Below, piece by piece: positions 1-64,000 of a stretch of 64,000 nt of DNA (position 1 is its first letter; every line of letters begins with the position of its first letter). The stretch spans positions 1 through 64,000 of the forward strand of contig REEV01000074.1 of NCBI GenBank assembly GCA_007694915.1, written 5' to 3'. The notes beneath the pieces are model-generated. The model was given only the letters and a program-made list of their open reading frames with translations, searched no databases and was not told the DNA's origin. Origin of the DNA: Cyanobium sp. PLM2.Bin73. Lineage in GTDB: Bacteria; Cyanobacteriota; Cyanobacteriia; PCC-6307; Cyanobiaceae. The position numbers and the translations under genes are program-made.

Positions 1-84
1 TCGCCAAACAGAACGACCGCGACTCGGCTGCCCGCCCTCTCATTGACATCCCCACCGCTCAAGTTCACCAGCCCGCAGAATCAT

Positions 85-1419
85 TCAATAGAGATACAAG
101 CCTAGATGGTGGCGGGCCTGGTGCATCTTGATGTTGGACAGCCCAGTTGGGATTGTAATCGACGTCTCTGGAAGAAGAGGGATGTGCCGAATGTCAAGCT
201 TCTGCACCCTCTGTCCACGATCTTCGAGCATCACCCTGATGCACATTCTGTACTTGGGGTCCACAAAACTATAGCTATTTGCCTTTCGCGACCTCTTAAT
301 CAAGGAGTTTTCTCTATCAGCTAGTTCGCTTAGGATTCCACTAATATTCAGAGTCTTGCCTGCGGTAGAAGCCGGGAACTCGCGGCGAACAATTGCTTCA
401 ATATCTGAGTAGTTAAAGCTGTCTTTGTGTACTTGCCCTAGCGCGAATAGCACTTGGTTACGCCTACCGGCAACAGTGCTACGGTCATTCATCATCTCTT
501 CTACGGCTGAGTAGGAAGACGACAGGGATGCCTGAAGCCACATTGCCGCAGCAGACTTCAACATGGGCTCAGTAATCACATCGTGATTATCCTCAGCTAT
601 ATAGGCCAATTCAAGACAGAACTCATGGAGCATCTGTGGGACTCCACTAGTTATGAAAAATGCAAACCGGCAGAGATCTTTGGCCATTTCATCATCAAGC
701 CTGCATCCGAGCTCCTTGATAAATCCAGTGTGAATAAAATGAGCCAATTGGGCTGGCGTAAGGGATCCCACTTCTGGAATCTCGTATAGCCTGTTAGTAA
801 CTATAAGCCTGTTCTCGGTTCGAGAGAAATACTCGCGAACTCCTTCAGGCACACCTACGATTAATAGCTTAACTTCGTACTCTGCATATCGAGGGTCATC
901 CAGTAACAATACAATGTCACCAAGCTCTGACATCAGTTTCTTATTTCTGAAGATGGACTCTAAATTGTCGAGCACTAGGCAGCATTTACGCTTTCCTGCC
1001 TGCTGTCTCAAAGATTTGAATGCTCGTTCAAGTCCATCAATCTGCGGAGTCTCGAATTCTCCTTCATGGGTAAGTGCGCCTCTTGCTACCCCAGCATTGA
1101 TCTCTGCCTCTTTGGTCTCCTTGTAGCCAGTCTTGATCGCTCCAGAAAACTCTGCTACAGAGTTCTCAATCTCATTCACTATGCCGCCAAGCCTTGAAGC
1201 ATTACCAAGATTTGCGACTGTCAATACAATTCCGTCATTCTCAAGAATCCTCTTGTATAGCCAAGTCTTCCCACATCCACTCTCACCATGAACGAGTATG
1301 TGTTGAGACCCGTCAATAGCACGTCTAAGACTTCGTTCAAGATTCGGCCTCTCAATATACATTTCAGGATTAACCGTTGGATTGCGAGGCGTGAATACTT
1401 CGTTTGGCTTCTTATTCAT
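85..1419 (-). CDS. P-loop ATPase of the AAA/STAND kind, function unknown
   Basis: A 444-residue protein with a clear Walker A motif GESGCGKT at residues 45-52 and a hydrophobic Walker B strand CCLVLDNLES at about 146-155. A later stretch (LLIVGVPEGV) looks like a sensor strand, and the C-terminal third looks helical, as in winged-helix tails of Cdc6- or TniB-like ATPases. I cannot assign a specific family. The gene is noticeably AT-richer than the genes from 20 kb onward, which suggests transfer. It has the same orientation as the NRPS operon but is separated from it by about 530 bases without a gene, so it is probably a separate unit. It could belong to a defence, transposition or regulatory system whose partners lie to the left of the window. 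Confidence 0.6.
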   Translation of the reverse strand: MNKKPNEVFTPRNPTVNPEMYIERPNLERSLRRAIDGSQHILVHGESGCGKTWLYKRILENDGIVLTVANLGNASRLGGIVNEIENSVAEFSGAIKTGYKETKEAEINAGVARGALTHEGEFETPQIDGLERAFKSLRQQAGKRKCCLVLDNLESIFRNKKLMSELGDIVLLLDDPRYAEYEVKLLIVGVPEGVREYFSRTENRLIVTNRLYEIPEVGSLTPAQLAHFIHTGFIKELGCRLDDEMAKDLCRFAFFITSGVPQMLHEFCLELAYIAEDNHDVITEPMLKSAAAMWLQASLSSSYSAVEEMMNDRSTVAGRRNQVLFALGQVHKDSFNYSDIEAIVRREFPASTAGKTLNISGILSELADRENSLIKRSRKANSYSFVDPKYRMCIRVMLEDRGQRVQKLDIRHIPLLPETSITIPTGLSNIKMHQARHHLGLYLY

Positions 1420-1949
1420 TATTGCTTTTTTCTGAAGCGTGGAACATTTGGCGATCTTTAAAGTCTAGCCCTGGCATCCGGGTCTGTCCAACGCTGCCCC
1501 TGAGTGGCAGGCAAGGATCATGGGGTGGATATGCCAATAACCGATGGTGGACTGTCCGCTCGAGGGGCATGTTCGAAGGCATCGCATACACACTCCCAAC
1601 TTATGCGGTACTTGCCTAGTCTGTAATGTCAACCATCAGCCAGAGAGTCACTCGTTCTCAATGGTGCTTGATACGAGTTGTTCTTCTATTTCAAGCAGGC
1701 ATCCCGAGCCACTTGTGAAAGCTGGTTAATAGATCTCCGAACAGCTTCATAATCCATAGTCTATGCTTGGCTGGAGGTCTTTAGTCCTTGGTCCGCCGCT
1801 GACTTCATAGCAGTGAAGTAAGCATGCTTCTGGAGGCCCTAATCTATTATTGACGTCAAGATCATATCAGTGACCACGAAGACGAACTAAGATTGTCTAC
1901 GCTACCCTGCTTTCCACGCAAAGCTTTCGATTCTGCTTGCAGGAAGAGA
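1420..1949. other. Intergenic region with no supported gene
   Basis: About 530 bases of lower-GC sequence between the ATPase gene and the end of the NRPS operon. Only short frames without recognisable motifs occur. One short perfect inverted repeat (ACTTCA, six bases, TGAAGT) lies near 1802-1819, but no T-run follows it, so I do not call it a terminator. The promoter of the ATPase should lie at the left end of this stretch, but I saw no convincing boxes. Confidence 0.4.
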
Positions 1950-2633
1950 CTACATCATTGCTGCATAGCCTAGATAGCTTTCGGGCAGCTTAAGCTCCCA
2001 TAGCTGGCAAGGCTTGTCGGCTTCAAAATAGATCGATGGAGCAGAGAAACCGAGACCGACTGCCTTGGTAGCTGCTTCATATTGACACCACTGTTTCAGA
2101 AATTCATCTGATTGCTTCGGAACAGGGTGATTTTCAATTTGGCTGATTACGATCTCTGGCCAGAGGATAGATGCCATTGATCTCCAATCATTGTGATACT
2201 GCAATCGCTCAACATCAATTCCAACTGGCCTAAAAGGATGTATCGCTAAGGTAATATAGTCCCCTGAATGGCTGATATTAAAAAATGGCCCATATGGGGA
2301 AAATGGCTTTCCATGGGGGCCAATGTTGACAACTACTGAACAGGGGTGCTGGGAGAGCCAGCTGCCAAGAATTGATCTCAACATGATGCGACCAATGCCA
2401 AATCTCTCCTGATCAGCAAGATGATAAAATGATGCCAAACGAATCCTTTCTTCTTGGGTCAGGAATTGCGAAAGCTGCTGATCTGTAAGATTATCTACAA
2501 ATTCGCGTCGGTCTCCAACCAGTATCAGAGGCGGCTGATCAGCATTTAATCCACGCAAGCTGGCAACCAAGCCATTTGCATCAGCAAGAAAGATTGGTTT
2601 GACATGAAAACCACAAAGACTGCTTGTCATCAA
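1950..2633 (-). CDS. Sfp-type 4'-phosphopantetheinyl transferase
   Basis: This enzyme transfers the phosphopantetheine arm of CoA to the conserved serine of carrier proteins, here most likely the three PCP domains encoded upstream. The 227-residue length fits the Sfp/HetI/Gsp family. Visible motifs are FNISHSGD at 118-125, the metal-binding GIDVERL at 138-144 and the WxxxEAxxK helix (W182, E186, K190). In the last motif the usual Lys before Glu is Tyr. The frame opens with TTG at 2633, which overlaps the stop of the methyltransferase gene; an in-frame ATG follows directly at 2630. It is the last gene of the NRPS operon. The gene is AT-richer than the NRPS genes ahead of it. It might also serve other carrier proteins of the cell. 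Confidence 0.9.
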   Translation of the reverse strand: MMTSSLCGFHVKPIFLADANGLVASLRGLNADQPPLILVGDRREFVDNLTDQQLSQFLTQEERIRLASFYHLADQERFGIGRIMLRSILGSWLSQHPCSVVVNIGPHGKPFSPYGPFFNISHSGDYITLAIHPFRPVGIDVERLQYHNDWRSMASILWPEIVISQIENHPVPKQSDEFLKQWCQYEAATKAVGLGFSAPSIYFEADKPCQLWELKLPESYLGYAAMM

Positions 2634-3265
2634 TCCATGCTGCAGCGTTCAAAGCACTGAATGAACACACTGCCTTGATGGTTGGCCATGTAGTTGGTGC
2701 TGGCATAGGCCTCAAAGCGGCGCCGTTCGATCACAACCCTATCGAAATAGGGCTCGAATTGCCATCGAAGGCTGGGCTTAGATGTGAAGCATGGAATCAA
2801 CACACCTCCGACGCGCAGGCATCGCACCAGCTCGGGCACAAACCACTGCCACAACGACACATCATTGTTAACGGCATCTGGCAGAAAAGGATCAAAGAAT
2901 ATACCGTCCAGGCTTTCGGAATCTAGCTGGGGAACTACATCAAAAATATCGCCATGGATGATCTTCAAGCTTGAAGGCAAGGGCTGATGCCGTTCTTCAA
3001 ACAGCTCGATCACCTCCGCATACTTCTCCACGACCTGATGCTGGACTGTGGAAGGCTTGCGAGCGATATGCAGGGCGGAGAGCCCCAATCCCAGGCCGGC
3101 TTCGAGAAAATTGGTGCCATAGCCGCAAAGCAGGTCGGCAGAATCACGCATCAGTTCGGCTTCCCAAGCCTGCATGGCCTGACCCCCATCTACATACAGG
3201 GTTGTTTCGTCTGCGGTCTCGACAAGCTGGATGTCCGCATGCTGGGGCTGGAGAGCTGGTGCCAT
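2630..3265 (-). CDS. Small class I SAM-dependent methyltransferase, GAMT/RMT2-like
   Basis: The 211-residue protein has the Rossmann fold of class I methyltransferases: a glycine-rich motif I (FLEAGLGLGL, residues 53-62), an acidic turn GDIFDV at 105-110 and DGIFFDPF at 120-127. The layout, with DGGQAMQAWE ahead of motif I and DGIFFDPF after it, reminds me of guanidinoacetate and arginine N-methyltransferases; that family link is by eye only. It lies 11 bases after the third NRPS gene and overlaps the phosphopantetheinyl transferase gene, so it probably tailors the peptide, for example by methylating a guanidino, amino or carboxyl group. It is separate from the methyltransferase domain inside the first NRPS. 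A spermidine-synthase-like fold is the main alternative. Confidence 0.7.
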   Translation of the reverse strand: MAPALQPQHADIQLVETADETTLYVDGGQAMQAWEAELMRDSADLLCGYGTNFLEAGLGLGLSALHIARKPSTVQHQVVEKYAEVIELFEERHQPLPSSLKIIHGDIFDVVPQLDSESLDGIFFDPFLPDAVNNDVSLWQWFVPELVRCLRVGGVLIPCFTSKPSLRWQFEPYFDRVVIERRRFEAYASTNYMANHQGSVFIQCFERCSMD

Positions 3266-3276
3266 GAAACGTTGTC

Positions 3277-6200
3277 CTATTGGGGTGGGAGAGAACCCGG
3301 CTTTGGCTGCGCCTGACGCGGGATCGTTGGGATAGGAGGTTGATCACAGCGTTGGGCCGCCGCGATCGCCTTAGCCAGTTCCGCCAGACAAGGGGTTTCA
3401 AATACTTGACGTAATGCTAACTCCACTCCCAGGCGCTGGCGAAGCCGGGAGATCATCTGTACCGCCAAGAGCGAATGGCCCCCCAAGGCAAAGAAGTTGT
3501 CATGGATATCAACCTTGGACACCATCAGCACCTCTCGCCAGATCTGCACCAGGGCCCTTTCCTCGGCATTGCGGGGCGGCTCAGGCATCCTGTTGGCGCT
3601 GGCTTGGCTGGGTTGTACGGCGGGCAGTTGGCGCCGATCCAGCTTGCCGCTGACCGTCTTCGGCAGGGAGCTCAATGGCACGATCTGGGCGGGCACCATG
3701 TAGCCGGGCAGACGTCGACGCAACAAGCCCATCAGCTCCTGCTGGAAATCCGGGGCGTCTGGCCCGGTCGCGACATAGGCCACCAGACGTGGGCCCAGGC
3801 CTTGGTCTTGTAGCACCACCACCGACTCCTTGACACCGGCTTGGGCATTGAGCAGCGTTTCGATCTCGGCCAACTCCACCCGATGGCCGCGGATCTTCAC
3901 CTGGTTATCCCTGCGGCCCACAAACTCCAGCAGTCCGTCCCTGCGGCGTCGAGCGAGATCGCCACTTCGATAGGCCCGGCGAGGTGGGCTTCCCCCTAGA
4001 GGCCGGAAGGGGCTGGCGCTCGATCGCTCTTGGCCCAAGTAACCCAGAGCCACGCTGCTGCCACGCATCTCCAGCTCTCCAACCCCCACACCGGTGATTT
4101 CGGCACCGGTGGGATCCAGCAGGGCAACCGACAGGCCCGGCACGGCTTGGCCTATCGGCAGGGCATGACCCAAAGGTTGGTTGCTGGCTTTGATTTGGTG
4201 TTGGACTGCCAGGCTGCATTCGCTTGGCCCCAGGCCGTTGACCAAGCGGCAGCCTTCTGGAAAGTGATCTTGAAACAACTGGTGGTCATGCCGCAGGGCC
4301 TGCTCACCCCCGAGAACAACCGTGTGAATCGTCTGCAGTGGCTCGGTCGCCAGCTGCTCCATGCGCAGGGCCAGGTGACGAAACAGGCTGGGGGTGGAGT
4401 GATAGATCGTGATGCGCTCGTCGGCCAACCACTTCGGCAGGTCATCGATGCGGCCTCCCCGCCCATCAAACAGACACAGGCAGGCGCCATTGAGCAGGGC
4501 GCCGTACAGATCCATCACCGCCGCATCCACACCCAACGACGCCAGCAGGGACAAACGATCATGGAACTGGATGCCAATCGTGAGGGCGTAGGCCTGGGCG
4601 TGACCCAGCACCTGGCGCTGGGCCTGCATCACACCCTTGGGATGCCCCGTGGAGCCAGAGGTGTAAAGCACGTAAGCCAGCGACTCCGGTGAGACCGCAC
4701 CAGCCTCAGGGGAAAAGGAATAAGGGAGCTGGTCGGGCAACTCCTCCCACACGATCAGCTGCCTGTCCACTGGCATCAAGGCCCTGGCGCGACTGGAAAG
4801 GGCGGCTGAGCACAGCAGCCGTTCAACCTTGGCCTCTTGGAGGATGAAGCGCAGACGTTCATCAGGATCCTCTCCATCGAGGGGGATGTAGGCCAAGCCA
4901 GCCTTGAGGGTGCCAAGCACGGCGGCCACTGCGCTGACCTCATGGTTGAACAACAGGGCGACGGGGGGCCTGGCCCCGTCCAGGCCGTGGGCCAGGCCGT
5001 TCATCGTGGCGGCAACCACGTCGCTGCGGCGCTCCAGTTCGGCGTAACTCCAGCTCTGTGCAGCGTCACAAACCGCTTCTCGTTCAGGGTGCAGGGCCAC
5101 CTGTCGCTGGAAACGCTCGGAGATGGTTCCCTGCTCCCACCCCGCTGCCTGCTTAGCAGAGGCCGTTGCGGTGACGCGAGTCCACCAAGCGGGCAGCGGT
5201 GGGTCTTCGGCCCTGAGGGGCAGGGCCGCCAGACGGGTATCGGCAGTTAGTGCCACGTGCTCCAGTACATCTCCGAGATGGTTGAGCAATCCGGTTGCGG
5301 TCGCGTGGCTGAAGCAATCACTGCGATAGACGAGGGCAAGGGGAATGGCGTTGCCAGCCTCCCCGCTATAGAGGGATAAATCGAAGGGTGCATGCACGTG
5401 CTCCTGGAAGGGGTGCTCGGCTAGGCGCTCATTCACATCGCTCAGGGCGTTGAAGAACGCCCGAAATAGGGGCGTCTGGCCTGGGTCCTGAGATGGTTGC
5501 ACCGCCCTCAGAACCTGCTCGAAAGGCAAGGCTTGATGATCCAAGGCCTGCAAGGTGGCCAGCCGGATTCGCGAGAGTATTTGCTCAAAGCTGGGATTGC
5601 CGCAAAGGTCGCAACGAATCACGACCGTATTGAGAAACAGGCCGATGACCCCTTCCAGCTCCGATCTGGTGCGCCCCGCCACCGGGACGCCGATGCCAAA
5701 ATCACCCTGGCCGCTATAGCGAGCCAGGACTGCGGCCCAGGCGGCCAAAACCAGCATGAACAGCGTGGCCTTGTGCTCCAGGGCGAGTCGACGCAAGGCC
5801 TTGGCCACCGGTGGGGGGAGGAGCAGGGCCTGCTGGCTGCCCTTACTGCTGGCAACGACTGGCCGGACTTGATCCACCGGCAGATCCAGATGGGGAAGAT
5901 CGGCCAGCTGGCGCTGCCAAAAGCCGGCCTGCTCACGGGCCTGATCGCTGGCCAGCCAGCGCTGCTGCCAGCGGATGTAATCGCTGTACTGCAACACGGG
6001 TGGGGGCAGAGATGGGCCCTTCCCCAGCAGGGCCTCGATGCTGGCCTCCAGTTCTGACAACAGCACCTGCAGCGACCAACCGTCAGCGATCAGGTGATGA
6101 ATGCTGAGCAGGAGCAACTGTTGTTCCTGCCCCAGCCACACCAAGGCAGCATTGAGCAGCGGAGCAGTGGAAAGGTCAAACCCCTTGGTGGCCTGCTCGG

Positions 6201-6705
6201 CGCAGGCGTTCACCAGCGCGAGCTGACGTTGGCTGGCGCTGTGCTGGCGCAGATCCACAATGGCGAGGGGTACCTGCAGCCTTGGTGCCACCACCTGCAC
6301 CAGGTCTCCTTCGCTGATGTCAGCGGGGGAGCTCATGTCCGCGCTGCCGTCAGCCCCGCTGGCCAGCCGAAAACTGGTGCGCAGACTTTCGTGGCGGCTG
6401 ACCATGGCATTGAGGGCCTGCTCAACCAGATGGGGCTCAACTGTTGGTGTCAGGCTCAGACGTACTGGGATGGTGTAGTCAGCGGAGGAGTCCGCCAGTT
6501 GTTGCAGCAGCCAGAGGCGCCGCTGGGCAAAGGATGTGGGTAGGGCCTGCTGCAGTGGAGTGTCGCGGTGCTCCAGCCTGTAGGCGTCGGCAGGGTCGGC
6601 ACCAGTCTCACCCCGCAGGCGACGTTCCAGCAGCTCCCGCTTGGCTGCGGACAGCGCCTGACGACGTTGGTTGAGCTGGCGATCCTCTGCCGATCCCATG
6701 CTCAA
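3277..6705 (-). CDS. Nonribosomal peptide synthetase, module 3 (C-A-PCP)
   Basis: This 1142-residue protein adds the third residue of the predicted peptide. A helical N-terminal stretch of about 50 residues comes first. A condensation domain follows with the LCL-like motif SFAQRRLWLL (from about residue 58) and the catalytic HHLIADGWS near 206. The adenylation domain has YTSGSTGHPKG near 680 and TVSGKLDRRQLP at its end. The carrier domain has DNFFALGGHSL with its serine near 1075. A4 and A5 are unusual (VDAAVMDLYG; GPSE instead of GPTE). Aligned by eye to GrsA, the specificity code reads DAMHVGGLA plus Lys, which I cannot match to a substrate. The chain ends after the PCP with no thioesterase or reductase. 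The start is TTG at 6705, overlapping the previous stop; ATG at 6699 is an alternative. Confidence 0.93.
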   Translation of the reverse strand: MSMGSAEDRQLNQRRQALSAAKRELLERRLRGETGADPADAYRLEHRDTPLQQALPTSFAQRRLWLLQQLADSSADYTIPVRLSLTPTVEPHLVEQALNAMVSRHESLRTSFRLASGADGSADMSSPADISEGDLVQVVAPRLQVPLAIVDLRQHSASQRQLALVNACAEQATKGFDLSTAPLLNAALVWLGQEQQLLLLSIHHLIADGWSLQVLLSELEASIEALLGKGPSLPPPVLQYSDYIRWQQRWLASDQAREQAGFWQRQLADLPHLDLPVDQVRPVVASSKGSQQALLLPPPVAKALRRLALEHKATLFMLVLAAWAAVLARYSGQGDFGIGVPVAGRTRSELEGVIGLFLNTVVIRCDLCGNPSFEQILSRIRLATLQALDHQALPFEQVLRAVQPSQDPGQTPLFRAFFNALSDVNERLAEHPFQEHVHAPFDLSLYSGEAGNAIPLALVYRSDCFSHATATGLLNHLGDVLEHVALTADTRLAALPLRAEDPPLPAWWTRVTATASAKQAAGWEQGTISERFQRQVALHPEREAVCDAAQSWSYAELERRSDVVAATMNGLAHGLDGARPPVALLFNHEVSAVAAVLGTLKAGLAYIPLDGEDPDERLRFILQEAKVERLLCSAALSSRARALMPVDRQLIVWEELPDQLPYSFSPEAGAVSPESLAYVLYTSGSTGHPKGVMQAQRQVLGHAQAYALTIGIQFHDRLSLLASLGVDAAVMDLYGALLNGACLCLFDGRGGRIDDLPKWLADERITIYHSTPSLFRHLALRMEQLATEPLQTIHTVVLGGEQALRHDHQLFQDHFPEGCRLVNGLGPSECSLAVQHQIKASNQPLGHALPIGQAVPGLSVALLDPTGAEITGVGVGELEMRGSSVALGYLGQERSSASPFRPLGGSPPRRAYRSGDLARRRRDGLLEFVGRRDNQVKIRGHRVELAEIETLLNAQAGVKESVVVLQDQGLGPRLVAYVATGPDAPDFQQELMGLLRRRLPGYMVPAQIVPLSSLPKTVSGKLDRRQLPAVQPSQASANRMPEPPRNAEERALVQIWREVLMVSKVDIHDNFFALGGHSLLAVQMISRLRQRLGVELALRQVFETPCLAELAKAIAAAQRCDQPPIPTIPRQAQPKPGSLPPQ

Positions 6706-9700
6706 CTGGCGCCCTCAAAGGGCCCGTCTTCCAGGCTTTCCACTTGGGAGAGCACGAGATCTTCCACAATCGGCCCCAAGGAGGCGATGGTTGGGGCTTC
6801 GAAGGTGGCCTGGATCGGCAAGGAGACCTGGAAGGAATCGCGGATGCGGGAAACCAACTGGGCCACTTTCAGGGAATGACCGCCCAGCTCAAAGAAGTTG
6901 TCCCGCCTGCCCACTTGGCTGACGCCCAGCAGCTCGCCCCAGATCGTGGCCAGTCGCTGCTCCATTGGGGTTTGGGGTTGATCGGAAAGTGCTGAGGAGG
7001 CCTTGTTCGTTTGATGCTTGGGCAGGGCGCCCAGTTCCACTTTGCCGTTGGCGGTGAGTGGCAGGCGCTCCAACCAGACCAATTGGCTTGGCACCATGTA
7101 GCTGGGGAGTTGGGTCTGGAGATGGCGCATCAAGCGGGCGTCATCAGCCTGGTCCCCATCCCCCACCAGATAGGCCACCAGGCGCTCATTGCCGACGGAG
7201 TCGATGTCAACCAGCACCACCGCCTGGGCCACGCCGGCTTGGCGGGTCAAGGCCTGCTCCACCTCGCTGGGCTCGATGCGGAAGCCCCGCAGTTTCACCT
7301 GTTGATCCAACCTGCCCAGGAACTCGATGCTGCCGTCCGCTAGAAAGCGCCCCCGATCGCCGCTGCGATAGACACGCCCGGTGTGGAGACCGGTTGGTGT
7401 CGAGATTTGGTCAATGAAATGCCGGCTGTCCAGGTCGGCGCGGTTGAGATAACCCAAACTCACACCGTCCCCTCCCAGCACAATCTCCCCAGGGGCACCG
7501 ATCGGAAGCGGTTGCAGGTCAGCGTTGAGCACGTAGGCGGTGCTGTTGGCGATAGGCCTGCCGATGGGCAGGCGTTGGTCAGGAGCCACCCTGCTGATGA
7601 CCTGAACTGTGGCGAAGGTTGTGGTTTCGGTGGGGCCGTAGCAATGCAGAAGTTGCTTTGGGGCAGCGCTGCTGAGCACCTTGCTCACACAGCTTGGGTT
7701 GGAGGCTGAACCTCCGAAGAGCAGATAGCGCAGCGTGCCGAAGGCCGCAGGTTGTTCAGACGCCATCAGATTGAACAGGGCTGTGGTGAGGAACATCACC
7801 GTGAGACGCTGATGGGCGATGAACCGGGCCAGGGCGGCCGGATCCAGGCTGACTGGCTTGGGCACGACCACCAACGCGGCGCCATTCAGCAGGGCGCCCC
7901 AGATTTCAAAGGTGGCCGCATCGAAGGCAGGTGAGGAGATGAAGGCCAGGCGATCGTCGGCTTGTATCTGGATGTAATTGGTATGAAGCACCAGCCGTGC
8001 TACGGCCCGATGGGGAATCTTGACACCCTTCGGCCGGCCGGTAGATCCGGAGGTGTACATCACGTAGGCCAGGCTTTCTCCAGGGGATGCCTGCATCTGG
8101 GTTGCGGGCCTGCCGTTCGTAGCGATGCCATGTCCGCTGGACAGCGGAGGCACCTGCGAGGTGACATCCCAGCGCAGCAGGGTGGCTTCTGGCGGCAGGG
8201 CGCTGGCCTCGAAATGCTGGTCGGCAATCACCAGGGCAATCGCGGCGTCGCTGAGGATCTGGCCTTGGTGGGCAGCCGGTGCCTCTGGATCGAGGGGGAC
8301 GTAGGCCGCACCAACGTTGATGATGGCCAGGCAGCTCACCACCAGGGCGCTGGAGCGTGGTAGAGCAAGGCCCACCAGGCAGCCCGGCCCGGCGCCGTTG
8401 CTGCGCAGATGGGCGGCCAGTTGTTCAGCACGTTGGGCCAGTTGCTCGTAGGTGAGCCTGGTCTCCCCCTCAATGAGCGCGATTGCCGCCGGGCGAAGCA
8501 GTTGTTGCTGCTTGAACAGCTGCCATAGGGATTGATCCCGGGGATAGGGTTTGCTTGTGGCGTTCCAATCACCCCACTGCAGATGCAAGTCTTCCCTACT
8601 GGGTTCCAACAGGTCGCCCAGGCTGGCATCGGGGTGGACGGTGAATGCCTCAAGAATGGTGGCGAGCTGTGACAAGAGCCTGTCCAGCATTGCGATTTCA
8701 TATCGCGAGGGATCAGCCATCAGGCGCAAGGTCAGCCGTTCCCCTGGCAACACCATCAGGCTGAGGGGGTAGCTTGCGCGCGAGTGAGAAGCCGCGTGGC
8801 TGACTCGCCACTGACCCTGCATCGATGCCTCTCGCCTCCGCCTGGCACTGGAGTGGGAAGGAAAGTTCTCGAAGGCGATGACACTTTCGAACAAGGGTTG
8901 GTCGCTGCCCAGTTCACTCCAGCCCCGCAGTTGCAGCAACGGCGTGTAGGAGTACTGCTGCAATTCTGTCTGACGCCAGAGCAGGTCTTGTAACCAAGGC
9001 AGCAGGGCCATATCACGGTGAACCAGCACCCGCACGGGTAAGGTGTTAATGAACAAACCCACCGTGGCCATGACCCCGGACAGCTCGGGGGGACGGCCGG
9101 AGATCACACCACCAAAAAGTACATCATCTTGAGCGGAGTGCACTGACAACAGCAGCGCCCAGGCCCCCTGCACCAAGGTATTGAGGGTGAGGCGGTGCAG
9201 CTTCACCATGGCCTCTAGGGCGTCACTGGTCTCCCGTGAGAGCTCGTGAACCCTTGAGAGGCCATCAATCTGAGGCCCGGACTGGCCTGCCATGGCCCCC
9301 TGCCAGGGCAGGCTTGTGGGGCAGCGCAGACCCTTGAGTTCCTCTCGCCACAGCTGCTCTGCCGCCTTTAAATCCTGTCCCTGCAGCCAGGCGATGTAGT
9401 CGCGGTAGGGGACTACCGGGGGCAGCTGGGGATCAACCCCCATCGCATGAGCACCATAAAGATCAAACAGGTCGTTGAGTAACGTCTGAGTACTCCAGCC
9501 GTCGAGAAGCAGGTGGTGATGGCTGAAGCTAAAGCGGGTGCTTGTCTCGCTAAGCAGATAAAGGCCAACCCGCAGCAGGGGTGCGCGGGACAAGTCGAAA
9601 TCGCGGCGGTCGCTCCGCTCTAGTGCCAAGACCTGTTCCTGTTGGCTCAAGGGGTCTAACCCGCGCAGATCATGCACCTCAAAGGGAAGCTCAACATTGG

Positions 9701-9938
9701 CTCTGACCACCTGCAGGGGGTCGGCCAAGTCTTCCCAAACAAAGCCCGTGCGCAGCACTGCATGGCGTTGTATCAGGTCTTGCCAGGCCCGCCGAAAAGC
9801 CTCCACATCGACGTCGCCATGGATCACGTAAGAGGCTTGCTCCACGTAAATCCCTTGCCCAGGTTGCCCTAGGGCATGGAAGAGAAGGCCTTGTTGGAGC
9901 GGGGAGAGCGGATAGATGTCCTCGATGGCGACGCTCAT
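6702..9938 (-). CDS. Nonribosomal peptide synthetase, module 2 (DCL-type C-A-PCP)
   Basis: This 1078-residue protein follows the first NRPS with an ATGA overlap. Its condensation domain starts at once with IYPLSPLQQGLLFH and has HHHLLLDGW near residue 142. This opening resembles condensation domains that accept a D-configured donor, such as that of TycB1, and fits the epimerisation domain at the end of the upstream protein. The adenylation domain has YTSGSTGRPKG near 629 and the A4 core FDAATFEIW. The code read by eye against GrsA is DAFFLGCTF plus Lys, close to codes for branched aliphatic residues (Ile or Val); this is a weak prediction. The carrier domain has NFFELGGHSLKV with its serine near 1020. 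There is no tailoring domain. Confidence 0.94.
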   Translation of the reverse strand: MSVAIEDIYPLSPLQQGLLFHALGQPGQGIYVEQASYVIHGDVDVEAFRRAWQDLIQRHAVLRTGFVWEDLADPLQVVRANVELPFEVHDLRGLDPLSQQEQVLALERSDRRDFDLSRAPLLRVGLYLLSETSTRFSFSHHHLLLDGWSTQTLLNDLFDLYGAHAMGVDPQLPPVVPYRDYIAWLQGQDLKAAEQLWREELKGLRCPTSLPWQGAMAGQSGPQIDGLSRVHELSRETSDALEAMVKLHRLTLNTLVQGAWALLLSVHSAQDDVLFGGVISGRPPELSGVMATVGLFINTLPVRVLVHRDMALLPWLQDLLWRQTELQQYSYTPLLQLRGWSELGSDQPLFESVIAFENFPSHSSARRRREASMQGQWRVSHAASHSRASYPLSLMVLPGERLTLRLMADPSRYEIAMLDRLLSQLATILEAFTVHPDASLGDLLEPSREDLHLQWGDWNATSKPYPRDQSLWQLFKQQQLLRPAAIALIEGETRLTYEQLAQRAEQLAAHLRSNGAGPGCLVGLALPRSSALVVSCLAIINVGAAYVPLDPEAPAAHQGQILSDAAIALVIADQHFEASALPPEATLLRWDVTSQVPPLSSGHGIATNGRPATQMQASPGESLAYVMYTSGSTGRPKGVKIPHRAVARLVLHTNYIQIQADDRLAFISSPAFDAATFEIWGALLNGAALVVVPKPVSLDPAALARFIAHQRLTVMFLTTALFNLMASEQPAAFGTLRYLLFGGSASNPSCVSKVLSSAAPKQLLHCYGPTETTTFATVQVISRVAPDQRLPIGRPIANSTAYVLNADLQPLPIGAPGEIVLGGDGVSLGYLNRADLDSRHFIDQISTPTGLHTGRVYRSGDRGRFLADGSIEFLGRLDQQVKLRGFRIEPSEVEQALTRQAGVAQAVVLVDIDSVGNERLVAYLVGDGDQADDARLMRHLQTQLPSYMVPSQLVWLERLPLTANGKVELGALPKHQTNKASSALSDQPQTPMEQRLATIWGELLGVSQVGRRDNFFELGGHSLKVAQLVSRIRDSFQVSLPIQATFEAPTIASLGPIVEDLVLSQVESLEDGPFEGAS

Positions 9939-12900
9939 GACCGGGGATGCTCGGGTTGGTTGAGTTTCTGCACAAGCAGGTCGAGTTGCTTTTGATTCAG
10001 TCCAGCCAGGGGAAAATCAGCTGAATCGTAGGTTTCTGGTGTCGTTGCGGGGCCACCAGTGGAGTCATCCAGCAGGCGTTTTAAAGCGGCAACAAAGTGA
10101 TCAGCCAGCTGGGTGATCGAGTCCCGCCTATGGATCTGATTCCCATAGCTGAATGACACCTCCAGGCAGCCCTCCACCACCGCTCCATTCACTTCCAAGA
10201 CATGGCTGCGTGGTTGCTCTGGCGAGCGGTTAGGCCCTGATCCATGGCGGTAGATCGTCCAGGGACTGGCTTCAGACAGGGAGCGGTCCAGCTGACCCAT
10301 ATAGTTGAACATCACCTGGGGTTGGGGCATGGAACTCAAGGATTTTGCTCTCTCGCCATCCCCCCCGTAGCGCAACAGGCCATAGCCGATCCCTTTGCGG
10401 GGCACTCGCTTGAGCTGGTCCCGCACACCCTTGAGGGCAGTGGCAGGCGCATGACGGGGATCGGCCGTCAGCCAAACTGGATACATGGAGGTGAACCAGC
10501 CCACCGTGCGGGAAAGGTCAACGTCATCGAAGAGGGGCTCTCGGCCATGGCCCTCCAGGTCAAGCAGCAACCCCGGCTGGCCACTCCATTGCATGTAGGC
10601 CAGGGTCATGGCGGTGAGGAGCACGTCGTTGATGCCGGTGTGATGTCTCCTGGGCAGATCCCGCAGCAGCCGATCCGTGTCCTGCCGGTTCAGATCGCTC
10701 CATACACGCTGGGCCGAGCCTTCATCATTGGGGCCTTGGGGTGCATCCAGGGGAACTGGAGCCCTGTCTTTCACCACCGATAACCAGTAATCCAGCTCTT
10801 GCTGCAGGCTGTCTGAACCTGCGAAGTCCATCAGGCGCTTGGCCCAGCTGGCAAAAGTCGTGGATTTGGCTGGTAATCGCACCGAATTCCCCCCCCGCAG
10901 TTGGCTGATGGCAGTGGCGAGATCGTCCAGCAACACCCGCCATGACACCCCATCCACCACGAGATGGTGGACCACCAATAGCAGCAACTGGGGAGCCCCA
11001 TCCCCACGCTGGAACAGCACAAAGCGGATCACGGGCCCATGGCGGAGATCGAGGCTGACCTGGGCTTGACTGCAGCTGTGTTCGATAGCTTCATCCCAGC
11101 TGGAGCGTGGTGTTTGGCTCAGGTCCACTTCTGTGAAGGGCACGTTGCCATCGAAATCCACCAGGGTTTGCTGGGTGGTGTCTGCTCTGCTGGGATCCGG
11201 CCCAAAGCGCAACCGCAGTCCATCGTGGTGGCGCAGCAGCTGTGCCAATGCTGTCTTTAGCTCTGACACATTGAGGGGTTGACGCAGGCAAAGGAACATC
11301 GCCTGGTTGTTGTGATGGGGCGAGGGCAGTCGCTGCTCGAAGAACCACTGCTGAATCGGGGTTAGTGGCACCGGTCCAGCCGTGGGTTCCGGCTCTGGTT
11401 GAGGCTGCGCCTGGGCTTCATTGGCCGCAACGCACGCCAGTTGGGCGATGGTCTGATGTTGAAACAACTGGCGAGGGGTGAGATGCAGGCCGGCCTGCTG
11501 GGCCCTGGCCATCACCTGGATCGTCAGGATCGAATCCCCCCCAAGATCGAAGAAATTGTCATGCACCCCCACGCGGGCCAGACCCAGCAGCTCGCTCCAG
11601 ATGGTAGCCAAACTGGCTTCCAGCGCTGAGCGAGGCGCTGTGTAGGTACTCTCCACACCTGGGCGTGAAGATTCGGGGGCAGGCAGGGCCTGGCGATCGA
11701 GTTTGCCCGCCGTTGTCCTTGGTAAACGTGGCAGCACCAGAAACGCCCCTGGCAGCATGTAGTCCGGTAGACGGTCCTTCACCCATTTCCGCAACTGCGG
11801 TACCAGGCGGCGAGCGAAAAAGCCTTGATGGGGATCATTGGCGTAGGGTGTCCCATCCCAGTCGCTGTTGCTGGCTACTGTGGCTATGGGTTGGCTGAAG
11901 ATGATGCCAGTCTGGGCGTTCAACCCCTGACGACAGATCTGGACATCGAAACACCCCGGCTGATCAGACCAGGTGATGGAGACGCTGTAGGGGTAGCGCT
12001 TCGACAGGTCCCAGAGATCTTCCGGTTCGAGGCCCTCTGCGGGGGCGATGAGACGCTCGCGCCGCTGTTGTAGGCTGGTTGGATCAGCATTGGGACACTC
12101 CAAAAACTCCAGCAAATCAACCACCCCCTGCAAGCGTCGGTTGGGCACGGCGTGGAGGAACAAGGCTTGTGTTTCCTGCAGTCCCAGTTGCTCCTCCAGC
12201 CATTGCAGGGTGAGGCCTTCTTGCCGCCAATCCAGGGGCCGCAGTGTGATCACCACGCCATCCGGTGCGGCCTCCGGTAAGCGATGAAGGCTTACGTCAT
12301 AGCGGAAGCGGGTGAGCTCATTGTGATGACGTCCCCGCTTCAGGGCGATGTCCACTGACCCGGCCTGGGGCAGGGTTGCAGCCAAGCTCTCAAAAAAGGC
12401 CGGATCCAACACCAACTCCATCTCTTGCTGGACCCGTTGGCGGGCCCTCTCGGCGATCAGGCGGGCACTGTCCTCCGCCGCGGCGCGATGCAACTCCACA
12501 GAGGCATAGAGGGCCGTTTGCAGCTGACGGTGGCGCACATCTCCGATGACAAGCGTGCCACCGGGCGCCAGCATGGACCAGGCTCCCCTCAGAACTCGCT
12601 CCAAGTAATGAACATCAGGAAAGTACTGAACTACGGAATTGATCAGCACCAGATCAAAGCCACCCTCTGCCAAATCACTGAAGTCGTGCGCCGCTTGTTG
12701 CCGTAACCGGACGTGGCTGAGGGTTTGGTCGCTTGCAATCGCCTGGCGCAGGCTTTCAAGGGCTATCGCCGAGATATCGGTACCGGTGTAAGACTCACAG
12801 CTGGGGGCCAAGGGGAACAACAACAGGCCGGTGCCACAGCCGATCTCCAGTGCCCGCTTGGCCCCCAGGGACTGCAGCCTTGCCACCATGCCGTCGACCT

Positions 12901-15847
12901 GCTCACGCATGGCATCCGCCGACAGGGGCTCGCCGGAGTAGGTGCTGTCCCAGCCGATGGTATTGAAGGTCAAATCAGCGTGGGGTGCTGGTTGGCTGTA
13001 GATCTCGTCGTAGAGCGCGCGCCAATGATCGAGCTGCTCATAGCTCCAGCCTTTGCTTTTGGCGTTGGCGCTGGAGAGGTGGGCCACCACATAGGCCACC
13101 AGTCGGCGTTCCCCCAATGGATCGGTCCGCATGACGGCTGCCGCCTCCGCCACCGCCGGGTGGCGCAGCAGCAGCCCCTCAATCTCGGCTGGTTCGATCC
13201 GAAAGCCCCTTAGCTTCAGTTGGTCGTCGCTGCGGCCCAACAGCTCAATCGCCCCGCTGGCTAAACGGCGGGCACGATCACCGGTGCGCAAAACCCGTTG
13301 ACCTGGGCGCCAACGGTCGGGCTCAAACACGGCGGCACTCTTCTGCGCACTGGCACCCCGATAGCCGCGGGCCAGGGCCATGCCCCCGATTAAGAGGTCA
13401 CCCACCACCCCCAAGGGGGTTGGGTTGCCGCGACTGTCGACCACATCGGCGTAGCAGTTGGCCAGGGGGTAGCCCACCGGCAGCTCAGCCTGGGGATGGC
13501 GCCAGCAGGGATCCGCGGGCACGGGCTGAACCAGGCAGGTGATGGTGGTCTCGCTGAGGCCATAGGCATGCAGCAAAGCAGGCTGGGACCCAATTTTTTC
13601 AAGCCAGAGGCTCACATCACTTGGGGTGGCCCGTTCGCTGCCAATGACGACAAGGCGAAGGCTCTTGGGCAGGGGCAGGTTGCCGTCAGGCAGCTGGTTG
13701 ATCCACTCATGCCAATAGGGCGTTGGCAAGTTGAGCACGGTGATGTTCTGGTGCTCCACCAACTCCAGCAATTGGGCTGGTGTGAGTGGGCCCTGCTGTG
13801 GGCGTAACACCACCGTGGCGCCGGCTGCCCAGGTGGGAAAGATTTCCTCTAGGGCCACATCAAAGCCCAGGGTTGCGAATTGCAGCACCCGATCGGAGGG
13901 TTTGAGTCCCAGCTGCTCGGCCATCGCCAAGTTGTGATTGACCAGGGCGCGATGGCTAATCTCCACGCCCTTGGGCTGGCCGGTGGAGCCTGAAGTGTGA
14001 ATCACATAGGCAAGATCTTCGGGGGTTGCGCTGTTGCGCTTGAGGTCGGACGGGCCATCGCCATAGGCATCATCCAGGAACAGGGTGTGGACGCCAAGGT
14101 CCGGAAGCCTGTCGTATAAATGGCTGCGGCTGAGTATCAGTCCAGGCGTGCATATCCGCAACAATTGGTCTTGTCGTGCCAGGGGGTAGGCCGGATCAAT
14201 CGGGGCGAAGGCCCCGCCCGCCTTGCCAATGGCGAGAAGGGCAACCAGGGTTTCGACGCAGGGCTCGGCATGCACCGCCACCACCACGTCGGGCCCTACC
14301 CTCAGAGCTTGCAATGTGAGGGCCAGCCGAGCGGCCAACTGATCCACCTCTTGATAGCTCAGACAACGCTCGCCATCCACCAGGGCGATGTGCCCAGGGT
14401 TCCGTTCGACCTGCTGCTCAAACAGGTTGTGGACACAGTCTTCGGTTGGCCTGGTACTGGTTCTGTTCCAGTTCCATAGCAGGTCATGGCGTTGCTGGCT
14501 GGAGAGAATGGGCAGGTCTTGAATACGCTGTTCTGGGTTGGCTACGATGGCCTCCAAGAGATGCCCATAGGCCTCCAGCATGCGCTGGGCGGTGGCCTGG
14601 TCAAACAGATCACTGCTGTATTCCAGGTGGCCCTCCAGCCCGGCCGCCCCTTCGCGCATATCGAGAGCGAGATCGAAGTTGGCCATGGCTCGCTCGATCT
14701 CCATGGTCGGGCGACCGGCCTGCGTCAGTTTAGTTGGCCGCAAGCCGGGCACATTTTGCAGCTGGAACATCACCTCGAAGAGGGGATTTCTACCCAGGTC
14801 CCGTTCTGGTTGCAGGCTGTCAACAAGCTGTTCAAAGGGCAGCTCCTGGTGGGCGTAGGCCTCAAGGGCCATCTCTCGAACCCGCTGCAGGGCCTCCAGG
14901 AAGCTGGGATTTCCAGTCAGGTCGGTGCGCAGCACAAGTGTATTGACGAAGAAGCCAATCAGCCCCTCCAGTTCCTGCCGGTCTCTTCCGGCGATTGGTG
15001 TGCCGACCACAAGATCCTCTTGCCCACTAAAGCGGGCCAACAACACGTTGAATGCAGTGAACAGGGTCATGAAGGGGGTGACCCCTTGCTCTTGGCTCAA
15101 TTGCTTCAGCGTCTGCCACAGGGATTCAGGCAAGGCGATGGAGCAGGTGGCGCCGCGATAGCTGGAGAGTTCCGGTCTGGGGCGATCGCTTGGCAGCCGC
15201 AATTTGGGCAGTTCGACCAGCTTGTCTCGCCAGTAGCTGATTAACCCATCCAGCAGTGGAGGATTCAGTCGTTGGCGCTGCCAGACGGCGTAATCGATGT
15301 ATTGAACTGGCAGCGGCAGCAGGGGGGACGGCCTTGCGTCACAGTAGGCGCTGTAGAGAGCAGTGAGCTCACGGGAATACACTCCCATGGACCAACCATC
15401 TGTGATGATATGATGCATGGTGCTGAACAGAATCGAGGCATCGTCACTTAGCTGAACGATGCGCACCCTCAGCAAAGGACCTTTGCTGAGGACGAAGGCA
15501 CGACGGGTTTCTGCGTTGGCGATGGCCAAGGCTGTCTGATCACGCTCCGCTTCGTCCTCATCTCGAAGGTCGTTGTATGGCAAAGGAACCACCAACGTTG
15601 CCGCCACCACTTGGTAGGGCTCATCGGCATCCATGTGGAATGTTGTCCGCAATGATTCATGGCGCTCGATGATGGTGGCCAGGCTGCGTTCCAGAGCTGG
15701 ACGGTTAAGGGCTCCACCAATGTGCAGCGCCACGGTCAAGTTGTATAGGGCCGTATTCGGGACGAGGCGATCGAGAAACCACAGCCGTTGCTGTCCGAAC
15801 GAGAGGGGTTGGCCTGGCACGGGAAAGGGCGCTATGGATCGAAGCAT
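9935..15847 (-). CDS. Nonribosomal peptide synthetase, module 1 (C-A-MT-PCP-E)
   Basis: The first gene of the operon, 1970 residues. The condensation domain begins almost at the N-terminus (PLSFGQQRLWFL at 14-25) with HHIITDGWS at 145-153. The adenylation domain has HTSGSTGQPKG near 615 and the A4 core FDVALEEIF; the code read by eye is DVENVGAIT plus Lys, without a clear match. A methyltransferase is inserted between A8 (LRGFRIEPAEIE, about 882) and A9 (about 1362), with its SAM-binding EIGCGTG near 1002, the usual place of N-methyltransferases. The carrier domain has NFFDLGGDSI near 1437, the GGDS form typical before epimerisation domains. The rest is an epimerisation domain with HHLVVDGVSW near 1629 and GYGLLRY later. 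The product should carry an N-methyl D-residue. A condensation domain in the first module suggests an acyl or aminoacyl starter from elsewhere. Confidence 0.95.
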   Translation of the reverse strand: MLRSIAPFPVPGQPLSFGQQRLWFLDRLVPNTALYNLTVALHIGGALNRPALERSLATIIERHESLRTTFHMDADEPYQVVAATLVVPLPYNDLRDEDEAERDQTALAIANAETRRAFVLSKGPLLRVRIVQLSDDASILFSTMHHIITDGWSMGVYSRELTALYSAYCDARPSPLLPLPVQYIDYAVWQRQRLNPPLLDGLISYWRDKLVELPKLRLPSDRPRPELSSYRGATCSIALPESLWQTLKQLSQEQGVTPFMTLFTAFNVLLARFSGQEDLVVGTPIAGRDRQELEGLIGFFVNTLVLRTDLTGNPSFLEALQRVREMALEAYAHQELPFEQLVDSLQPERDLGRNPLFEVMFQLQNVPGLRPTKLTQAGRPTMEIERAMANFDLALDMREGAAGLEGHLEYSSDLFDQATAQRMLEAYGHLLEAIVANPEQRIQDLPILSSQQRHDLLWNWNRTSTRPTEDCVHNLFEQQVERNPGHIALVDGERCLSYQEVDQLAARLALTLQALRVGPDVVVAVHAEPCVETLVALLAIGKAGGAFAPIDPAYPLARQDQLLRICTPGLILSRSHLYDRLPDLGVHTLFLDDAYGDGPSDLKRNSATPEDLAYVIHTSGSTGQPKGVEISHRALVNHNLAMAEQLGLKPSDRVLQFATLGFDVALEEIFPTWAAGATVVLRPQQGPLTPAQLLELVEHQNITVLNLPTPYWHEWINQLPDGNLPLPKSLRLVVIGSERATPSDVSLWLEKIGSQPALLHAYGLSETTITCLVQPVPADPCWRHPQAELPVGYPLANCYADVVDSRGNPTPLGVVGDLLIGGMALARGYRGASAQKSAAVFEPDRWRPGQRVLRTGDRARRLASGAIELLGRSDDQLKLRGFRIEPAEIEGLLLRHPAVAEAAAVMRTDPLGERRLVAYVVAHLSSANAKSKGWSYEQLDHWRALYDEIYSQPAPHADLTFNTIGWDSTYSGEPLSADAMREQVDGMVARLQSLGAKRALEIGCGTGLLLFPLAPSCESYTGTDISAIALESLRQAIASDQTLSHVRLRQQAAHDFSDLAEGGFDLVLINSVVQYFPDVHYLERVLRGAWSMLAPGGTLVIGDVRHRQLQTALYASVELHRAAAEDSARLIAERARQRVQQEMELVLDPAFFESLAATLPQAGSVDIALKRGRHHNELTRFRYDVSLHRLPEAAPDGVVITLRPLDWRQEGLTLQWLEEQLGLQETQALFLHAVPNRRLQGVVDLLEFLECPNADPTSLQQRRERLIAPAEGLEPEDLWDLSKRYPYSVSITWSDQPGCFDVQICRQGLNAQTGIIFSQPIATVASNSDWDGTPYANDPHQGFFARRLVPQLRKWVKDRLPDYMLPGAFLVLPRLPRTTAGKLDRQALPAPESSRPGVESTYTAPRSALEASLATIWSELLGLARVGVHDNFFDLGGDSILTIQVMARAQQAGLHLTPRQLFQHQTIAQLACVAANEAQAQPQPEPEPTAGPVPLTPIQQWFFEQRLPSPHHNNQAMFLCLRQPLNVSELKTALAQLLRHHDGLRLRFGPDPSRADTTQQTLVDFDGNVPFTEVDLSQTPRSSWDEAIEHSCSQAQVSLDLRHGPVIRFVLFQRGDGAPQLLLLVVHHLVVDGVSWRVLLDDLATAISQLRGGNSVRLPAKSTTFASWAKRLMDFAGSDSLQQELDYWLSVVKDRAPVPLDAPQGPNDEGSAQRVWSDLNRQDTDRLLRDLPRRHHTGINDVLLTAMTLAYMQWSGQPGLLLDLEGHGREPLFDDVDLSRTVGWFTSMYPVWLTADPRHAPATALKGVRDQLKRVPRKGIGYGLLRYGGDGERAKSLSSMPQPQVMFNYMGQLDRSLSEASPWTIYRHGSGPNRSPEQPRSHVLEVNGAVVEGCLEVSFSYGNQIHRRDSITQLADHFVAALKRLLDDSTGGPATTPETYDSADFPLAGLNQKQLDLLVQKLNQPEHPRS
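15182..15189. repeat. HIP1 octamer GCGATCGC
   Basis: The palindrome GCGATCGC is over-represented in many cyanobacterial genomes. Further copies occur in this window, for example at 3362-3369, inside the recombinase gene near 17486 and inside genes of the nitrate block. It supports a cyanobacterial origin. One copy is marked here because it lies inside an NRPS gene that might otherwise be thought foreign. Confidence 0.6.
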
Positions 15848-16370
15848 CTATTGTATTGAATAGCGTCATTGAAAGTTCTATAATTCTTAACATATCAAGA
15901 GCACACTGCAATGCCGCCTGTTCCGCGACAAGCCCCATGGCCGATCAGTGCAAGCAGGTAATCAATCCCACTCTAGGAGCGTGTCGCACGACGCGCCCAG
16001 GCCAGATCCAAGTTGCAACTGATAGCCGCTAAGGCTAAGCTATGCATTGTACGCTTGAAATGATTTGTATCCTATCCGCCCAACGATTATGGATAGATCG
16101 TGCGCAGCCACGATCTTATCCGAAGTTGAACAAGCCCGCAATTCCGGGGCCCTTGCTCTACTGCAGAAACATCCGGCCGTTTTTCACAGTGGCTTTAGAT
16201 TCTCCATCAGTAGAAATACCCGATCCATGGGCCACTGGATCTGTGCTGTCCTCTGCGGTGCGATTATAGGGCCGCAACCATCCTGAGCGGCCGGTTCGCT
16301 TCATTTAACCCGGCCTGGCTTGGGGCGCAAGGCTATCTCTAGGTTTATTCTCCCCTCGATTCTCACCCGC
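15848..16370. other. Region upstream of the NRPS operon; no supported gene
   Basis: About 520 bases of lower-GC sequence between the start of the first NRPS gene and the end of the transposase gene. It should hold the NRPS promoter (minus strand) and the oriIS-like end of the IS91-type element. No NRPS-like remnant is visible, which argues against a lost upstream module. A plus-strand promoter-like pair, TTGAAT at 15856-15861 and TATAAT at 15879-15884 with 17 bases between, points away from the NRPS genes and may be chance. Short plus-strand frames near 16042-16286 have no recognisable motifs. Confidence 0.35.
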
Positions 16371-17429
16371 TCAGCAGAGCAGCGGCGTCATCGCCTGCAC
16401 CCGCACGGCCAGGATGCTCATCAGCCCTCCGCACTGGGGGCAGAGCAGTGGCGGCTTTCGGCGCGGCACCGATGGTGCTGGCCGCACCACCCTCAACAGC
16501 AGTTGCAGGAGCTCGATCCGTCGCCTGGCGTTGCCATGCAGCAGGCCATAGTCCCGCACCCGCCGGAAGCGTTTGGGCAGCACATGACGCAGCAGCAACC
16601 ACAGAAAATCGGCGCCAGAGACGGTTTGAATCACCTCCTTGCCGGCGTTGTCCTGTGTGCGGAAGGTCACCATGCCATCCGCATCAGCGAGGATGTTCTT
16701 CTCGCTGATAACACCGCGATACAAATAGCGGCCCAGGTAGACCAGCGCCTTGCTGCCCCCTCCCACAGACTTGCAGTGCACCACCCACTCTGTTGGCAGG
16801 GTCCCTTGTGCCTGCAAGCCCAGCAGCCGCATGCCCTCGAACCATTTGGCCCGAAACACCCTGGCCAGGTTGGCTGCTGGAAACAGGTAGCCCTTGGCCT
16901 TGCTGCGCCACTCCCGCCTGTGTCCATCAAGCGCCCCGGCAGGAACGATCAGATGCACGTGGGGATGGTAGTCAAGGCGCCTGCTGTGGGTGTGCAGAAC
17001 TGCATGGGCTCCGATCTGCCCCCTGAGCTTTGGATCACGGCGCGCAAATGAATCGAGCGTCTGCCATGCCGTTTTCAGCAACAGATCATAGGCTCGCCGT
17101 TGCTGCAGCCAGAACAGCGCCCTCAGCTCGGCGGGCACCGTGAAGGTGATCAGGAAATACTCCACCGGCAGCAGCTTGGCTTGCTGCCGCTCAATCCATC
17201 GCTGGCTTTCATGATGCTGGCAGTGGGGGCAACTGCGATGGCCGCAGGAATGGGGGATCTTGAGGCTGTGCTCACAATCGGAACACTGCAGCACCATCAG
17301 GTCGCCGCCCTGACGCCGGCAGCGCCGCAGCGCCAGTAGGGCCTGGCGATGGCTCGGCAGCAGCTGATGGCCATGGCGCCGTTCCAGCTCGCCCTGGTAG
17401 CGCTCCACCAGTTGGGAGAGAAGAATCAT
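16371..17429 (-). CDS. IS91-family HUH (Y2) transposase
   Basis: A 352-residue rolling-circle transposase if it starts at the ATG at 17429. A longer open frame exists upstream, but it runs through the recombinase gene. An N-terminal zinc-binding region has C49, C52, C62, C67 and C70. The metal-binding HUH-type motif HPHVHLI is at 155-161, and the two-tyrosine motif YLGRYLYR is at 231-238. A CPQCGG zinc knuckle lies near the C-terminus. The ATG overlaps the stop of the tyrosine recombinase gene (ATGA at 17426-17429), so the two are probably translated together as one mobile unit. The length is near that of IS91-type transposases, and no frameshift is visible, so the element may be active. I could not fix the oriIS and terIS ends by eye. 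Confidence 0.88.
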   Translation of the reverse strand: MILLSQLVERYQGELERRHGHQLLPSHRQALLALRRCRRQGGDLMVLQCSDCEHSLKIPHSCGHRSCPHCQHHESQRWIERQQAKLLPVEYFLITFTVPAELRALFWLQQRRAYDLLLKTAWQTLDSFARRDPKLRGQIGAHAVLHTHSRRLDYHPHVHLIVPAGALDGHRREWRSKAKGYLFPAANLARVFRAKWFEGMRLLGLQAQGTLPTEWVVHCKSVGGGSKALVYLGRYLYRGVISEKNILADADGMVTFRTQDNAGKEVIQTVSGADFLWLLLRHVLPKRFRRVRDYGLLHGNARRRIELLQLLLRVVRPAPSVPRRKPPLLCPQCGGLMSILAVRVQAMTPLLC

Positions 17430-18340
17430 GATTCCCACTCCTCCAGCCAGCGCAGCTGGAAGCCGCTCAGCAGGGTCTCGATGCGATCGCCGCTGTGCTC
17501 CCGCACCACCGTGGTGATGTGGGCATAGCGGGCCGTGGTGTTGCTGTGGCTGTGGCCGAGCAGGGACTGGATCAGGCGCAGGTCCATCCCCTGCTCCAGC
17601 AGGTGGGTGGCGTAGGCGTGGCGCAGCGAGTGCACCGTGAGCCGCTTCTCGATCCCACACTCCAGGCGGGCCGCCCTCAGGGCCGCCTGCACGCCACTGG
17701 CATCCATCGGTGCGCTGGCGATCCGCACGATGAACTGGCTGCCGGCCGGACTGGGAAACAGCAGCCGGGGATGGCGGTGGGTCGTCCAGAACCGGCGCAG
17801 CGCCTGCAGCGTCAGCGCCGGCATGGGCACGTAGCGATCCTTGCCGCCCTTGCCATCGCGGATGTGCACGCGCCGCTGGCTGCCATCGATGTCCGCCACC
17901 TCCAGCGCCAGGCCCTCACCGATACGCAGGCCCAGGCTGTAGACCACCAGCAGAAAGATCCGATAGCGCAACCTGCGCACCGTATTGATCAGCCTGTGCA
18001 CTTCCTCACGGGTTGGAACATCCGGCAGACTGCGGACACGCGGCGGACGGATGATCTTGATCCACTCCATCTCGCGATCGAGCACATAGCGGTGGAAAAA
18101 TTGGAGACTGCAGAGATCCACCTTGATCGTGCTCCACGAGTACTGCTCAAGCGAAACAGCAAAGTAGTCTTTGAGTTCAGTCGGGCTGAGATCATCAGGG
18201 CAACGGTCGAAATGGCCCGCCACACGCCGCAATGTTCGGCTGTAGCTGTCAATTGTTTTGCTGCGTAATCCGTGCAACTGCATCGCCTGCACGTTGGCCG
18301 CGAAGAGGCGATCAAAGCGCTCCTGTTCAGCAGGATCCAT
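17426..18340 (-). CDS. Tyrosine recombinase (phage-integrase family) coupled to the IS91-type transposase
   Basis: The 304-residue protein has a SAM-like N-terminal core-binding region and a C-terminal catalytic domain with R139 (SLGLRIGEG), H237 and R240 (HSLRHAYATH), H263 (LGHS) and nucleophile Y272 (TARYAHI). All the key residues of a site-specific recombinase are there. It lies immediately ahead of the transposase with an ATGA overlap. As I recall, some IS91-type elements carry such a recombinase gene as part of the element. Xer proteins are the other candidates, but the coupling to a transposase makes a mobile-element role more likely. Confidence 0.88.
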   Translation of the reverse strand: MDPAEQERFDRLFAANVQAMQLHGLRSKTIDSYSRTLRRVAGHFDRCPDDLSPTELKDYFAVSLEQYSWSTIKVDLCSLQFFHRYVLDREMEWIKIIRPPRVRSLPDVPTREEVHRLINTVRRLRYRIFLLVVYSLGLRIGEGLALEVADIDGSQRRVHIRDGKGGKDRYVPMPALTLQALRRFWTTHRHPRLLFPSPAGSQFIVRIASAPMDASGVQAALRAARLECGIEKRLTVHSLRHAYATHLLEQGMDLRLIQSLLGHSHSNTTARYAHITTVVREHSGDRIETLLSGFQLRWLEEWES

Positions 18341-18658
18341 GGCGGTAGCTTCCCGTTGGGAAGACGAAGGGACTCAGCGCATCAGCAGATGCGCATCCCT
18401 CAGTGTCTTGCCGAAGTGCCGCTGTGGTCAGCAGCGAGCAGAAACGGTTCAGCCTTTATCTACAGCATCGGGCCTGCGGCATCCACTCAAAGCCAACGCG
18501 TCATGAAGCAGAGCAGCTCCGCTATGCTATCTCTGTGAATCTGCCGCGCAGCGGCTTAGTTCAACGCTCCAGATCAGAAGCGGGCAGAGATTTGAGGATA
18601 GAAAAAAGTCTCTGCTCCCGTCTTCTGTATCTGGATGTTAGCCTTCGCCTCAATCAGA
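18341..18658. other. Spacer between recombinase and hicB, with stem-loop at 18377-18394
   Basis: About 320 bases without a supported gene. It contains the perfect inverted repeat GCGCATC, four bases, GATGCGC at 18377-18394, some 37 bases upstream of the recombinase start. This could be an operator or part of the terminus of the IS91-type element. Another GC-rich imperfect hairpin, GCCGC-tgc-GCGGC on the minus strand, lies near 18543-18555. No transposon end could be defined. Confidence 0.35.
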
Positions 18659-18871
18659 TTACGCAGCAAGCTCGACATACTGAACGGCACATGAGGGCTC
18701 CGGTATGTCGATCCCATCCTCTCGCAAACCTTCCAGATGAAACGAAATCGCTTCACGAACTAGGTGTTCAACTTCTGACACAGAATTCCCAGTTACGATA
18801 CAACCAGGGAGATCCGGAACGTAGGCCGAGAGGTTGTCTCCAGCCCTCTCAATTACTACTGCGTACTTCAT
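18659..18871 (-). CDS. hicB: HicB-family antitoxin
   Basis: A 70-residue protein with the partly degraded RNase-H-like HicB fold: MKYAVVIERAGDN, then YVPDLPGCIVTG with the conserved PGC turn, then a helix ending in FHLEGLREDG. HicB binds and neutralises HicA and usually represses the operon. The gene overlaps hicA by four bases (18868-18871), giving the order toxin-antitoxin. It lacks the longer C-terminal DNA-binding domain of some HicB proteins. It sits between two recombinase genes, so it was probably brought in by, or stabilises, the mobile zone. Confidence 0.88.
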   Translation of the reverse strand: MKYAVVIERAGDNLSAYVPDLPGCIVTGNSVSEVEHLVREAISFHLEGLREDGIDIPEPSCAVQYVELAA

Positions 18872-19068
18872 GGATGTTCTGATCCTCTGAGACCTGCCTG
18901 CTTAAGGATACTCATCTGAGTGCCTTTGGCAAGCTCATCGGACGGCTTGCCAGCAATCGTTACCCTTCCTGGTTTACTTGGGTGTTTAAACTGACGATGG
19001 CTTCCCCTTTGTGCCACTTGAAACCAGCCATCATCTCTGATTAATTTGAGAACTTCGGTTACTTTCAT
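18868..19068 (-). CDS. hicA: HicA-family mRNA interferase toxin
   Basis: A 66-residue protein starting at MKVTEVLKLI. An open frame continues 17 codons upstream, but homology to the family starts at this methionine. The double-stranded-RNA-binding-like fold with the catalytic histidine is visible as RGSHRQFKHP (H24), followed by the conserved GRVTIAGKPSDELAKGT. HicA cleaves mRNA when not held by HicB. The active-site histidine and full length suggest a working toxin. It is coupled to hicB and is AT-richer than the chromosomal genes to the right. Confidence 0.88.
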   Translation of the reverse strand: MKVTEVLKLIRDDGWFQVAQRGSHRQFKHPSKPGRVTIAGKPSDELAKGTQMSILKQAGLRGSEHP

Positions 19069-19482
19069 CTCATCGTGTTCAGCGAAATTCAGGACGTGTA
19101 AACCCCAGGGCCGAAGCAAAAATTGACCGGTGTAGCTTCAAGCATAAAGACCTTGGAAGCGTTTGAATACACCACCTTGTAAATAGCAACAGGAATCGCC
19201 ACGATCTCACCCATTCGATCGCCGAACATAAATTTGCGCAGATGCATTATAGCTTATCTTCAAATTCAGCACAGGCAACGCTTCGCTCTTTTCATAAGGC
19301 TAACGCTAAATGGGCGGGTCCGGTATCCGCCAATCTCCGATGGAGTTTGTCGGTCTAAGCTGCGGCGGCCCACCGGGTTGTGGTGGCCAAATCAACTGAG
19401 GCGTCTCGGATTGGCCGATTGGCTTGTGGATGTATGGCATCTTATACGGATCCGATAACCATCTGTACACCTTGTCACAGTC
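19069..19482. other. Spacer between hicA and the integron-type integrase; no supported gene
   Basis: About 410 bases that should hold the hicAB promoter at the left end and the 3' flank of the integrase gene at the right. I looked for cassette recombination sites. A weak candidate combines GGCTAACGC at 19299-19307 with a five-base inverted repeat GGCGG/CCGCC at 19313-19331, but the core-site consensus is not met. A near-palindrome around CGGATCCG lies at 19442-19458. No T-run terminator was found. Confidence 0.35.
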
Positions 19483-20454
19483 TCACAGCAGGTCGGCAGG
19501 GCTGGCGACGCCGAGGTGGCCTCGATTCAGCACATGGGTGTAGATCATCGTGGTCTTCACGTCGCTATGCCCGAGTAGCTCCTGAATCGTGCGGATGTCC
19601 TGTCCGCGCTCCAGTAGGTGGGTTGCAAAGGAATGCCGAAAGGTATGGCAGGTGGCCGGTTTGCTGATCCCAGCAGCCAACACTGCCTGGCGCACCGCTT
19701 TCTGGATCAGGCTGGGATCCAGGTGGTGGCGGCCCTGTTCACCGCTGGCTGGATTGCACCAGCGGCTGTGTTGGGGGAACACCCACTGCCAACCCCATTC
19801 CACAGGCGCATTCGGATACTTGCGGGCGAGGGCATGGGGTAGTTGCACCCGTCCCCATCCATCGGCCAGATCCCGCTTGTGGATCGTTCGCACCTCCAGC
19901 AGATGGCTGCGGAGCTGATTGGCCACGCCCACGGGCAGCAGCGTGCGTCGGTCCTTGCCGCCCTTCCCGTCGCGCACCGTGAGTTCGTGCCGGCCGAACT
20001 CCAGGTCGTGCACCCGCAGCCGCAACGCTTCCATCAGCCGCAGGCCGCTGCCGTAGAGCAGGCCCGCCACCAGCGCCTCGGCACCGTGCAGTCGCTGCAG
20101 CACCGCCCGCACCTCCTCCTGGGTCAGCACCACCGGCAGCCGGCGGCGCGTGCGCGCCCGCACCACGCCGTCCAGCTCGAGATCCCGCTCCAGCAGCTCG
20201 CGATACAGGAACAGCAGGGCCGCCAGGGCCTGGTTCTGGGTGGAGGGGCTCACGTGCAGCTCCACCGCCAGGTGGCTGAGAAAGGCGTTCACCTCGGCAC
20301 TGCCCATCTCGCGGGGATGCCGCATCTTGTGAAAGCGCAGAAACCTCCTGAGCCACTGCTCGTAGGTGTTCACCGTGCGGCGGGCGTAATGCCGCACCTG
20401 CAGCTCCTCGCGGTAGCGCTGGATCAGCCCGGCTGGACGAGGTGGGGTGTTCAT
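19483..20454 (-). CDS. intI: Integron integrase (IntI-type tyrosine recombinase)
   Basis: The 323-residue protein has the tyrosine recombinase residues R139, H270, R273, H296 and Y305 ([24 protein letters not shown]). Between the first and second catalytic boxes it has an extra stretch at about 191-224 with [12 protein letters not shown] followed by EWGWQWVFP. This stretch is the diagnostic insertion that separates integron integrases from XerC and XerD. The length also fits IntI. The protein appears intact. Integron integrases normally excise and insert gene cassettes at attI and attC sites; here the sequence to the right is a molybdoenzyme gene and to the left a hicAB pair, and no attC array is evident. 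It may be a bare or decayed integron, or an integrase moved with the neighbouring mobile element. Confidence 0.88.
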
Positions 20455-20562
20455 CGATGGGACGGCCGTACAGGTTCAGGATTCCCCGCCCGGCCGGTGA
20501 TCCGCGTCCCCAACCAGGCCGCTGCCCCTCCTTTACTGGAAACCACCCCGGGAGCAGTTGCC

Positions 20563-22839
20563 ATGGCGTCCGCCGATCCTGCGCCCAGCACGCCGCCCAC
20601 GCCGCCCCCAGCGGCGCCGGAAGACGCCAGCAGCGGTGGCGGCTGGCCCCTGATCGACGGCTGGGCCCGCGCCACCCTCTCCCCCTCCGGCCCGAGGCTC
20701 TGGCAGACGCTCAACCACAAAAGCGCCTGCCTGTCGTGCGCCTGGGGCACCGGCGGCCAGAACGGTGGCTTCCGCGATGAGCTGGGGGAGCCGCTGCAGC
20801 GCTGCCTCAAGAGTGTGGAGGCAATCGGCGCCGAGCTGCAGCCGGCGGTGCCCGCTGAGGTGTTCGCCGGCCGCAGCCTGGCCGAGCTGCAGCAGCTCAG
20901 CTCCGCGGCATGCGACCGGCTGGGGCGGCTCGATCGGCCCCTGATCCATCGCGCCGGCAGCACGCACTACGAGCCGATCAGCTGGGAGGAGGTGCACGGG
21001 CTGGTTGCGGAGGCGTTCCGCACGCCGGCGCCGGAACGGGTGGCCTCCTACAGCTCCGGCCGCTCCTCCAACGAGGCCGCCTACCTCCTCCAGCTGCTGC
21101 TGCGTGCCCTCGGCTGCAACAACCTGGCCGATTGCTCCGATCTCTGCCACGCCCCCTCCACCATCGGCCTGGGCCGGGTGTTCGGCAGCGGCACCTCGAT
21201 GGTGAACCTGGAGAGCCTCCAGCACGCCGATGGCGTGGTGCTGGTGGGCTCCAACGCGCCGGCCAACCACCCGCGCCTGATGAACGAGCTGATCCGCCTG
21301 CGTGAGCGCGGCGGCACGGTGATCGTGATCAACCCGGTGCTGGAGGCCGGGCTGCTCAAGTTCGGCTCGCCCGCCTTCCCGGTGCGCTCCATGCTCGGCG
21401 GTGGCAGTGAGATCGCCTCGCTGTTCCTGCAGCCCATCCCTGGCTCCGACACGGCGGTGTTCCTGGGCCTGCAGAAGGCGCTGCTGGAGCGCGGCGCCAT
21501 CGACCTCGCGTTCGTGAAGGTCCACGCCGAGGGCTGGCAGGAGCTGATCGCCCAGATCGAGGGCACCCCCTGGGAGGCGATCACCGCCTGCTGCGGCCTC
21601 AGCCGCGAGGAGCTGGAGCACACCGCCGCCCGGCTGGCCGCCTGCCGCGCCGTGGTGTTCGCCTGGGCGATGGGCATCACCCACCACGCCAACGGCACCA
21701 CCAACGTGCAGGCGATCGCCAACACCGCCGTGCTCAGCGGCAACGTGGCCCGGCCCGGGGCGGGCACGATGCCGATCCGCGGCCACTCCAACGTGCAGGG
21801 CTTCGGCTCGATGGGGGTGACGGTGCACCTGCGCGAGCCGATGCGCCTGGCCCTCGAGCAGCTGCTCGGCCGGCCCCTCAGCCGCACCCCCGGCTACGAC
21901 ACCCGCGCCCTGATCGAGGCCGCCGAGCGCGGTGGCGTGGACAGCCTGTTGTGCCTGGGCGGCAACCTGTTCGGCGCCAACCCCAACAGCCGCCAGGCCC
22001 AGGGCGCCCTCGGCCGTATCGACACGATCGCCTACCTGGCCACCAAGCCCAACACCGGCCACTTCCACGGCCTGGCGGCCCGCCAGACCCTGCTGCTGCC
22101 AGTGTTCAACCGCTTCGAGACGCCCCACCGCACCACGGTGGAGTCGGGCAACAACTGGGTGCGGCTCAACGAGCCCGGCAGCACCCACCTGCGCAGTGGC
22201 CAGCTGATCAGCGAGGTGGCCTTCCTGGCCGAGCTGGCCCACCGTCTGCACGGCGACACCCCGATCGACTGGCGCCGCCTGCAGGATCCGGTGTACGTGC
22301 GCGAGCTGATCGCCCGCACCGTGCCCGGCTACGAGGCCATGGCCGGCATCGATGCCAGCAAGCGGGAGTTCGAGGTGAGCGGGCGGGTGTTCCACGAACC
22401 CCGCTTCGCCACCCCCAGCGGCCGCGCCCAGCTCGCCGTCACGCCCCTGCCCGAGCTTCGTCTGCCCGAGCCGGAGCACTTCGGCGGCCTGGCGCCGGGC
22501 GAGCGGGGCCTGGTGCTCAGCCTGATCACCGCCCGCAGCTACGGCCAGCACAACACCGTGGTGTACAAGCCGGGCGACAGCTACCGGGGCATGCCGCACC
22601 GCCAGACACTGCTGATCAGCCCAGCCGACCTGGTCGCCAGCGGCCTGGCCGCCCACCAGCGGGTGACCGTGCAGGGGGAGGCGGGTGCCCTTGAGGGCAT
22701 CGAACTGATCCCCGGCTCGATCCGCCCCGGCGCGGCCCTGATGTTCTACCCCGAGGCGAATGTGCTGATGCGGGCGGTGAGTGATCCCCACAGCGGCACG
22801 CCGGCCTTCAAGCGGGTGCCGGTGCTGGTGCGCGGCTGA
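20563..22839 (+). CDS. YdeP/FdhF-like molybdopterin oxidoreductase
   Basis: A 758-residue protein starting at the ATG at 20563; the frame is open further upstream but overlaps the integrase gene. Cysteines C56, C59 and C81 (ACLSCAWG, QRCLKS) sit where the cluster-binding loop lies. The stretch YSSGRSSNEAAYLLQ and ADCSDLCHAPS is characteristic of the FdhF/YdeP branch of the DMSO reductase superfamily. The C-terminal part has the dinucleotide-binding fold. The branch includes formate-dehydrogenase-like proteins, but the substrate here is unknown. It is followed closely by moaB, which fits the need for molybdenum cofactor. It is not the assimilatory nitrate reductase, which lies at 27069. Confidence 0.85.
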   Translation: MASADPAPSTPPTPPPAAPEDASSGGGWPLIDGWARATLSPSGPRLWQTLNHKSACLSCAWGTGGQNGGFRDELGEPLQRCLKSVEAIGAELQPAVPAEVFAGRSLAELQQLSSAACDRLGRLDRPLIHRAGSTHYEPISWEEVHGLVAEAFRTPAPERVASYSSGRSSNEAAYLLQLLLRALGCNNLADCSDLCHAPSTIGLGRVFGSGTSMVNLESLQHADGVVLVGSNAPANHPRLMNELIRLRERGGTVIVINPVLEAGLLKFGSPAFPVRSMLGGGSEIASLFLQPIPGSDTAVFLGLQKALLERGAIDLAFVKVHAEGWQELIAQIEGTPWEAITACCGLSREELEHTAARLAACRAVVFAWAMGITHHANGTTNVQAIANTAVLSGNVARPGAGTMPIRGHSNVQGFGSMGVTVHLREPMRLALEQLLGRPLSRTPGYDTRALIEAAERGGVDSLLCLGGNLFGANPNSRQAQGALGRIDTIAYLATKPNTGHFHGLAARQTLLLPVFNRFETPHRTTVESGNNWVRLNEPGSTHLRSGQLISEVAFLAELAHRLHGDTPIDWRRLQDPVYVRELIARTVPGYEAMAGIDASKREFEVSGRVFHEPRFATPSGRAQLAVTPLPELRLPEPEHFGGLAPGERGLVLSLITARSYGQHNTVVYKPGDSYRGMPHRQTLLISPADLVASGLAAHQRVTVQGEAGALEGIELIPGSIRPGAALMFYPEANVLMRAVSDPHSGTPAFKRVPVLVRG

Positions 22840-22941
22840 GCCCCCGCACCGCATCGTCGTGCCCAGGCGGATGCCGGCAGGCCTGGCCGGCGGCTCCGTC
22901 GTTTGTCCGTAACCTCAAGGACCCGTCACCCGCCGCCGCCC

Positions 22942-23463
22942 ATGGCTCTGGCCATCGCGTTGCTCACGGTGTCGGACACGCGCACCCGGGCCGATGACCC
23001 CAGCGGTGATGCCCTGCAGGCGCGGCTGGAGGCCGCCGGCCATGGGCTGGTGGAGCGGCGGATCGTGCCCGACGACCGCTACCGCATCCGGGCGGAGCTG
23101 AGCCGCTGGATCGCCGATCCGGGCGTGCAGGTGGTGATCAGCAGCGGTGGCACCGGCCTCACCGGCCGCGACGGCACGCCCGAGGCGGTGGCCCCCCTGC
23201 TCGACAAGACGATCGAGGGGTTCGGGGAGCTGTTCCGGGTGCTGTCGTTCGAGACGATCGGCACCAGCAGCCTGCAGAGCCGCTGCCTGGCCGGCGTGGC
23301 CAACGGCACGGTGATCTTCGTGCTGCCGGGTTCGCTGGATGCGGTGCAGACCGCCTGGGACCGCCTGATCCGCGCCCAGCTCGACGCCACCACCCGCCCC
23401 TGCAACCTGGTGGCCCTGCTGCCGCGGCTGCTGGAGCCGGTGGACCAGCCGCAGCGCCCATGA
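22942..23463 (+). CDS. moaB: Molybdenum cofactor biosynthesis protein MoaB/MogA
   Basis: A MoCF-type protein of 173 residues that should adenylate molybdopterin before metal insertion. It shows the family motifs [12 protein letters not shown] and the later [14 protein letters not shown] chose the ATG at 22942; a TTG 39 bases upstream would add residues without family resemblance. The end overlaps the next gene by four bases (ATGA). Position and content fit a cofactor supply role for the two molybdoenzymes of the region. Confidence 0.9.
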
Positions 23464-24734
23464 CCCCCCCTGCTTCTCTCGCCGGCCTGGGCCGCTCCCT
23501 GCACCGCCGGCTGGCCCTGCTGCTGGCCGGGGTTGGCCTGGCCCTGGCCCTGGCCCTGCCCGGCCAGGCGCCGGCCCAGCCGGATACCCCGGCTGATGGT
23601 CCGGTGCTGCATGTGTTCTGGAGCCTCAGCTGCCCGGTGTGCCTGCGCCAGAAGCCCTGGCTGGAGGAGCTGGAGGCTCGCTTCCCCGGCCTGGACGTGG
23701 AGCAGATGGAGTTGTCTCAGACGCCTCGTTTTCAGGCCCGGTTTGAGGCCATGGCCGCCGAGCGGGGGGTGAGCGCCAGCTATGTGCCCACGCTGATGCT
23801 CGGACCGCGCGCCTGGGTGGGGGACACGCCCGCCCAGCGCGCCGATATCGAAACTGCGATCGCGGCGGCGCTGGCGAGCCAGGATCCGGCGCCCGAGCGC
23901 GCAGACGGCCTGCGCCTGCCCCTGCTGGGCCGGGTCGATGCGGCCGCGGCCCCGTTGCTGGGGCTCACCGTGCTGATCGCCTTCGTGGATGGCTTCAACC
24001 CCTGCTCGCTGTGGGTGCTCACCCTGCTGCTGGGCCTGGTGGTGGGCTCGGGATCGCGGCGGCGGGTGGCCGTGGTGGGCATCAGCTTTCTGCTCACCAC
24101 GGCCCTGATCTACGGCGCCTTCATCGCCGGACTGTTCAGCGTGCTGGCGTTTGCCTTCGCCCTGCCCTGGGTGCGCTGGGCCGTGGCCCTGTTCGCGCTC
24201 GGCTTCGGGCTGGTCAACATCAAGGACTACGTCTGGTACGGCCAGGGGATCAGCTTCTCGATCCCCGAGGGCCGGAAACCCGGCATCTACCAGCGCCTGC
24301 GCGGGCTGCGGCAGCAGGAGCTGAACACCCCCCTGCTGATCGCCGCCACCGTGGCCATGGCCGCCGGCATCGCCCTGGTGGAGCTGCCCTGCACGGCGGG
24401 CTTCCCGGTGGTGTGGTCGGCCATCCTGGCCGAACGGCAGGTGGGCGGCGCAGCCTTTGCGGGCCTGCTGGCGGTGTACGTGCTGATCTACCTGGGCATC
24501 GAGCTGGTGATCTTCGCGGTGGCCATCACCACCTTGAGCCTGGGGCGGATGGGGGAGCGCCAAGGCCGGGCGCTCAAGCTGCTGGGCGGTGTGGTGATGG
24601 TGGCCCTGGCCGGGGCGCTGGCGCTGCGGCCCGAGCTGATGGACGACCTGGGCGGCACGTTGTGGCTGTTCGGTTCAGCCCTTGGCCTGGCGGCCCTGGT
24701 GCTGGTGGCTGAACGCCTGAAGACGGCGGGCTGA
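23460..24734 (+). CDS. Thioredoxin-like domain fused to DsbD/CcdA-like membrane domain
   Basis: A 424-residue membrane protein. A signal peptide or anchor (residues 18-38) leads to a short thioredoxin- or glutaredoxin-like domain with the redox pair SCPVC near residue 58. About six hydrophobic segments follow, with conserved cysteines in NPCSLW and LPCTAGFP, the pattern of DsbD/CcdA transmembrane electron carriers. It should pass reducing power across the membrane to lumenal or periplasmic thiols. It overlaps moaB by four bases, so it may be co-expressed with the molybdoenzyme genes, although a direct role in cofactor assembly is only a guess. The order, with the soluble domain first, is inverted compared with DsbD, where the thioredoxin domain is at the end. 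Confidence 0.82.
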
Positions 24735-24761
24735 GCGGCGTCTGGCTCAACCGCCATCACC

Positions 24762-25850
24762 TCAACCCCCCAGATAGGCCATCTCGGCATGGCGGCCGGG
24801 ATCTTGATCCTGCGGAGTGATGGTCGGCCACCGCTCCTGGCGCTCCTCGCTGTAACGGTCGTGGCGCCGCCGCCAGCGCCCGGCCAGGGCCTGGCGCAGA
24901 CCTTCCGGATCGGGCTGCGGCTGCAGCCAGGGGCGCAGGTCGAGGCCGCTGGCGGGGGTGGCGAACAGGCACGTGTAGGCGATGCCGTCGGCGGTGACCC
25001 GCAGGCGGTTGCAGTCGCCGCAGAAGGGGGCACTCACCGAGGCCACCACCGCCAGATGGCCGCCGCCATCACAGCTGCGATCCCGGTAACGCCAGCGGCT
25101 GGCGGTGCCATGGGCGCTGCGCCCCAGGGGCTCCAGAGGCCAGCGCTGGCCGATGCGCTCCACCATCTCGGCGGCGCTCAGCACCGCCTCGGGCCGCCAG
25201 CCGTTGCGGTTGCCCACGTCCATGAACTCGATCAGGCGCAGCTCCAGGCCCCGCTCGCGGGCCAGGTGCGCCAGGGGCAGCAGCTGGTCGTCGTTGGCGC
25301 CGCGCTGGATCACCGCGTTGAGCTTGAGCTGCCCCCGGCCCGGATCGAAGCCGGCGGCGCGGGCGTGCTCGATCGCCGCCAGCACCTTGGCCAGCAGCAC
25401 CTCCCCGCGCTGTGCCTGCTCCCCCGGATCACCTCCGCCGGCCCCGGCCATGCGGCCCACCGCCGCGCCCGTGGTGCCATCGAGGCTGAGGGTGATCCTG
25501 TTCAGCCCGGCGGCGCGCAGGGCCCGGGCCCGCTCGGCGCTCAGCAGCACGCCGTTGCTGGTGAGGGCGATCTCCTGTAAGCCCCGCTCCCGCAGCGGCT
25601 CCGCGGCGGCGATCAGCTCCTCCAGGCCGGCGTGCAGCAGCGGTTCGCCGCCGGTCAGCCGCAGGCTGGCCGCCCCCAGGGCCACGGCAGCCTCGATCAC
25701 CGCCAGGCGCTGCGGCAGCGTCAGCAGCCCGGGGGGGTCCAGGCCATCGGGCAGGCAGTAGGGGCAGGCCAGGTTGCAGCGGGCCGTGAGCGAGAGGCGC
25801 AGCACCCCGAGCGGCCTGCCGAGGCGGTCGAGGGGAGGAACCCGGGTCAT
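24762..25850 (-). CDS. moaA: GTP 3',8-cyclase MoaA
   Basis: A radical-SAM enzyme of 362 residues that carries out the first step of molybdopterin synthesis, making cyclic pyranopterin precursor with MoaC. The N-terminal cluster cysteines are C25, C29 and C32 (CNLACPYC). The second cluster cysteines are in FCGDCNRLR and YTCLF near the C-terminus. The protein ends in Gly-Gly, as MoaA proteins do. It converges with the DsbD-like gene and lies 9 bases after mobA on the same strand, so mobA and moaA probably share a transcript. Confidence 0.95.
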   Translation of the reverse strand: MTRVPPLDRLGRPLGVLRLSLTARCNLACPYCLPDGLDPPGLLTLPQRLAVIEAAVALGAASLRLTGGEPLLHAGLEELIAAAEPLRERGLQEIALTSNGVLLSAERARALRAAGLNRITLSLDGTTGAAVGRMAGAGGGDPGEQAQRGEVLLAKVLAAIEHARAAGFDPGRGQLKLNAVIQRGANDDQLLPLAHLARERGLELRLIEFMDVGNRNGWRPEAVLSAAEMVERIGQRWPLEPLGRSAHGTASRWRYRDRSCDGGGHLAVVASVSAPFCGDCNRLRVTADGIAYTCLFATPASGLDLRPWLQPQPDPEGLRQALAGRWRRRHDRYSEERQERWPTITPQDQDPGRHAEMAYLGG

Positions 25851-25859
25851 CGGCGCACG

Positions 25860-26486
25860 CTATGGCGCGGATGCCAGCTCCTGGGGCTGGTTCACGTTGC
25901 GCAGAGCCTGGGGATCGAGCGGCACCGGCAGGCACGACTGGCTGGCCAGCCAGCGCTGCAGGCCCCGCTCGCCCCGGTGGATGGCTGCGGCCAGCGGCGC
26001 GCGGATGGCGCCGGTGCTGGGGTAGATCCCCAGCAGGGGCTGCAGGCGCTGGCCGTCATGGGCCAGATGGATGGATGCCACGTTGGCCGCCAGCGCCGCT
26101 GGTCCGTCGTTTTCAGCGGCGGCCACCAGGGCCCGCAGTGCCTCCAGGCTGAGCCAGGGCATGTCCACAGGGCAGAGCAGCAGGCGCTGGTGCGGGTGGT
26201 GCTCCATCAGGCGGCGCAGGGCCAGCAGGGGCCCTTCCCAGGGCGGCGGCTCAGCCATGGCGATGATCGGCGGCTCAGCCAGCTGCTCTCCCAGCCCTTG
26301 CGCCAGCTTCAGATGGGCTTGGTGCCGGCTCAGCAGGGTGACCGGCACCTCCAGCCGGGCCAGCAGCAGCAGGGTGCGCTCCAGCCAGGTGCCGCCTTCG
26401 GGGTGGGGCATCAGCGCCTTGTCGCGGCCCATGCGCCGGCTGCTGCCGCCGCTGAGCAGGCAGCAGTGCAGCGGCAGGGCGCTCAC
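25860..26486 (-). CDS. mobA: Molybdenum cofactor guanylyltransferase MobA
   Basis: A nucleotidyltransferase of 208 residues that joins GMP to molybdopterin, giving the dinucleotide form used by DMSO-reductase-type enzymes such as NarB. The signature LLSGGSSRRMGRDKA near the N-terminus is the nucleotide-binding loop of this family, and LCPVDMPWLS is the later metal-binding turn. It overlaps the preceding small gene by four bases and precedes moaA. Its place beside narB supports the assignment over other nucleotidyltransferases. Confidence 0.92.
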   Translation of the reverse strand: MSALPLHCCLLSGGSSRRMGRDKALMPHPEGGTWLERTLLLLARLEVPVTLLSRHQAHLKLAQGLGEQLAEPPIIAMAEPPPWEGPLLALRRLMEHHPHQRLLLCPVDMPWLSLEALRALVAAAENDGPAALAANVASIHLAHDGQRLQPLLGIYPSTGAIRAPLAAAIHRGERGLQRWLASQSCLPVPLDPQALRNVNQPQELASAP

Positions 26487-26887
26487 GCCGGCGGCTCCAG
26501 CAGGTCGAACTCGGCGAGGGCCCGCAGCAGGTTGCGGTGTTCGTGGCCGGGGTGGCTGAGCTTCACCAGGGCGAAGCGCTGCAGTTCATCCAGCGCGCTC
26601 CAGCCACCGGCCTGCATCTGCAGCCCCAGCTGGGCGCAGGAGGCGGCCAGCACTTCCGGCAGCCGCTCGGGCCGCTGCCAGGGCTCGCCGCTGGGCCGCG
26701 GCAGCTCCTTGGCCTGCCCGGCGCTGAGGCCACGGGTGCGCTCCAGCAGGTGCTCCCGCAGGCTCTCGATGGCGGCGGCATCGTCGCCCCAGGCCAGCAG
26801 GTCGGAGCGCTCGCGCTCGCTCAGCTCACTCCAGTGCTGCAGCTTGAGCTTCACCCCGGCCAGATCCAGCTTGCGCCGCACTGCCAT
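26483..26887 (-). CDS. Nitrate-reductase-associated protein (Nitr_red_assoc family)
   Basis: A small protein of unknown biochemical role found beside narB in cyanobacteria. The body, RRKLDLAGVKLKLQHWSEL and later LVKLSHPGHEHRNL, fits this family. The listed start is the ATG at 26887 (134 residues). However, the same frame continues upstream without a stop to about 26977 and encodes CFRFEADFTATLRCIP just before the methionine, which is also part of the family. The true start is therefore probably further upstream, perhaps the CTG at 26959. The gene is divergent from narB and overlaps mobA, so it starts a likely operon with mobA and moaA. Confidence 0.82.
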   Translation of the reverse strand: MAVRRKLDLAGVKLKLQHWSELSERERSDLLAWGDDAAAIESLREHLLERTRGLSAGQAKELPRPSGEPWQRPERLPEVLAASCAQLGLQMQAGGWSALDELQRFALVKLSHPGHEHRNLLRALAEFDLLEPPA

Positions 26888-27068
26888 CGGGATGCAGCGC
26901 AGCGTGGCCGTGAAATCCGCTTCGAAGCGGAAGCAGGTGGTGGCGAGATCGTTGGCCAGGGTTGTGATGTCAGCCGATCACCATTCCAGCGCGGCAGGAT
27001 GGAAGCTGGGCATAGCCGTCAGGGCCGTCAGCGCCGGTCCGGTTGAATCCTGTTCCCCTGGCCTGGCG

Positions 27069-29276
27069 ATGGCTCCCGATTCCTCCGCTGCGCCGCTCGC
27101 CACCATCCCTGCCGCCACCACCACCGTCAACGCTGCCGCACCTGTCGCGGCCCAGGCCCAGTGCCCCTACTGCGGCGTGGGCTGCGGGCTGGAGCTCAAA
27201 CCGCCCGCCAACCTGGCCTCAGTCCCTGGGGCCGCCGCGGCCGAAGGCCAGTGGACCGCCCGTGGCGACCGCCACCACCCCTCCTCCCTGGGCCAGGTGT
27301 GCGTGAAGGGCGCCACCGTGGGCGAGACCCTGCACCACAACCGGCTCACCACGCCCCTGTGGCGGGAGCGCACCGACCAGCCGTTCACCCCGATCAGCTG
27401 GGAGCGGGCCTTCACCCTGCTGGTGGAACGCATCCAGGCCACCCTCGCCAGCAAGGGGCCCCAGGCCCTGGCCATCTACGGCTCCGGCCAGATGCTCTGT
27501 GAGGACTACTACCTGGCCAACAAGCTGCTCAAGGGCTTCCTGGGCAGCAACAACTTCGACAGCAATTCCCGCCTGTGCATGAGCTCGGCGGTGGCGGGCT
27601 ACCAGCGCAGCCTCGGCTCCGACGGTCCCCCCTGCTGCTACGACGACCTCGACCTGGCCGATCTGGTGCTGCTGATCGGCACCAACACGGCCGAGTGCCA
27701 CCCGGTGCTGTTCCAGCGGCTGCTTAAACGCAAGCGCAAGGGGGCCGGGCCGCGCCTGGTGGTGGTGGATCCGCGCGCCACCGCCACCAGTGACGCCGCA
27801 GACCTGCATCTGGCGATCCGCCCGGGCACCGACCTGGCCCTGCTCTGCGGCCTGGGCCACCTGCTGCTGGAGCGGGCTGGCGTGGATCCGGCCTTCGTGG
27901 CTGCCCACACCGAGGGCTTTGCGGAGTTGGAGACGCTCTGGCGGGCCTGGGATCCGGCGCGCACTGCGGCGGTGTGCGGCATCGCCGCCGCCGATCTGCG
28001 CCAGCTGGCCGAGTGGTGGCTGCAGGCCAGCGCGGCGCTCAGCCTCTGGTCGATGGGGGTGAACCAGAGCCGCGAGGGCACCGCCACCGTGGCCGGCATC
28101 TGCAACCTGCATCTGGTGAGCGGCCAGATCGGCCGGCCGGGGGCCGGCCCCTTCTCGCTCACCGGCCAGCCCAACGCCATGGGCGGGCGTGAAGTGGGGG
28201 GCCTGGCCCAGTTGCTGCCCGGCTACCGCGCCGTGGCCGATCCAGAGCACCGGGCCGCGGTGGAGCGCCACTGGGGCCTGGCGCCGGGCTCGATCGCCCC
28301 CCAGAGCGGCCTCTCGGCCTGGCAGCAGATCGAGGCCATGGAGCGCGGCGAGCTCGACCTCTGGTGGGTGGTGGCCAGCAATCCCCTGGTGAGCCTGCCC
28401 AGCCTGGACCGGGTGCGGGCGGCGCTGGCCCGCTGCCCGCTGGTGGTGCTGAGCGAGGCCTATGCCGGCACTGAAACCGAAGCGGTGGCCCATCTGGTGC
28501 TGCCGGCGGCCCAGTGGAGCGAGAAGGAGGGGGTGATGGTGAACTCCGAGCGCCGCGTCACCCTTTGCCATGCCTTCCGCCAGCCCCCCGGCGAGGCCCG
28601 GCCCGACTGGGCGGTGTTTGCGGAGCTGGGCCGGCGCCTGGGTTTTGTTGAGCCGTTCAGCTTCGTCTCCGCCGCGGAGGTGTACGCCGAATTCGTGGCC
28701 CTCACCGCCGGGCGGCTGTGCGACAGCAGCGGCCTCAGCCACCAGCTCCTGGCCGAGCACGGCCCCCAGCAGTGGCCCTTCCCCGCCGGCACCGCCCCCG
28801 GCGGCGGCCAGGCGCGGCTGTACACCGACCACCGCTTCCCCACCCCGTCCGGCAGGGCCCGCCTGTGGGCCGACCTGCCCCTGGGGCTGGCCGAGCCGCC
28901 CGATGCCGCCTACCCGCTGGTGCTCACCGTGGGCCGGGTGCTGGGCCACTGGCACACCATGACCCGCACGGCCCATGTGGCACGGGTGGGCAAGGCGCAC
29001 CCCGAGCCGCTGCTGGAGGTGCACCCCATGGATGCGGCCCGGGTGGCCCTCGCCGATGGCGCCCTGGCCCGGGTGCGCTCCCGCCGCGGCGCCATCACCG
29101 CCAAGGTGCGGCTGAGCGAGCGCATCCGCCCCGGCAGCGTGTTTCTGCCGATGCACTGGGGCGCCGCCCAGGGCGAGCTGGCCTGCGAGGCCAACCGGCT
29201 GATGCACGAGCTGGGCTGCCCGATCTCCAAGCAGCCCGAGCTCAAGGGGGCGGCGGTGACCCTGGCGCCAGCCTGA
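27069..29276 (+). CDS. narB: Ferredoxin-dependent assimilatory nitrate reductase NarB
   Basis: A 735-residue molybdenum enzyme that reduces nitrate to nitrite in the cytoplasm with electrons from ferredoxin. The N-terminal [4Fe-4S] motif is visible as CPYCGVGC followed by VCVKGA. Next come the bis-MGD binding parts: YGSGQMLCEDYY, SNSRLCMSSAVAGY with the likely molybdenum cysteine, and LIGTNTAECHPV. The C-terminal domain with LTVGRVLGHWHTMTRT is typical. I chose the ATG at 27069 because the long upstream extension of the frame has no resemblance to the family. It converges with nrtD and is divergent from the nitrate-reductase-associated gene. Confidence 0.95.
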   Translation: MAPDSSAAPLATIPAATTTVNAAAPVAAQAQCPYCGVGCGLELKPPANLASVPGAAAAEGQWTARGDRHHPSSLGQVCVKGATVGETLHHNRLTTPLWRERTDQPFTPISWERAFTLLVERIQATLASKGPQALAIYGSGQMLCEDYYLANKLLKGFLGSNNFDSNSRLCMSSAVAGYQRSLGSDGPPCCYDDLDLADLVLLIGTNTAECHPVLFQRLLKRKRKGAGPRLVVVDPRATATSDAADLHLAIRPGTDLALLCGLGHLLLERAGVDPAFVAAHTEGFAELETLWRAWDPARTAAVCGIAAADLRQLAEWWLQASAALSLWSMGVNQSREGTATVAGICNLHLVSGQIGRPGAGPFSLTGQPNAMGGREVGGLAQLLPGYRAVADPEHRAAVERHWGLAPGSIAPQSGLSAWQQIEAMERGELDLWWVVASNPLVSLPSLDRVRAALARCPLVVLSEAYAGTETEAVAHLVLPAAQWSEKEGVMVNSERRVTLCHAFRQPPGEARPDWAVFAELGRRLGFVEPFSFVSAAEVYAEFVALTAGRLCDSSGLSHQLLAEHGPQQWPFPAGTAPGGGQARLYTDHRFPTPSGRARLWADLPLGLAEPPDAAYPLVLTVGRVLGHWHTMTRTAHVARVGKAHPEPLLEVHPMDAARVALADGALARVRSRRGAITAKVRLSERIRPGSVFLPMHWGAAQGELACEANRLMHELGCPISKQPELKGAAVTLAPA

Positions 29277-29314
29277 GCCAGGGCTCGGTCCTGGGGGTGC
29301 CCCGCAGGTTCACC

Positions 29315-30148
29315 TCAGTCCACGTCGTGGGCGTAGCGGCGGAACAGGAAGTCGAGGGCGTGGTTGCGCAGCTGGCCGTAGCGGGGATCGTCCTGAATGG
29401 CCTCGTAACTGCGGGGCCGCTCAAAGGGCACCGTGATGATCTCGCCGATGCTGGCCGAAGGGCCATTGGTCATCATCACGATGCGGTCGGCGAGGAAGAG
29501 GGCCTCGTCAATGTCGTGGGTGATCATCAGCACGGTGGGCTTCTGCTCCTCCCAGATCGCCAGGAGCTCTTCCTGCAGTTCCTCCTTCGTGATGGCATCG
29601 AGTGCCCCGAAGGGTTCATCGAGCACCAGCACCTCCGGGCTCACGGCCAGGGCTCTGGCGATGGCCACCCGCTGGCGCATGCCACCGGAGAGCTGCGCGG
29701 GCCGTTTCGTGCGGGCCTCCATCAGCCCCACCATGTCCAGGTGGTGGGCCACCACATTGCGTCGGATGTTCCCATCCAGTTCGGGTCGGGCCGCTTTCAC
29801 CGCCATCTCCACGTTCTGCCACACCGTGAGCCAGGGCAGCAGTGAGTAGTTCTGGAACACCACCATCCGATCCGGTCCAGGCCGCCCGATCGGGCGGCCG
29901 TGCAGGCTCACCGTTCCGCTGCTGGGTTGCAGGAATCCGGACACCATGTTGAGCAGGGTGCTCTTGCCGCAGCCGGAGTGGCCGATCACGCAGAGGAATT
30001 CCCCCTGCTGCACCTGCAGGTTGATGTCGCGCAGGGCCTCGAAGGGACCCCGGCGGGTCTGGAACACCTGGCCCACATCGCGGAACTCCAGGAAGGGCTT
30101 GCTGGTGCCGGCGGTGCTGGTGGTGGGGGCAGCTGTGGTGGTGGTCAT
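29315..30148 (-). CDS. nrtD: Nitrate/nitrite ABC transporter ATPase NrtD
   Basis: A 277-residue ABC ATPase with Walker A GHSGCGKST, signature LSGGMRQRVA and Walker B LVLDEPFGALD. A Thr/Ala-rich N-terminal tail of about 18 residues precedes the domain. It overlaps nrtC by four bases and is the last gene of the nrtABCD operon. The assignment to D rather than C rests on the order of the genes, since both ATPases here are short. Confidence 0.9.
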   Translation of the reverse strand: MTTTTAAPTTSTAGTSKPFLEFRDVGQVFQTRRGPFEALRDINLQVQQGEFLCVIGHSGCGKSTLLNMVSGFLQPSSGTVSLHGRPIGRPGPDRMVVFQNYSLLPWLTVWQNVEMAVKAARPELDGNIRRNVVAHHLDMVGLMEARTKRPAQLSGGMRQRVAIARALAVSPEVLVLDEPFGALDAITKEELQEELLAIWEEQKPTVLMITHDIDEALFLADRIVMMTNGPSASIGEIITVPFERPRSYEAIQDDPRYGQLRNHALDFLFRRYAHDVD

Positions 30149-30954
30149 CGGCGGGCGGCGGCTTGTTGTTTGAGACGGCGCTGGTCCTGCAGGAAGTGGA
30201 TCAGTTCGGCGCGCAGCTGGTAATAGCTGGGATGGTTCATCACCGTGAGCCGATCCCGGGGCCTTGGAATCGGCACGTCAACGATGCGGCCGATCCCAGC
30301 CGCGGGTCCGTTCCTCAGGCACACCACCCGATCCGAGAGCAGCAGAGCTTCATCCACGTCGTGGGTCACCATCACGGTGGTGAGTCCGGATTCCTGGCAG
30401 ATCTGCATCAGCTGTTGCTGCAGGTTGCCGCGGGTGAGGGCATCGAGTGCCCCGAAGGGTTCGTCGAGGAGCAGCAGTTTCGGCCGGATCGCCAGGGCGC
30501 GGGCGATCGCCACCCGCTGCTTCATGCCACCGGAGAGTTCGGCCGGGTATTTGCTGGCGGCAGCGCTGAGGTTGACCAGGCTGATGTTGCGTTCAACGAT
30601 GTCGCGCCGCTCGCCTGAAGCGAGGTGTGGGTACACGGTTTCCACAGCCAGGGCGATGTTCTGGCGCACCGTGAGCCAGGGCAGCAAGGAGTAGTTCTGG
30701 AACACCACCATCCGATCTGGTCCAGGATCGGTCACCTGGCGGCCATTCATGAGAATGCCGCCTTCCCTGGCCTGATCCAGGCCGGCCATCAGGTTGAGGA
30801 GCGTGCTCTTGCCGCATCCTGAATGCCCGATCAGGGTCACGAATTCCCCTTTGGCAACGTCGAGGCTGATGCTTTTCAAAGCCACGTAGTGACCGCCCCC
30901 GTCCAGAGGGAAGCTCTGGGTGACTGCATCGACAGTCATCAATCCGGTAGCCAT
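30145..30954 (-). CDS. nrtC: Nitrate/nitrite ABC transporter ATPase NrtC, lacking the regulatory domain
   Basis: This 269-residue protein has the ABC motifs GHSGCGKST, LSGGMKQRVA and LLLDEPFGALD. In Synechococcus elongatus NrtC is about 650 residues, because an NrtA-like domain is fused to the ATPase and mediates inhibition by ammonium. Here the protein ends soon after the ATPase, with a clean stop and the next gene overlapping it by four bases. The regulatory domain is absent and does not look broken off by a frameshift. Only one base separates it from nrtB. It should form a heterodimer with NrtD. Confidence 0.88.
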   Translation of the reverse strand: MATGLMTVDAVTQSFPLDGGGHYVALKSISLDVAKGEFVTLIGHSGCGKSTLLNLMAGLDQAREGGILMNGRQVTDPGPDRMVVFQNYSLLPWLTVRQNIALAVETVYPHLASGERRDIVERNISLVNLSAAASKYPAELSGGMKQRVAIARALAIRPKLLLLDEPFGALDALTRGNLQQQLMQICQESGLTTVMVTHDVDEALLLSDRVVCLRNGPAAGIGRIVDVPIPRPRDRLTVMNHPSYYQLRAELIHFLQDQRRLKQQAAARR

Positions 30955-30955
30955 G

Positions 30956-31789
30956 TCAGCTGGCCTCCCGACTCACCTTGCGGCCCGCGAAGGCCACGAG
31001 GCGGTCAAGCAACAGGCCGACAAGGCCAACGTAGACAATCGCCAGGATGATCTCACTGGAACTGGTGTCGCCTCCCGCGTTGTAGGAATCCCAGATGAAG
31101 TAACCAATGCCACCATCAGCCTTCAGCATCTCGGCAGCCACGATGGCCAGCCAGGCCAGGCCCACGGCGATGCGTAGACCTGTGAACACGTAGGGAACGG
31201 TTGCTGGGACGACAATGTTGCGGATGTAGGAGCGTTTGCTCAATCGCAGCACTCTGGCCACATTGGTGTAGTCCTGAGGAATTTCCTTGATGCCCACCGC
31301 TGTATTGATGATGATGGGCCAGATGGCGGTGATAAAGATCACAAAGATGGCGGAGGTGTCGCCATCCTGAAAGATCATTAATGCGATCGGGAACCAGGCC
31401 AGAGGAGGAACCGTACGCAGCACCTGAATCACGGGATCAAAGCCCTTGCCGGTAAAGCGATTCAGGCCAAGGAGACCACCCGCTGACACACCGACAATGG
31501 CTGCCAGGCTGTAACCGATGGCTACGCGCTGCAGGGAAATGAGAATCTGCAGCCCCAGGCCCTTGTCGGTGCCGCCGTTGTCGAAGAAGGGATCAATGAT
31601 ATAAGGATCCCAGGTGTTGGCTACCACGTCAATGGGGCCAGGTAGTCGCTGCACGCCAATCAAGGAGGAAAAGATCTGCCAGGCGATCAGGAAGGCGCCA
31701 ATGCAGATGATGTAAGGAACCGCCTGAGGTAGCCAGGGTAGTGCAGAGGATGGTCGCTGGCGACGACTTCGCAGGACTGTGGGGGTCAT
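30956..31789 (-). CDS. nrtB: Nitrate/nitrite ABC transporter permease NrtB
   Basis: A 277-residue integral membrane protein of the NitT/TauT permease family with about six hydrophobic segments. The segment starting PYIICIGAFLIAWQIF is the first, and the cytoplasmic coupling loop is near LRLSKRSYIRNIVVPATVP. It passes nitrate delivered by NrtA through the inner membrane, driven by NrtC and NrtD. It lies 68 bases after nrtA. It resembles permeases of bicarbonate and cyanate uptake, but the neighbours narB and nirA favour nitrate. Confidence 0.92.
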   Translation of the reverse strand: MTPTVLRSRRQRPSSALPWLPQAVPYIICIGAFLIAWQIFSSLIGVQRLPGPIDVVANTWDPYIIDPFFDNGGTDKGLGLQILISLQRVAIGYSLAAIVGVSAGGLLGLNRFTGKGFDPVIQVLRTVPPLAWFPIALMIFQDGDTSAIFVIFITAIWPIIINTAVGIKEIPQDYTNVARVLRLSKRSYIRNIVVPATVPYVFTGLRIAVGLAWLAIVAAEMLKADGGIGYFIWDSYNAGGDTSSSEIILAIVYVGLVGLLLDRLVAFAGRKVSREAS

Positions 31790-31857
31790 GATCTGATCTC
31801 AATGGGATTTGTATCGGCCTCAGGGCTGTGCTGGCACCGCGCAGAGTGGCTGCGAGT

Positions 31858-33165
31858 TCAGCGCATCGCTTTGATCTCAAGGCTGTTGAGATAGGCCATG
31901 GGATTTTCGGGGTCGAACACCACGCCATCAAAGAAGGTTTCCTTGCCCCGTGAATCACTGTCAGGGATGGCCTGGTCCTGGCCGATGGCCACGGCGGCCT
32001 CTTTCCAGAGATCGGAGCGGTTGACCTTGTTGACGAGGGCATCGATGTCTGTATCGGCGGGCAGATAGCCCCAGCGAATGTCCTCGGTCACGAACCACTT
32101 GTCGTGACTCTTGAAGGGATAGGAGGTGTTTTCGCTCCAGAATCGCATCGTATAAGGGCTATTCTCTACTACCCTTCCGTCGCCATAATCGACAATCCCG
32201 GCGAGACGAGGCTTGATGTCTTCTGGAGCGCAGCGGAAATACTGGTTGCGTGACGTAATGTTGACCAGCTCATCGAGGTTGGCCGGATCTTCACACCAGA
32301 TCTGCGCTTCCTGAACTGCCTTCAGCATCGCCTTGGTTGCCTTGGGGTTGGTGTCAACCCAGTCGGCTCGCATCGCGAAGGCCTTCTCGGGGTGAAATTT
32401 CCAGAGCTCGCCGGTCTGAGCGGCGGTGTACCCCGCTTGCAGGTTCACCAGGCGCTGATTCCAGGGCTCGCCCACACAGAAGGTATCCATGGTTCCCGTC
32501 TGCATGTTGGCCACCATCTGAGCAGGCGGCACCACAACCAGATCAGCCTCGGTGTTGGGATTCACGCCATTGGCCGACAGCCAGTAGCGCATCCACAGGT
32601 CGTGGGTGCCGCCGGGGAAGGTCACGGCCGCCTTGAATTTCCGACCCTTATCGCTGGCGATGGCGAGGGCTTTTTGAAAGGCCTCGGGGCTGTTGATCTT
32701 CAGATCCGGAAATTCGCTGGAAGCCGACAGGCCCTGGCCCTGGGTGTTGAGCCGGAGCAGGGTGTACATCGGCAGAGGCTGGCTCGTTTTGGTGATCGTG
32801 CCGGCCGTGAGCAGCAGCGGCATCGGTGTGAGGATGTGGGCTCCGTCAATGCCACCGCTGCCGCTGCCGAGCTCGAGATTGTCGCGGGTGCCAGCCCAGG
32901 AGGTCTGCTTCACCACCTTCACGTCGGGCATGCCGTACTTGGCGAAGAAGCCCTTCTCGGAGGCGATGATCAGCGGTGACGCATCCGTGAGGGCAATGAA
33001 GCCCAGGGTGGCACCCTTCACCTCGGGTTCTTCACCAGAGGGAATGGCTGTCTCCGTGCTGATCGTGTCGTTCGGGCGGCTCCCGCCGCAGGCACTGAGC
33101 CAGATGGCACCGGCCGCACCACCGGCAGCCGTGAGCAGGAATTGACGTCGGGAAAGGTTGGGCAT
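31858..33165 (-). CDS. nrtA: Nitrate/nitrite-binding lipoprotein NrtA
   Basis: A 435-residue substrate-binding protein. The N-terminus has a twin-arginine motif SRRQFLL (5-11) and a lipobox LSAC with the acylated cysteine at 26, so it should be exported folded and anchored to the outer face of the inner membrane. The body begins with KGATLGFIALTDASPLIIA, as in NrtA and CmpA proteins. It opens the nrtABCD operon. The upstream region (33166-33360) has GTA-N8-AAC on the minus strand at 33311-33324, only a weak match to an NtcA site, with no -10 box at the right distance. Confidence 0.93.
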   Translation of the reverse strand: MPNLSRRQFLLTAAGGAAGAIWLSACGGSRPNDTISTETAIPSGEEPEVKGATLGFIALTDASPLIIASEKGFFAKYGMPDVKVVKQTSWAGTRDNLELGSGSGGIDGAHILTPMPLLLTAGTITKTSQPLPMYTLLRLNTQGQGLSASSEFPDLKINSPEAFQKALAIASDKGRKFKAAVTFPGGTHDLWMRYWLSANGVNPNTEADLVVVPPAQMVANMQTGTMDTFCVGEPWNQRLVNLQAGYTAAQTGELWKFHPEKAFAMRADWVDTNPKATKAMLKAVQEAQIWCEDPANLDELVNITSRNQYFRCAPEDIKPRLAGIVDYGDGRVVENSPYTMRFWSENTSYPFKSHDKWFVTEDIRWGYLPADTDIDALVNKVNRSDLWKEAAVAIGQDQAIPDSDSRGKETFFDGVVFDPENPMAYLNSLEIKAMR

Positions 33166-33360
33166 TTCGCTGGAAACTGGATGCCGGAGTGGCGGGGAAC
33201 TGCACTCCGGACGGGCTCCACAACGAAGCGCACCGAACCGGTCTGAATCTGAAACCGGCGCACCAAGCTGACCGGAAACTCACGACACCACACCAACCCC
33301 TGGATGCAGGGTTGTGGTTGTTACTGATTCCCTGTTCGGTGCGCAAGCTGGGACCGCTTG

Positions 33361-34479
33361 TCAGCGGGCCAGAGCCTGGCGCAGGCGTTCACCGCAACGG
33401 GCGGCCAGCAGGGCGCGGGCCTGGTCCAGGCCGCTGTCCAGCGTTTCGAACTGATCCGCCAGCCACAGGTTGGCACCCAGGTTCCAGATCAGGGCGCGGC
33501 TCAGGGGCCCCTCGCCCTGCAGGGCGGCCAGGGCCTGCTGCCCCCATTCTTCCAGGTTCTGCCAGGGCGTTTCCTCACCGTGGAGGCCGTGGTCGCGCGG
33601 GTGCAGCAGAATCCGTTTCATCTCACCACCACGCAGCCGGGCCGTGATGCCCGCCCGGCTGGTGGGCAGGTCGGTGGAGCCCTCCAGGCCCTTCACCGTG
33701 AGCACATCGGTTTCTTCCGCCGCCGTGAGCGCCTCCCAGGCGCGCTTTTCGGTGGGCGGATGCACGAAGCCGCTCACCAGCAGGTGCTCGCCTCGGTGGG
33801 GGGTCCAGAGCAGCTCCAGGCTGGCCACAGGCGGCCGCTTGCCGATCTCGTCCCGTGCCGGCAGCAGCCGTTCCGCGCTGGGGAAATGATCCGGTTGATG
33901 GGTGAGCGCCAGGTTGTGCTCCTGCAGGCCCTGCTGCAGCGCTGCCAGCGGCCGGCCCCGCCAGTCGATGCCGATGGCCGCGAACAGTTCTGCCAGGGTG
34001 ACCCCGAATTTCACCGGCATCGGATCACCGCCGTGCAGCACCACGGGCAGTCCGGCGCTGGCCAGCAGCACGGCAACCAGGGGCAGTAGCGGGGCCGTGC
34101 GGCTGCGGCCGTCGTAGGGCACCCCGAAGCACAGCGCCCGCCGCCCCGGCGTCTCCAGCACCGGGCCATGGGCGCGGTAACTGTCGAGCATGCCGGCCAG
34201 TTCCATGGGCAGCGGCCTGCGGATGCGATGGGCGATCAGGAAGGCACCCATCTGGGCGTCGCTGGCCTGGCCCTCGAGCATCAGATCCATGGCCTCGCCG
34301 GCCTCCGCCCGGCTCAGGCCGGTGCTGGTGTGCTCGCCGCTGCCCACCTTGGCGATCAGCTCGCGGAAGCGGACCCGACCGACACCGAGGGCCTGCAGCC
34401 GCTGCAGGCGCCGGGCCTCCCCCGCATCTGCATGGGCAGCGTCCGCTGTGGGTGACGATGTCGGTAACGGTTGCAACAT
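33361..34479 (-). CDS. Anthranilate phosphoribosyltransferase-like protein (TrpD2 type)
   Basis: A 372-residue protein from the ATG at 34479. It has the glycosyltransferase family 3 layout: a helical N-terminal domain (LSRAEAGEAMDLMLEG and LIAHRIR) and a second domain with CFGVPYDGRSRT. In true TrpD the PRPP-binding loop is GTGGD; here it is replaced by PYDGRS, so the normal anthranilate reaction is doubtful. Such paralogues recur beside nitrate genes in cyanobacteria as I recall. It is divergent from nirA with about 216 bases between. Its role, perhaps nucleic-acid binding as in E. coli YbiB or an unknown phosphoribosyl reaction, is not shown by the sequence. Confidence 0.78.
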   Translation of the reverse strand: MLQPLPTSSPTADAAHADAGEARRLQRLQALGVGRVRFRELIAKVGSGEHTSTGLSRAEAGEAMDLMLEGQASDAQMGAFLIAHRIRRPLPMELAGMLDSYRAHGPVLETPGRRALCFGVPYDGRSRTAPLLPLVAVLLASAGLPVVLHGGDPMPVKFGVTLAELFAAIGIDWRGRPLAALQQGLQEHNLALTHQPDHFPSAERLLPARDEIGKRPPVASLELLWTPHRGEHLLVSGFVHPPTEKRAWEALTAAEETDVLTVKGLEGSTDLPTSRAGITARLRGGEMKRILLHPRDHGLHGEETPWQNLEEWGQQALAALQGEGPLSRALIWNLGANLWLADQFETLDSGLDQARALLAARCGERLRQALAR

Positions 34480-34695
34480 GTAAAGGTCGCCCCTCGGCGC
34501 ACAATCTGGCTTGTCTCCTCGGCTGGGGAGATCTTTTCTGATCGGGGCCGACGCAGCTGTACCAGGCGCCACCCCGCCACCACTTCTGCTCCCGGCGGCG
34601 TAGCCCTCATTGGCGCTGGATCGGGCCCAACCCTGAGCCAGCGGGCTTCGGGTTCGGCATGCCGACGTTACCCAGCGCGTTCCAGGCCCCGCCCC

Positions 34696-36324
34696 ATGAC
34701 CCAGTCTTCAACGGCTTCAGCCGTGGTGCCCACCGCGGGCAGCCAGCCCCCCCTCACCAAGATCGAGCAGGCCAAGGCCGAGCTCTGCGGTCTGGAGCTG
34801 GCACCGCGCCTGGAGCACCTTGGGCGCGACGGCTGGGAGGCGCTCGATGAGGCCACCCTCACGATCCGGCTCAAGTGGCTGGGGATCTTCTTTCGCCCCG
34901 TCACCCCGGGCCGGTTCATGGTGCGGCTGCGGTTGCCCAATGGCGTGATCAGCGCCGACCAGCTGGAGGTGCTGGCCGACGTGGTGGATCGCTGCGGCGA
35001 GAACGGCAGCGCCGACATCACCACCCGGCAGAACATCCAGCTGCGCGGCCTGCTGCTGGAGGACATGGCGCCCCTGATGGCGGCGTTGGAGCGGGTCGGG
35101 CTCACCAGTCGTCAGTCGGGTCACGACAACCCGCGCAATGTCACCGGCAATCCCCTGGCCGGCATCGATCCGCAGGAATTCATCGACACCCGGCCCCTGG
35201 TGGCCGCGATCCAGGAGGCCCTGCTGGGCCCTTGCGGCCCCCGCAACCTGCCGCGCAAGTTCAATGTGGCCGTGGGCGGCGCCCCCGACAGCTTTCTGCT
35301 CCACAACGATCTGGCCTTCCTTCCGGCCATCCACGAGGGCGAGCTTGGCTTCACGGTGATGGTGGGCGGGTTCTTCTCCGCCCAGCGCAATGAGCTGGCC
35401 GTTCCCCTGGGACTGTGGCTGCCGGCCGGCCAGCTGCCCGCCTTCACCCTGGCGGTGCTGCGCCACTACGAGCGCCACGGCAACCGCCAGCAGCGCAACA
35501 AGAGCCGGCTGATGTACCTGATCGATCAGCTCGGCCTGAAGCCCTACCGCCAGGCGGTGCTGGACACCTGGCAGGAGCTGGCCGCCGAGCTGGGGCCGGA
35601 GCTGGGCGGTGACTCCACGGCCGCCTGCCCCCACGACGGCAGCCACCTGGTGAGCCGCGCCCCCCGCGACGCCCTCGGTGTGCAGCCGCAGAAGCAGGAC
35701 GGGTTCCACTGGGTGGGGCTGCACGTGCCCATGGGCCGCCTGGATGCTGCGGCCATGGCGGAGCTGGCCCGGCTGGCCCGCAGCCACGGCAGTGGTGAGC
35801 TGCGGCTCACCGAAGCCCAGAACGCCCTGATCGTGAACGTGCCCGCCGAGCGACTGGAGCCACTCCTGGCCGAGACCCTGCTGCAGCGCTTCCGCCCCGA
35901 CCCCTCACCCCTCCAGGCCGAGTCGGTGAGCTGCACCGGCAACGCCTACTGCAGCTTCGCCCTGATCCCCACCAAGGGCACGGCCCAGGCGGTGCTCGAC
36001 GAGCTGGAAACAAGGGTGGAACTCCCCCATGCCGTGCGCATGCACTGGACCGGCTGCCCCAATGCCTGCGGCCAGCCCTACATGGGCCAGATCGGCCTGA
36101 TGGGAGCCAAGGCCCGCAAGGATGGCCAGATGGTGGAGGCCGCCAAGATCTTCCTGGGTGGCTCGATGGAGGCCGACCCCAGGCTGGCTGAACTGCACGA
36201 CAAGGGCGTGCCCCTGAGCGACCTTCCCGACGTGCTGGAAGAGCTTCTGGTTGAACGCTTCGCAGCCCGCCGTCGCCCCGGCGGCAGTGCTAGTACGCAC
36301 CCGGGGCGTGTCGAGGTCCCCTGA
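34696..36324 (+). CDS. nirA: Ferredoxin-nitrite reductase NirA
   Basis: A 542-residue siroheme and [4Fe-4S] enzyme that reduces nitrite to ammonium with six electrons from ferredoxin. The cluster-binding cysteines are visible as CTGNAYCSF (about 413-421) and TGCPNACGQP (about 453-462). The repeat pattern of the sulfite/nitrite reductase fold is present, including TRQNIQLRG. The start at 34696 removes an upstream extension that does not resemble the family. Siroheme genes follow directly (a CbiX-type chelatase and cobA), an arrangement that couples cofactor supply to the apoenzyme. A half-matching NtcA box GTA-N8-CAC lies at 34559-34572. Confidence 0.95.
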   Translation: MTQSSTASAVVPTAGSQPPLTKIEQAKAELCGLELAPRLEHLGRDGWEALDEATLTIRLKWLGIFFRPVTPGRFMVRLRLPNGVISADQLEVLADVVDRCGENGSADITTRQNIQLRGLLLEDMAPLMAALERVGLTSRQSGHDNPRNVTGNPLAGIDPQEFIDTRPLVAAIQEALLGPCGPRNLPRKFNVAVGGAPDSFLLHNDLAFLPAIHEGELGFTVMVGGFFSAQRNELAVPLGLWLPAGQLPAFTLAVLRHYERHGNRQQRNKSRLMYLIDQLGLKPYRQAVLDTWQELAAELGPELGGDSTAACPHDGSHLVSRAPRDALGVQPQKQDGFHWVGLHVPMGRLDAAAMAELARLARSHGSGELRLTEAQNALIVNVPAERLEPLLAETLLQRFRPDPSPLQAESVSCTGNAYCSFALIPTKGTAQAVLDELETRVELPHAVRMHWTGCPNACGQPYMGQIGLMGAKARKDGQMVEAAKIFLGGSMEADPRLAELHDKGVPLSDLPDVLEELLVERFAARRRPGGSASTHPGRVEVP

Positions 36325-36346
36325 CCCCATCGATGGCTCAACCGGG

Positions 36347-37645
36347 GTGATCGCCCTGACATCCGTTCAGCCCGCTCCCGCCGATCTTCCTGCCAGCGGT
36401 GATCCAGCCCGCTGGCCCTGGCTGCAGCAGCTCCGGCGCCAGCCGCACGTCGACCTCGAGCCCTGGCTGCAGGCCATCGAAACCGAGGCGCTCGAACCCC
36501 GCGCCGATCTGCTGGCGGTGTTGGCCGAACGCCTCGATGCCCCGGCCCAGCGGCGTCTGCTGAGCTGGTGGCGACGCCAGCCCCATCCCGACCCCTCCCT
36601 GCCGGCTGTGGTGGCCCGCGATCGCGACGGGGCGACGGCCGCCTGGCTCCAGGCCCAGCTGGCGCCCGGCCCGGCCGCCCTTCAGCACGGGCTGCCGGCG
36701 GAGCTGGCGGCGGTGTTGCTGCCGCTGCTGGGCCATCAGCGGCAACCGCACACCTGGTCGCTGCTGGACGCCTGGCTGCGGGCAGCGGTGCCCACTCCGC
36801 TGCGCCGGGCTGCCCTGGAGGGGGTGGCCCGGGGGCTGCCCGTGTGGCCCCGTCCCGCCCTGGTGCAACGCCTCACCAGCCTGGCCGGCGACCTCGACCC
36901 CCAGCTGGCGGCCAGCGCCGTGGATCTGCTGGCCCGCCTACCCGCCTGTCGCCGCTGGTTGCTGCCGCTCACCCGGCAGCCCCTGGACACGGGCGTGGCG
37001 GCCCGCCTCCAGCGCCGTCTGGCCGCCGTGCCCGTGCAGCCCCTGCTCCTGGTGGTGCATGGCCGCAGCGGCGGGGTTGTGCCCGCTGAGCTGCAGGCCC
37101 TGGCGCTGGAGCTGGAGCAGCGCCGCGGCGCGCCGGTGCGGCTGCAGGCCCTCACCGCAGAGGCACCTCCGGCTGCGGCGGAGCTGCTGCGGCCTGGCCT
37201 GGGGCTCACTCTGGTGCCGTTGCTGCTGCTGCCGGGTGGGCATGTGCGCCACGACCTGCCGGCGATCGTGGGCCACTGGCGGCGCCACACCAGCGTGCGG
37301 CGGTTGCCGTTTCTGGGCGCATGGCCCCGCTGGCAGCAGGCCCTGCGCCGCGAGCTGGTGGCCCTGGGCCCGGGGGCGCCGGTGCTCCATCACCCGCTGG
37401 AGGGTGAGCTGGCGGACCGCTTTCTGGCCCATCTCGAGCGGGAGTGCGGGGGGCGCTGCCACGCCACTCCATACAGTGCCGAGCACCTGGATGCGCTCCA
37501 GCTGACCCTGTCTGCCCCCGCCCTGCCCCTGGCCCTGGCCGCCAACCGCTTCACCGATCGGCTGGGCGATCGGGTGGGGGCGCCGTTGCTGCAGCGGCCG
37601 GCTCTGCGCCAGCTGCTGCTCAAGGAGCTGGAGGCGCTGCCATGA
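36347..37645 (+). CDS. CbiX/SirB-type chelatase with helical N-terminal extension
   Basis: About 432 residues if it begins with the GTG at 36347, just after the nirA stop. An ATG at 36251 is in frame but overlaps nirA by 74 bases. The C-terminal half starts with PLLLVVHGRSGGVVPAEL and contains LVPLLLLPGGHVRHDLP, matching the class II chelatases that insert metals into sirohydrochlorin. The N-terminal half is leucine- and arginine-rich with repeated helical hairpins that look HEAT-like. Between nirA and cobA, iron insertion to finish siroheme is the likely job. Cobalt chelation for cobalamin is the alternative. Confidence 0.8.
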   Translation: MIALTSVQPAPADLPASGDPARWPWLQQLRRQPHVDLEPWLQAIETEALEPRADLLAVLAERLDAPAQRRLLSWWRRQPHPDPSLPAVVARDRDGATAAWLQAQLAPGPAALQHGLPAELAAVLLPLLGHQRQPHTWSLLDAWLRAAVPTPLRRAALEGVARGLPVWPRPALVQRLTSLAGDLDPQLAASAVDLLARLPACRRWLLPLTRQPLDTGVAARLQRRLAAVPVQPLLLVVHGRSGGVVPAELQALALELEQRRGAPVRLQALTAEAPPAAAELLRPGLGLTLVPLLLLPGGHVRHDLPAIVGHWRRHTSVRRLPFLGAWPRWQQALRRELVALGPGAPVLHHPLEGELADRFLAHLERECGGRCHATPYSAEHLDALQLTLSAPALPLALAANRFTDRLGDRVGAPLLQRPALRQLLLKELEALP

Positions 37646-38493
37646 CCAACGGCCACCACATGGGCGACCCGTCCTCCAGTGGCACGGCCTCCAGTGGCAC
37701 GGCTTCGGGCGGCACGGCTTTGGGCGGCACCGTGTATCTGGTGGGGGCAGGCCCCGGCGATCCGGAGCTGCTCACCCTGCGGGCCCACCGGCTGCTGCGC
37801 CGCTGCGATGCCCTGGTGCACGACGCCCTGGTGCCAACGGCCCTGCTGGAGCTGGTGCCCGCCGGCTGTGAGCGCCACTTCGTGGGCAAGCGCCGCGGCC
37901 ACCACTCCGTGCCCCAGCCCAGCACCAACGCCGTGCTGGTGGAGCTGGCCCGCCGCCACCGCACCATCGTGCGCCTCAAGGGCGGCGACCCCTTCCTGTT
38001 CGGCCGCGGCGGTGAGGAGGCGGCCCACCTGGCGGCCCACGGCGTGGCTGTGGAGGTGGTGCCCGGTGTCACCGCCGGCATCGCCGCGCCCGCCTACGCC
38101 GGCATCCCCGTCACCCATCGCAATGCCGGCTCCAGCGTCACCTTCGTGACCGGCCATGAGGAGATCGACAAGCAGCGCCCCGGCGTCGACTGGCGCGGCC
38201 TGGCCCGCAGCAGCGACGGCCTGGTGATCTACATGGGACTGCACAACCTGGGCCGCATCGCCGAGGAGCTGCTGGCCGGCGGCCTCGCCGCCGACACTCC
38301 GGCGGCGATCATCCAGCAGGGCACGGTGCAGGGTCAGCGGCTGCTGCTCAGCCCCCTGGCCCAGCTGGCCGAGCGGGCCGAGGCTGAGGGATTCGCCTCC
38401 CCCTCGATCGTGGTGGTGGGGGAGGTGGTGGCCCAGCGGGTGGACGCCTGCGCCCCCACCCCGGCGCTGGTGGAGATGCCGATTCCGCTCTGA
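37642..38493 (+). CDS. cobA: Uroporphyrinogen-III C-methyltransferase
   Basis: A SAM-dependent enzyme of 283 residues that makes precorrin-2 for siroheme and cobalamin. The SAM-binding loop VYLVGAGPGDPELLTL and the later GGDPFLFGRGGEE are classic. A low-complexity N-terminal tail of Ser, Gly, Thr and Ala repeats (SGTASSGTASGGTA) precedes the domain and is unusual. The start at 37642 overlaps the chelatase stop by four bases. With the chelatase, only a precorrin-2 dehydrogenase would be needed to complete siroheme; none is seen in the window. Confidence 0.94.
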   Translation: MTNGHHMGDPSSSGTASSGTASGGTALGGTVYLVGAGPGDPELLTLRAHRLLRRCDALVHDALVPTALLELVPAGCERHFVGKRRGHHSVPQPSTNAVLVELARRHRTIVRLKGGDPFLFGRGGEEAAHLAAHGVAVEVVPGVTAGIAAPAYAGIPVTHRNAGSSVTFVTGHEEIDKQRPGVDWRGLARSSDGLVIYMGLHNLGRIAEELLAGGLAADTPAAIIQQGTVQGQRLLLSPLAQLAERAEAEGFASPSIVVVGEVVAQRVDACAPTPALVEMPIPL

Positions 38494-38507
38494 GTGCAGC
38501 GAGACCC

Positions 38508-39371
38508 TCAGTCGAGCTGGAGCACGCTGCGGGTGCGCTGGCGGCGGCGCTGATCCTGGGCCTCGAAGCCTTCCATGCAGTTGCCCTGGGGCGCCAGCAG
38601 GCAGCTCACGTAGTCGGAGGCGTCCACCAGGGCGGCGCGCAGGGCCTTGCCCACCGGCGTGCGCTGGGCTTCGCTGCTGGATCTGTCGTAGCGGAAGGTG
38701 CCCGCCGCCCCCACCAGGGCCTGGCCGCCGCGGCTCATCGGCACCCCGAAGATCGTGAGCCCCGCCGCCGGCAACAGATTCACGCCCTGCTGGCGGCTTT
38801 CGGCCGTGCTCGTGGCCGTGCCCTCCACGGTGCGGAAGCCCACCACCTCGCCGGTGGTGCTGTCCACCACGCGGATGTCGATGGCCACGTAGTCGGTGGT
38901 TTCCGCCTGCTCGCTGCGGCCGCCGATGCCCAGGATGCTCATGCCGCCCCCCGAGGTCTTCGACGCCACGTTCGATTCGTAGGCGCTCACCGTGCCCAGC
39001 ACGATGAAGCGGGCGCCGGTCATCTGGCCGCTCTGGGCGGCGGCTGGCCCCTGGCGCACGATGCCCAGCTCCGCCAGCTCCTGCTCGCTCAGCACCGCCT
39101 TCAGGTTGCTGCGCTCCACCACCTGCAGCCCGCCGGCGGCCTGGAGCTCATTGGCCAGGGCCGCCGAGAGGTCATCGGCCACCGGCCCGCTCCACCACCA
39201 CGACTGGTTGACGGTGTTCCTGAACTCCGGCACCGATACGGTGGGCCGGGCCAGGGCCGGCGTGCCCAGGGCTGCCAAAGCCAGCGCCAGGGAGAGGGTG
39301 AGACCCGAACGCCAGCGGTGTGGCCGCCGCCGGGGGGATGGTTGAGGATTGGAGGGAATGGGCTGGGTCAT
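38508..39371 (-). CDS. CsgG/curli-assembly-like secreted protein
   Basis: A 287-residue protein from the ATG at 39371. A hydrophobic segment (LTLSLALALAALGTPALA) serves as a signal peptide, but no lipobox cysteine is visible. The body has VADDLSAALANELQAAGGLQVVERSNLKAVLSEQ, the pattern of the CsgG/FlgT-like N-terminal fold that senses or assembles surface structures. ARFIVLGTVSAYE follows. CsgG proper is an outer-membrane lipoprotein pore, and this protein lacks the lipid anchor, so it is probably a periplasmic relative. It converges with cobA. Nothing nearby suggests a curli system. Confidence 0.72.
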   Translation of the reverse strand: MTQPIPSNPQPSPRRRPHRWRSGLTLSLALALAALGTPALARPTVSVPEFRNTVNQSWWWSGPVADDLSAALANELQAAGGLQVVERSNLKAVLSEQELAELGIVRQGPAAAQSGQMTGARFIVLGTVSAYESNVASKTSGGGMSILGIGGRSEQAETTDYVAIDIRVVDSTTGEVVGFRTVEGTATSTAESRQQGVNLLPAAGLTIFGVPMSRGGQALVGAAGTFRYDRSSSEAQRTPVGKALRAALVDASDYVSCLLAPQGNCMEGFEAQDQRRRQRTRSVLQLD

Positions 39372-39586
39372 GGTTGGCCGTTGAGTCCTGCCTGTGCCAT
39401 GGGCATTGAAGCAACCCCGATCAACCAGCTCCAGCTCAACCAGCTCAACGCACCTGGCTCCACTCAAGCTGAAGACAATCCAAACTCTGCCCACCCAGTG
39501 CCGGCTTTGGTAGTTCTCGCCACGGTTGCCCGCCCTGGTGCTTCGGTTCACTTGAACAAACCCCCCCCACTCCTGGCCTCCCCTCC

Positions 39587-40144
39587 ATGGCTGCCACACC
39601 CCTGCACCGCAATCCCGAACTGCTCGAGAGTCAACCCCCGGCGCCGGTCCATCCCGTGCGTCCGGCGCCGATGTTCGAGCTGATTCCCTACGAGCGCTTT
39701 CGCGATACCCCCAGCGTGCGCTTCTTCGACATCACCGTGGCGGCCTCCAACGCCCGCGACCTGGTGGTGCACTCCGGGCCAGCCGTCTCTCCCCCGGACG
39801 ACGAGAGCGGTGCCTGGCAGTTCTATCTCCATCCCCACCAGGAGGACAACCTGCTGGCGCTGCACGGCGGCCGCACCTTCTTCCTGGTGAACTTCGGCTG
39901 GAACTATCCCTTCCACATCGTGCGCCTGGACACGGGCGGCGACATCCTGCGCATCCCCCCCGGCACCTTCCACCGCTCGGTGTCGGATCCGGAGGGTTCG
40001 GTGGTGCTCAACCAGGCGGTGCGGGAGGAGAACGCCAGCCTGGTGCGTGAATTCCGCGTGTACAACAGCCGCCGCATCCCGCGCCTGTTCGCCACCACCT
40101 GCAACACCGCGCCGCTGCCCAAGCTGCACGGGCTCAACTGGTAG
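39587..40144 (+). CDS. Cupin-like protein of unknown function
   Basis: A 185-residue protein. The middle part shows cupin-type strands: WQFYLHPHQEDNLLALHGGRTFF with two histidines and a glutamine, then IPPGTFHRSVSDPEGSVV with a further histidine, a pattern fit to bind a metal. No signal peptide is visible. I do not recognise a characterised relative. It sits on its own strand between a CsgG-like gene and the transglutaminase/alpha-E/ATP-grasp set, and ends six bases before the convergent transglutaminase gene. A direct repeat TCAACCAGCTC occurs at 39421-39431 and 39436-39446 in its upstream region. Confidence 0.65.
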   Translation: MAATPLHRNPELLESQPPAPVHPVRPAPMFELIPYERFRDTPSVRFFDITVAASNARDLVVHSGPAVSPPDDESGAWQFYLHPHQEDNLLALHGGRTFFLVNFGWNYPFHIVRLDTGGDILRIPPGTFHRSVSDPEGSVVLNQAVREENASLVREFRVYNSRRIPRLFATTCNTAPLPKLHGLNW

Positions 40145-40150
40145 GGGATG

Positions 40151-41080
40151 TCAGGGGCTGGGCAGGAAGGCGCTCACGTCCACCCCGTGACCGGCGGACA
40201 CCATGCCGGTGACGCTGTGGGTGGCATCGAGCATCTCGGCCTCGATCTGCCAGTCGAAGGTGCTCTCCACGCCCGGGGGGCCTGAGAAGCTGCCGGTGAC
40301 GGCGGCGGTGAGCTCAGGTTTGGAGGAGGTGGCCAGGGTGATGTAGCGATCGTCGATGATGCCGATGCCGCTGGGGTCCACGCCCCGCCAGCCGGCACCG
40401 GGCAGGTACACCTCAGCCCAGGCGTGCAGGTCGTAGCGCTTCGGCTTGGGCTCCACCAGGTGGTAACCGCTGACGAACCGGGCCGGCAGCCCCACACAGC
40501 GGCAGGACTCCACCATCAGCATCGCCAGGTCGCGGCAGGACCCCACCCGCTCCTTGAGGGTGCGGCCGGCGGGCCAGGCCGGCCCCACGTGGCGCTGGGT
40601 GTACTTCACCCGGTCCTGGATCATCTCCACCAGTTGCTGCAGGAACATCAGCGCCCGCTGATCACTGCCCATCAGGGCCTCCTGGGCCAGGTCCACGGCC
40701 GCAGGATCGTGCTGGCCATTGGGCAGCCAGCCGTTCAGCGATCCCATCAGGTCGCCGTTGAGGTGGCCCACCGGATAGGGCAGGTGCGGTTCGTTCTCCT
40801 CCAGACAGACCTGCAGCAACGGCGGGGTGTCGGTTTCCACGATGCTGGTGGCGCGCACCAGAAACTGATCGCTGCCGCCCTGGAAGCGGGCGCGCAGGAT
40901 CTCATCGCCGCTGGCGGCCACCAGGGGGTAGAGCCGGCTCGGCTCGGGGCTGATCTCCAGGCGGAAGTCCACCAGCCGCTGGAAGCCGTGGCCCCTGGGT
41001 TTGAGGCAGAAGCGGTGGGCACCCAGCAGCACCGGAGCGCTGTAGCGGTAGGTGAGGGTGTGGGTTACGCGAGCACGCAT
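40151..41080 (-). CDS. Transglutaminase-like cysteine protease-fold protein
   Basis: A 309-residue protein with an N-terminal bacterial-transglutaminase-like beta domain (VTHTLTYRYSAPV) and a catalytic core. The triad is visible: C182 in RVGSCRDLAMLM, H219 in YDLHAWAEVYL and D235 in WRGVDPSG. Family members usually act as proteases or amidases rather than cross-linkers. The gene overlaps the alpha-E gene upstream by 16 bases and follows an ATP-grasp gene, a conserved trio in many bacteria. In that trio the partners are thought to make or modify a peptide, and this protein may cut or transfer it. No signal peptide is visible. Confidence 0.88.
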   Translation of the reverse strand: MRARVTHTLTYRYSAPVLLGAHRFCLKPRGHGFQRLVDFRLEISPEPSRLYPLVAASGDEILRARFQGGSDQFLVRATSIVETDTPPLLQVCLEENEPHLPYPVGHLNGDLMGSLNGWLPNGQHDPAAVDLAQEALMGSDQRALMFLQQLVEMIQDRVKYTQRHVGPAWPAGRTLKERVGSCRDLAMLMVESCRCVGLPARFVSGYHLVEPKPKRYDLHAWAEVYLPGAGWRGVDPSGIGIIDDRYITLATSSKPELTAAVTGSFSGPPGVESTFDWQIEAEMLDATHSVTGMVSAGHGVDVSAFLPSP

Positions 41081-42066
41081 GCCGGATCATTGCTGGCCGT
41101 GTGCTGGATCACCGGCGCGTCTTCGCCGGTGGCGATGAAGTAGCGCCGCTCGATCAGCTCATGCAGCCGGTTGAGGTCGCCCTGGAGGGCATCGATCGAT
41201 TCGTGCAGGCCGTTGGCGATCAGTTCATCGATGCGGGTGTAGCTCCAGCGCGCCAGGGTGATGCCGCTGAGGCATTCCAGGTCGTCGGGCACCCCGGGCA
41301 CCGCCTGGCCGCCCACGATGTGCAGGGTTTCGTGGATGCGCTGCAGGCAGTAGCGCACCGAGCGGGGAAAGATCGGGTTGAGCAGCAGGAAGGCCGCCAC
41401 CGCCTTGGGTTCGATCGCCTGCTGGCGGGCCTGCCGGAACATCTGATAGGCGCCGGCGCTGCGCAGCAGGGAAATCCACTGCAGTTCGTCGAGCACCCCG
41501 CCCACCTCATCGGGGGAGGGCAGCAACAGGAAGTACTTCACATCGAGGATGCGGGTGGTCTTGTCGGCCCGCTCCAGCAACCGCCCCAGGCGGCTGAACT
41601 GCCAGGAGAGGTCGCGGCTGAGGGTGGCGTCGGTGATGCCGTAGAAGAGCTGGCAGGCCCGGCGGATCTCGCGCAGCACCTCCTGGGGCTGCTGGCGCCA
41701 GAAGCTCTCGTTCTCCTGCAGGGTCCAGTAGATGTCGTTGATCTGCTCCCACATCTCCGTGGTGATCACTTCGCGGATCTGACGGGCGTTCTCGCGGGCG
41801 TGGCGGATGCAGTTGATCACGCTGCTGGGGTTGTCCTCGGCCGACACCAGGAACTCCACCACCTCGTCGGGTGTGCCGCGGGGATAGAGGGAGTCGAACA
41901 GTTCCCGGTCGCCGCTGGCATCGATCAGCGGCAGCCAGGGTTCGGCGCTGCCCGGTGGGCAGTCGAGGGCCATGGCCTCGCTCACCTCCACGAAGCGCGA
42001 GATGTTCTCGGCCCGCTCCACATAGCGGTTGATCCAGTAGAGGGAATCGGCGACGCGGCTCAGCAT
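41065..42066 (-). CDS. Alpha-E domain protein (DUF403)
   Basis: A 333-residue, mostly helical protein. It starts with LSRVADSLYWINRYVERAEN, the characteristic opening of the family, and repeats of Glu- and Arg-rich helices follow. No catalytic residues are known for this family. It overlaps both neighbours: the ATP-grasp gene by 7 bases and the transglutaminase-like gene by 16. It is probably a structural or substrate-binding partner of the ATP-grasp protein, which is an inference from conserved linkage. Confidence 0.87.
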   Translation of the reverse strand: MLSRVADSLYWINRYVERAENISRFVEVSEAMALDCPPGSAEPWLPLIDASGDRELFDSLYPRGTPDEVVEFLVSAEDNPSSVINCIRHARENARQIREVITTEMWEQINDIYWTLQENESFWRQQPQEVLREIRRACQLFYGITDATLSRDLSWQFSRLGRLLERADKTTRILDVKYFLLLPSPDEVGGVLDELQWISLLRSAGAYQMFRQARQQAIEPKAVAAFLLLNPIFPRSVRYCLQRIHETLHIVGGQAVPGVPDDLECLSGITLARWSYTRIDELIANGLHESIDALQGDLNRLHELIERRYFIATGEDAPVIQHTASNDPACVLA

Positions 42067-43499
42067 GAGGGCTCTCCCACGATCCAGGTGTCCTTGCAGC
42101 CTCCACCCTGGGAGGAGTTCACCACCAGTGAACCGCGCCGCAGGGCCACCCGGGTGAGGCCACCCGGACTCACCCAGGTGCCCTTGCCGCGCAGCACGTA
42201 GGGCCGCAGGTCCACATGGCAGGGGAACAGTTCGCCCTCACTCAGCGATGGCACCGTGGACAGCTCCAGGGTGGGCTGGGCGATGTAGTTGCGGGGATTG
42301 GCCTTGATCTTGACGGCGAACTCGGCAATCTCCTCGGCGCCGGCATGGGGACCGATCAGCATCCCGTAGCCCCCGGCTTCCGCCACGGCCTTCACCACCA
42401 GGTCCTTGAGGTGGGCCAGCACGTAGGCCTGGTCGTCGGGCCTGGAGCAGATGTAGGTGGGCACGTTCTCGATGATCGGGTCCTGGCCCAGGTAGTAGCG
42501 GATCATGTCCGGCACATAGGCGTAGATCAGCTTGTCGTCGGCCACGCCGGTGCCGGGGGCGTTGGCGATCGCCACCCGGCCGGCTCGGTAGGCCTCCATC
42601 AGGCCCCGCACTCCCAGGATCGAATCGCTGCGGAACACCGCCGGGTCGAGGAAGTCGTCGTCGATCCGGCGGTAGATCACATCCACCAGCTCCAGGCCAC
42701 TGGTGCTGCGCAGCCACACGCGCTCGTCCTGCACCACCAGGTCGCGGCCCTCCACCAACTGGATGCCCATCTGCTGGGCCAGGTAGCTGTGCTCGAAGTA
42801 GGCGCTGTTGAACACCCCCGGGGTGAGCAGCACCACGTTGGGGGTTTCGGTCCAGGGGGCCAGCTCGCGCAGGCTGCGCAGCAGGTGCGAGGGGTAGTCG
42901 TCGATCGGCTGCACCGTGCGCCCGGAGAACAGGCTGGGGAACATGCGCTTCATCACGCGCCGGTTCTCCAGGAAGTAGGCCACGCCGGAGGGGCAGCGCA
43001 GGTTGTCCTCCAGCACCCGCCAGGTGCCTTGGCCGTCGCGCACCAGGTCGAGCCCGGAGATGTGGCACCACTTGCCCAGGGGCGGCTTGAACCCCAGCAG
43101 CTGGGGTCGCCAGCCCTGGGAGCTCACCACGTCCTCCCGGGACAGCACGCCGTCGTTGAGGATGCGCTGCTCGCCGTAGACGTCGGCCAGGAACAGGTCG
43201 ATCGCCTCCAGCCGCTGCAACAGCCCGCGCTCCAGCTGCTGCCAGTCGTCGCTGCTGATCAGGCGGGGCAGGGGATCGAAGGGCAGGATCCGCTCCACCC
43301 CGCGCTCGCCGGAGTCGTTGAGGCGGAAGGTGGCCCCGAGGCGCTTGAGCAGGTTGCCGGCGGCGGCGTGGTTGCGGTTCAGTTCCTCCAGCCCCAGCTG
43401 GCCCAGGGAGGAGAGCAGGGGCCGCAGGGCGCTGCGGGGTTCGTCGAAGGCGCTGAAGTACTCGTCGTAGCCGCGGCTTGGTCGGTAGTCGGTGAACAT
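42060..43499 (-). CDS. Circularly permuted ATP-grasp protein
   Basis: A 479-residue protein of the family once called DUF404/DUF407, with a circularly permuted ATP-grasp fold. Visible landmarks are DYRPSRGYDEYF at the start, WRVLEDNLRCPSGVAYFLENR in the nucleotide-binding part, VVLLTPGVFNSAYFEH and VDVIYRRIDDDFLDP. ATP-grasp enzymes join a carboxylate to an amine using ATP, so a short peptide or amide is a plausible product. It is the first gene of a three-gene operon with overlaps to the alpha-E gene. A GTA-N8-CAC box on the minus strand at 43553-43566 lies in its upstream region, but the right -10 spacing is lacking. Confidence 0.88.
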   Translation of the reverse strand: MFTDYRPSRGYDEYFSAFDEPRSALRPLLSSLGQLGLEELNRNHAAAGNLLKRLGATFRLNDSGERGVERILPFDPLPRLISSDDWQQLERGLLQRLEAIDLFLADVYGEQRILNDGVLSREDVVSSQGWRPQLLGFKPPLGKWCHISGLDLVRDGQGTWRVLEDNLRCPSGVAYFLENRRVMKRMFPSLFSGRTVQPIDDYPSHLLRSLRELAPWTETPNVVLLTPGVFNSAYFEHSYLAQQMGIQLVEGRDLVVQDERVWLRSTSGLELVDVIYRRIDDDFLDPAVFRSDSILGVRGLMEAYRAGRVAIANAPGTGVADDKLIYAYVPDMIRYYLGQDPIIENVPTYICSRPDDQAYVLAHLKDLVVKAVAEAGGYGMLIGPHAGAEEIAEFAVKIKANPRNYIAQPTLELSTVPSLSEGELFPCHVDLRPYVLRGKGTWVSPGGLTRVALRRGSLVVNSSQGGGCKDTWIVGEPSC

Positions 43500-43607
43500 G
43501 GCTCAGCCGCGCGGCGGTTCTGGATCATCCGAGAGCGGGTGGGCGCTGTCCGGTGTGGGTTGTTACGAAACCCCCATCCACCTCAGGGCAGGGCTCAGAG
43601 CAAGGCT

Positions 43608-45332
<1,725 letters not shown>

Positions 45333-45397
45333 GGGGGGCGGCGTGGGGCGGTGGGCGGTGGGCGTGCGGGGCGGTTGGCCGCGCCGGGGCGGAGGAC

Positions 45398-45721
45398 TCA
45401 GTCGAGGGGGCCGTTCACCAGCCCGTTGAAGCCCACCACCCGGCGCTCGCCGGCGAAGGGCACCAGGTTCACGCTGCGGCTGTCGCCGGGCTCGAAGCGG
45501 ATCGCCGTGCCGGCGGGGATGTCGAGCCGCAGGCCGCGGGTGGCTTCGCGGTCGAACTGCAGGGCGCCGTTGGCCTCATAGAAGTGAAAGTGCGAGCCCA
45601 CCTGCACCGGCCGGTCGCCGCCGTTGGCCACCTCCACCGTGGTCACCGGGCGGCCGGCGTTGAGCTCGATCTCGCCCTCTTCGGGGATCAGTTCGCCGGG
45701 AATCAACGGGGCCATGGCCAA
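45398..45721 (-). CDS. ureB: Urease beta subunit UreB
   Basis: A 107-residue structural subunit, recognisable from [20 protein letters not shown] and [11 protein letters not shown], and from the C-terminal [16 protein letters not shown]. Methionines 1 and 3 are both possible starts. It sits 27 bases after ureA and before ureC, so the three subunits are encoded separately as in most bacteria. Confidence 0.96.
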
Positions 45722-45748
45722 GGGAGCGGTGTGGGTGGGGCAGGGGGA

Positions 45749-46051
45749 TCAGCGGATCGGGTCGTGCAGGGTCACCAGCTTGGTGCCATCGGGGAACAGG
45801 GCCTCGATCTGCACCTCGTTCACCAGCTCCGGCACCCCCTCCATCACCTGCTCGCGGCTCAGCCAGCCGCTCCCCTCCTCCATCAGCTCGGCCACGTTCT
45901 TGCCATCGCGGGCGCCTTCGAGCACCTGGAAGCTGAGCCAGGCCACCGCCTCGGGGTGGTTGAGCCGCAGGCCCCGGTTCAGCCGCCGTTCCGCCAGCAG
46001 GGCGGCGGTGACGATCAGCAGCTTGTCCTTTTCCTGGGGGGAGAGATGCAT
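45749..46051 (-). CDS. ureA: Urease gamma subunit UreA
   Basis: A 100-residue subunit starting [20 protein letters not shown], the classic UreA beginning, and containing [23 protein letters not shown] near the end. An in-frame ATG 90 bases upstream would add residues unlike the family. It follows ureD after about 120 bases and precedes ureB. Confidence 0.96.
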
Positions 46052-46174
46052 CCTGAGCGGGATCGGCCCTGAGCGGGATCGGCCCGCCGCAGCGCGGACC
46101 GGGAGGCCGGTGACGGCAGGCTGCCACGGAACTGGAGCCATCGCACCTTGCCAGCGGCGGCGGCCGCCGCCGGT

Positions 46175-47125
46175 TCAGGCCGAACCTTCAGGCAGCCAGG
46201 GATCCTCCTGGAAGGGCCACACCCGCGGCAGCTGGGGCGGCTGCAGCGCGCGGCAGCGGCGGGTGAGGGCCCACAGCCGCGTGAACCAGTAGCGGGCGGC
46301 CTGGGAGGAGGGGCCGCGGTAGCGGGCGATCAGGCCCTGCTGCAGCCCGCCCACCGCCATCTCCCCCGCCAGCCCCTGGCGGGCGGCCCGGGCCTCGCCG
46401 GCCAGCTGCGCCAGCGCGGCGGCCGACAGTCCGTCGGGGGCGGCCCACACCAGCGAGCCCAGCACCGGCTGGCCGTCCATGCCGTGGGGGCTGGCCAGGG
46501 CCTCGCCCTCCAGGCTGAGGCGGTCCACCAGTTCCCAGCGGGAGCCGCCGGGGGCGTGCCGCAGGATCTCCAGGCTGGAGCGCCAGCAGCCCGCCCCCAG
46601 CCCCTCGCCGGCGGCACTGCGGCCCAGGCGCACCACCTCCGCCCCCAGCCAGCTGGCCCCGGCCGCCAGCTCCACGCGGCAGTGCTGCTCCACCAGCCCG
46701 TCGGCGTAGACCACCAGCTCCTGGGGCAGCCACTCCAGGTCGGCCCCTTCCCCCAGCCGCACCCCCAGCCGCTGACGTGCCCAGCGGGGGCTGGCCCGCA
46801 GCCGGCGGAAGCGGCCCACCGAGCCATACACCTTCTGGGCGGCCACGGTGGTGAGCAGACCGCGGCTGCCGGGGCGCGCCTCCAGCTCCAGGTCGAGCTG
46901 GTCGCCGCCCACCAGCCCGCCGGCCGTGTGCAGCAGGGGCAGCTGCAGGCGCTGGTCGGGGCCGTGGTAGGCCCGCTGCCACTTCAGGGGCGCCGTGGCA
47001 CCGGAGCGGTAGCGGCCCGGCTCCGGCTCCAGCCGCAGCCAGGCCCGGGCCCGCCAGCCGGCGGGCGCTCCGGGTGCCTCCGGGGCCTCGGTTGCTGCCT
47101 GCGTCGCGGATAGGGACTGATCCAT
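46175..47125 (-). CDS. ureD: Urease accessory protein UreD
   Basis: A 316-residue accessory protein that joins UreF and UreG on apo-urease during nickel insertion. Family parts are LHTAGGLVGGDQLDLEL, AAQKVYGS and ADLEWLPQELVVYADG. I used the ATG at 47125; the frame is open further upstream but runs into the divergent ureE gene. It heads the ureDABC run, with about 115 bases to ureE, which should hold both promoters; no clear NtcA box was seen there. Confidence 0.92.
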   Translation of the reverse strand: MDQSLSATQAATEAPEAPGAPAGWRARAWLRLEPEPGRYRSGATAPLKWQRAYHGPDQRLQLPLLHTAGGLVGGDQLDLELEARPGSRGLLTTVAAQKVYGSVGRFRRLRASPRWARQRLGVRLGEGADLEWLPQELVVYADGLVEQHCRVELAAGASWLGAEVVRLGRSAAGEGLGAGCWRSSLEILRHAPGGSRWELVDRLSLEGEALASPHGMDGQPVLGSLVWAAPDGLSAAALAQLAGEARAARQGLAGEMAVGGLQQGLIARYRGPSSQAARYWFTRLWALTRRCRALQPPQLPRVWPFQEDPWLPEGSA

Positions 47126-47240
47126 GGCCCGACCCTGCCAGATCCAGAGCTGCCCGATCCGCAGCTGCTGCCACCAGTGCTGGCCGGGCGGCGGCCACCC
47201 ATGCTGGGATCGGCAGCACAGGGCGCGCCCCAGCCTGGCC

Positions 47241-47768
47241 ATGGCCATCACTCCTCCGGTTTTCCGCCGCCACCATCCCGGCCCGCCGCCCGCGCTGGCC
47301 CCCTGCTGGCAGCTGCCGCTCACGGCCGAGGAGCGCAGCCGCTGCCGGGGCCGCCGGCGCTGCGCCGGTGGTGAGGAGGTGCTGCTGCAGCTGCCCCGCG
47401 GCGAGCCCCTGCTGCCTGGTCAGTGGCTGTGCAGCGACGACCCGCAGGCCCCCTGGCTGCAGGTGCAGGCGGCCCCCGAGCCCCTGCTGCGGGTGCGCGC
47501 CGGGGATGGTCTGGCCCTGCTGCAGGCGGCTTACCACCTGGGCAACCGCCACGTGGCCCTGGAGATCCACGCCGCCGAGCTGCGCCTGCTCGACGACTCC
47601 GTGCTGGCCCACCTGCTGGAGCACCGCGGCCTGCAGGTGGATCGGCTGACGGGCCCGTTCAGGCCCGAGGCCGGCGCCTATGGGGGCCACAGCCATAGCC
47701 ACAGCCACAGCAACGGCCACAGTCACAGCCATGGCGGCGGTGGCGGCGCCGCCAGCGGCGAGGCCTGA
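47241..47768 (+). CDS. ureE: Urease nickel metallochaperone UreE, His-rich tail
   Basis: A 175-residue protein that delivers nickel to the UreDFG complex. The UreE fold is seen in LTAEERSRCRGRRRCAGGEEV and in GDGLALLQAAYHLGNRHVAL with the metal-binding histidine. The C-terminus is an alternating His/Ser/Gly tail (GGHSHSHSHSNGHSHSHGG) that should bind several nickel ions. I chose the ATG at 47241. The end is 9 bases before ureF, in a ureEFG operon divergent from ureDABC. Confidence 0.93.
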   Translation: MAITPPVFRRHHPGPPPALAPCWQLPLTAEERSRCRGRRRCAGGEEVLLQLPRGEPLLPGQWLCSDDPQAPWLQVQAAPEPLLRVRAGDGLALLQAAYHLGNRHVALEIHAAELRLLDDSVLAHLLEHRGLQVDRLTGPFRPEAGAYGGHSHSHSHSNGHSHSHGGGGGAASGEA

Positions 47769-47777
47769 GGGACGGCG

Positions 47778-48437
47778 ATGGGCCTGGAGCTGCTGCGCCT
47801 GTTTCAGCTGGTGAGTCCGGCCCTGCCGGTGGGGGCCTTCTCCTATTCAGAGGGCCTGGAGGTGCTGGTGCAGGCCGGCCGGCTGGCCGATGGCCCCGCC
47901 GTGGGTGCCTGGCTGGAGGCGGAGCTGCGCCGGGGGCTGGTGGCCGTGGAGGCCGCTACCCTGCCGGCGCTGATGCAGGCCCTGGCCCGCGGCGACTGGG
48001 AGCGGGCCCTGGAGCGCGACGGCTGGCTGCTGGCCCAGCGGGAGGCCGCCGAGCTGCGGGCCCAGCAGCGCCAGATGGGGCAGTCGCTGCTGCAGCTGCT
48101 GGCCGATCTGGGCTGGCCCCTGCCGCGGCCCCTGGCCCTGGGCTTCAGTGGCGCCTGGGCCTGGGCCGGGGTGTGCCTGGAGCTGCCGCCGCTGCCGCTG
48201 CTGGAGGCCTACCTGCACGGCTGGACGGCCAACCAGCTCAGTGCCGCGGTGCGGCTGGTGCCCCTGGGGCCCACCGAGGCCCAGCGGCTGCAACTGGCCC
48301 TGGCGCCCCTGATCGCGGAACGGGCCCCGGCCCTGCTCGCCGCCGATGCGGATGCGCCACCGTGGAACGCCGGGGTGGGGGCCGGCCTGGCCCAGCTCCG
48401 CCATGCTGAGCTCTATTCCAGGCTGTTCCGCAGCTGA
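47778..48437 (+). CDS. ureF: Urease accessory protein UreF
   Basis: A 219-residue helical protein that bridges UreD and the GTPase UreG. Recognisable parts are [21 protein letters not shown] near the start and [20 protein letters not shown] in the second half. The length fits the family. It lies between ureE and ureG with short gaps (9 and 32 bases). Confidence 0.95.
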
Positions 48438-48469
48438 GGCGAGGCAGTGGCGATGGGGAGCGCGGGCCG

Positions 48470-49075
48470 ATGAGCAAGCTGCGGGTGGGCGTGGCCGGGC
48501 CGGTGGGCTCCGGCAAGACGGCCCTGGTGGAAGCCCTCTGCCGGCGCCTGCGGGACCGGCTGCAGCTGGCGGTGGTGACCAACGACATCTACACCCAGGA
48601 GGACGCCCAGTTCCTCACCCGTGCCGGTGCCCTGGAGCCCGAGCGCATCCGCGGGGTGGAAACCGGCGGCTGCCCCCACACCGCCATCCGCGAGGACTGC
48701 TCGATCAACCGGGCCGCGGTGGCGGAGCTGGAGCGGGCCTTCCCCGATCTCGATCTGGTGCTGGTGGAGAGCGGCGGCGACAACCTGGCCGCCAGCTTCA
48801 GCCCCGAGCTGGTGGATCTGTGCATCTATGTGATCGATGTGGCCGCCGGCGACAAGATTCCACGCAAAGGTGGCCCGGGCATCACCCGCTCCGATCTGCT
48901 GGTGATCAACAAGATCGACCTGGCACCGCTGGTGGGGGCCAGCCTGGAGGTGATGGAACGCGACACCGAACGCATGCGCGGAGGCCGGCCCTGGTGCTTC
49001 ACCAACATCCGCAGCGGCGAAGGGGTTGAGACCGTGGAGACCTTTCTGTTGCAACAGCTACCAGATCCAGCCTGA
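48470..49075 (+). CDS. ureG: Urease accessory GTPase UreG
   Basis: A 201-residue SIMIBI-class GTPase that powers nickel insertion. The P-loop is [15 protein letters not shown] near residues 10-24. The metal-binding CPH motif is in [15 protein letters not shown], and [11 protein letters not shown] provides guanine specificity. It ends the ureEFG set. About 165 bases separate it from urtA, with an NtcA-like promoter in between, so the urea transporter has its own transcription start. Confidence 0.97.
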
Positions 49076-49129
49076 AATCGGTGGATTGGCTGGGCTGATC
49101 CTGGCTTTGCGGGGCCGCCTGGCAGTTTG

Positions 49130-49171
49130 GTGATGCTTGCTACCGGTCGGCGGGCGGGCCTTCTTTACCTT
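49130..49171 (+). promoter_or_regulatory. NtcA-type activated promoter ahead of urtA
   Basis: The box GTG-ATGCTTGC-TAC at 49130-49143 matches the NtcA consensus GTAN8TAC in five of six fixed positions. Exactly 22 bases later comes TACCTT (49166-49171), a TAN3T -10 box. This spacing is that of classical NtcA-activated promoters. The urtA start is about 70 bases downstream. It would switch on urea uptake when ammonium is scarce. Confidence 0.6.
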
Positions 49172-49241
49172 GCCTTTGCCTTCAGCGTCATGACCGGATT
49201 CCTGTCGCTGCTTTCACTGAGCTCAACTCAGATTGCTCTGA

Positions 49242-50540
49242 ATGATGCCTTCTATCAAGATTCGCCGCATTGCTGCTGGCGCTGCCTTTTCTGTGGTGGC
49301 CTTCTCGCTGGCCGCCTGTGGCCCCGGTGATCAGGCTGCCGGTGATTTTGACGATACCGTCAAAGTAGGGATTCTGCATTCCCTCACCGGCACCATGGCG
49401 ATTTCGGAATCCACCTTGGTGGATACCCAGAAAATGGCCATCGAGGAGATCAATGCGGCCGGCGGCATTGAAGTTGATGGCAAGAAATACAAGATTGAAT
49501 ACATCGTTGAGGACGGCGCCTCTGACTGGCCGACCTTTGCTGAAAAAGCCGCCAAGCTGATCGACCAGGACGGTGTGCCTGTGGTCTTCGGTGGCTGGAC
49601 CTCGGCAAGCCGCAAGGCGATGCTGCCGGTGTTTGAGTCGAAAGACGCTTTCCTGTACTACCCCATTCAGTACGAGGGTCAGGAGTGCTCCCGCAACATC
49701 ATGTACACGGGTGCCACGCCCAACCAGCAGTCGGAGCCGGCCACCGTCTTCATGTATGAGAAGTCGCCGGCGGCTGGAAAGCCTTTCTACCTGGTGGGTT
49801 CGGACTACGTCTTCCCGCGCACGTCCAACACCATCACCAAGGAGCAGCTCGCGTCTCTTGGCGGTGAGGTTGTAGGCGAGGATTATCTGCCCCTGGGCAA
49901 CACCGAAGTGGCCCCCATCATTGCCAAGATCCGCACCGCATTGCCTGATGGTGGCGTGATCATCAACACCCTCAACGGTGATCAGAACGTCGCCTTCTTC
50001 AAGCAGATCCAGGACGCCGGCATCACGCCAGCCAATGGCTACTACGTGATGAGCTACTCGATCGCGGAAGAAGAAATTGCCCAGATTGGCCCTGAGTTCC
50101 TGGAGAGTCACTATGGGGCCTGGAACTACATGATGTCGATCGACACGCCTGAATCCAAGAAGTTTGCAGAGAACTTCAAGAAGAAGTATGGCAGTGATCG
50201 GGTTGTCGCTGACCCTCAGGAGTCGGCCTACAATATGGTCTACCTGTGGAAAAAGGCTGTCGAGAAGGCTGGCACCTTCGACAACGCCGCCGTGCGTGAG
50301 GCCCTCATTGGCGTCACGTTCGATGCACCGCAAGGTCCGATTGAGGTGAAACCAAACCATCACATCTCTCAGACGGTGCGGATCGGCCAGATCACCTCTG
50401 ACGGTCAGTTCGACATCATCGAGGAGAGTGACGGTCCGATTGCTCCCCTTGCCTGGAACCAGTTTGTGCCGGAAACCAAGGGCTACACCTGCGACTGGAC
50501 GCGCACCGACGTTCCCGATCCGGGCAAGTTCCGCATGTGA
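49242..50540 (+). CDS. urtA: Urea-binding lipoprotein UrtA
   Basis: A 432-residue periplasmic-binding protein of the branched-chain amide type. The N-terminus is a lipoprotein signal with SLAACG (lipidated C26). The mature part starts with VKVGILHSLTGTMAISES, and VFGGWTSASRKAMLPVFES is typical of urea and short-amide receptors. It delivers urea to the UrtBC channel. It is the first gene of urtABCDE; terminator-like hairpins follow it before urtB. Confidence 0.95.
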   Translation: MMPSIKIRRIAAGAAFSVVAFSLAACGPGDQAAGDFDDTVKVGILHSLTGTMAISESTLVDTQKMAIEEINAAGGIEVDGKKYKIEYIVEDGASDWPTFAEKAAKLIDQDGVPVVFGGWTSASRKAMLPVFESKDAFLYYPIQYEGQECSRNIMYTGATPNQQSEPATVFMYEKSPAAGKPFYLVGSDYVFPRTSNTITKEQLASLGGEVVGEDYLPLGNTEVAPIIAKIRTALPDGGVIINTLNGDQNVAFFKQIQDAGITPANGYYVMSYSIAEEEIAQIGPEFLESHYGAWNYMMSIDTPESKKFAENFKKKYGSDRVVADPQESAYNMVYLWKKAVEKAGTFDNAAVREALIGVTFDAPQGPIEVKPNHHISQTVRIGQITSDGQFDIIEESDGPIAPLAWNQFVPETKGYTCDWTRTDVPDPGKFRM

Positions 50541-50544
50541 TCGC

Positions 50545-50596
50545 AACGGCATCGCCGTTTCGGGGGGAGTGCTGCACTTCCCCCTTTTTCTTGTTT
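50545..50596 (+). terminator. Two hairpins and T-rich tract between urtA and urtB
   Basis: The perfect inverted repeat AACGGC-ATC-GCCGTT at 50545-50559 comes just after the urtA stop. A second, stronger stem GGGGGAGTG-CTG-CACTTCCCCC (one T bulged) at 50563-50584 is followed directly by TTTTTCTTGTTTTT. This looks like an intrinsic terminator. Since urtB follows with no other promoter evident, it probably ends part of the transcripts so that UrtA is made in excess, or stabilises the 3' end of urtA mRNA. Confidence 0.7.
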
Positions 50597-50639
50597 TTGA
50601 TTCGCGTCCCGCGTCCGTCCCCCCCGCCCTGCTGGGCAC

Positions 50640-51794
50640 ATGACACTTCTCTTCGAAACCCTCTTCAACGGGTTGGCCATCGGCTCGGTGCTGTTGATCG
50701 CAGCTCTGGGCCTCGCCATCGTTTTTGGCCTGATGGGCGTGATCAACCTCGCCCACGGTGAATTGATCATGCTGGGGGCCTACACCACCTATGTGGTGCA
50801 GTTGATCTTCCGCTTGCCGTTTCTTGCGCCCTTCTACGACGCCTACGTGTTGGTTGCTCTGGTGGCCGCCTTCGTCGTCAGCGGGATTGTGGGGGTGCTG
50901 CTGGAGCGCACGGTGATCCGCCGGCTCTATGGCAGTCCCCTGGAAACCCTGCTGGCCACCTGGGGTGTGAGCCTGATCCTGCAGCAGTTCGTGCGCAGTG
51001 TGCCCCTGGCTTCGGCTGCGGGTCTGGTGCTGACCCTGTTGCTCGCTCTGCTGGGTCCGGCCGTCCTCCCTGGCCAATGGCTGGCCGGGCCCCGGGGCCG
51101 CTTCACCCGTGCCGGCGTCTGGGCTGGGGCCGCCCTGGTGGGCGTGTTGGCAGCCGCCAGTCTGGGATCTCTGGTGCCGTCCCTCTCCCGCGCCAATCCC
51201 CGCAACGTCGACGTCACAGCCCCCGCCTGGATGCGGGGGAGCATTGAACTGGCGGGGCTGACCTTGCCCGTGCCCCGGCTTGTGATCATCGTGATCACGG
51301 TGGTGGCGGTGCTGGGGATCACCTGGTTTCTGGCTCGCAGCGTCTGGGGGATGCGCATCCGCGCGGTCACCCAGAACCGGCCGATGAGTGACTGCCTGGG
51401 CATCCCCACCGAAACCGTGGATGTACTCACTTTCGGGGTTGGCTCCGGTCTGGCCGGGGTTGCCGGGGTGGCGGTGTCGCTGCTGGGCTCGGTGGGCCCC
51501 AATGTTGGCGCCTCCTACATCGTGGGCTGTTTCATGGTGGTGGTGCTCGGTGGCGTGGGAAACCTGCTGGGCACCGTGATTGCCTCCCTGGCGATCGGCG
51601 TGATGACCGATCTGATCGGCGCCGGCCGGTTGCTGACCGCCTGGCCCGGGATGCCGCCTTCGATCGCAGCGGTTGTGGATTTCTTTGCCACCACCAGCAT
51701 GGCCCAGGTGTTGATCTTCTCCTTGATTGTGGTGTTCCTCCAGTTCCGCCCTTCGGGCCTGTTTCCCCAGAAGGGACGCCTGGTGGAGGCCTGA
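50640..51794 (+). CDS. urtB: Urea ABC transporter permease UrtB
   Basis: A 384-residue LivH-type membrane protein. It starts LFETLFNGLAIGSVLLIAALGLAIVFG and includes GVINLAHGELIMLGAYT, the characteristic motif of this permease family. A loop of about 80 residues in the middle lies between the transmembrane groups. With UrtC it forms the urea channel. It ends 3 bases before urtC. Confidence 0.94.
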   Translation: MTLLFETLFNGLAIGSVLLIAALGLAIVFGLMGVINLAHGELIMLGAYTTYVVQLIFRLPFLAPFYDAYVLVALVAAFVVSGIVGVLLERTVIRRLYGSPLETLLATWGVSLILQQFVRSVPLASAAGLVLTLLLALLGPAVLPGQWLAGPRGRFTRAGVWAGAALVGVLAAASLGSLVPSLSRANPRNVDVTAPAWMRGSIELAGLTLPVPRLVIIVITVVAVLGITWFLARSVWGMRIRAVTQNRPMSDCLGIPTETVDVLTFGVGSGLAGVAGVAVSLLGSVGPNVGASYIVGCFMVVVLGGVGNLLGTVIASLAIGVMTDLIGAGRLLTAWPGMPPSIAAVVDFFATTSMAQVLIFSLIVVFLQFRPSGLFPQKGRLVEA

Positions 51795-51797
51795 GTC

Positions 51798-52934
51798 ATG
51801 GTTGCCTCCTCCACCCTTCTCCCCCAGCCATCACGATGGATTCGCGTTGCCATCTGGGTGCTGATCCTGGCAGTTCTGGTTGCTGCACCATCAGTGCTGC
51901 CCGTCTTCCGCCTCAATCTCCTGGGCCGTTTCCTGTCGCTGGCGATCGCCGCGCTCGGCATCGATCTGATCTGGGGGTTCACCGGCATTCTCAGCCTTGG
52001 CCAGGGCGTTTTCTTCGCCCTCGGTGGCTACGCCGTTGCCATGTTCCTGCAGCTGAATACATCGGCAGCTGCCGGCATGCTGCCGGAGTTTTTCAGGCTC
52101 TATGGCGTGTCGTCGCTGCCGTTTTTCTGGGAACCCTTTCGGTCACCCGTCTTCACCCTGATCGCTCTCTGGCTGGTGCCAGCGCTGGTTGCCGCCGTGC
52201 TGGGCTATCTGGTGTTCCGCAACCGCATCAAGGGCGTTTATTTCTCGATCCTCACCCAGGCTGCCCTGCTGGTGTTCTTCAACTTTTTCAATGGGCAGCA
52301 GAAGTTGATCAACGGCACCAATGGCCTGCCCACCGATACCACGGTGTTGTTCGGCCAGCAGGTGGGTTCTGAACCGGTGCAGCGGGTGTTGTTCTGGATC
52401 ACCGGACTGCTCCTGATCCTCAGCTGGTTCTTTGTCCGCTGGGTCGTCCGCGGCCGCTTCGGTGATGTGCTGATCGCCATTCGCGATGATGAACCGCGCA
52501 TCCGCTTCACGGGCTTCAATCCCGTTGTCTTCAAGACCATTGTGTTCGCCATCGCCGGTGCCCTGGCTGGGATTTCGGGGGCCCTGTTCACCGTGCAGTC
52601 CGGGATTGTCACGCCCCAGTTCATGTCGGTGCCCTTTTCGATTGAGATGGTCATCTGGGTTGCCGTCGGTGGTCGCGGCACCCTGCTGGGGGCCATCTTC
52701 GGCGCTGTGTTGATCAACTACGGCAAGAGCCTGGTGAGTGAGGCTCTACCCCAGAGCTGGCTGTTCATCCAGGGGGCCCTGTTCATTCTGGTGGTCACGG
52801 CGCTGCCGCAAGGAATTCTGGGCTGGTTCTTTGCTGGTGGATTCCGCAACCTTTTGGTGCGGGCCGGCCTGGCCAGGCCACTGGCAACCTATCCCAGCCT
52901 GGAGCTCGATGGCCAGGAGGAGGTCAGGCTATGA
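51798..52934 (+). CDS. urtC: Urea ABC transporter permease UrtC
   Basis: A 378-residue LivM-type membrane protein. GIDLIWGFTGILSLGQGVFFALGGYAVAM is the family motif, and a later loop DVLIAIRDDEPRIRFTGFNP is the coupling region to the ATPases. It overlaps urtD by four bases. Together with UrtB it makes the heterodimeric channel. Confidence 0.94.
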   Translation: MVASSTLLPQPSRWIRVAIWVLILAVLVAAPSVLPVFRLNLLGRFLSLAIAALGIDLIWGFTGILSLGQGVFFALGGYAVAMFLQLNTSAAAGMLPEFFRLYGVSSLPFFWEPFRSPVFTLIALWLVPALVAAVLGYLVFRNRIKGVYFSILTQAALLVFFNFFNGQQKLINGTNGLPTDTTVLFGQQVGSEPVQRVLFWITGLLLILSWFFVRWVVRGRFGDVLIAIRDDEPRIRFTGFNPVVFKTIVFAIAGALAGISGALFTVQSGIVTPQFMSVPFSIEMVIWVAVGGRGTLLGAIFGAVLINYGKSLVSEALPQSWLFIQGALFILVVTALPQGILGWFFAGGFRNLLVRAGLARPLATYPSLELDGQEEVRL

Positions 52935-53698
52935 CGGCTCCGTTGCTTGAACTGCGTGAGATCACGATGAGTTTTGATGGCTTTCTGGCCCTACGCGACC
53001 TCAACCTCAGCCTGCAGCCGGGTGAATTGCGAGCTGTGATCGGTCCCAATGGCGCCGGCAAAACCACGTTCCTTGATGTGATCACCGGCAAGATCAAGCC
53101 CACCTCAGGGGATGTGGTGTTCAAGGGGCGCTCCCTGTTGCGCGACCAGGAATTCAGCATTGCCCGCCTGGGGATCGGCCGCAAGTTTCAGAGTCCACGG
53201 GTGTTTGAACAGCTCACCGTCCGCAACAACCTCGCCCTGGCGGTCAGCCGTCCCAAGAGTCCCTGGAGTCTGCTCACCGGCGCGCTGTCGCGTCAGGGGC
53301 GCGACCGCGTCGACCAGCTGATGGAGATCGTGGCCCTCCACCCGCGGGCCGATTATCCGGCTGGATCTCTCTCCCACGGCCAGAAACAGTGGCTGGAAAT
53401 CGCCATGCTGGTGGGGCAGGATCCCGACCTGCTGCTGGTGGATGAGCCGGTGGCTGGCCTCACCGATGAGGAAACCGACCTCACGGCCGATCTGCTCAAG
53501 TCGCTCGCCGGCGACCACACCGTGGTGGTGATTGAGCACGACATGGAGTTCATCCGCCGGCTCGATACGCAGGTCACTGTCCTTCACCAGGGCCATGTGC
53601 TCTGTGAAGGACGGATGGATGACATCCAGCGCGACGAGCGGGTGATCGACGTGTATCTCGGTGGTGCAGACGACCAGCAATCAGGAGAGCAGCACTGA
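52931..53698 (+). CDS. urtD: Urea ABC transporter ATPase UrtD
   Basis: A 255-residue LivG-type ABC ATPase with Walker A GPNGAGKTT and Walker B LLLVDEPVAGL. The signature loop is SLSHGQKQWLE, in place of the usual LSGGQ, as is common in UrtD. It starts four bases inside the end of urtC and is followed immediately by urtE. Confidence 0.95.
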   Translation: MTAPLLELREITMSFDGFLALRDLNLSLQPGELRAVIGPNGAGKTTFLDVITGKIKPTSGDVVFKGRSLLRDQEFSIARLGIGRKFQSPRVFEQLTVRNNLALAVSRPKSPWSLLTGALSRQGRDRVDQLMEIVALHPRADYPAGSLSHGQKQWLEIAMLVGQDPDLLLVDEPVAGLTDEETDLTADLLKSLAGDHTVVVIEHDMEFIRRLDTQVTVLHQGHVLCEGRMDDIQRDERVIDVYLGGADDQQSGEQH

Positions 53699-54406
53699 AT
53701 GGCCCTGCTTGAAATCCAGGAGGTGAACACCTACTACGGTGAGAGCCACATCCTGCGCGATGTGGATCTCACCGTGAACTCCGGTGAGATGGTCTGCCTG
53801 ATCGGGCGCAACGGGGTGGGCAAGACCACCCTGCTGAAATCGCTGATCGGCCTGCTGCGGCCCCGCAGCGGCACGGTGTTGCTGGAGGGCAAGCCCATCG
53901 ACCGGATGGCCCCGCACCAGCGTGCCAGGGCCGGTGTGGGCTATGTGCCCCAGGGGCGCGAGATCATCCCCCAGCTCACGGTGGAGGAAAACCTGCTGCT
54001 GGGCCTGGAGGCCCGCCCCGGTGGACTGGGCCGCCACCGCCAGATCGATCCGATCGTCTACGAGCTGTTCCCGATCCTGCAGGAGTTCCTGCCCCGCAAG
54101 GGCGGCGACCTCAGCGGCGGCCAACAGCAGCAACTGGCGATCGCCCGGGCCCTGCTGGGTCAGCCATCGCTGCTGCTGCTCGATGAACCCACCGAGGGCA
54201 TCCAGCCCAACATCGTGCAGGACATCGAACGGGCCGTGCGCCGGATCATTGCCGAGACCGGCATCGGCGTGCTGCTGGTGGAGCAGCATCTCCACTTCGT
54301 GCGTCAGGCCGACCGCTACTACGCCATGCAGCGGGGCGGCATCGTGGCCAGTGGCCCCACCGCCGACCTCAGCCAGGACGTGGTGGATCGTTTCCTCAGC
54401 GTCTGA
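53699..54406 (+). CDS. urtE: Urea ABC transporter ATPase UrtE
   Basis: A 235-residue LivF-type ABC ATPase with Walker A GRNGVGKTT, signature DLSGGQQQQLAIARALL and Walker B LLLLDEPTEGIQP. It is the last gene of the operon and starts directly after the urtD stop. Its own stop codon lies inside a 24-base perfect palindrome shared with the convergent pabC gene. Confidence 0.95.
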   Translation: MALLEIQEVNTYYGESHILRDVDLTVNSGEMVCLIGRNGVGKTTLLKSLIGLLRPRSGTVLLEGKPIDRMAPHQRARAGVGYVPQGREIIPQLTVEENLLLGLEARPGGLGRHRQIDPIVYELFPILQEFLPRKGGDLSGGQQQQLAIARALLGQPSLLLLDEPTEGIQPNIVQDIERAVRRIIAETGIGVLLVEQHLHFVRQADRYYAMQRGGIVASGPTADLSQDVVDRFLSV

Positions 54407-54425
54407 TCAGACGCGTCTGATCAGA
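54402..54425. terminator. Perfect 24-base palindrome at the urtE/pabC convergence
   Basis: The segment 54402-54425 is an exact inverted repeat centred on GC, built from two direct copies of GTCTGATCAGA (54401-54411 and 54415-54425). The stop codons of both convergent genes lie inside it. The position suggests a bidirectional transcript end, although no T-run follows on either strand. Confidence 0.5.
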
Positions 54426-55320
54426 GCAGGCGGTGCCAGAGGTCTGCCGCCTCTGGTGCCAGTGCGGCGTCCGGAGTAGAGCTCCCGTGCCCGCTCCAGG
54501 CCAGCGGCTCGCCCGCCAGGTGGCTGATGGACCGGCAGCCGAGGCTGTTGAGCAGCAACGCTCCGCTGCAGCCCGCCAGATCCTCCAGCGCGATCGGCGC
54601 CTCCCGCGCCAGCCCCAGGGCCAGGGCCCGGGCGCGCATCACCCCGGGCAGGCAGCCGCTGGTGAGCGGTGGGGTGAGCCAGCCGGCTGCACCACGCACC
54701 AGCAGGTTGGCGGCGGTGCCGCAGCAGAGGCCGCCGGCGCTGCTGGCCAGCAGGGCGTCGTCGGCGCCGCTCGCTTCGGCCTGGCGGCGGGCCTGGATGG
54801 CGCTGCCGTAGCTGAAGGTTTTGGCCCGGCTGAGCAGGCTCGTGGCGCTGCGGGTTTCCGTGGGGCTGACGATCACCCGCACCGGATCGAAGCAGGGGCT
54901 GGCGGCGCTGAGCTGCAGCCAGAAGCGCTGGCGGCAGCCCCCGGGGATGGCGATCCCCCGGGCTGCGGCGGCGGCCGGGGTGCCACGGCTCCAGTTCAGG
55001 CGCAGGGCGCCGGTGGTGATGCCGCTGCGGCCGATGGCCTCCTCGATCAGAGGCTCCACCTGGGCCGCCGTTGGTGGCGGCTCCATGGCCAGCAGGGCGG
55101 CGCCGGTCCGCCAGCGCTGCAGGTGCTCGGCCAGCAGCCGGGGGCGGCTGTCCAGCACCAGCACGGTTTCGAACAGGCCGTCGGCCAGCAGCAGGCCCCG
55201 GTCGGCCAGGGGCAGGGCCAGCTCGCCGGGCAGGCCCCAGCGCCCGGCGGGGGCCGGCGCGTCGATCCAGGCGATCTCCGGCAGTGGCTGCGGCTGCGCC
55301 ATTGGGGCCCGGCCGGTCAT
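54421..55320 (-). CDS. pabC: 4-amino-4-deoxychorismate lyase (class IV aminotransferase fold)
   Basis: A 299-residue PLP enzyme that should split aminodeoxychorismate into p-aminobenzoate and pyruvate for folate. The PLP lysine is in SRAKTFSYGSAIQARR, and LLADGLFETVLVLDSRPRLLAEHL is the family start. GGLCCGTAANLLV corresponds to the substrate and cofactor loop. It overlaps pabB by four bases, which supports this role over branched-chain or D-amino acid aminotransferases. Confidence 0.88.
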   Translation of the reverse strand: MTGRAPMAQPQPLPEIAWIDAPAPAGRWGLPGELALPLADRGLLLADGLFETVLVLDSRPRLLAEHLQRWRTGAALLAMEPPPTAAQVEPLIEEAIGRSGITTGALRLNWSRGTPAAAAARGIAIPGGCRQRFWLQLSAASPCFDPVRVIVSPTETRSATSLLSRAKTFSYGSAIQARRQAEASGADDALLASSAGGLCCGTAANLLVRGAAGWLTPPLTSGCLPGVMRARALALGLAREAPIALEDLAGCSGALLLNSLGCRSISHLAGEPLAWSGHGSSTPDAALAPEAADLWHRLL

Positions 55321-56735
55321 GGCTGGCGGGGCCTCACCGGTGATCGCAGCGATTCCTCAGCGGCCAGGGCCTCCAGCAGTGGCCGCAGCTTCCAGCCCAG
55401 TTCCTCGGCTTCGGCCTGGGGATCGGAATCGGCCACGATTCCGCAGCCGCCGTGGGCCCGCAGCCGCCGGCCATCCACGAACAGCGAGCGGATCAGGATG
55501 TTGCTGTCGAAGCCGCCGGCGCCATCGAGCCGGAATAGGGAGCCGCAGTAGGGCCCGCGGGCCACGGGCTCGCGTTCGCCCAGGCGCTGGCAGGCGCGGA
55601 TCTTGGGGGCGCCGGTGATCGAGCCCCCCGGCCAGCAGGCCCGCAGCAGATCCGCCGCCCCCAGGCCCGGCTGCAGCCGTCCCTGCACCACCGAGGTGAG
55701 GTGATGCACCTGGCGGTAGCTCTCCAGTCCCACCAGCTGGGGCACCTGGATCGAGCCGGGCACGCACACCCGGCCCAGGTCGTTGCGCAGCAGGTCGACG
55801 ATCATCACGTTCTCGGCCCGGTCCTTGGGGCTGGTGACCAGCTCGGCGGCGGCATCGGCATCGGCGGCGGCATCGCCGTGGCGGGGCCGGGTGCCCTTGA
55901 TCGGGCGGGTCTCCACTGCGCCCTCGGGGTGGAGCTGCAGGAAGCGCTCCGGTGAGGCCGAGAGCACCGCCTCCCCCGCCGCCGCCGGCCCGCCGATGGC
56001 CAGCCCGGCAAAGGGGGCGGGGCAGCGGCGGCGCAGGCGCCCGTAGAGCGCCAGCAGGGCGGCGGCGCTGGGGGCCTGGTCGAGCTCCTGCTCGCAGCAG
56101 GCGGTGAGGTTGGCCTGGAACAGATCGCCGGCGGCGATGCGCTCCCGCACCGCCGACACCTGGGCGGCGAAGGCGGCCTGGCTGGTGTGCCAGTGCCAGG
56201 CCTCCAGGGGCAGCCGCAGATCGCCACTGCTCCCGGCGCTGCCGCTCCCGGCGCCACTGCTCCCGGCGCTGCTGGGCTCTGCCAGGGCGTCCGCCGCGGC
56301 GCACTCCAGGCGAGCGGCCAGGGCCTGCAGCCGCTGCCGGTCGTGGCCCTCCAGCCACAGCCGCCGCTGCTGGTGGTTGGCGATCAGCAGCGGATCGGCC
56401 TGGATCGCCCACAGCAGCGCCATCGCCGGCCGCTGCCAGTGGGGCGCCGGCTCCAGCCAGGCGCCGGCCTCGTAGGCCAGCCAGCCCAGCCAGGGCCGGC
56501 CGCTGGCCTCCAGCTGGGCCAGCACGGAGAAGGGATCCTCGGCGCCGGCGTCGCCGGGCAGGCCCCGGCACACCCGCTCTGCCACGGGCTCGAGGGCCAG
56601 CACGCTGCGCCCCCCCAGCGCCGAGCCGTCCCCGTCGAGCCACACCAGAGCCGGCCGCTCCAGCTGCGGCAGCAGCCGCGGCAGCAGGGCTGCGGGCGGA
56701 CACCAGGGGAGCTCCCGCCGCAGCGGTGCGCTCAT
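55317..56735 (-). CDS. pabB: Aminodeoxychorismate synthase component I
   Basis: A 472-residue chorismate-utilising enzyme. It carries PIKGTRPR, the form found in PabB and absent from most TrpE proteins, with the lysine used for catalysis. Further motifs are [30 protein letters not shown] and [12 protein letters not shown] linker near the middle is built of Gly/Ser/Ala repeats ([17 protein letters not shown]) coded by short GC-rich tandem units. The start ATG at 56735 overlaps queC by four bases. The glutaminase subunit PabA is not in the window. Confidence 0.92.
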
Positions 56736-57424
56736 GGCGCCGCCGGGCTGGCCAGATCGGGCCGGCCCGCTTCGATCAGGGCGGCATCGCGGATGCGGCA
56801 GCTGTCGCACACGCCGCAGGGAACCTCGCCGCCGCTGTAGCAGCTCCAGGTGGCGGCGATCGGTACCCCCAGCCGCAGCGCTTCCGTCACGATGCGCGTT
56901 TTGCTCCACTGCACCAGCGGCGCCCACAGCTGCGGCGCCCGCCCCTCCCGGCCGGCCCTGCTGCTCAGATCGGCCAGGGTCTGGAAGGCGTCCAGATAGT
57001 CGGGCCGGCAGTCGGGGTAGCCGGAGTAATCCACGGCGTTCACCCCCAGCACCAGCCGCCCGGCGCCGCGGGCCTCGGCAAGGCTCAGCCCCAGGGCGAT
57101 GAACACCGTGTTGCGGCCGGGCACGTAGGTGCTGGGGATCACCCCCTCCTGCACCCCCTCACTGGGCAGGGCGACGCCGGGATCGGTGAGGGCCGAACCG
57201 CCCCAGGCGGCCAGATTCACGGCGATGGTGTGGTGCTCGGCCAGCCCCAGCTCAGCGGCCACGGCGGCGGCCGCCTGCAGTTCGCGGCGGTGGCGCTGGC
57301 CGTAGTCGAACGACAGACCGATCACCCGCCAGCCGGCCTCGATCGCCAGGGCGGCGGCGGTGGCCGAATCGAGGCCGCCCGAGAGCAGGGCGATGGCGGT
57401 GGGGGGTGGGGCGGCGGCTGTCAT
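56732..57424 (-). CDS. queC: 7-cyano-7-deazaguanine synthase QueC
   Basis: A 230-residue ATP-dependent enzyme that makes preQ0 from carboxydeazaguanine. The PP-loop is [16 protein letters not shown] near the N-terminus, and the zinc cysteines are in [16 protein letters not shown] near the C-terminus. The start at 57424 lies five bases after the queE stop. It overlaps pabB by four bases. Confidence 0.95.
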
Positions 57425-57429
57425 GGCGC

Positions 57430-58095
57430 TCAGCGCAACCCCAGCCACTTGTGGCTCTGCAGGCTCAATCGCCAGTGGGGGTGGCGGCGCACGTGGGCGA
57501 TCGCCAGCTCCTGGCCCTGCGCGCTCTCCCAGCCCGGCTGCAGCAGCAGGGCGGGCCGGTTGCCGGCCTGGGCGGCGGCGGCGGCCATGGTCTCGGCAAA
57601 GGCCAGATCCGCCGGCTCGTGCACCACCGGCTTGAGCTCGTGGCAGGCGGCCAGCAGCTCGGGCCGCGGCGGCCGGTGCCGCTTGGGCGAGAGGGTGATC
57701 CAGTCGAAGCGGCCGCTGAGCGGATCCACGCCGCTGGTTTCCAGGTGCAGGGGCAACCCGGCGGCGTCGAGGGCCGCGCAGAGGGCATCGAGGTGGTGGT
57801 GCAGCGGCTCGCCGCCGGTCACCACCACGAAGGCGGCACCGGCGGCGGCGGCGGCGCGGACCTCGTCCGCCAGCGCCTCCAGCCCGCGCTGTGGATGGGC
57901 CTGCTGGGGCCAGGAGTGCCTGGTGTCGCACCAGGGGCAGCCCACGGTGCAGCCCGCCAGGCGCAGGAAGAAGGCGCTGCGGCCGGCGTGGACCCCCTCC
58001 CCCTGCAGCGAATGGAAGGTTTCCACCACGGGGATCGCTGAAGGCACGGCGGCGGGCGTGGTGGTTGGCAGGGCAGCGGTGGTGGTTGCCGGCAT
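57430..58095 (-). CDS. queE: 7-carboxy-7-deazaguanine synthase QueE
   Basis: A 221-residue radical-SAM enzyme acting just before QueC. The cluster motif is [16 protein letters not shown] (Cx3Cx2C), and the N-terminal [19 protein letters not shown] is typical. [12 protein letters not shown] is the SAM-binding strand. The start at 58095 was chosen because the longer frame runs through the divergent PpiC-like gene. It heads the queE-queC-pabB-pabC operon. GTP feeds both queuosine and folate pathways, which may explain the grouping. Confidence 0.95.
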
Positions 58096-58212
58096 GGGAT
58101 CGGGCTGCACCAGGCCTGATTCGGCAACCTTAATTAGGACGGTGCAACGCTCGGAGGCGCAGCGGGTCCGGCCGCCGGAAACCAGGCAGGATGGCTTAAC
58201 TGTGGATGGCCG

Positions 58213-58947
58213 ATGCAGAGCCCGGATCTGGCCCGCCTGGCGCGCTACGGGCTGCTGCGCAGCTACGTGCGCCAGGTGCTGCTGGATGAGCTGCTCGCCG
58301 ACGTAGCACTGGAGGCGCAGGAGCTGGAATCGGCGCGCGCCCAGTTCATGGCAGAGCGGCGGCTCGCCGATGAGGCAGCCCTGCAGGCCTATGCCCGGGA
58401 TCAGGGCCTGGCCCCCGCCGATCTCGACTACCGCATCACCTACCCCGTGCGCATCTGGACGTACTGCCAGAAGCACTTCGCGCCCAAGGCGGAGTCGCGC
58501 TTCCTGGCCCGCAAGCAGAGCCTCGATCAGGTGGTGTACAGCCTGCTGCGCACGAAGGATGCGGGCCTGGCCCGGGAACTGTTCCTGCAGGTGAGCGAGG
58601 GAGAGGCCGACTTCGGCGAGCTGGCGGCCCGCTACGCCGAGGGTCCGGAGCGCGCCACCCGCGGCATCGTGGGTCCGGTGCCGCTGGATCAGGGCCATCC
58701 CGAGCTGGTGGGCCGCCTGCGAGCCAGTGAGCCGGGCGTGGTGCTGGAGCCGTTCCCGATCGAATCCTGGTGGCTGCTGGTGCGGCTGGAGACCCTGGTG
58801 CCCGCCGGTTTCGGGCCCGATGCCGCCGACGCCATGACCCAGGAGCTGCTCGATGAGTGGCTGGAGGATGAGGTGGACCGCCGCCTGCAGTCCCTGGCTG
58901 CGGGGTCTGTTCTGCTGCAGAACGGTGTGAGCGGCTCCCTGCCATGA
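58213..58947 (+). CDS. PpiC-type peptidyl-prolyl isomerase-like protein of a secretion locus
   Basis: A 244-residue protein with a helical N-terminal chaperone-like part and a parvulin-like core (ARELFLQVSEGEADFGELAARYAEG, then GIVGPVPLDQGHPEL, then GVVLEPFPIESWWLLVRLE). The parvulin active-site residues are only partly kept, so it may serve as a chaperone more than an isomerase. No signal peptide is visible, so it should act in the cytoplasm. It overlaps the exporter gene by four bases. This linkage suggests that it holds or presents the export substrate. Confidence 0.78.
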   Translation: MQSPDLARLARYGLLRSYVRQVLLDELLADVALEAQELESARAQFMAERRLADEAALQAYARDQGLAPADLDYRITYPVRIWTYCQKHFAPKAESRFLARKQSLDQVVYSLLRTKDAGLARELFLQVSEGEADFGELAARYAEGPERATRGIVGPVPLDQGHPELVGRLRASEPGVVLEPFPIESWWLLVRLETLVPAGFGPDAADAMTQELLDEWLEDEVDRRLQSLAAGSVLLQNGVSGSLP

Positions 58948-61886
58948 CCGCCCTCGACCCCCAGGCCCCCCCCGACCTCCCCGGGCTGGAGGGCCTCAGC
59001 GCACCGTTGCGCACCCGTCTGCTGGCCAGCGGTGAGCGGCGGCTCTACGGCCTCGGCCAGGCCCTCTGCCACGACGACCTGATCCCCAGCGAGGTGCTGC
59101 TGCTGCTGCGGGGCACGGCCCGGCTGCTGGTGCGCGATGGCGGCGCCCTGCGCACCGCCGAGAAGCTGGGGCCGGGGGCCTGGGTGGGCCTGGCGTCGCT
59201 GCTGCGGGCGGCTCCCTGCGAGGAGGTGGCGGCGGCCGGCGAGGTGGAGGTGCTGGCGATCGCCGATGGGCGGCTGCTGGCGCTGCTGCAGGAGGAGCCC
59301 GCCTTTGCCGCCTGGTGCGCCGCCCAGCTGTTCAGCGCCGAGCTGCTGGCCCTGCTGGCCGAGCTGCTGCAGCGCCGGCCCCAGGCGGATGTGTCGCTGC
59401 TGAACCTCTGGCGGCAGCTGGCGCCAGCTGCCCGGCTGGTGGCGCCCACCCGCGAGGGCCTCCAGAGCCTCACGGCCGAGGAACTGCTGTTCGCCGCCAG
59501 CCACAACCTCGCCGATCACCCGCTGGGCACGGCGCTCGATCCGGCCGAGGGCGTGCCCGGGGCAAGGCCGCCGCTGCCGCCGCGGCTGATCGCCCTGCCG
59601 GCCGCGCCCCTGCAGGCGGTGCTGGCGCCGCCGGAGCCGCTGGAGCCCGTGCTGGAAGGGGATGGCGGGGGATCCCAGCTGGTGCCCGCCGCCGCCGCCG
59701 GGCCCCTGGCCAGCGGCCTGGATCTGGGCCGGCGCGACCGGCCCGAGCTGCTGCTGGTGCGCGGCAGCGGGCCGCTGGAGGAAACCCTGGCCTGCTTCCA
59801 GATGCTGGCGGCCCAGCTGAAGCTGCCCTTCCGCCGCGACGCGATCGAGAAGATCCTGCGCGACGTGCTGCGCCGCGGCCAGACCCCCGACCTGCAGCTC
59901 TGCGGCAACATCGCCGCGATGATGGGGCTGCACGTGAGCGGGGTGCGGGTGCCGCCCCAGCTGGGCACGCGCCTGCAGGTGCCGGCCCTGGTGAACTGGA
60001 AGGGGGGCTTCGCGCTGGTGCGCGCCGCCGACGCCCGCGGCCTGGTGCTGGCCTCCCCCCGCGAGGGCTGGGTGGAGCTGCCGCCGGCCGCCATCGAGGC
60101 GGCCTACCCCGACGGCATCGAGGTGCTGCTGCTGGAGCGCAGCAACACCACCCCGGAGCAGCGCTTCGGGTTCGAATGGTTCTGGCCCGCCCTGCAGCGC
60201 TACCGCGGCATCCTCCTGCAGGTGCTGCTGGCGTCGTTTGTGGTGCAGCTGTTCAGCCTGGCGAACCCGCTGCTGATCCAGGTGATCATCGACAAGGTGA
60301 TCAGCCAGCGCAGCCTCGACACCCTGCAGGTGCTGGGCATCGCCCTGGTGGTGGTGACCTTGATGGAGGGGGTGATCGGCGCCCTGCGCACCTTCCTGTT
60401 CACCGAAACCACCAACCGCATCGACCTGCGCCTGGGGGCGGAGGTGATCGACCACCTGCTGCGCCTGCCGCTCAGTTACTTCGACCGCCGGCCGGTGGGC
60501 GAGCTGGGCACCCGGGTGGCGGAGCTGGAGAAGATCCGCGAATTCCTCACCGGCCAGGCGCTCACCACCCTGCTGGATACGGCCTTCTCGGTGATCTACA
60601 TCGCCGTGATGCTGATCTACAGCTGGCTGCTCACCCTGATCGCCCTGTGCGTGCTGCCGATCCAGGTGGGGCTCACGGTGTTGGGGGCCCCCCTGTTCCG
60701 GCGGCAATACCGCGCCGCTGCCCAGGAGAACGCCCGCACCCAGAGCCACCTGGTGGAGGTGCTCACCGGCATCCAGACGGTGAAGGCCCAGAACGTGGAG
60801 ATGATCAGCCGCTGGAAGTGGCAGGACCTCTACACCCGCTACATCGCCCGCAGCTTCGAGAAGACGATCACCGGCACGGCGCTGGTGGAAACCTCGCAGG
60901 TGCTGCAGAAGCTCTCCCAGCTGCTGGTGCTGTGGGTGGGGGCCTCGCTGGTGCTCAACGCCGAGATGACCCTGGGCCAGCTGATCGCCTTCCGCATCAT
61001 CTCGGGCTACGTCACCCAGCCGCTGCTGCGCCTCTCCTCGATCTGGCAGAACATCCAGGAGCTGAAGGTGTCGTTCGAGCGCCTGGCCGATGTGGTGGAC
61101 ACGCCGGAGGAGAGCAACGAGGCCGACCGCCAGAAGATCCCCCTGCCGCCGATCGCCGGCGAGGTGGTGTTCCAGAACGTGAGCTTCGCCTTCCCGGGCT
61201 CCTCCACTCAGGTGCTGCAGCACATCGACCTGCGCATCCCGGCGGGCACCTTCGTGGGCGTGGTGGGTCAGAGCGGCAGCGGCAAGAGCACCCTGATGAA
61301 GCTGCTCTCGCGCCTCTATGCCCCCGGTGAGGGCCGGATCCTGATCGACGGCTGCGACATCGACAAGGTGGAGCTCTACTCGCTGCGCCGCCAGATCGGC
61401 ATCGTGCCCCAGGAGCCGCTGCTGTTCACCGGCAGCGTGGCCGAGAACATCGCCCTCACCGATCCCGATGCCGGCAGTGAGGCGATCATCACAGCCGCCC
61501 GGATGGCCTGTGCCCACGAGTTCATCATGGAGTTGCCGGGCGGCTACAGCTCCCCGGTGGGCGAGCGTGGAGCCGGGCTCTCGGGCGGCCAGCGCCAGCG
61601 CCTGGCCCTGGCCCGCACCCTGCTCAGCCAGCCCCGGCTGCTGGTGCTGGATGAGGCCACCAGCGCCCTCGACTACGACACCGAACGGCGGGTGTGCGAC
61701 AACCTGCTTGACACCCTCAGTGACTGCACGGTGTTCTTCATCACCCACCGGCTGTCCACGATCCGCCGTGCCGATCTGATCGTGATGCTGCACGAGGGTG
61801 CCATCGCCGAGGTGGGCCGCCACGATGAGTTGATCGAGCGGCGCGGCCGCTACTACGCCCTCTACCGCCAGCAGGAGGCCAGCTGA
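58944..61886 (+). CDS. Type I secretion ABC exporter with cNMP-like and degenerate C39 domains
   Basis: A 980-residue fusion. Residues about 20-140 resemble a cyclic-nucleotide-binding domain (LLLLRGTARLLVRDGG, GAWVGLASLL). A C39-like domain follows at about 265-400. There the catalytic Cys of DCGAAC is replaced by Glu (EETLACFQML) and the catalytic His by Phe (GGFALV), so it cannot cleave and should bind substrate as in HlyB. Six transmembrane helices span about 420-690. The ATPase has QSGSGKST, LSGGQRQRLALARTLL and LVLDEATSALD. It exports an unknown protein together with the downstream HlyD-like adaptor, with which it overlaps by one base. Confidence 0.9.
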   Translation: MTALDPQAPPDLPGLEGLSAPLRTRLLASGERRLYGLGQALCHDDLIPSEVLLLLRGTARLLVRDGGALRTAEKLGPGAWVGLASLLRAAPCEEVAAAGEVEVLAIADGRLLALLQEEPAFAAWCAAQLFSAELLALLAELLQRRPQADVSLLNLWRQLAPAARLVAPTREGLQSLTAEELLFAASHNLADHPLGTALDPAEGVPGARPPLPPRLIALPAAPLQAVLAPPEPLEPVLEGDGGGSQLVPAAAAGPLASGLDLGRRDRPELLLVRGSGPLEETLACFQMLAAQLKLPFRRDAIEKILRDVLRRGQTPDLQLCGNIAAMMGLHVSGVRVPPQLGTRLQVPALVNWKGGFALVRAADARGLVLASPREGWVELPPAAIEAAYPDGIEVLLLERSNTTPEQRFGFEWFWPALQRYRGILLQVLLASFVVQLFSLANPLLIQVIIDKVISQRSLDTLQVLGIALVVVTLMEGVIGALRTFLFTETTNRIDLRLGAEVIDHLLRLPLSYFDRRPVGELGTRVAELEKIREFLTGQALTTLLDTAFSVIYIAVMLIYSWLLTLIALCVLPIQVGLTVLGAPLFRRQYRAAAQENARTQSHLVEVLTGIQTVKAQNVEMISRWKWQDLYTRYIARSFEKTITGTALVETSQVLQKLSQLLVLWVGASLVLNAEMTLGQLIAFRIISGYVTQPLLRLSSIWQNIQELKVSFERLADVVDTPEESNEADRQKIPLPPIAGEVVFQNVSFAFPGSSTQVLQHIDLRIPAGTFVGVVGQSGSGKSTLMKLLSRLYAPGEGRILIDGCDIDKVELYSLRRQIGIVPQEPLLFTGSVAENIALTDPDAGSEAIITAARMACAHEFIMELPGGYSSPVGERGAGLSGGQRQRLALARTLLSQPRLLVLDEATSALDYDTERRVCDNLLDTLSDCTVFFITHRLSTIRRADLIVMLHEGAIAEVGRHDELIERRGRYYALYRQQEAS

Positions 61887-63049
61887 TGGCCCTGATGCGC
61901 AAACCGGGAGCCCTGGTGAAGGCCGGCCAGAACGCCCTCGAGCGGCGGGTGCAGAGCAGCCACGAAACCCTGGCGCTGCAGCAGTCGCGGGTGCTGGCGC
62001 GCACGATCACCTGGGCCCTGATCGGCACCACCGGGGCCGCCCTGGCCTGGCTGGTGCTGGCCCGCACCGAGGAGGTGGTGGTGGCGCCGGGGCGGTTGCA
62101 GCCGATCGGCGAGGTGCGCACCGTGCAGATGCCGGTGGGCGGGGTGCTGGATCAGATGCTGGTGCAGGAGGGCGAGCGGGTGAGCGAGGGCCAGGTGCTG
62201 CTGCGGCTCGACAACGAGGCTGTGCTCGATCGTCAGAAGGCGCTGCAGGAGTCGATCGTTGCGGGCCAGGAGCAGCTGCGCCTCAAGCAGCTAGAGCTGC
62301 AGCGCTACCTGAGCCTGAACGACACCGAGCAGCAGGTACTGCAGCGCAACATGGAGCTGGAGGGGGAGATCCTCGGGCGTCTGGAGAGCCTGCAGGCCGA
62401 TGGGGCGGCGGCCGAACTGCAGGTGCTGCAGCAGCGCAACCGGGTGCGGGAGGTGCAGGGTGAGCTGGAGAAGGTGCGCGTGGACCGCAACCGCCAGACG
62501 GCGATCCTGCAGCAGGCCATCGCCCAGCTCAACAGCGAACTCTCCGATCTGCGCGGCCGGCTGACGGAATCCACGGTGAACCTGCGCTACCAGGATGTGC
62601 GCTCGCCGGTGGACGGGGTGGTGTTCGACCTCAAGCCCACCGGGCCGGGGTTCGTGGCCCAGGGCAGCGAGCCGGTGATGCAGATCGTGCCCATCAACGA
62701 CCTGGAGGCGCGGGTGGAGATCAACAGCAGCGACATCGGCTTCGTGCAGGTGGGCAAGCCGGTGGAGATCAGCATCGATTCCTTCCGTGCCAGCGACTTC
62801 GGCACTCTGCCGGGCACGCTCACGGCGATCGGCTCCGACGCCCTGCCGCCGAATGAGCGCAATCCCAGCTACCGCTTCCCGGCTACGGTGACGCTCGACA
62901 CCCAGCAGTTCAAGCTCAAGAGCGGCCAGGAGCTGCCCCTGCAGACCGGCATGTCACTCACGGCCAACATCAAGCTGCGCAAGGTGAGCTATCTGCAGCT
63001 GCTGCTCGGCGGCTTCCAGGACAAGACCGATTCGCTGCGGCGGCTCTGA
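61886..63049 (+). CDS. HlyD-family membrane fusion (adaptor) protein
   Basis: A 387-residue periplasmic adaptor with one N-terminal transmembrane segment (ITWALIGTTGAALAWLVLA), a lipoyl half-motif (GRLQPIGEVRTVQMP, then VSEGQVLLRLDN), a long coiled-coil region at about 120-220, the second lipoyl half (VRSPVDGVVFDL) and a beta-barrel domain. It links the inner-membrane ABC exporter to an outer-membrane TolC-like channel, which is not in the window. The start overlaps the exporter stop by one base (TGATG). Confidence 0.92.
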   Translation: MALMRKPGALVKAGQNALERRVQSSHETLALQQSRVLARTITWALIGTTGAALAWLVLARTEEVVVAPGRLQPIGEVRTVQMPVGGVLDQMLVQEGERVSEGQVLLRLDNEAVLDRQKALQESIVAGQEQLRLKQLELQRYLSLNDTEQQVLQRNMELEGEILGRLESLQADGAAAELQVLQQRNRVREVQGELEKVRVDRNRQTAILQQAIAQLNSELSDLRGRLTESTVNLRYQDVRSPVDGVVFDLKPTGPGFVAQGSEPVMQIVPINDLEARVEINSSDIGFVQVGKPVEISIDSFRASDFGTLPGTLTAIGSDALPPNERNPSYRFPATVTLDTQQFKLKSGQELPLQTGMSLTANIKLRKVSYLQLLLGGFQDKTDSLRRL

Positions 63050-63119
63050 TTCAGCCCGAACACAGCCGACTCAATATGCCGCGGCTCGCCCCGCCACGAC
63101 GTGCGCGATCGGCCAGCAG

Positions 63120-63656
63120 TCAATCCTGCTTGGTGAATGCATTGCGGAAGATCGCGGCGAGTTCGTCGTGGTAGCCCCAGCCCAGTCCTGTCGATGAGCT
63201 CACGATTGCCGCCAGCCGTTCCCGGAAGGGTCGCTGCGCATCGGCAGGCCAATCACAGATCAGGCCCGCCGCACGGCGATACATCAGGATCAGTGCACCG
63301 TAGAACCTCTCGTCCATATCGCCGTGGTCAAGGGTGAAGGCATTTCCCTGCTCCACGAAGTACACCATGATGTCAACATGAGCGGCAGGATCTGATATGG
63401 CCTTGCAGAAATCGCTCACCGCTCCCCTGGCCCTGGCGATCTGCACGGGCTTGTTTTTGAGAACGTCTGGATACAGGCAGTCTGCGATGACCTGCCTAGT
63501 GTCTTCGATGGCGTCGCTTGGATCCCCGAAGCGGGCATGGAGAAAGCTTTTGTTCTGCTTGGAGAGTTGATACAGCTCGCCAATCAGGCTGAGCATTTCC
63601 TTGCTGCTCAGCCCGGTGAGCCGCGCTTTGACAGGGGACCATGTTGGTTTCGCCAT
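63120..63656 (-). CDS. Small uncharacterised protein (DUF6155-like)
   Basis: A 178-residue protein from the ATG that begins MAKPTWSPVKARL; the frame extends 25 codons upstream but without any family-like sequence. The opening KARLTGLSSKEMLSLIGELYQLSKQNKSFL and the next HARFG resemble, from memory, the DUF6155 family, which has no known function. It is largely helical and has no signal peptide or membrane segment. It converges with the HlyD gene and has no obvious functional partner. Confidence 0.6.
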   Translation of the reverse strand: MAKPTWSPVKARLTGLSSKEMLSLIGELYQLSKQNKSFLHARFGDPSDAIEDTRQVIADCLYPDVLKNKPVQIARARGAVSDFCKAISDPAAHVDIMVYFVEQGNAFTLDHGDMDERFYGALILMYRRAAGLICDWPADAQRPFRERLAAIVSSSTGLGWGYHDELAAIFRNAFTKQD

Positions 63657-63805
63657 GCTCACATGCGCCGTCTGGTGTGCAGGGATAGCAAGGCAGGAGG
63701 TGCCGGTTGCGGCATGGTGCAGCACCTGCATTCCATGGGGCCAGGCTACCCATAGGCTCAGACTCAGATGAGATCAGAGGAGGGAGGCGTGACTGTGTTT
63801 GCTGT

Positions 63806-63836
63806 CGATGGGGCGATGGGGCGATGGGGCGATGGG
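63806..63836 (+). repeat. Tandem repeat of the octamer CGATGGGG, nearly four copies
   Basis: Units start at 63806, 63814, 63822 and 63830; the last lacks one base. The repeat contains several ATG triplets in different frames, because eight is not a multiple of three, and lies at the start of the open frame that runs off the right end. Slippage here would shift the start codon relative to the frame. Confidence 0.85.
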
Positions 63837-64000
63837 CCCGAGGGACCCCGATCCGCCTGCCTCAGGCCCTGCCGAGGCCTGCGCCGTGTTCGCCGAGCCG
63901 TTCACCGCGGAGGTGCGTTTCGGAGAGGGTCCGGAGGCCGCGTTGGAGCAGGCCGACGTGATGGCCATGCCTACCTATGGCTGCCATCAGCCGGGCGAAA
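63808..64000 (+). CDS. Possible partial coding region running off the right edge
   Basis: From the ATG at 63808 (or the in-frame ATG at 63832) the frame is open to the end of the window. The part from about 63870 reads EACAVFAEPFTAEVRFGEG and then ALEQADVMAMPTYG, with amino acid composition like a real protein. An in-frame TGA lies at 63790. I do not recognise a family, and the sequence stops too early to judge. A short antisense frame also exists, so this call is tentative. Confidence 0.3.
   Translation, partial: MGRWGDGAMGPRDPDPPASGPAEACAVFAEPFTAEVRFGEGPEAALEQADVMAMPTYGCHQPGE

Follow-up and report, generated by a model that had tools for sequence, protein, structure and literature searches.

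Can an integron hold a complete NRPS operon as a single gene cassette? The question is raised by a locus of Cyanobium sp. PLM2.Bin73 (assembly GCA_007694915.1), of which a stretch of 64,000 nt was analysed (contig REEV01000074.1, positions 1–64,000); this whole stretch is called the window below. An integron is a gene-capture system, and its cassettes usually hold one short gene. On the minus strand of the window (1950–15847) three NRPS genes, a small methyltransferase (MT) gene and a PPTase gene follow one another with overlaps or a gap of 11 bp. An earlier note had given these coordinates and this compact five-gene layout, and both proved correct when compared with the ORFs and the Pfam matches. 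The operon is real and, as far as tested, an orphan, as had been held. Its integron-cassette position is the surprising and stronger part of the analysis, and lies outside the coordinates with which that note dealt. All features are listed in Table 1.

Table 1. Features of the locus, in window coordinates.
Feature	Position	Strand	Description and basis
NRPS1	9935–15847	-	1970 aa; C1 (L-type), A1, inserted N-methyltransferase, PCP1, E; Pfam, TIGR01720, codes, C tree, motifs
NRPS2	6702–9938	-	C2 (D-donor type), A2, PCP2; Pfam, codes, C tree
NRPS3	3277–6705	-	C3 (L-type), A3, PCP3, short tail, no TE; Pfam, codes, C tree
Small SAM methyltransferase	2630–3265	-	GAMT-related, Methyltransf_30-type; Pfam, PDB search; conserved in L015
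4'-Phosphopantetheinyl transferase	1950–2633	-	ATG is second codon; GC 0.45; missing after MT in L015
Block in common with L015	2643–15895	-	13.25 kb, 91% DNA identity, abrupt edges on both sides
intI	19483–20454	-	TIGR02249, 465.8 bits against a cut-off of 265; frame intact
Candidate attI (tentative)	19298–19331	-	Core GTTAGCC; 97% identical over 32 bp to a stretch downstream of an intI fragment in G009
Cassette 1	18659–19119	-	hicA (18868–19119) and hicB (18659–18871), toxin-antitoxin; Pfam, ORFs
attC of cassette 1	18555–18649	-	85.9 bits, model R3
Cassette 2 genes	16371–18340	-	Xer-like tyrosine recombinase (17426–18340); IS91-family Y2 transposase (16371–17660)
attC of cassette 2, short	16078–16131	-	54-bp GTTCAAC...GTTGGGC hairpin with bulged base; sister-genome cassette homology ends at its GTT
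Cassette 3 (putative)	1492–16083	-	About 14.6 kb; five genes (NRPS1–3, MT, PPTase) between two attC sites
attC of cassette 3	1482–1583	-	31.2 bits, E 8e-7; 367 bp beyond PPTase stop
Cassette 4	85–1419	-	AAA ATPase
attC of cassette 4	46–145	-	39.7 bits, E 2e-9

Pfam gave the architecture C-A-MT-PCP-E, C-A-PCP and C-A-PCP for the three synthetases. In NRPS1 the second of the PF00668 matches represents the E domain, which is also backed by a match to TIGR01720; C1, C2, C3 and E are the only C-type domains in the whole genome. The HHxxxDG motif was present in all four of them, and the PCP linked to E carries LGGDS. The E-domain motifs EGHGRE, GWFT..YP, GIGYG and FNYMGQ were found, as were a SAM motif (EIGCGTG) and an N-MT motif (NSVVQYFP) in the methyltransferase of NRPS1. 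None of the operon genes contains a stop or a frameshift. The operon has the C, A and PCP domains, with catalytic motifs, of a modular NRPS, and the inserted N-MT and E domain with their motifs, followed by a D-type C domain, of an N-methyl-D module. The description of module 1 as carrying both an inserted methyltransferase and an E domain was borne out in this way, and a check of the key motifs of these two domains revealed no loss.

A tree was made of 480 C/E domains taken from fetched loci. C2 fell inside a D-donor clade of 116 members; of the 55 C domains that come after an E domain, 54 belong to this clade. C1 and C3 grouped with the L-type domains, those directly following a PCP. The placement of C2 agrees with the DCL-like character that had been proposed for it and supports a D-configured donor to module 2; together with the motifs, it also supports the prediction that module 1 makes an N-methyl-D residue. 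The residue itself, as predicted in the earlier note, is thus supported; its place at the start of the peptide is less certain, since C1 is an intact L-type domain with no donor upstream in the locus. A starter-type C1 was not supported, given this L-type grouping; the C domains nearest to C1 include two that follow PKS modules.

The pocket codes of the A domains were read against GrsA, of which the fragment was identical to 1AMU over the part used. The codes were DVENVGAITK (A1), DAFFLGCTFK (A2) and DAMHVGGLAK (A3). In the cyanopeptolin synthetase (oci), DAFFLGVTFK is the code for Ile/Val and DVENAGVVTK occurs at the Ahp position (PMC2533009). A2 is one residue apart from the former and A1 begins with the same four letters (DVEN) as the latter, but oci is a seven-module depsipeptide pathway and the clusters are not homologous. 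For A3 no counterpart was found in the code comparison, and the papers searched for the three codes contained related codes only. An acidic residue in the A1 pocket leads us to guess that the substrate of A1 may be basic. A TE domain, the usual terminal release domain, is absent from NRPS3 (Pfam), and elsewhere in the genome PF00975 gave only weak, partial matches.

In a PDB search the small MT matched guanidinoacetate N-methyltransferase (GAMT) with an E value of 4e-7. Its residues E35 and D125 align with E45 and D134 of GAMT, which we take to be the guanidine-binding residues. The two enzymes have the similarity in SAM fold and both of these residues in common, whereas the small MT is bacterial, NRPS-linked and of low overall identity to GAMT. 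Because of the similarity and the two conserved residues, it is plausible that the small MT methylates a guanidine group. An AlphaFold model of the MT (mean pLDDT 35.8) was not used. The P0004 match in genome G042 was discarded as a generic methyltransferase, away from any NRPS. The PPTase (1950–2633) has a Tyr at the Lys of the Sfp W..KE...K motif (WCQYEAATKA), and a second PPTase gene is present elsewhere in the genome.

The predicted assembly would run as follows. The PPTases would arm the three PCPs, and A1 would load the first residue, possibly a basic one, which would be N-methylated by the inserted methyltransferase and then epimerised by E. The D-type C2 would couple it to an aliphatic (Val/Ile-like) residue and C3 would append a third. 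A guanidine nitrogen may be the target of the GAMT-like enzyme. The most likely task of C1 is to attach a starter, acyl or amino-acyl, that comes from outside the locus, and release would occur by a trans thioesterase or by hydrolysis. The peptide is uncharacterised, and the N-methyl-D residue and the GAMT-like methyltransferase would make an unusual pair.

Within the window the array reads, in order, intI, candidate attI, hicAB, a recombinase/IS91-like unit, NRPS-MT-PPTase, AAA ATPase and contig end, with an attC after each cassette. The contig stops there, as the window begins at its base 1, 1.95 kb from the end of the operon. Pairs of hicA and hicB occur commonly as cassettes of chromosomal integrons. 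The first 65 residues of the AAA ATPase match the candidate phage-defence model PDC-S59. Beside intI lie two long ORFs (20533–22854 and 23460–24734) that matched nothing in Pfam, NCBIfam or PADLOC, and the other side of the integron holds urease alpha together with ABC transporter genes for nitrate and urea (29315–55320). A type I secretion permease/ATPase and an HlyD-like adaptor were found at 58944–63049.

The attC sites were recognised as follows. A 79-bp hairpin repeat (18563–18641) recurs in sister genomes. A first model (R1) was built from eight hairpin copies, including the window copy at 18555–18649 but neither 1482–1583 nor 46–145; it found the latter two as further sites in the window, and dozens in the genus. 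Sites gathered with R1 were used for a covariance model (R3) of 42 attCs of sister genomes, from which all window sequence was excluded. R3, with the full stem, superseded a model of 7 pairs made by RNAalifold (R2). In the 42 aligned sites the stem letters are conserved, 91.9% of the cells are paired against 32–42% in slid versions, and many paired changes occur at three central pairs, so that the covariation is clear. R3 found exactly three sites in the window (18555–18649, 46–145 and 1482–1583), all on the minus strand; in 430 kb of control NRPS loci it had no match with an E value up to 5. Scanning loosely for RYYYAAC/GTTRRRY produced many chance matches in Markov controls, and for this reason only the model-based sites and one site verified by comparison were used.

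The latter, at 16078–16131, was accepted as the fourth attC through comparison of cassette ends with three sister genomes (G006, G009 and G011), which contain homologues of cassette 2. The homology starts at 18565, in the R' core of the first attC, and ends at 16071–16082, in the R' core of the hairpin; the letters after the GTT differ per genome. Because these limits coincide with R' cores, the ends of cassette 2 look like true cassette ends. The hairpin as an IS91 element end was set aside, since the homology in all three genomes stops at the GTT and the letters after it vary, yet it remains compatible with an element end imitating an attC. If it is not an attC, the interval would be about 17 kb and would also hold the recombinase/IS91-like unit.

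Both the integrase gene and the array of attC sites in one orientation, which characterise an integron, are present. The operon has the form of a gene cassette, a coding unit followed by its own attC (1482–1583, after the PPTase gene), with the attC at 16078–16131 before NRPS1. The genes overlap or nearly touch, which leaves little space for an attC inside the operon. A unit with R' ends that is shared between different arrays was seen for cassette 2; for cassette 3, no other array yielded a second copy.

IntI scored above the curated cut-off in 9 of the 13 genomes of the genus, and at least 55 attC matches were found, in 9/13 genomes. The genome to which the window belongs has a second intact integron integrase (G000:C49:3303-4238) and another attC (G000:C125:3805-3900), each on another contig. 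In the other genomes of the genus neighbouring attC sites are 0.6 to 9.8 kb apart, several pairs being 5–10 kb apart, so that more multi-gene cassettes may exist. The interval of 14.6 kb is extreme, yet large gaps occur elsewhere, and undetected sites may lie inside the larger ones.

Judged from these features, the functional-looking orphan NRPS operon, with its five genes, probably forms a single very large cassette of about 14.6 kb within the chromosomal integron of a small cyanobacterium, a reading in which we have moderate confidence. IntI would then excise and integrate it by folding of the bottom strand of attC, as for ordinary cassettes. The further step, that the integron captures and carries the complete operon as a single mobile cassette and that integrons can move whole natural-product pathways, is more tentative, and we hold it at somewhat less than even confidence.

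The relatives of the operon bear directly on this. The only close relative in a contig set of 84,980 species was a Lake Pavin MAG contig (L015, JAPLIC010000079.1). It has NRPS1–3 and MT in the same order, at 91% DNA identity, and the same A-domain pockets, with residues identical at nine core positions. Unlike the window, L015 contains no PPTase and no attC, and its flanks hold other mobile genes. Directly on either side of the 13.25-kb block nothing similar was found between the window and L015. The conserved unit ends at MT, because L015 has no PPTase there, and the PPTase was accordingly ruled out as a member of the conserved set. The operon had been called self-contained except for release; this was too generous, as initiation is unexplained as well and the PPTase lies outside the conserved block (absent in L015; GC 0.45 vs 0.61). 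MoaA of the L015 genome is only 64% identical, which, against 91% for the block, suggests horizontal transfer of the NRPS-MT block, provided that the L015 contig was binned correctly. In L015 the flank at 1–9357 contains ORFs for an IS630-type transposase and for excisionase-like, GNAT, Fic and PIN-like proteins; the mobile surroundings of the NRPS block differ between L015 and the window.

No ortholog of NRPS1 was found in the 13 genomes of the genus and no comparable match in 251 genomes of the family; only 2 of the 13 contain NRPS genes. Viral contigs yielded no relative, and plasmids only a 49-bp NRPS match. The nearest public relatives outside L015 are about 33–50% identical per domain. 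A single gene with C-A-nMT-PCP-E occurs in Aphanothece sp. CMT-3BRIN-NPC111, so this module type is not unique to the window, but it is about 38–50% identical per domain, has another pocket code and belongs to a larger multi-gene NRPS system. In a sister genome a different NRPS cluster (G009:C7:27595-40185; 35–40% identity) has a PPTase homologue directly alongside; the same contig holds intI at 1502–2434 and no attC by model R3.

The edges of the block (15895 and 2643) do not coincide with attC sites, and in L015, which shares only the inner block of cassette 3, the four genes sit outside any recognised integron. GC content is 0.453 in the PPTase gene, 0.464 in the spacer between PPTase and attC and 0.464 in the AAA cassette, against 0.612 in the NRPS-MT block. 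Given the position of the edges and the difference in GC, a small PPTase cassette may have received the block. The integron anatomy would then be real, but the 13.25-kb block would have been inserted into a cassette of ~1.3 kb through the IS91-like element or illegitimate recombination, and would never have moved as a cassette. In keeping with this, the block in L015 is exactly NRPS1–3 and MT, with neither PPTase nor attC, and the end of the Y2 transposase gene lies about 0.5 kb upstream. However, the MT stop overlaps the PPTase start in the manner of a natural operon, no target duplication came to light at the block edges, and IntI could still move the enlarged cassette. We regard this course of events as a serious possibility, though on balance a rather doubtful one.

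The operon might also be a decaying remnant that makes nothing, having lost the donor module ahead of C1 and the release domain that followed PCP3. NRPS3 indeed has no TE and its tail resembles a PCP-C linker, and C1 is without an upstream donor. Yet L015 keeps the same TE-less layout of four genes, and dN/dS against L015 is 0.09 for MT and 0.20, 0.21 and 0.23 for the NRPS genes, so that purifying selection maintains all four, the TE-less end included. With reading frames and motifs intact as well, decay appears quite unlikely. Slightly less credible still is an ordinary horizontally acquired island beside the integron with chance or decayed, non-functional attC calls next to it: mobile genes abound nearby and the weakest site (1482–1583, 31 bits) folds as DNA no more stably than shuffles (z -0.85), but its bulges sit at family positions, the three matches to an independent model lie on one strand, all at cassette ends, with none other in the window or the 430 kb of controls, and the ends of cassette 2 were verified across genomes.

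Integrons were already known in cyanobacteria (PMC2426708, PMC8618304). Their cassettes generally contain one ORF, sometimes none or two (PMC8618304), a content which cassette 3, with five genes in about 14.6 kb, does not match. In the part of the literature covered by our search, no report was found of an NRPS or biosynthetic gene cluster as an integron cassette. A survey pipeline allowed at most 4,000 nt between attC sites, and the median gene length in its integron gene catalogue was 402 nt (PMC7370490); a limit of this kind excludes large cassettes from the outset. Should the NRPS operon be a movable cassette, integrons would offer a route by which whole biosynthetic pathways spread in small-genome cyanobacteria, and this class of cassette would have escaped surveys that allow no more than 4 kb from one attC to the next. 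Among the closest known systems are the chromosomal integrons of the Treponema type, in which the integrase is co-oriented with the cassettes and whose intI clade includes a Synechococcus (PMC3607928). The integron of the window resembles these in its intI, its attC family, its cassettes running in one direction away from intI and its toxin-antitoxin cassette; it differs in that one cassette would span about 14.6 kb and hold an NRPS operon of five genes.
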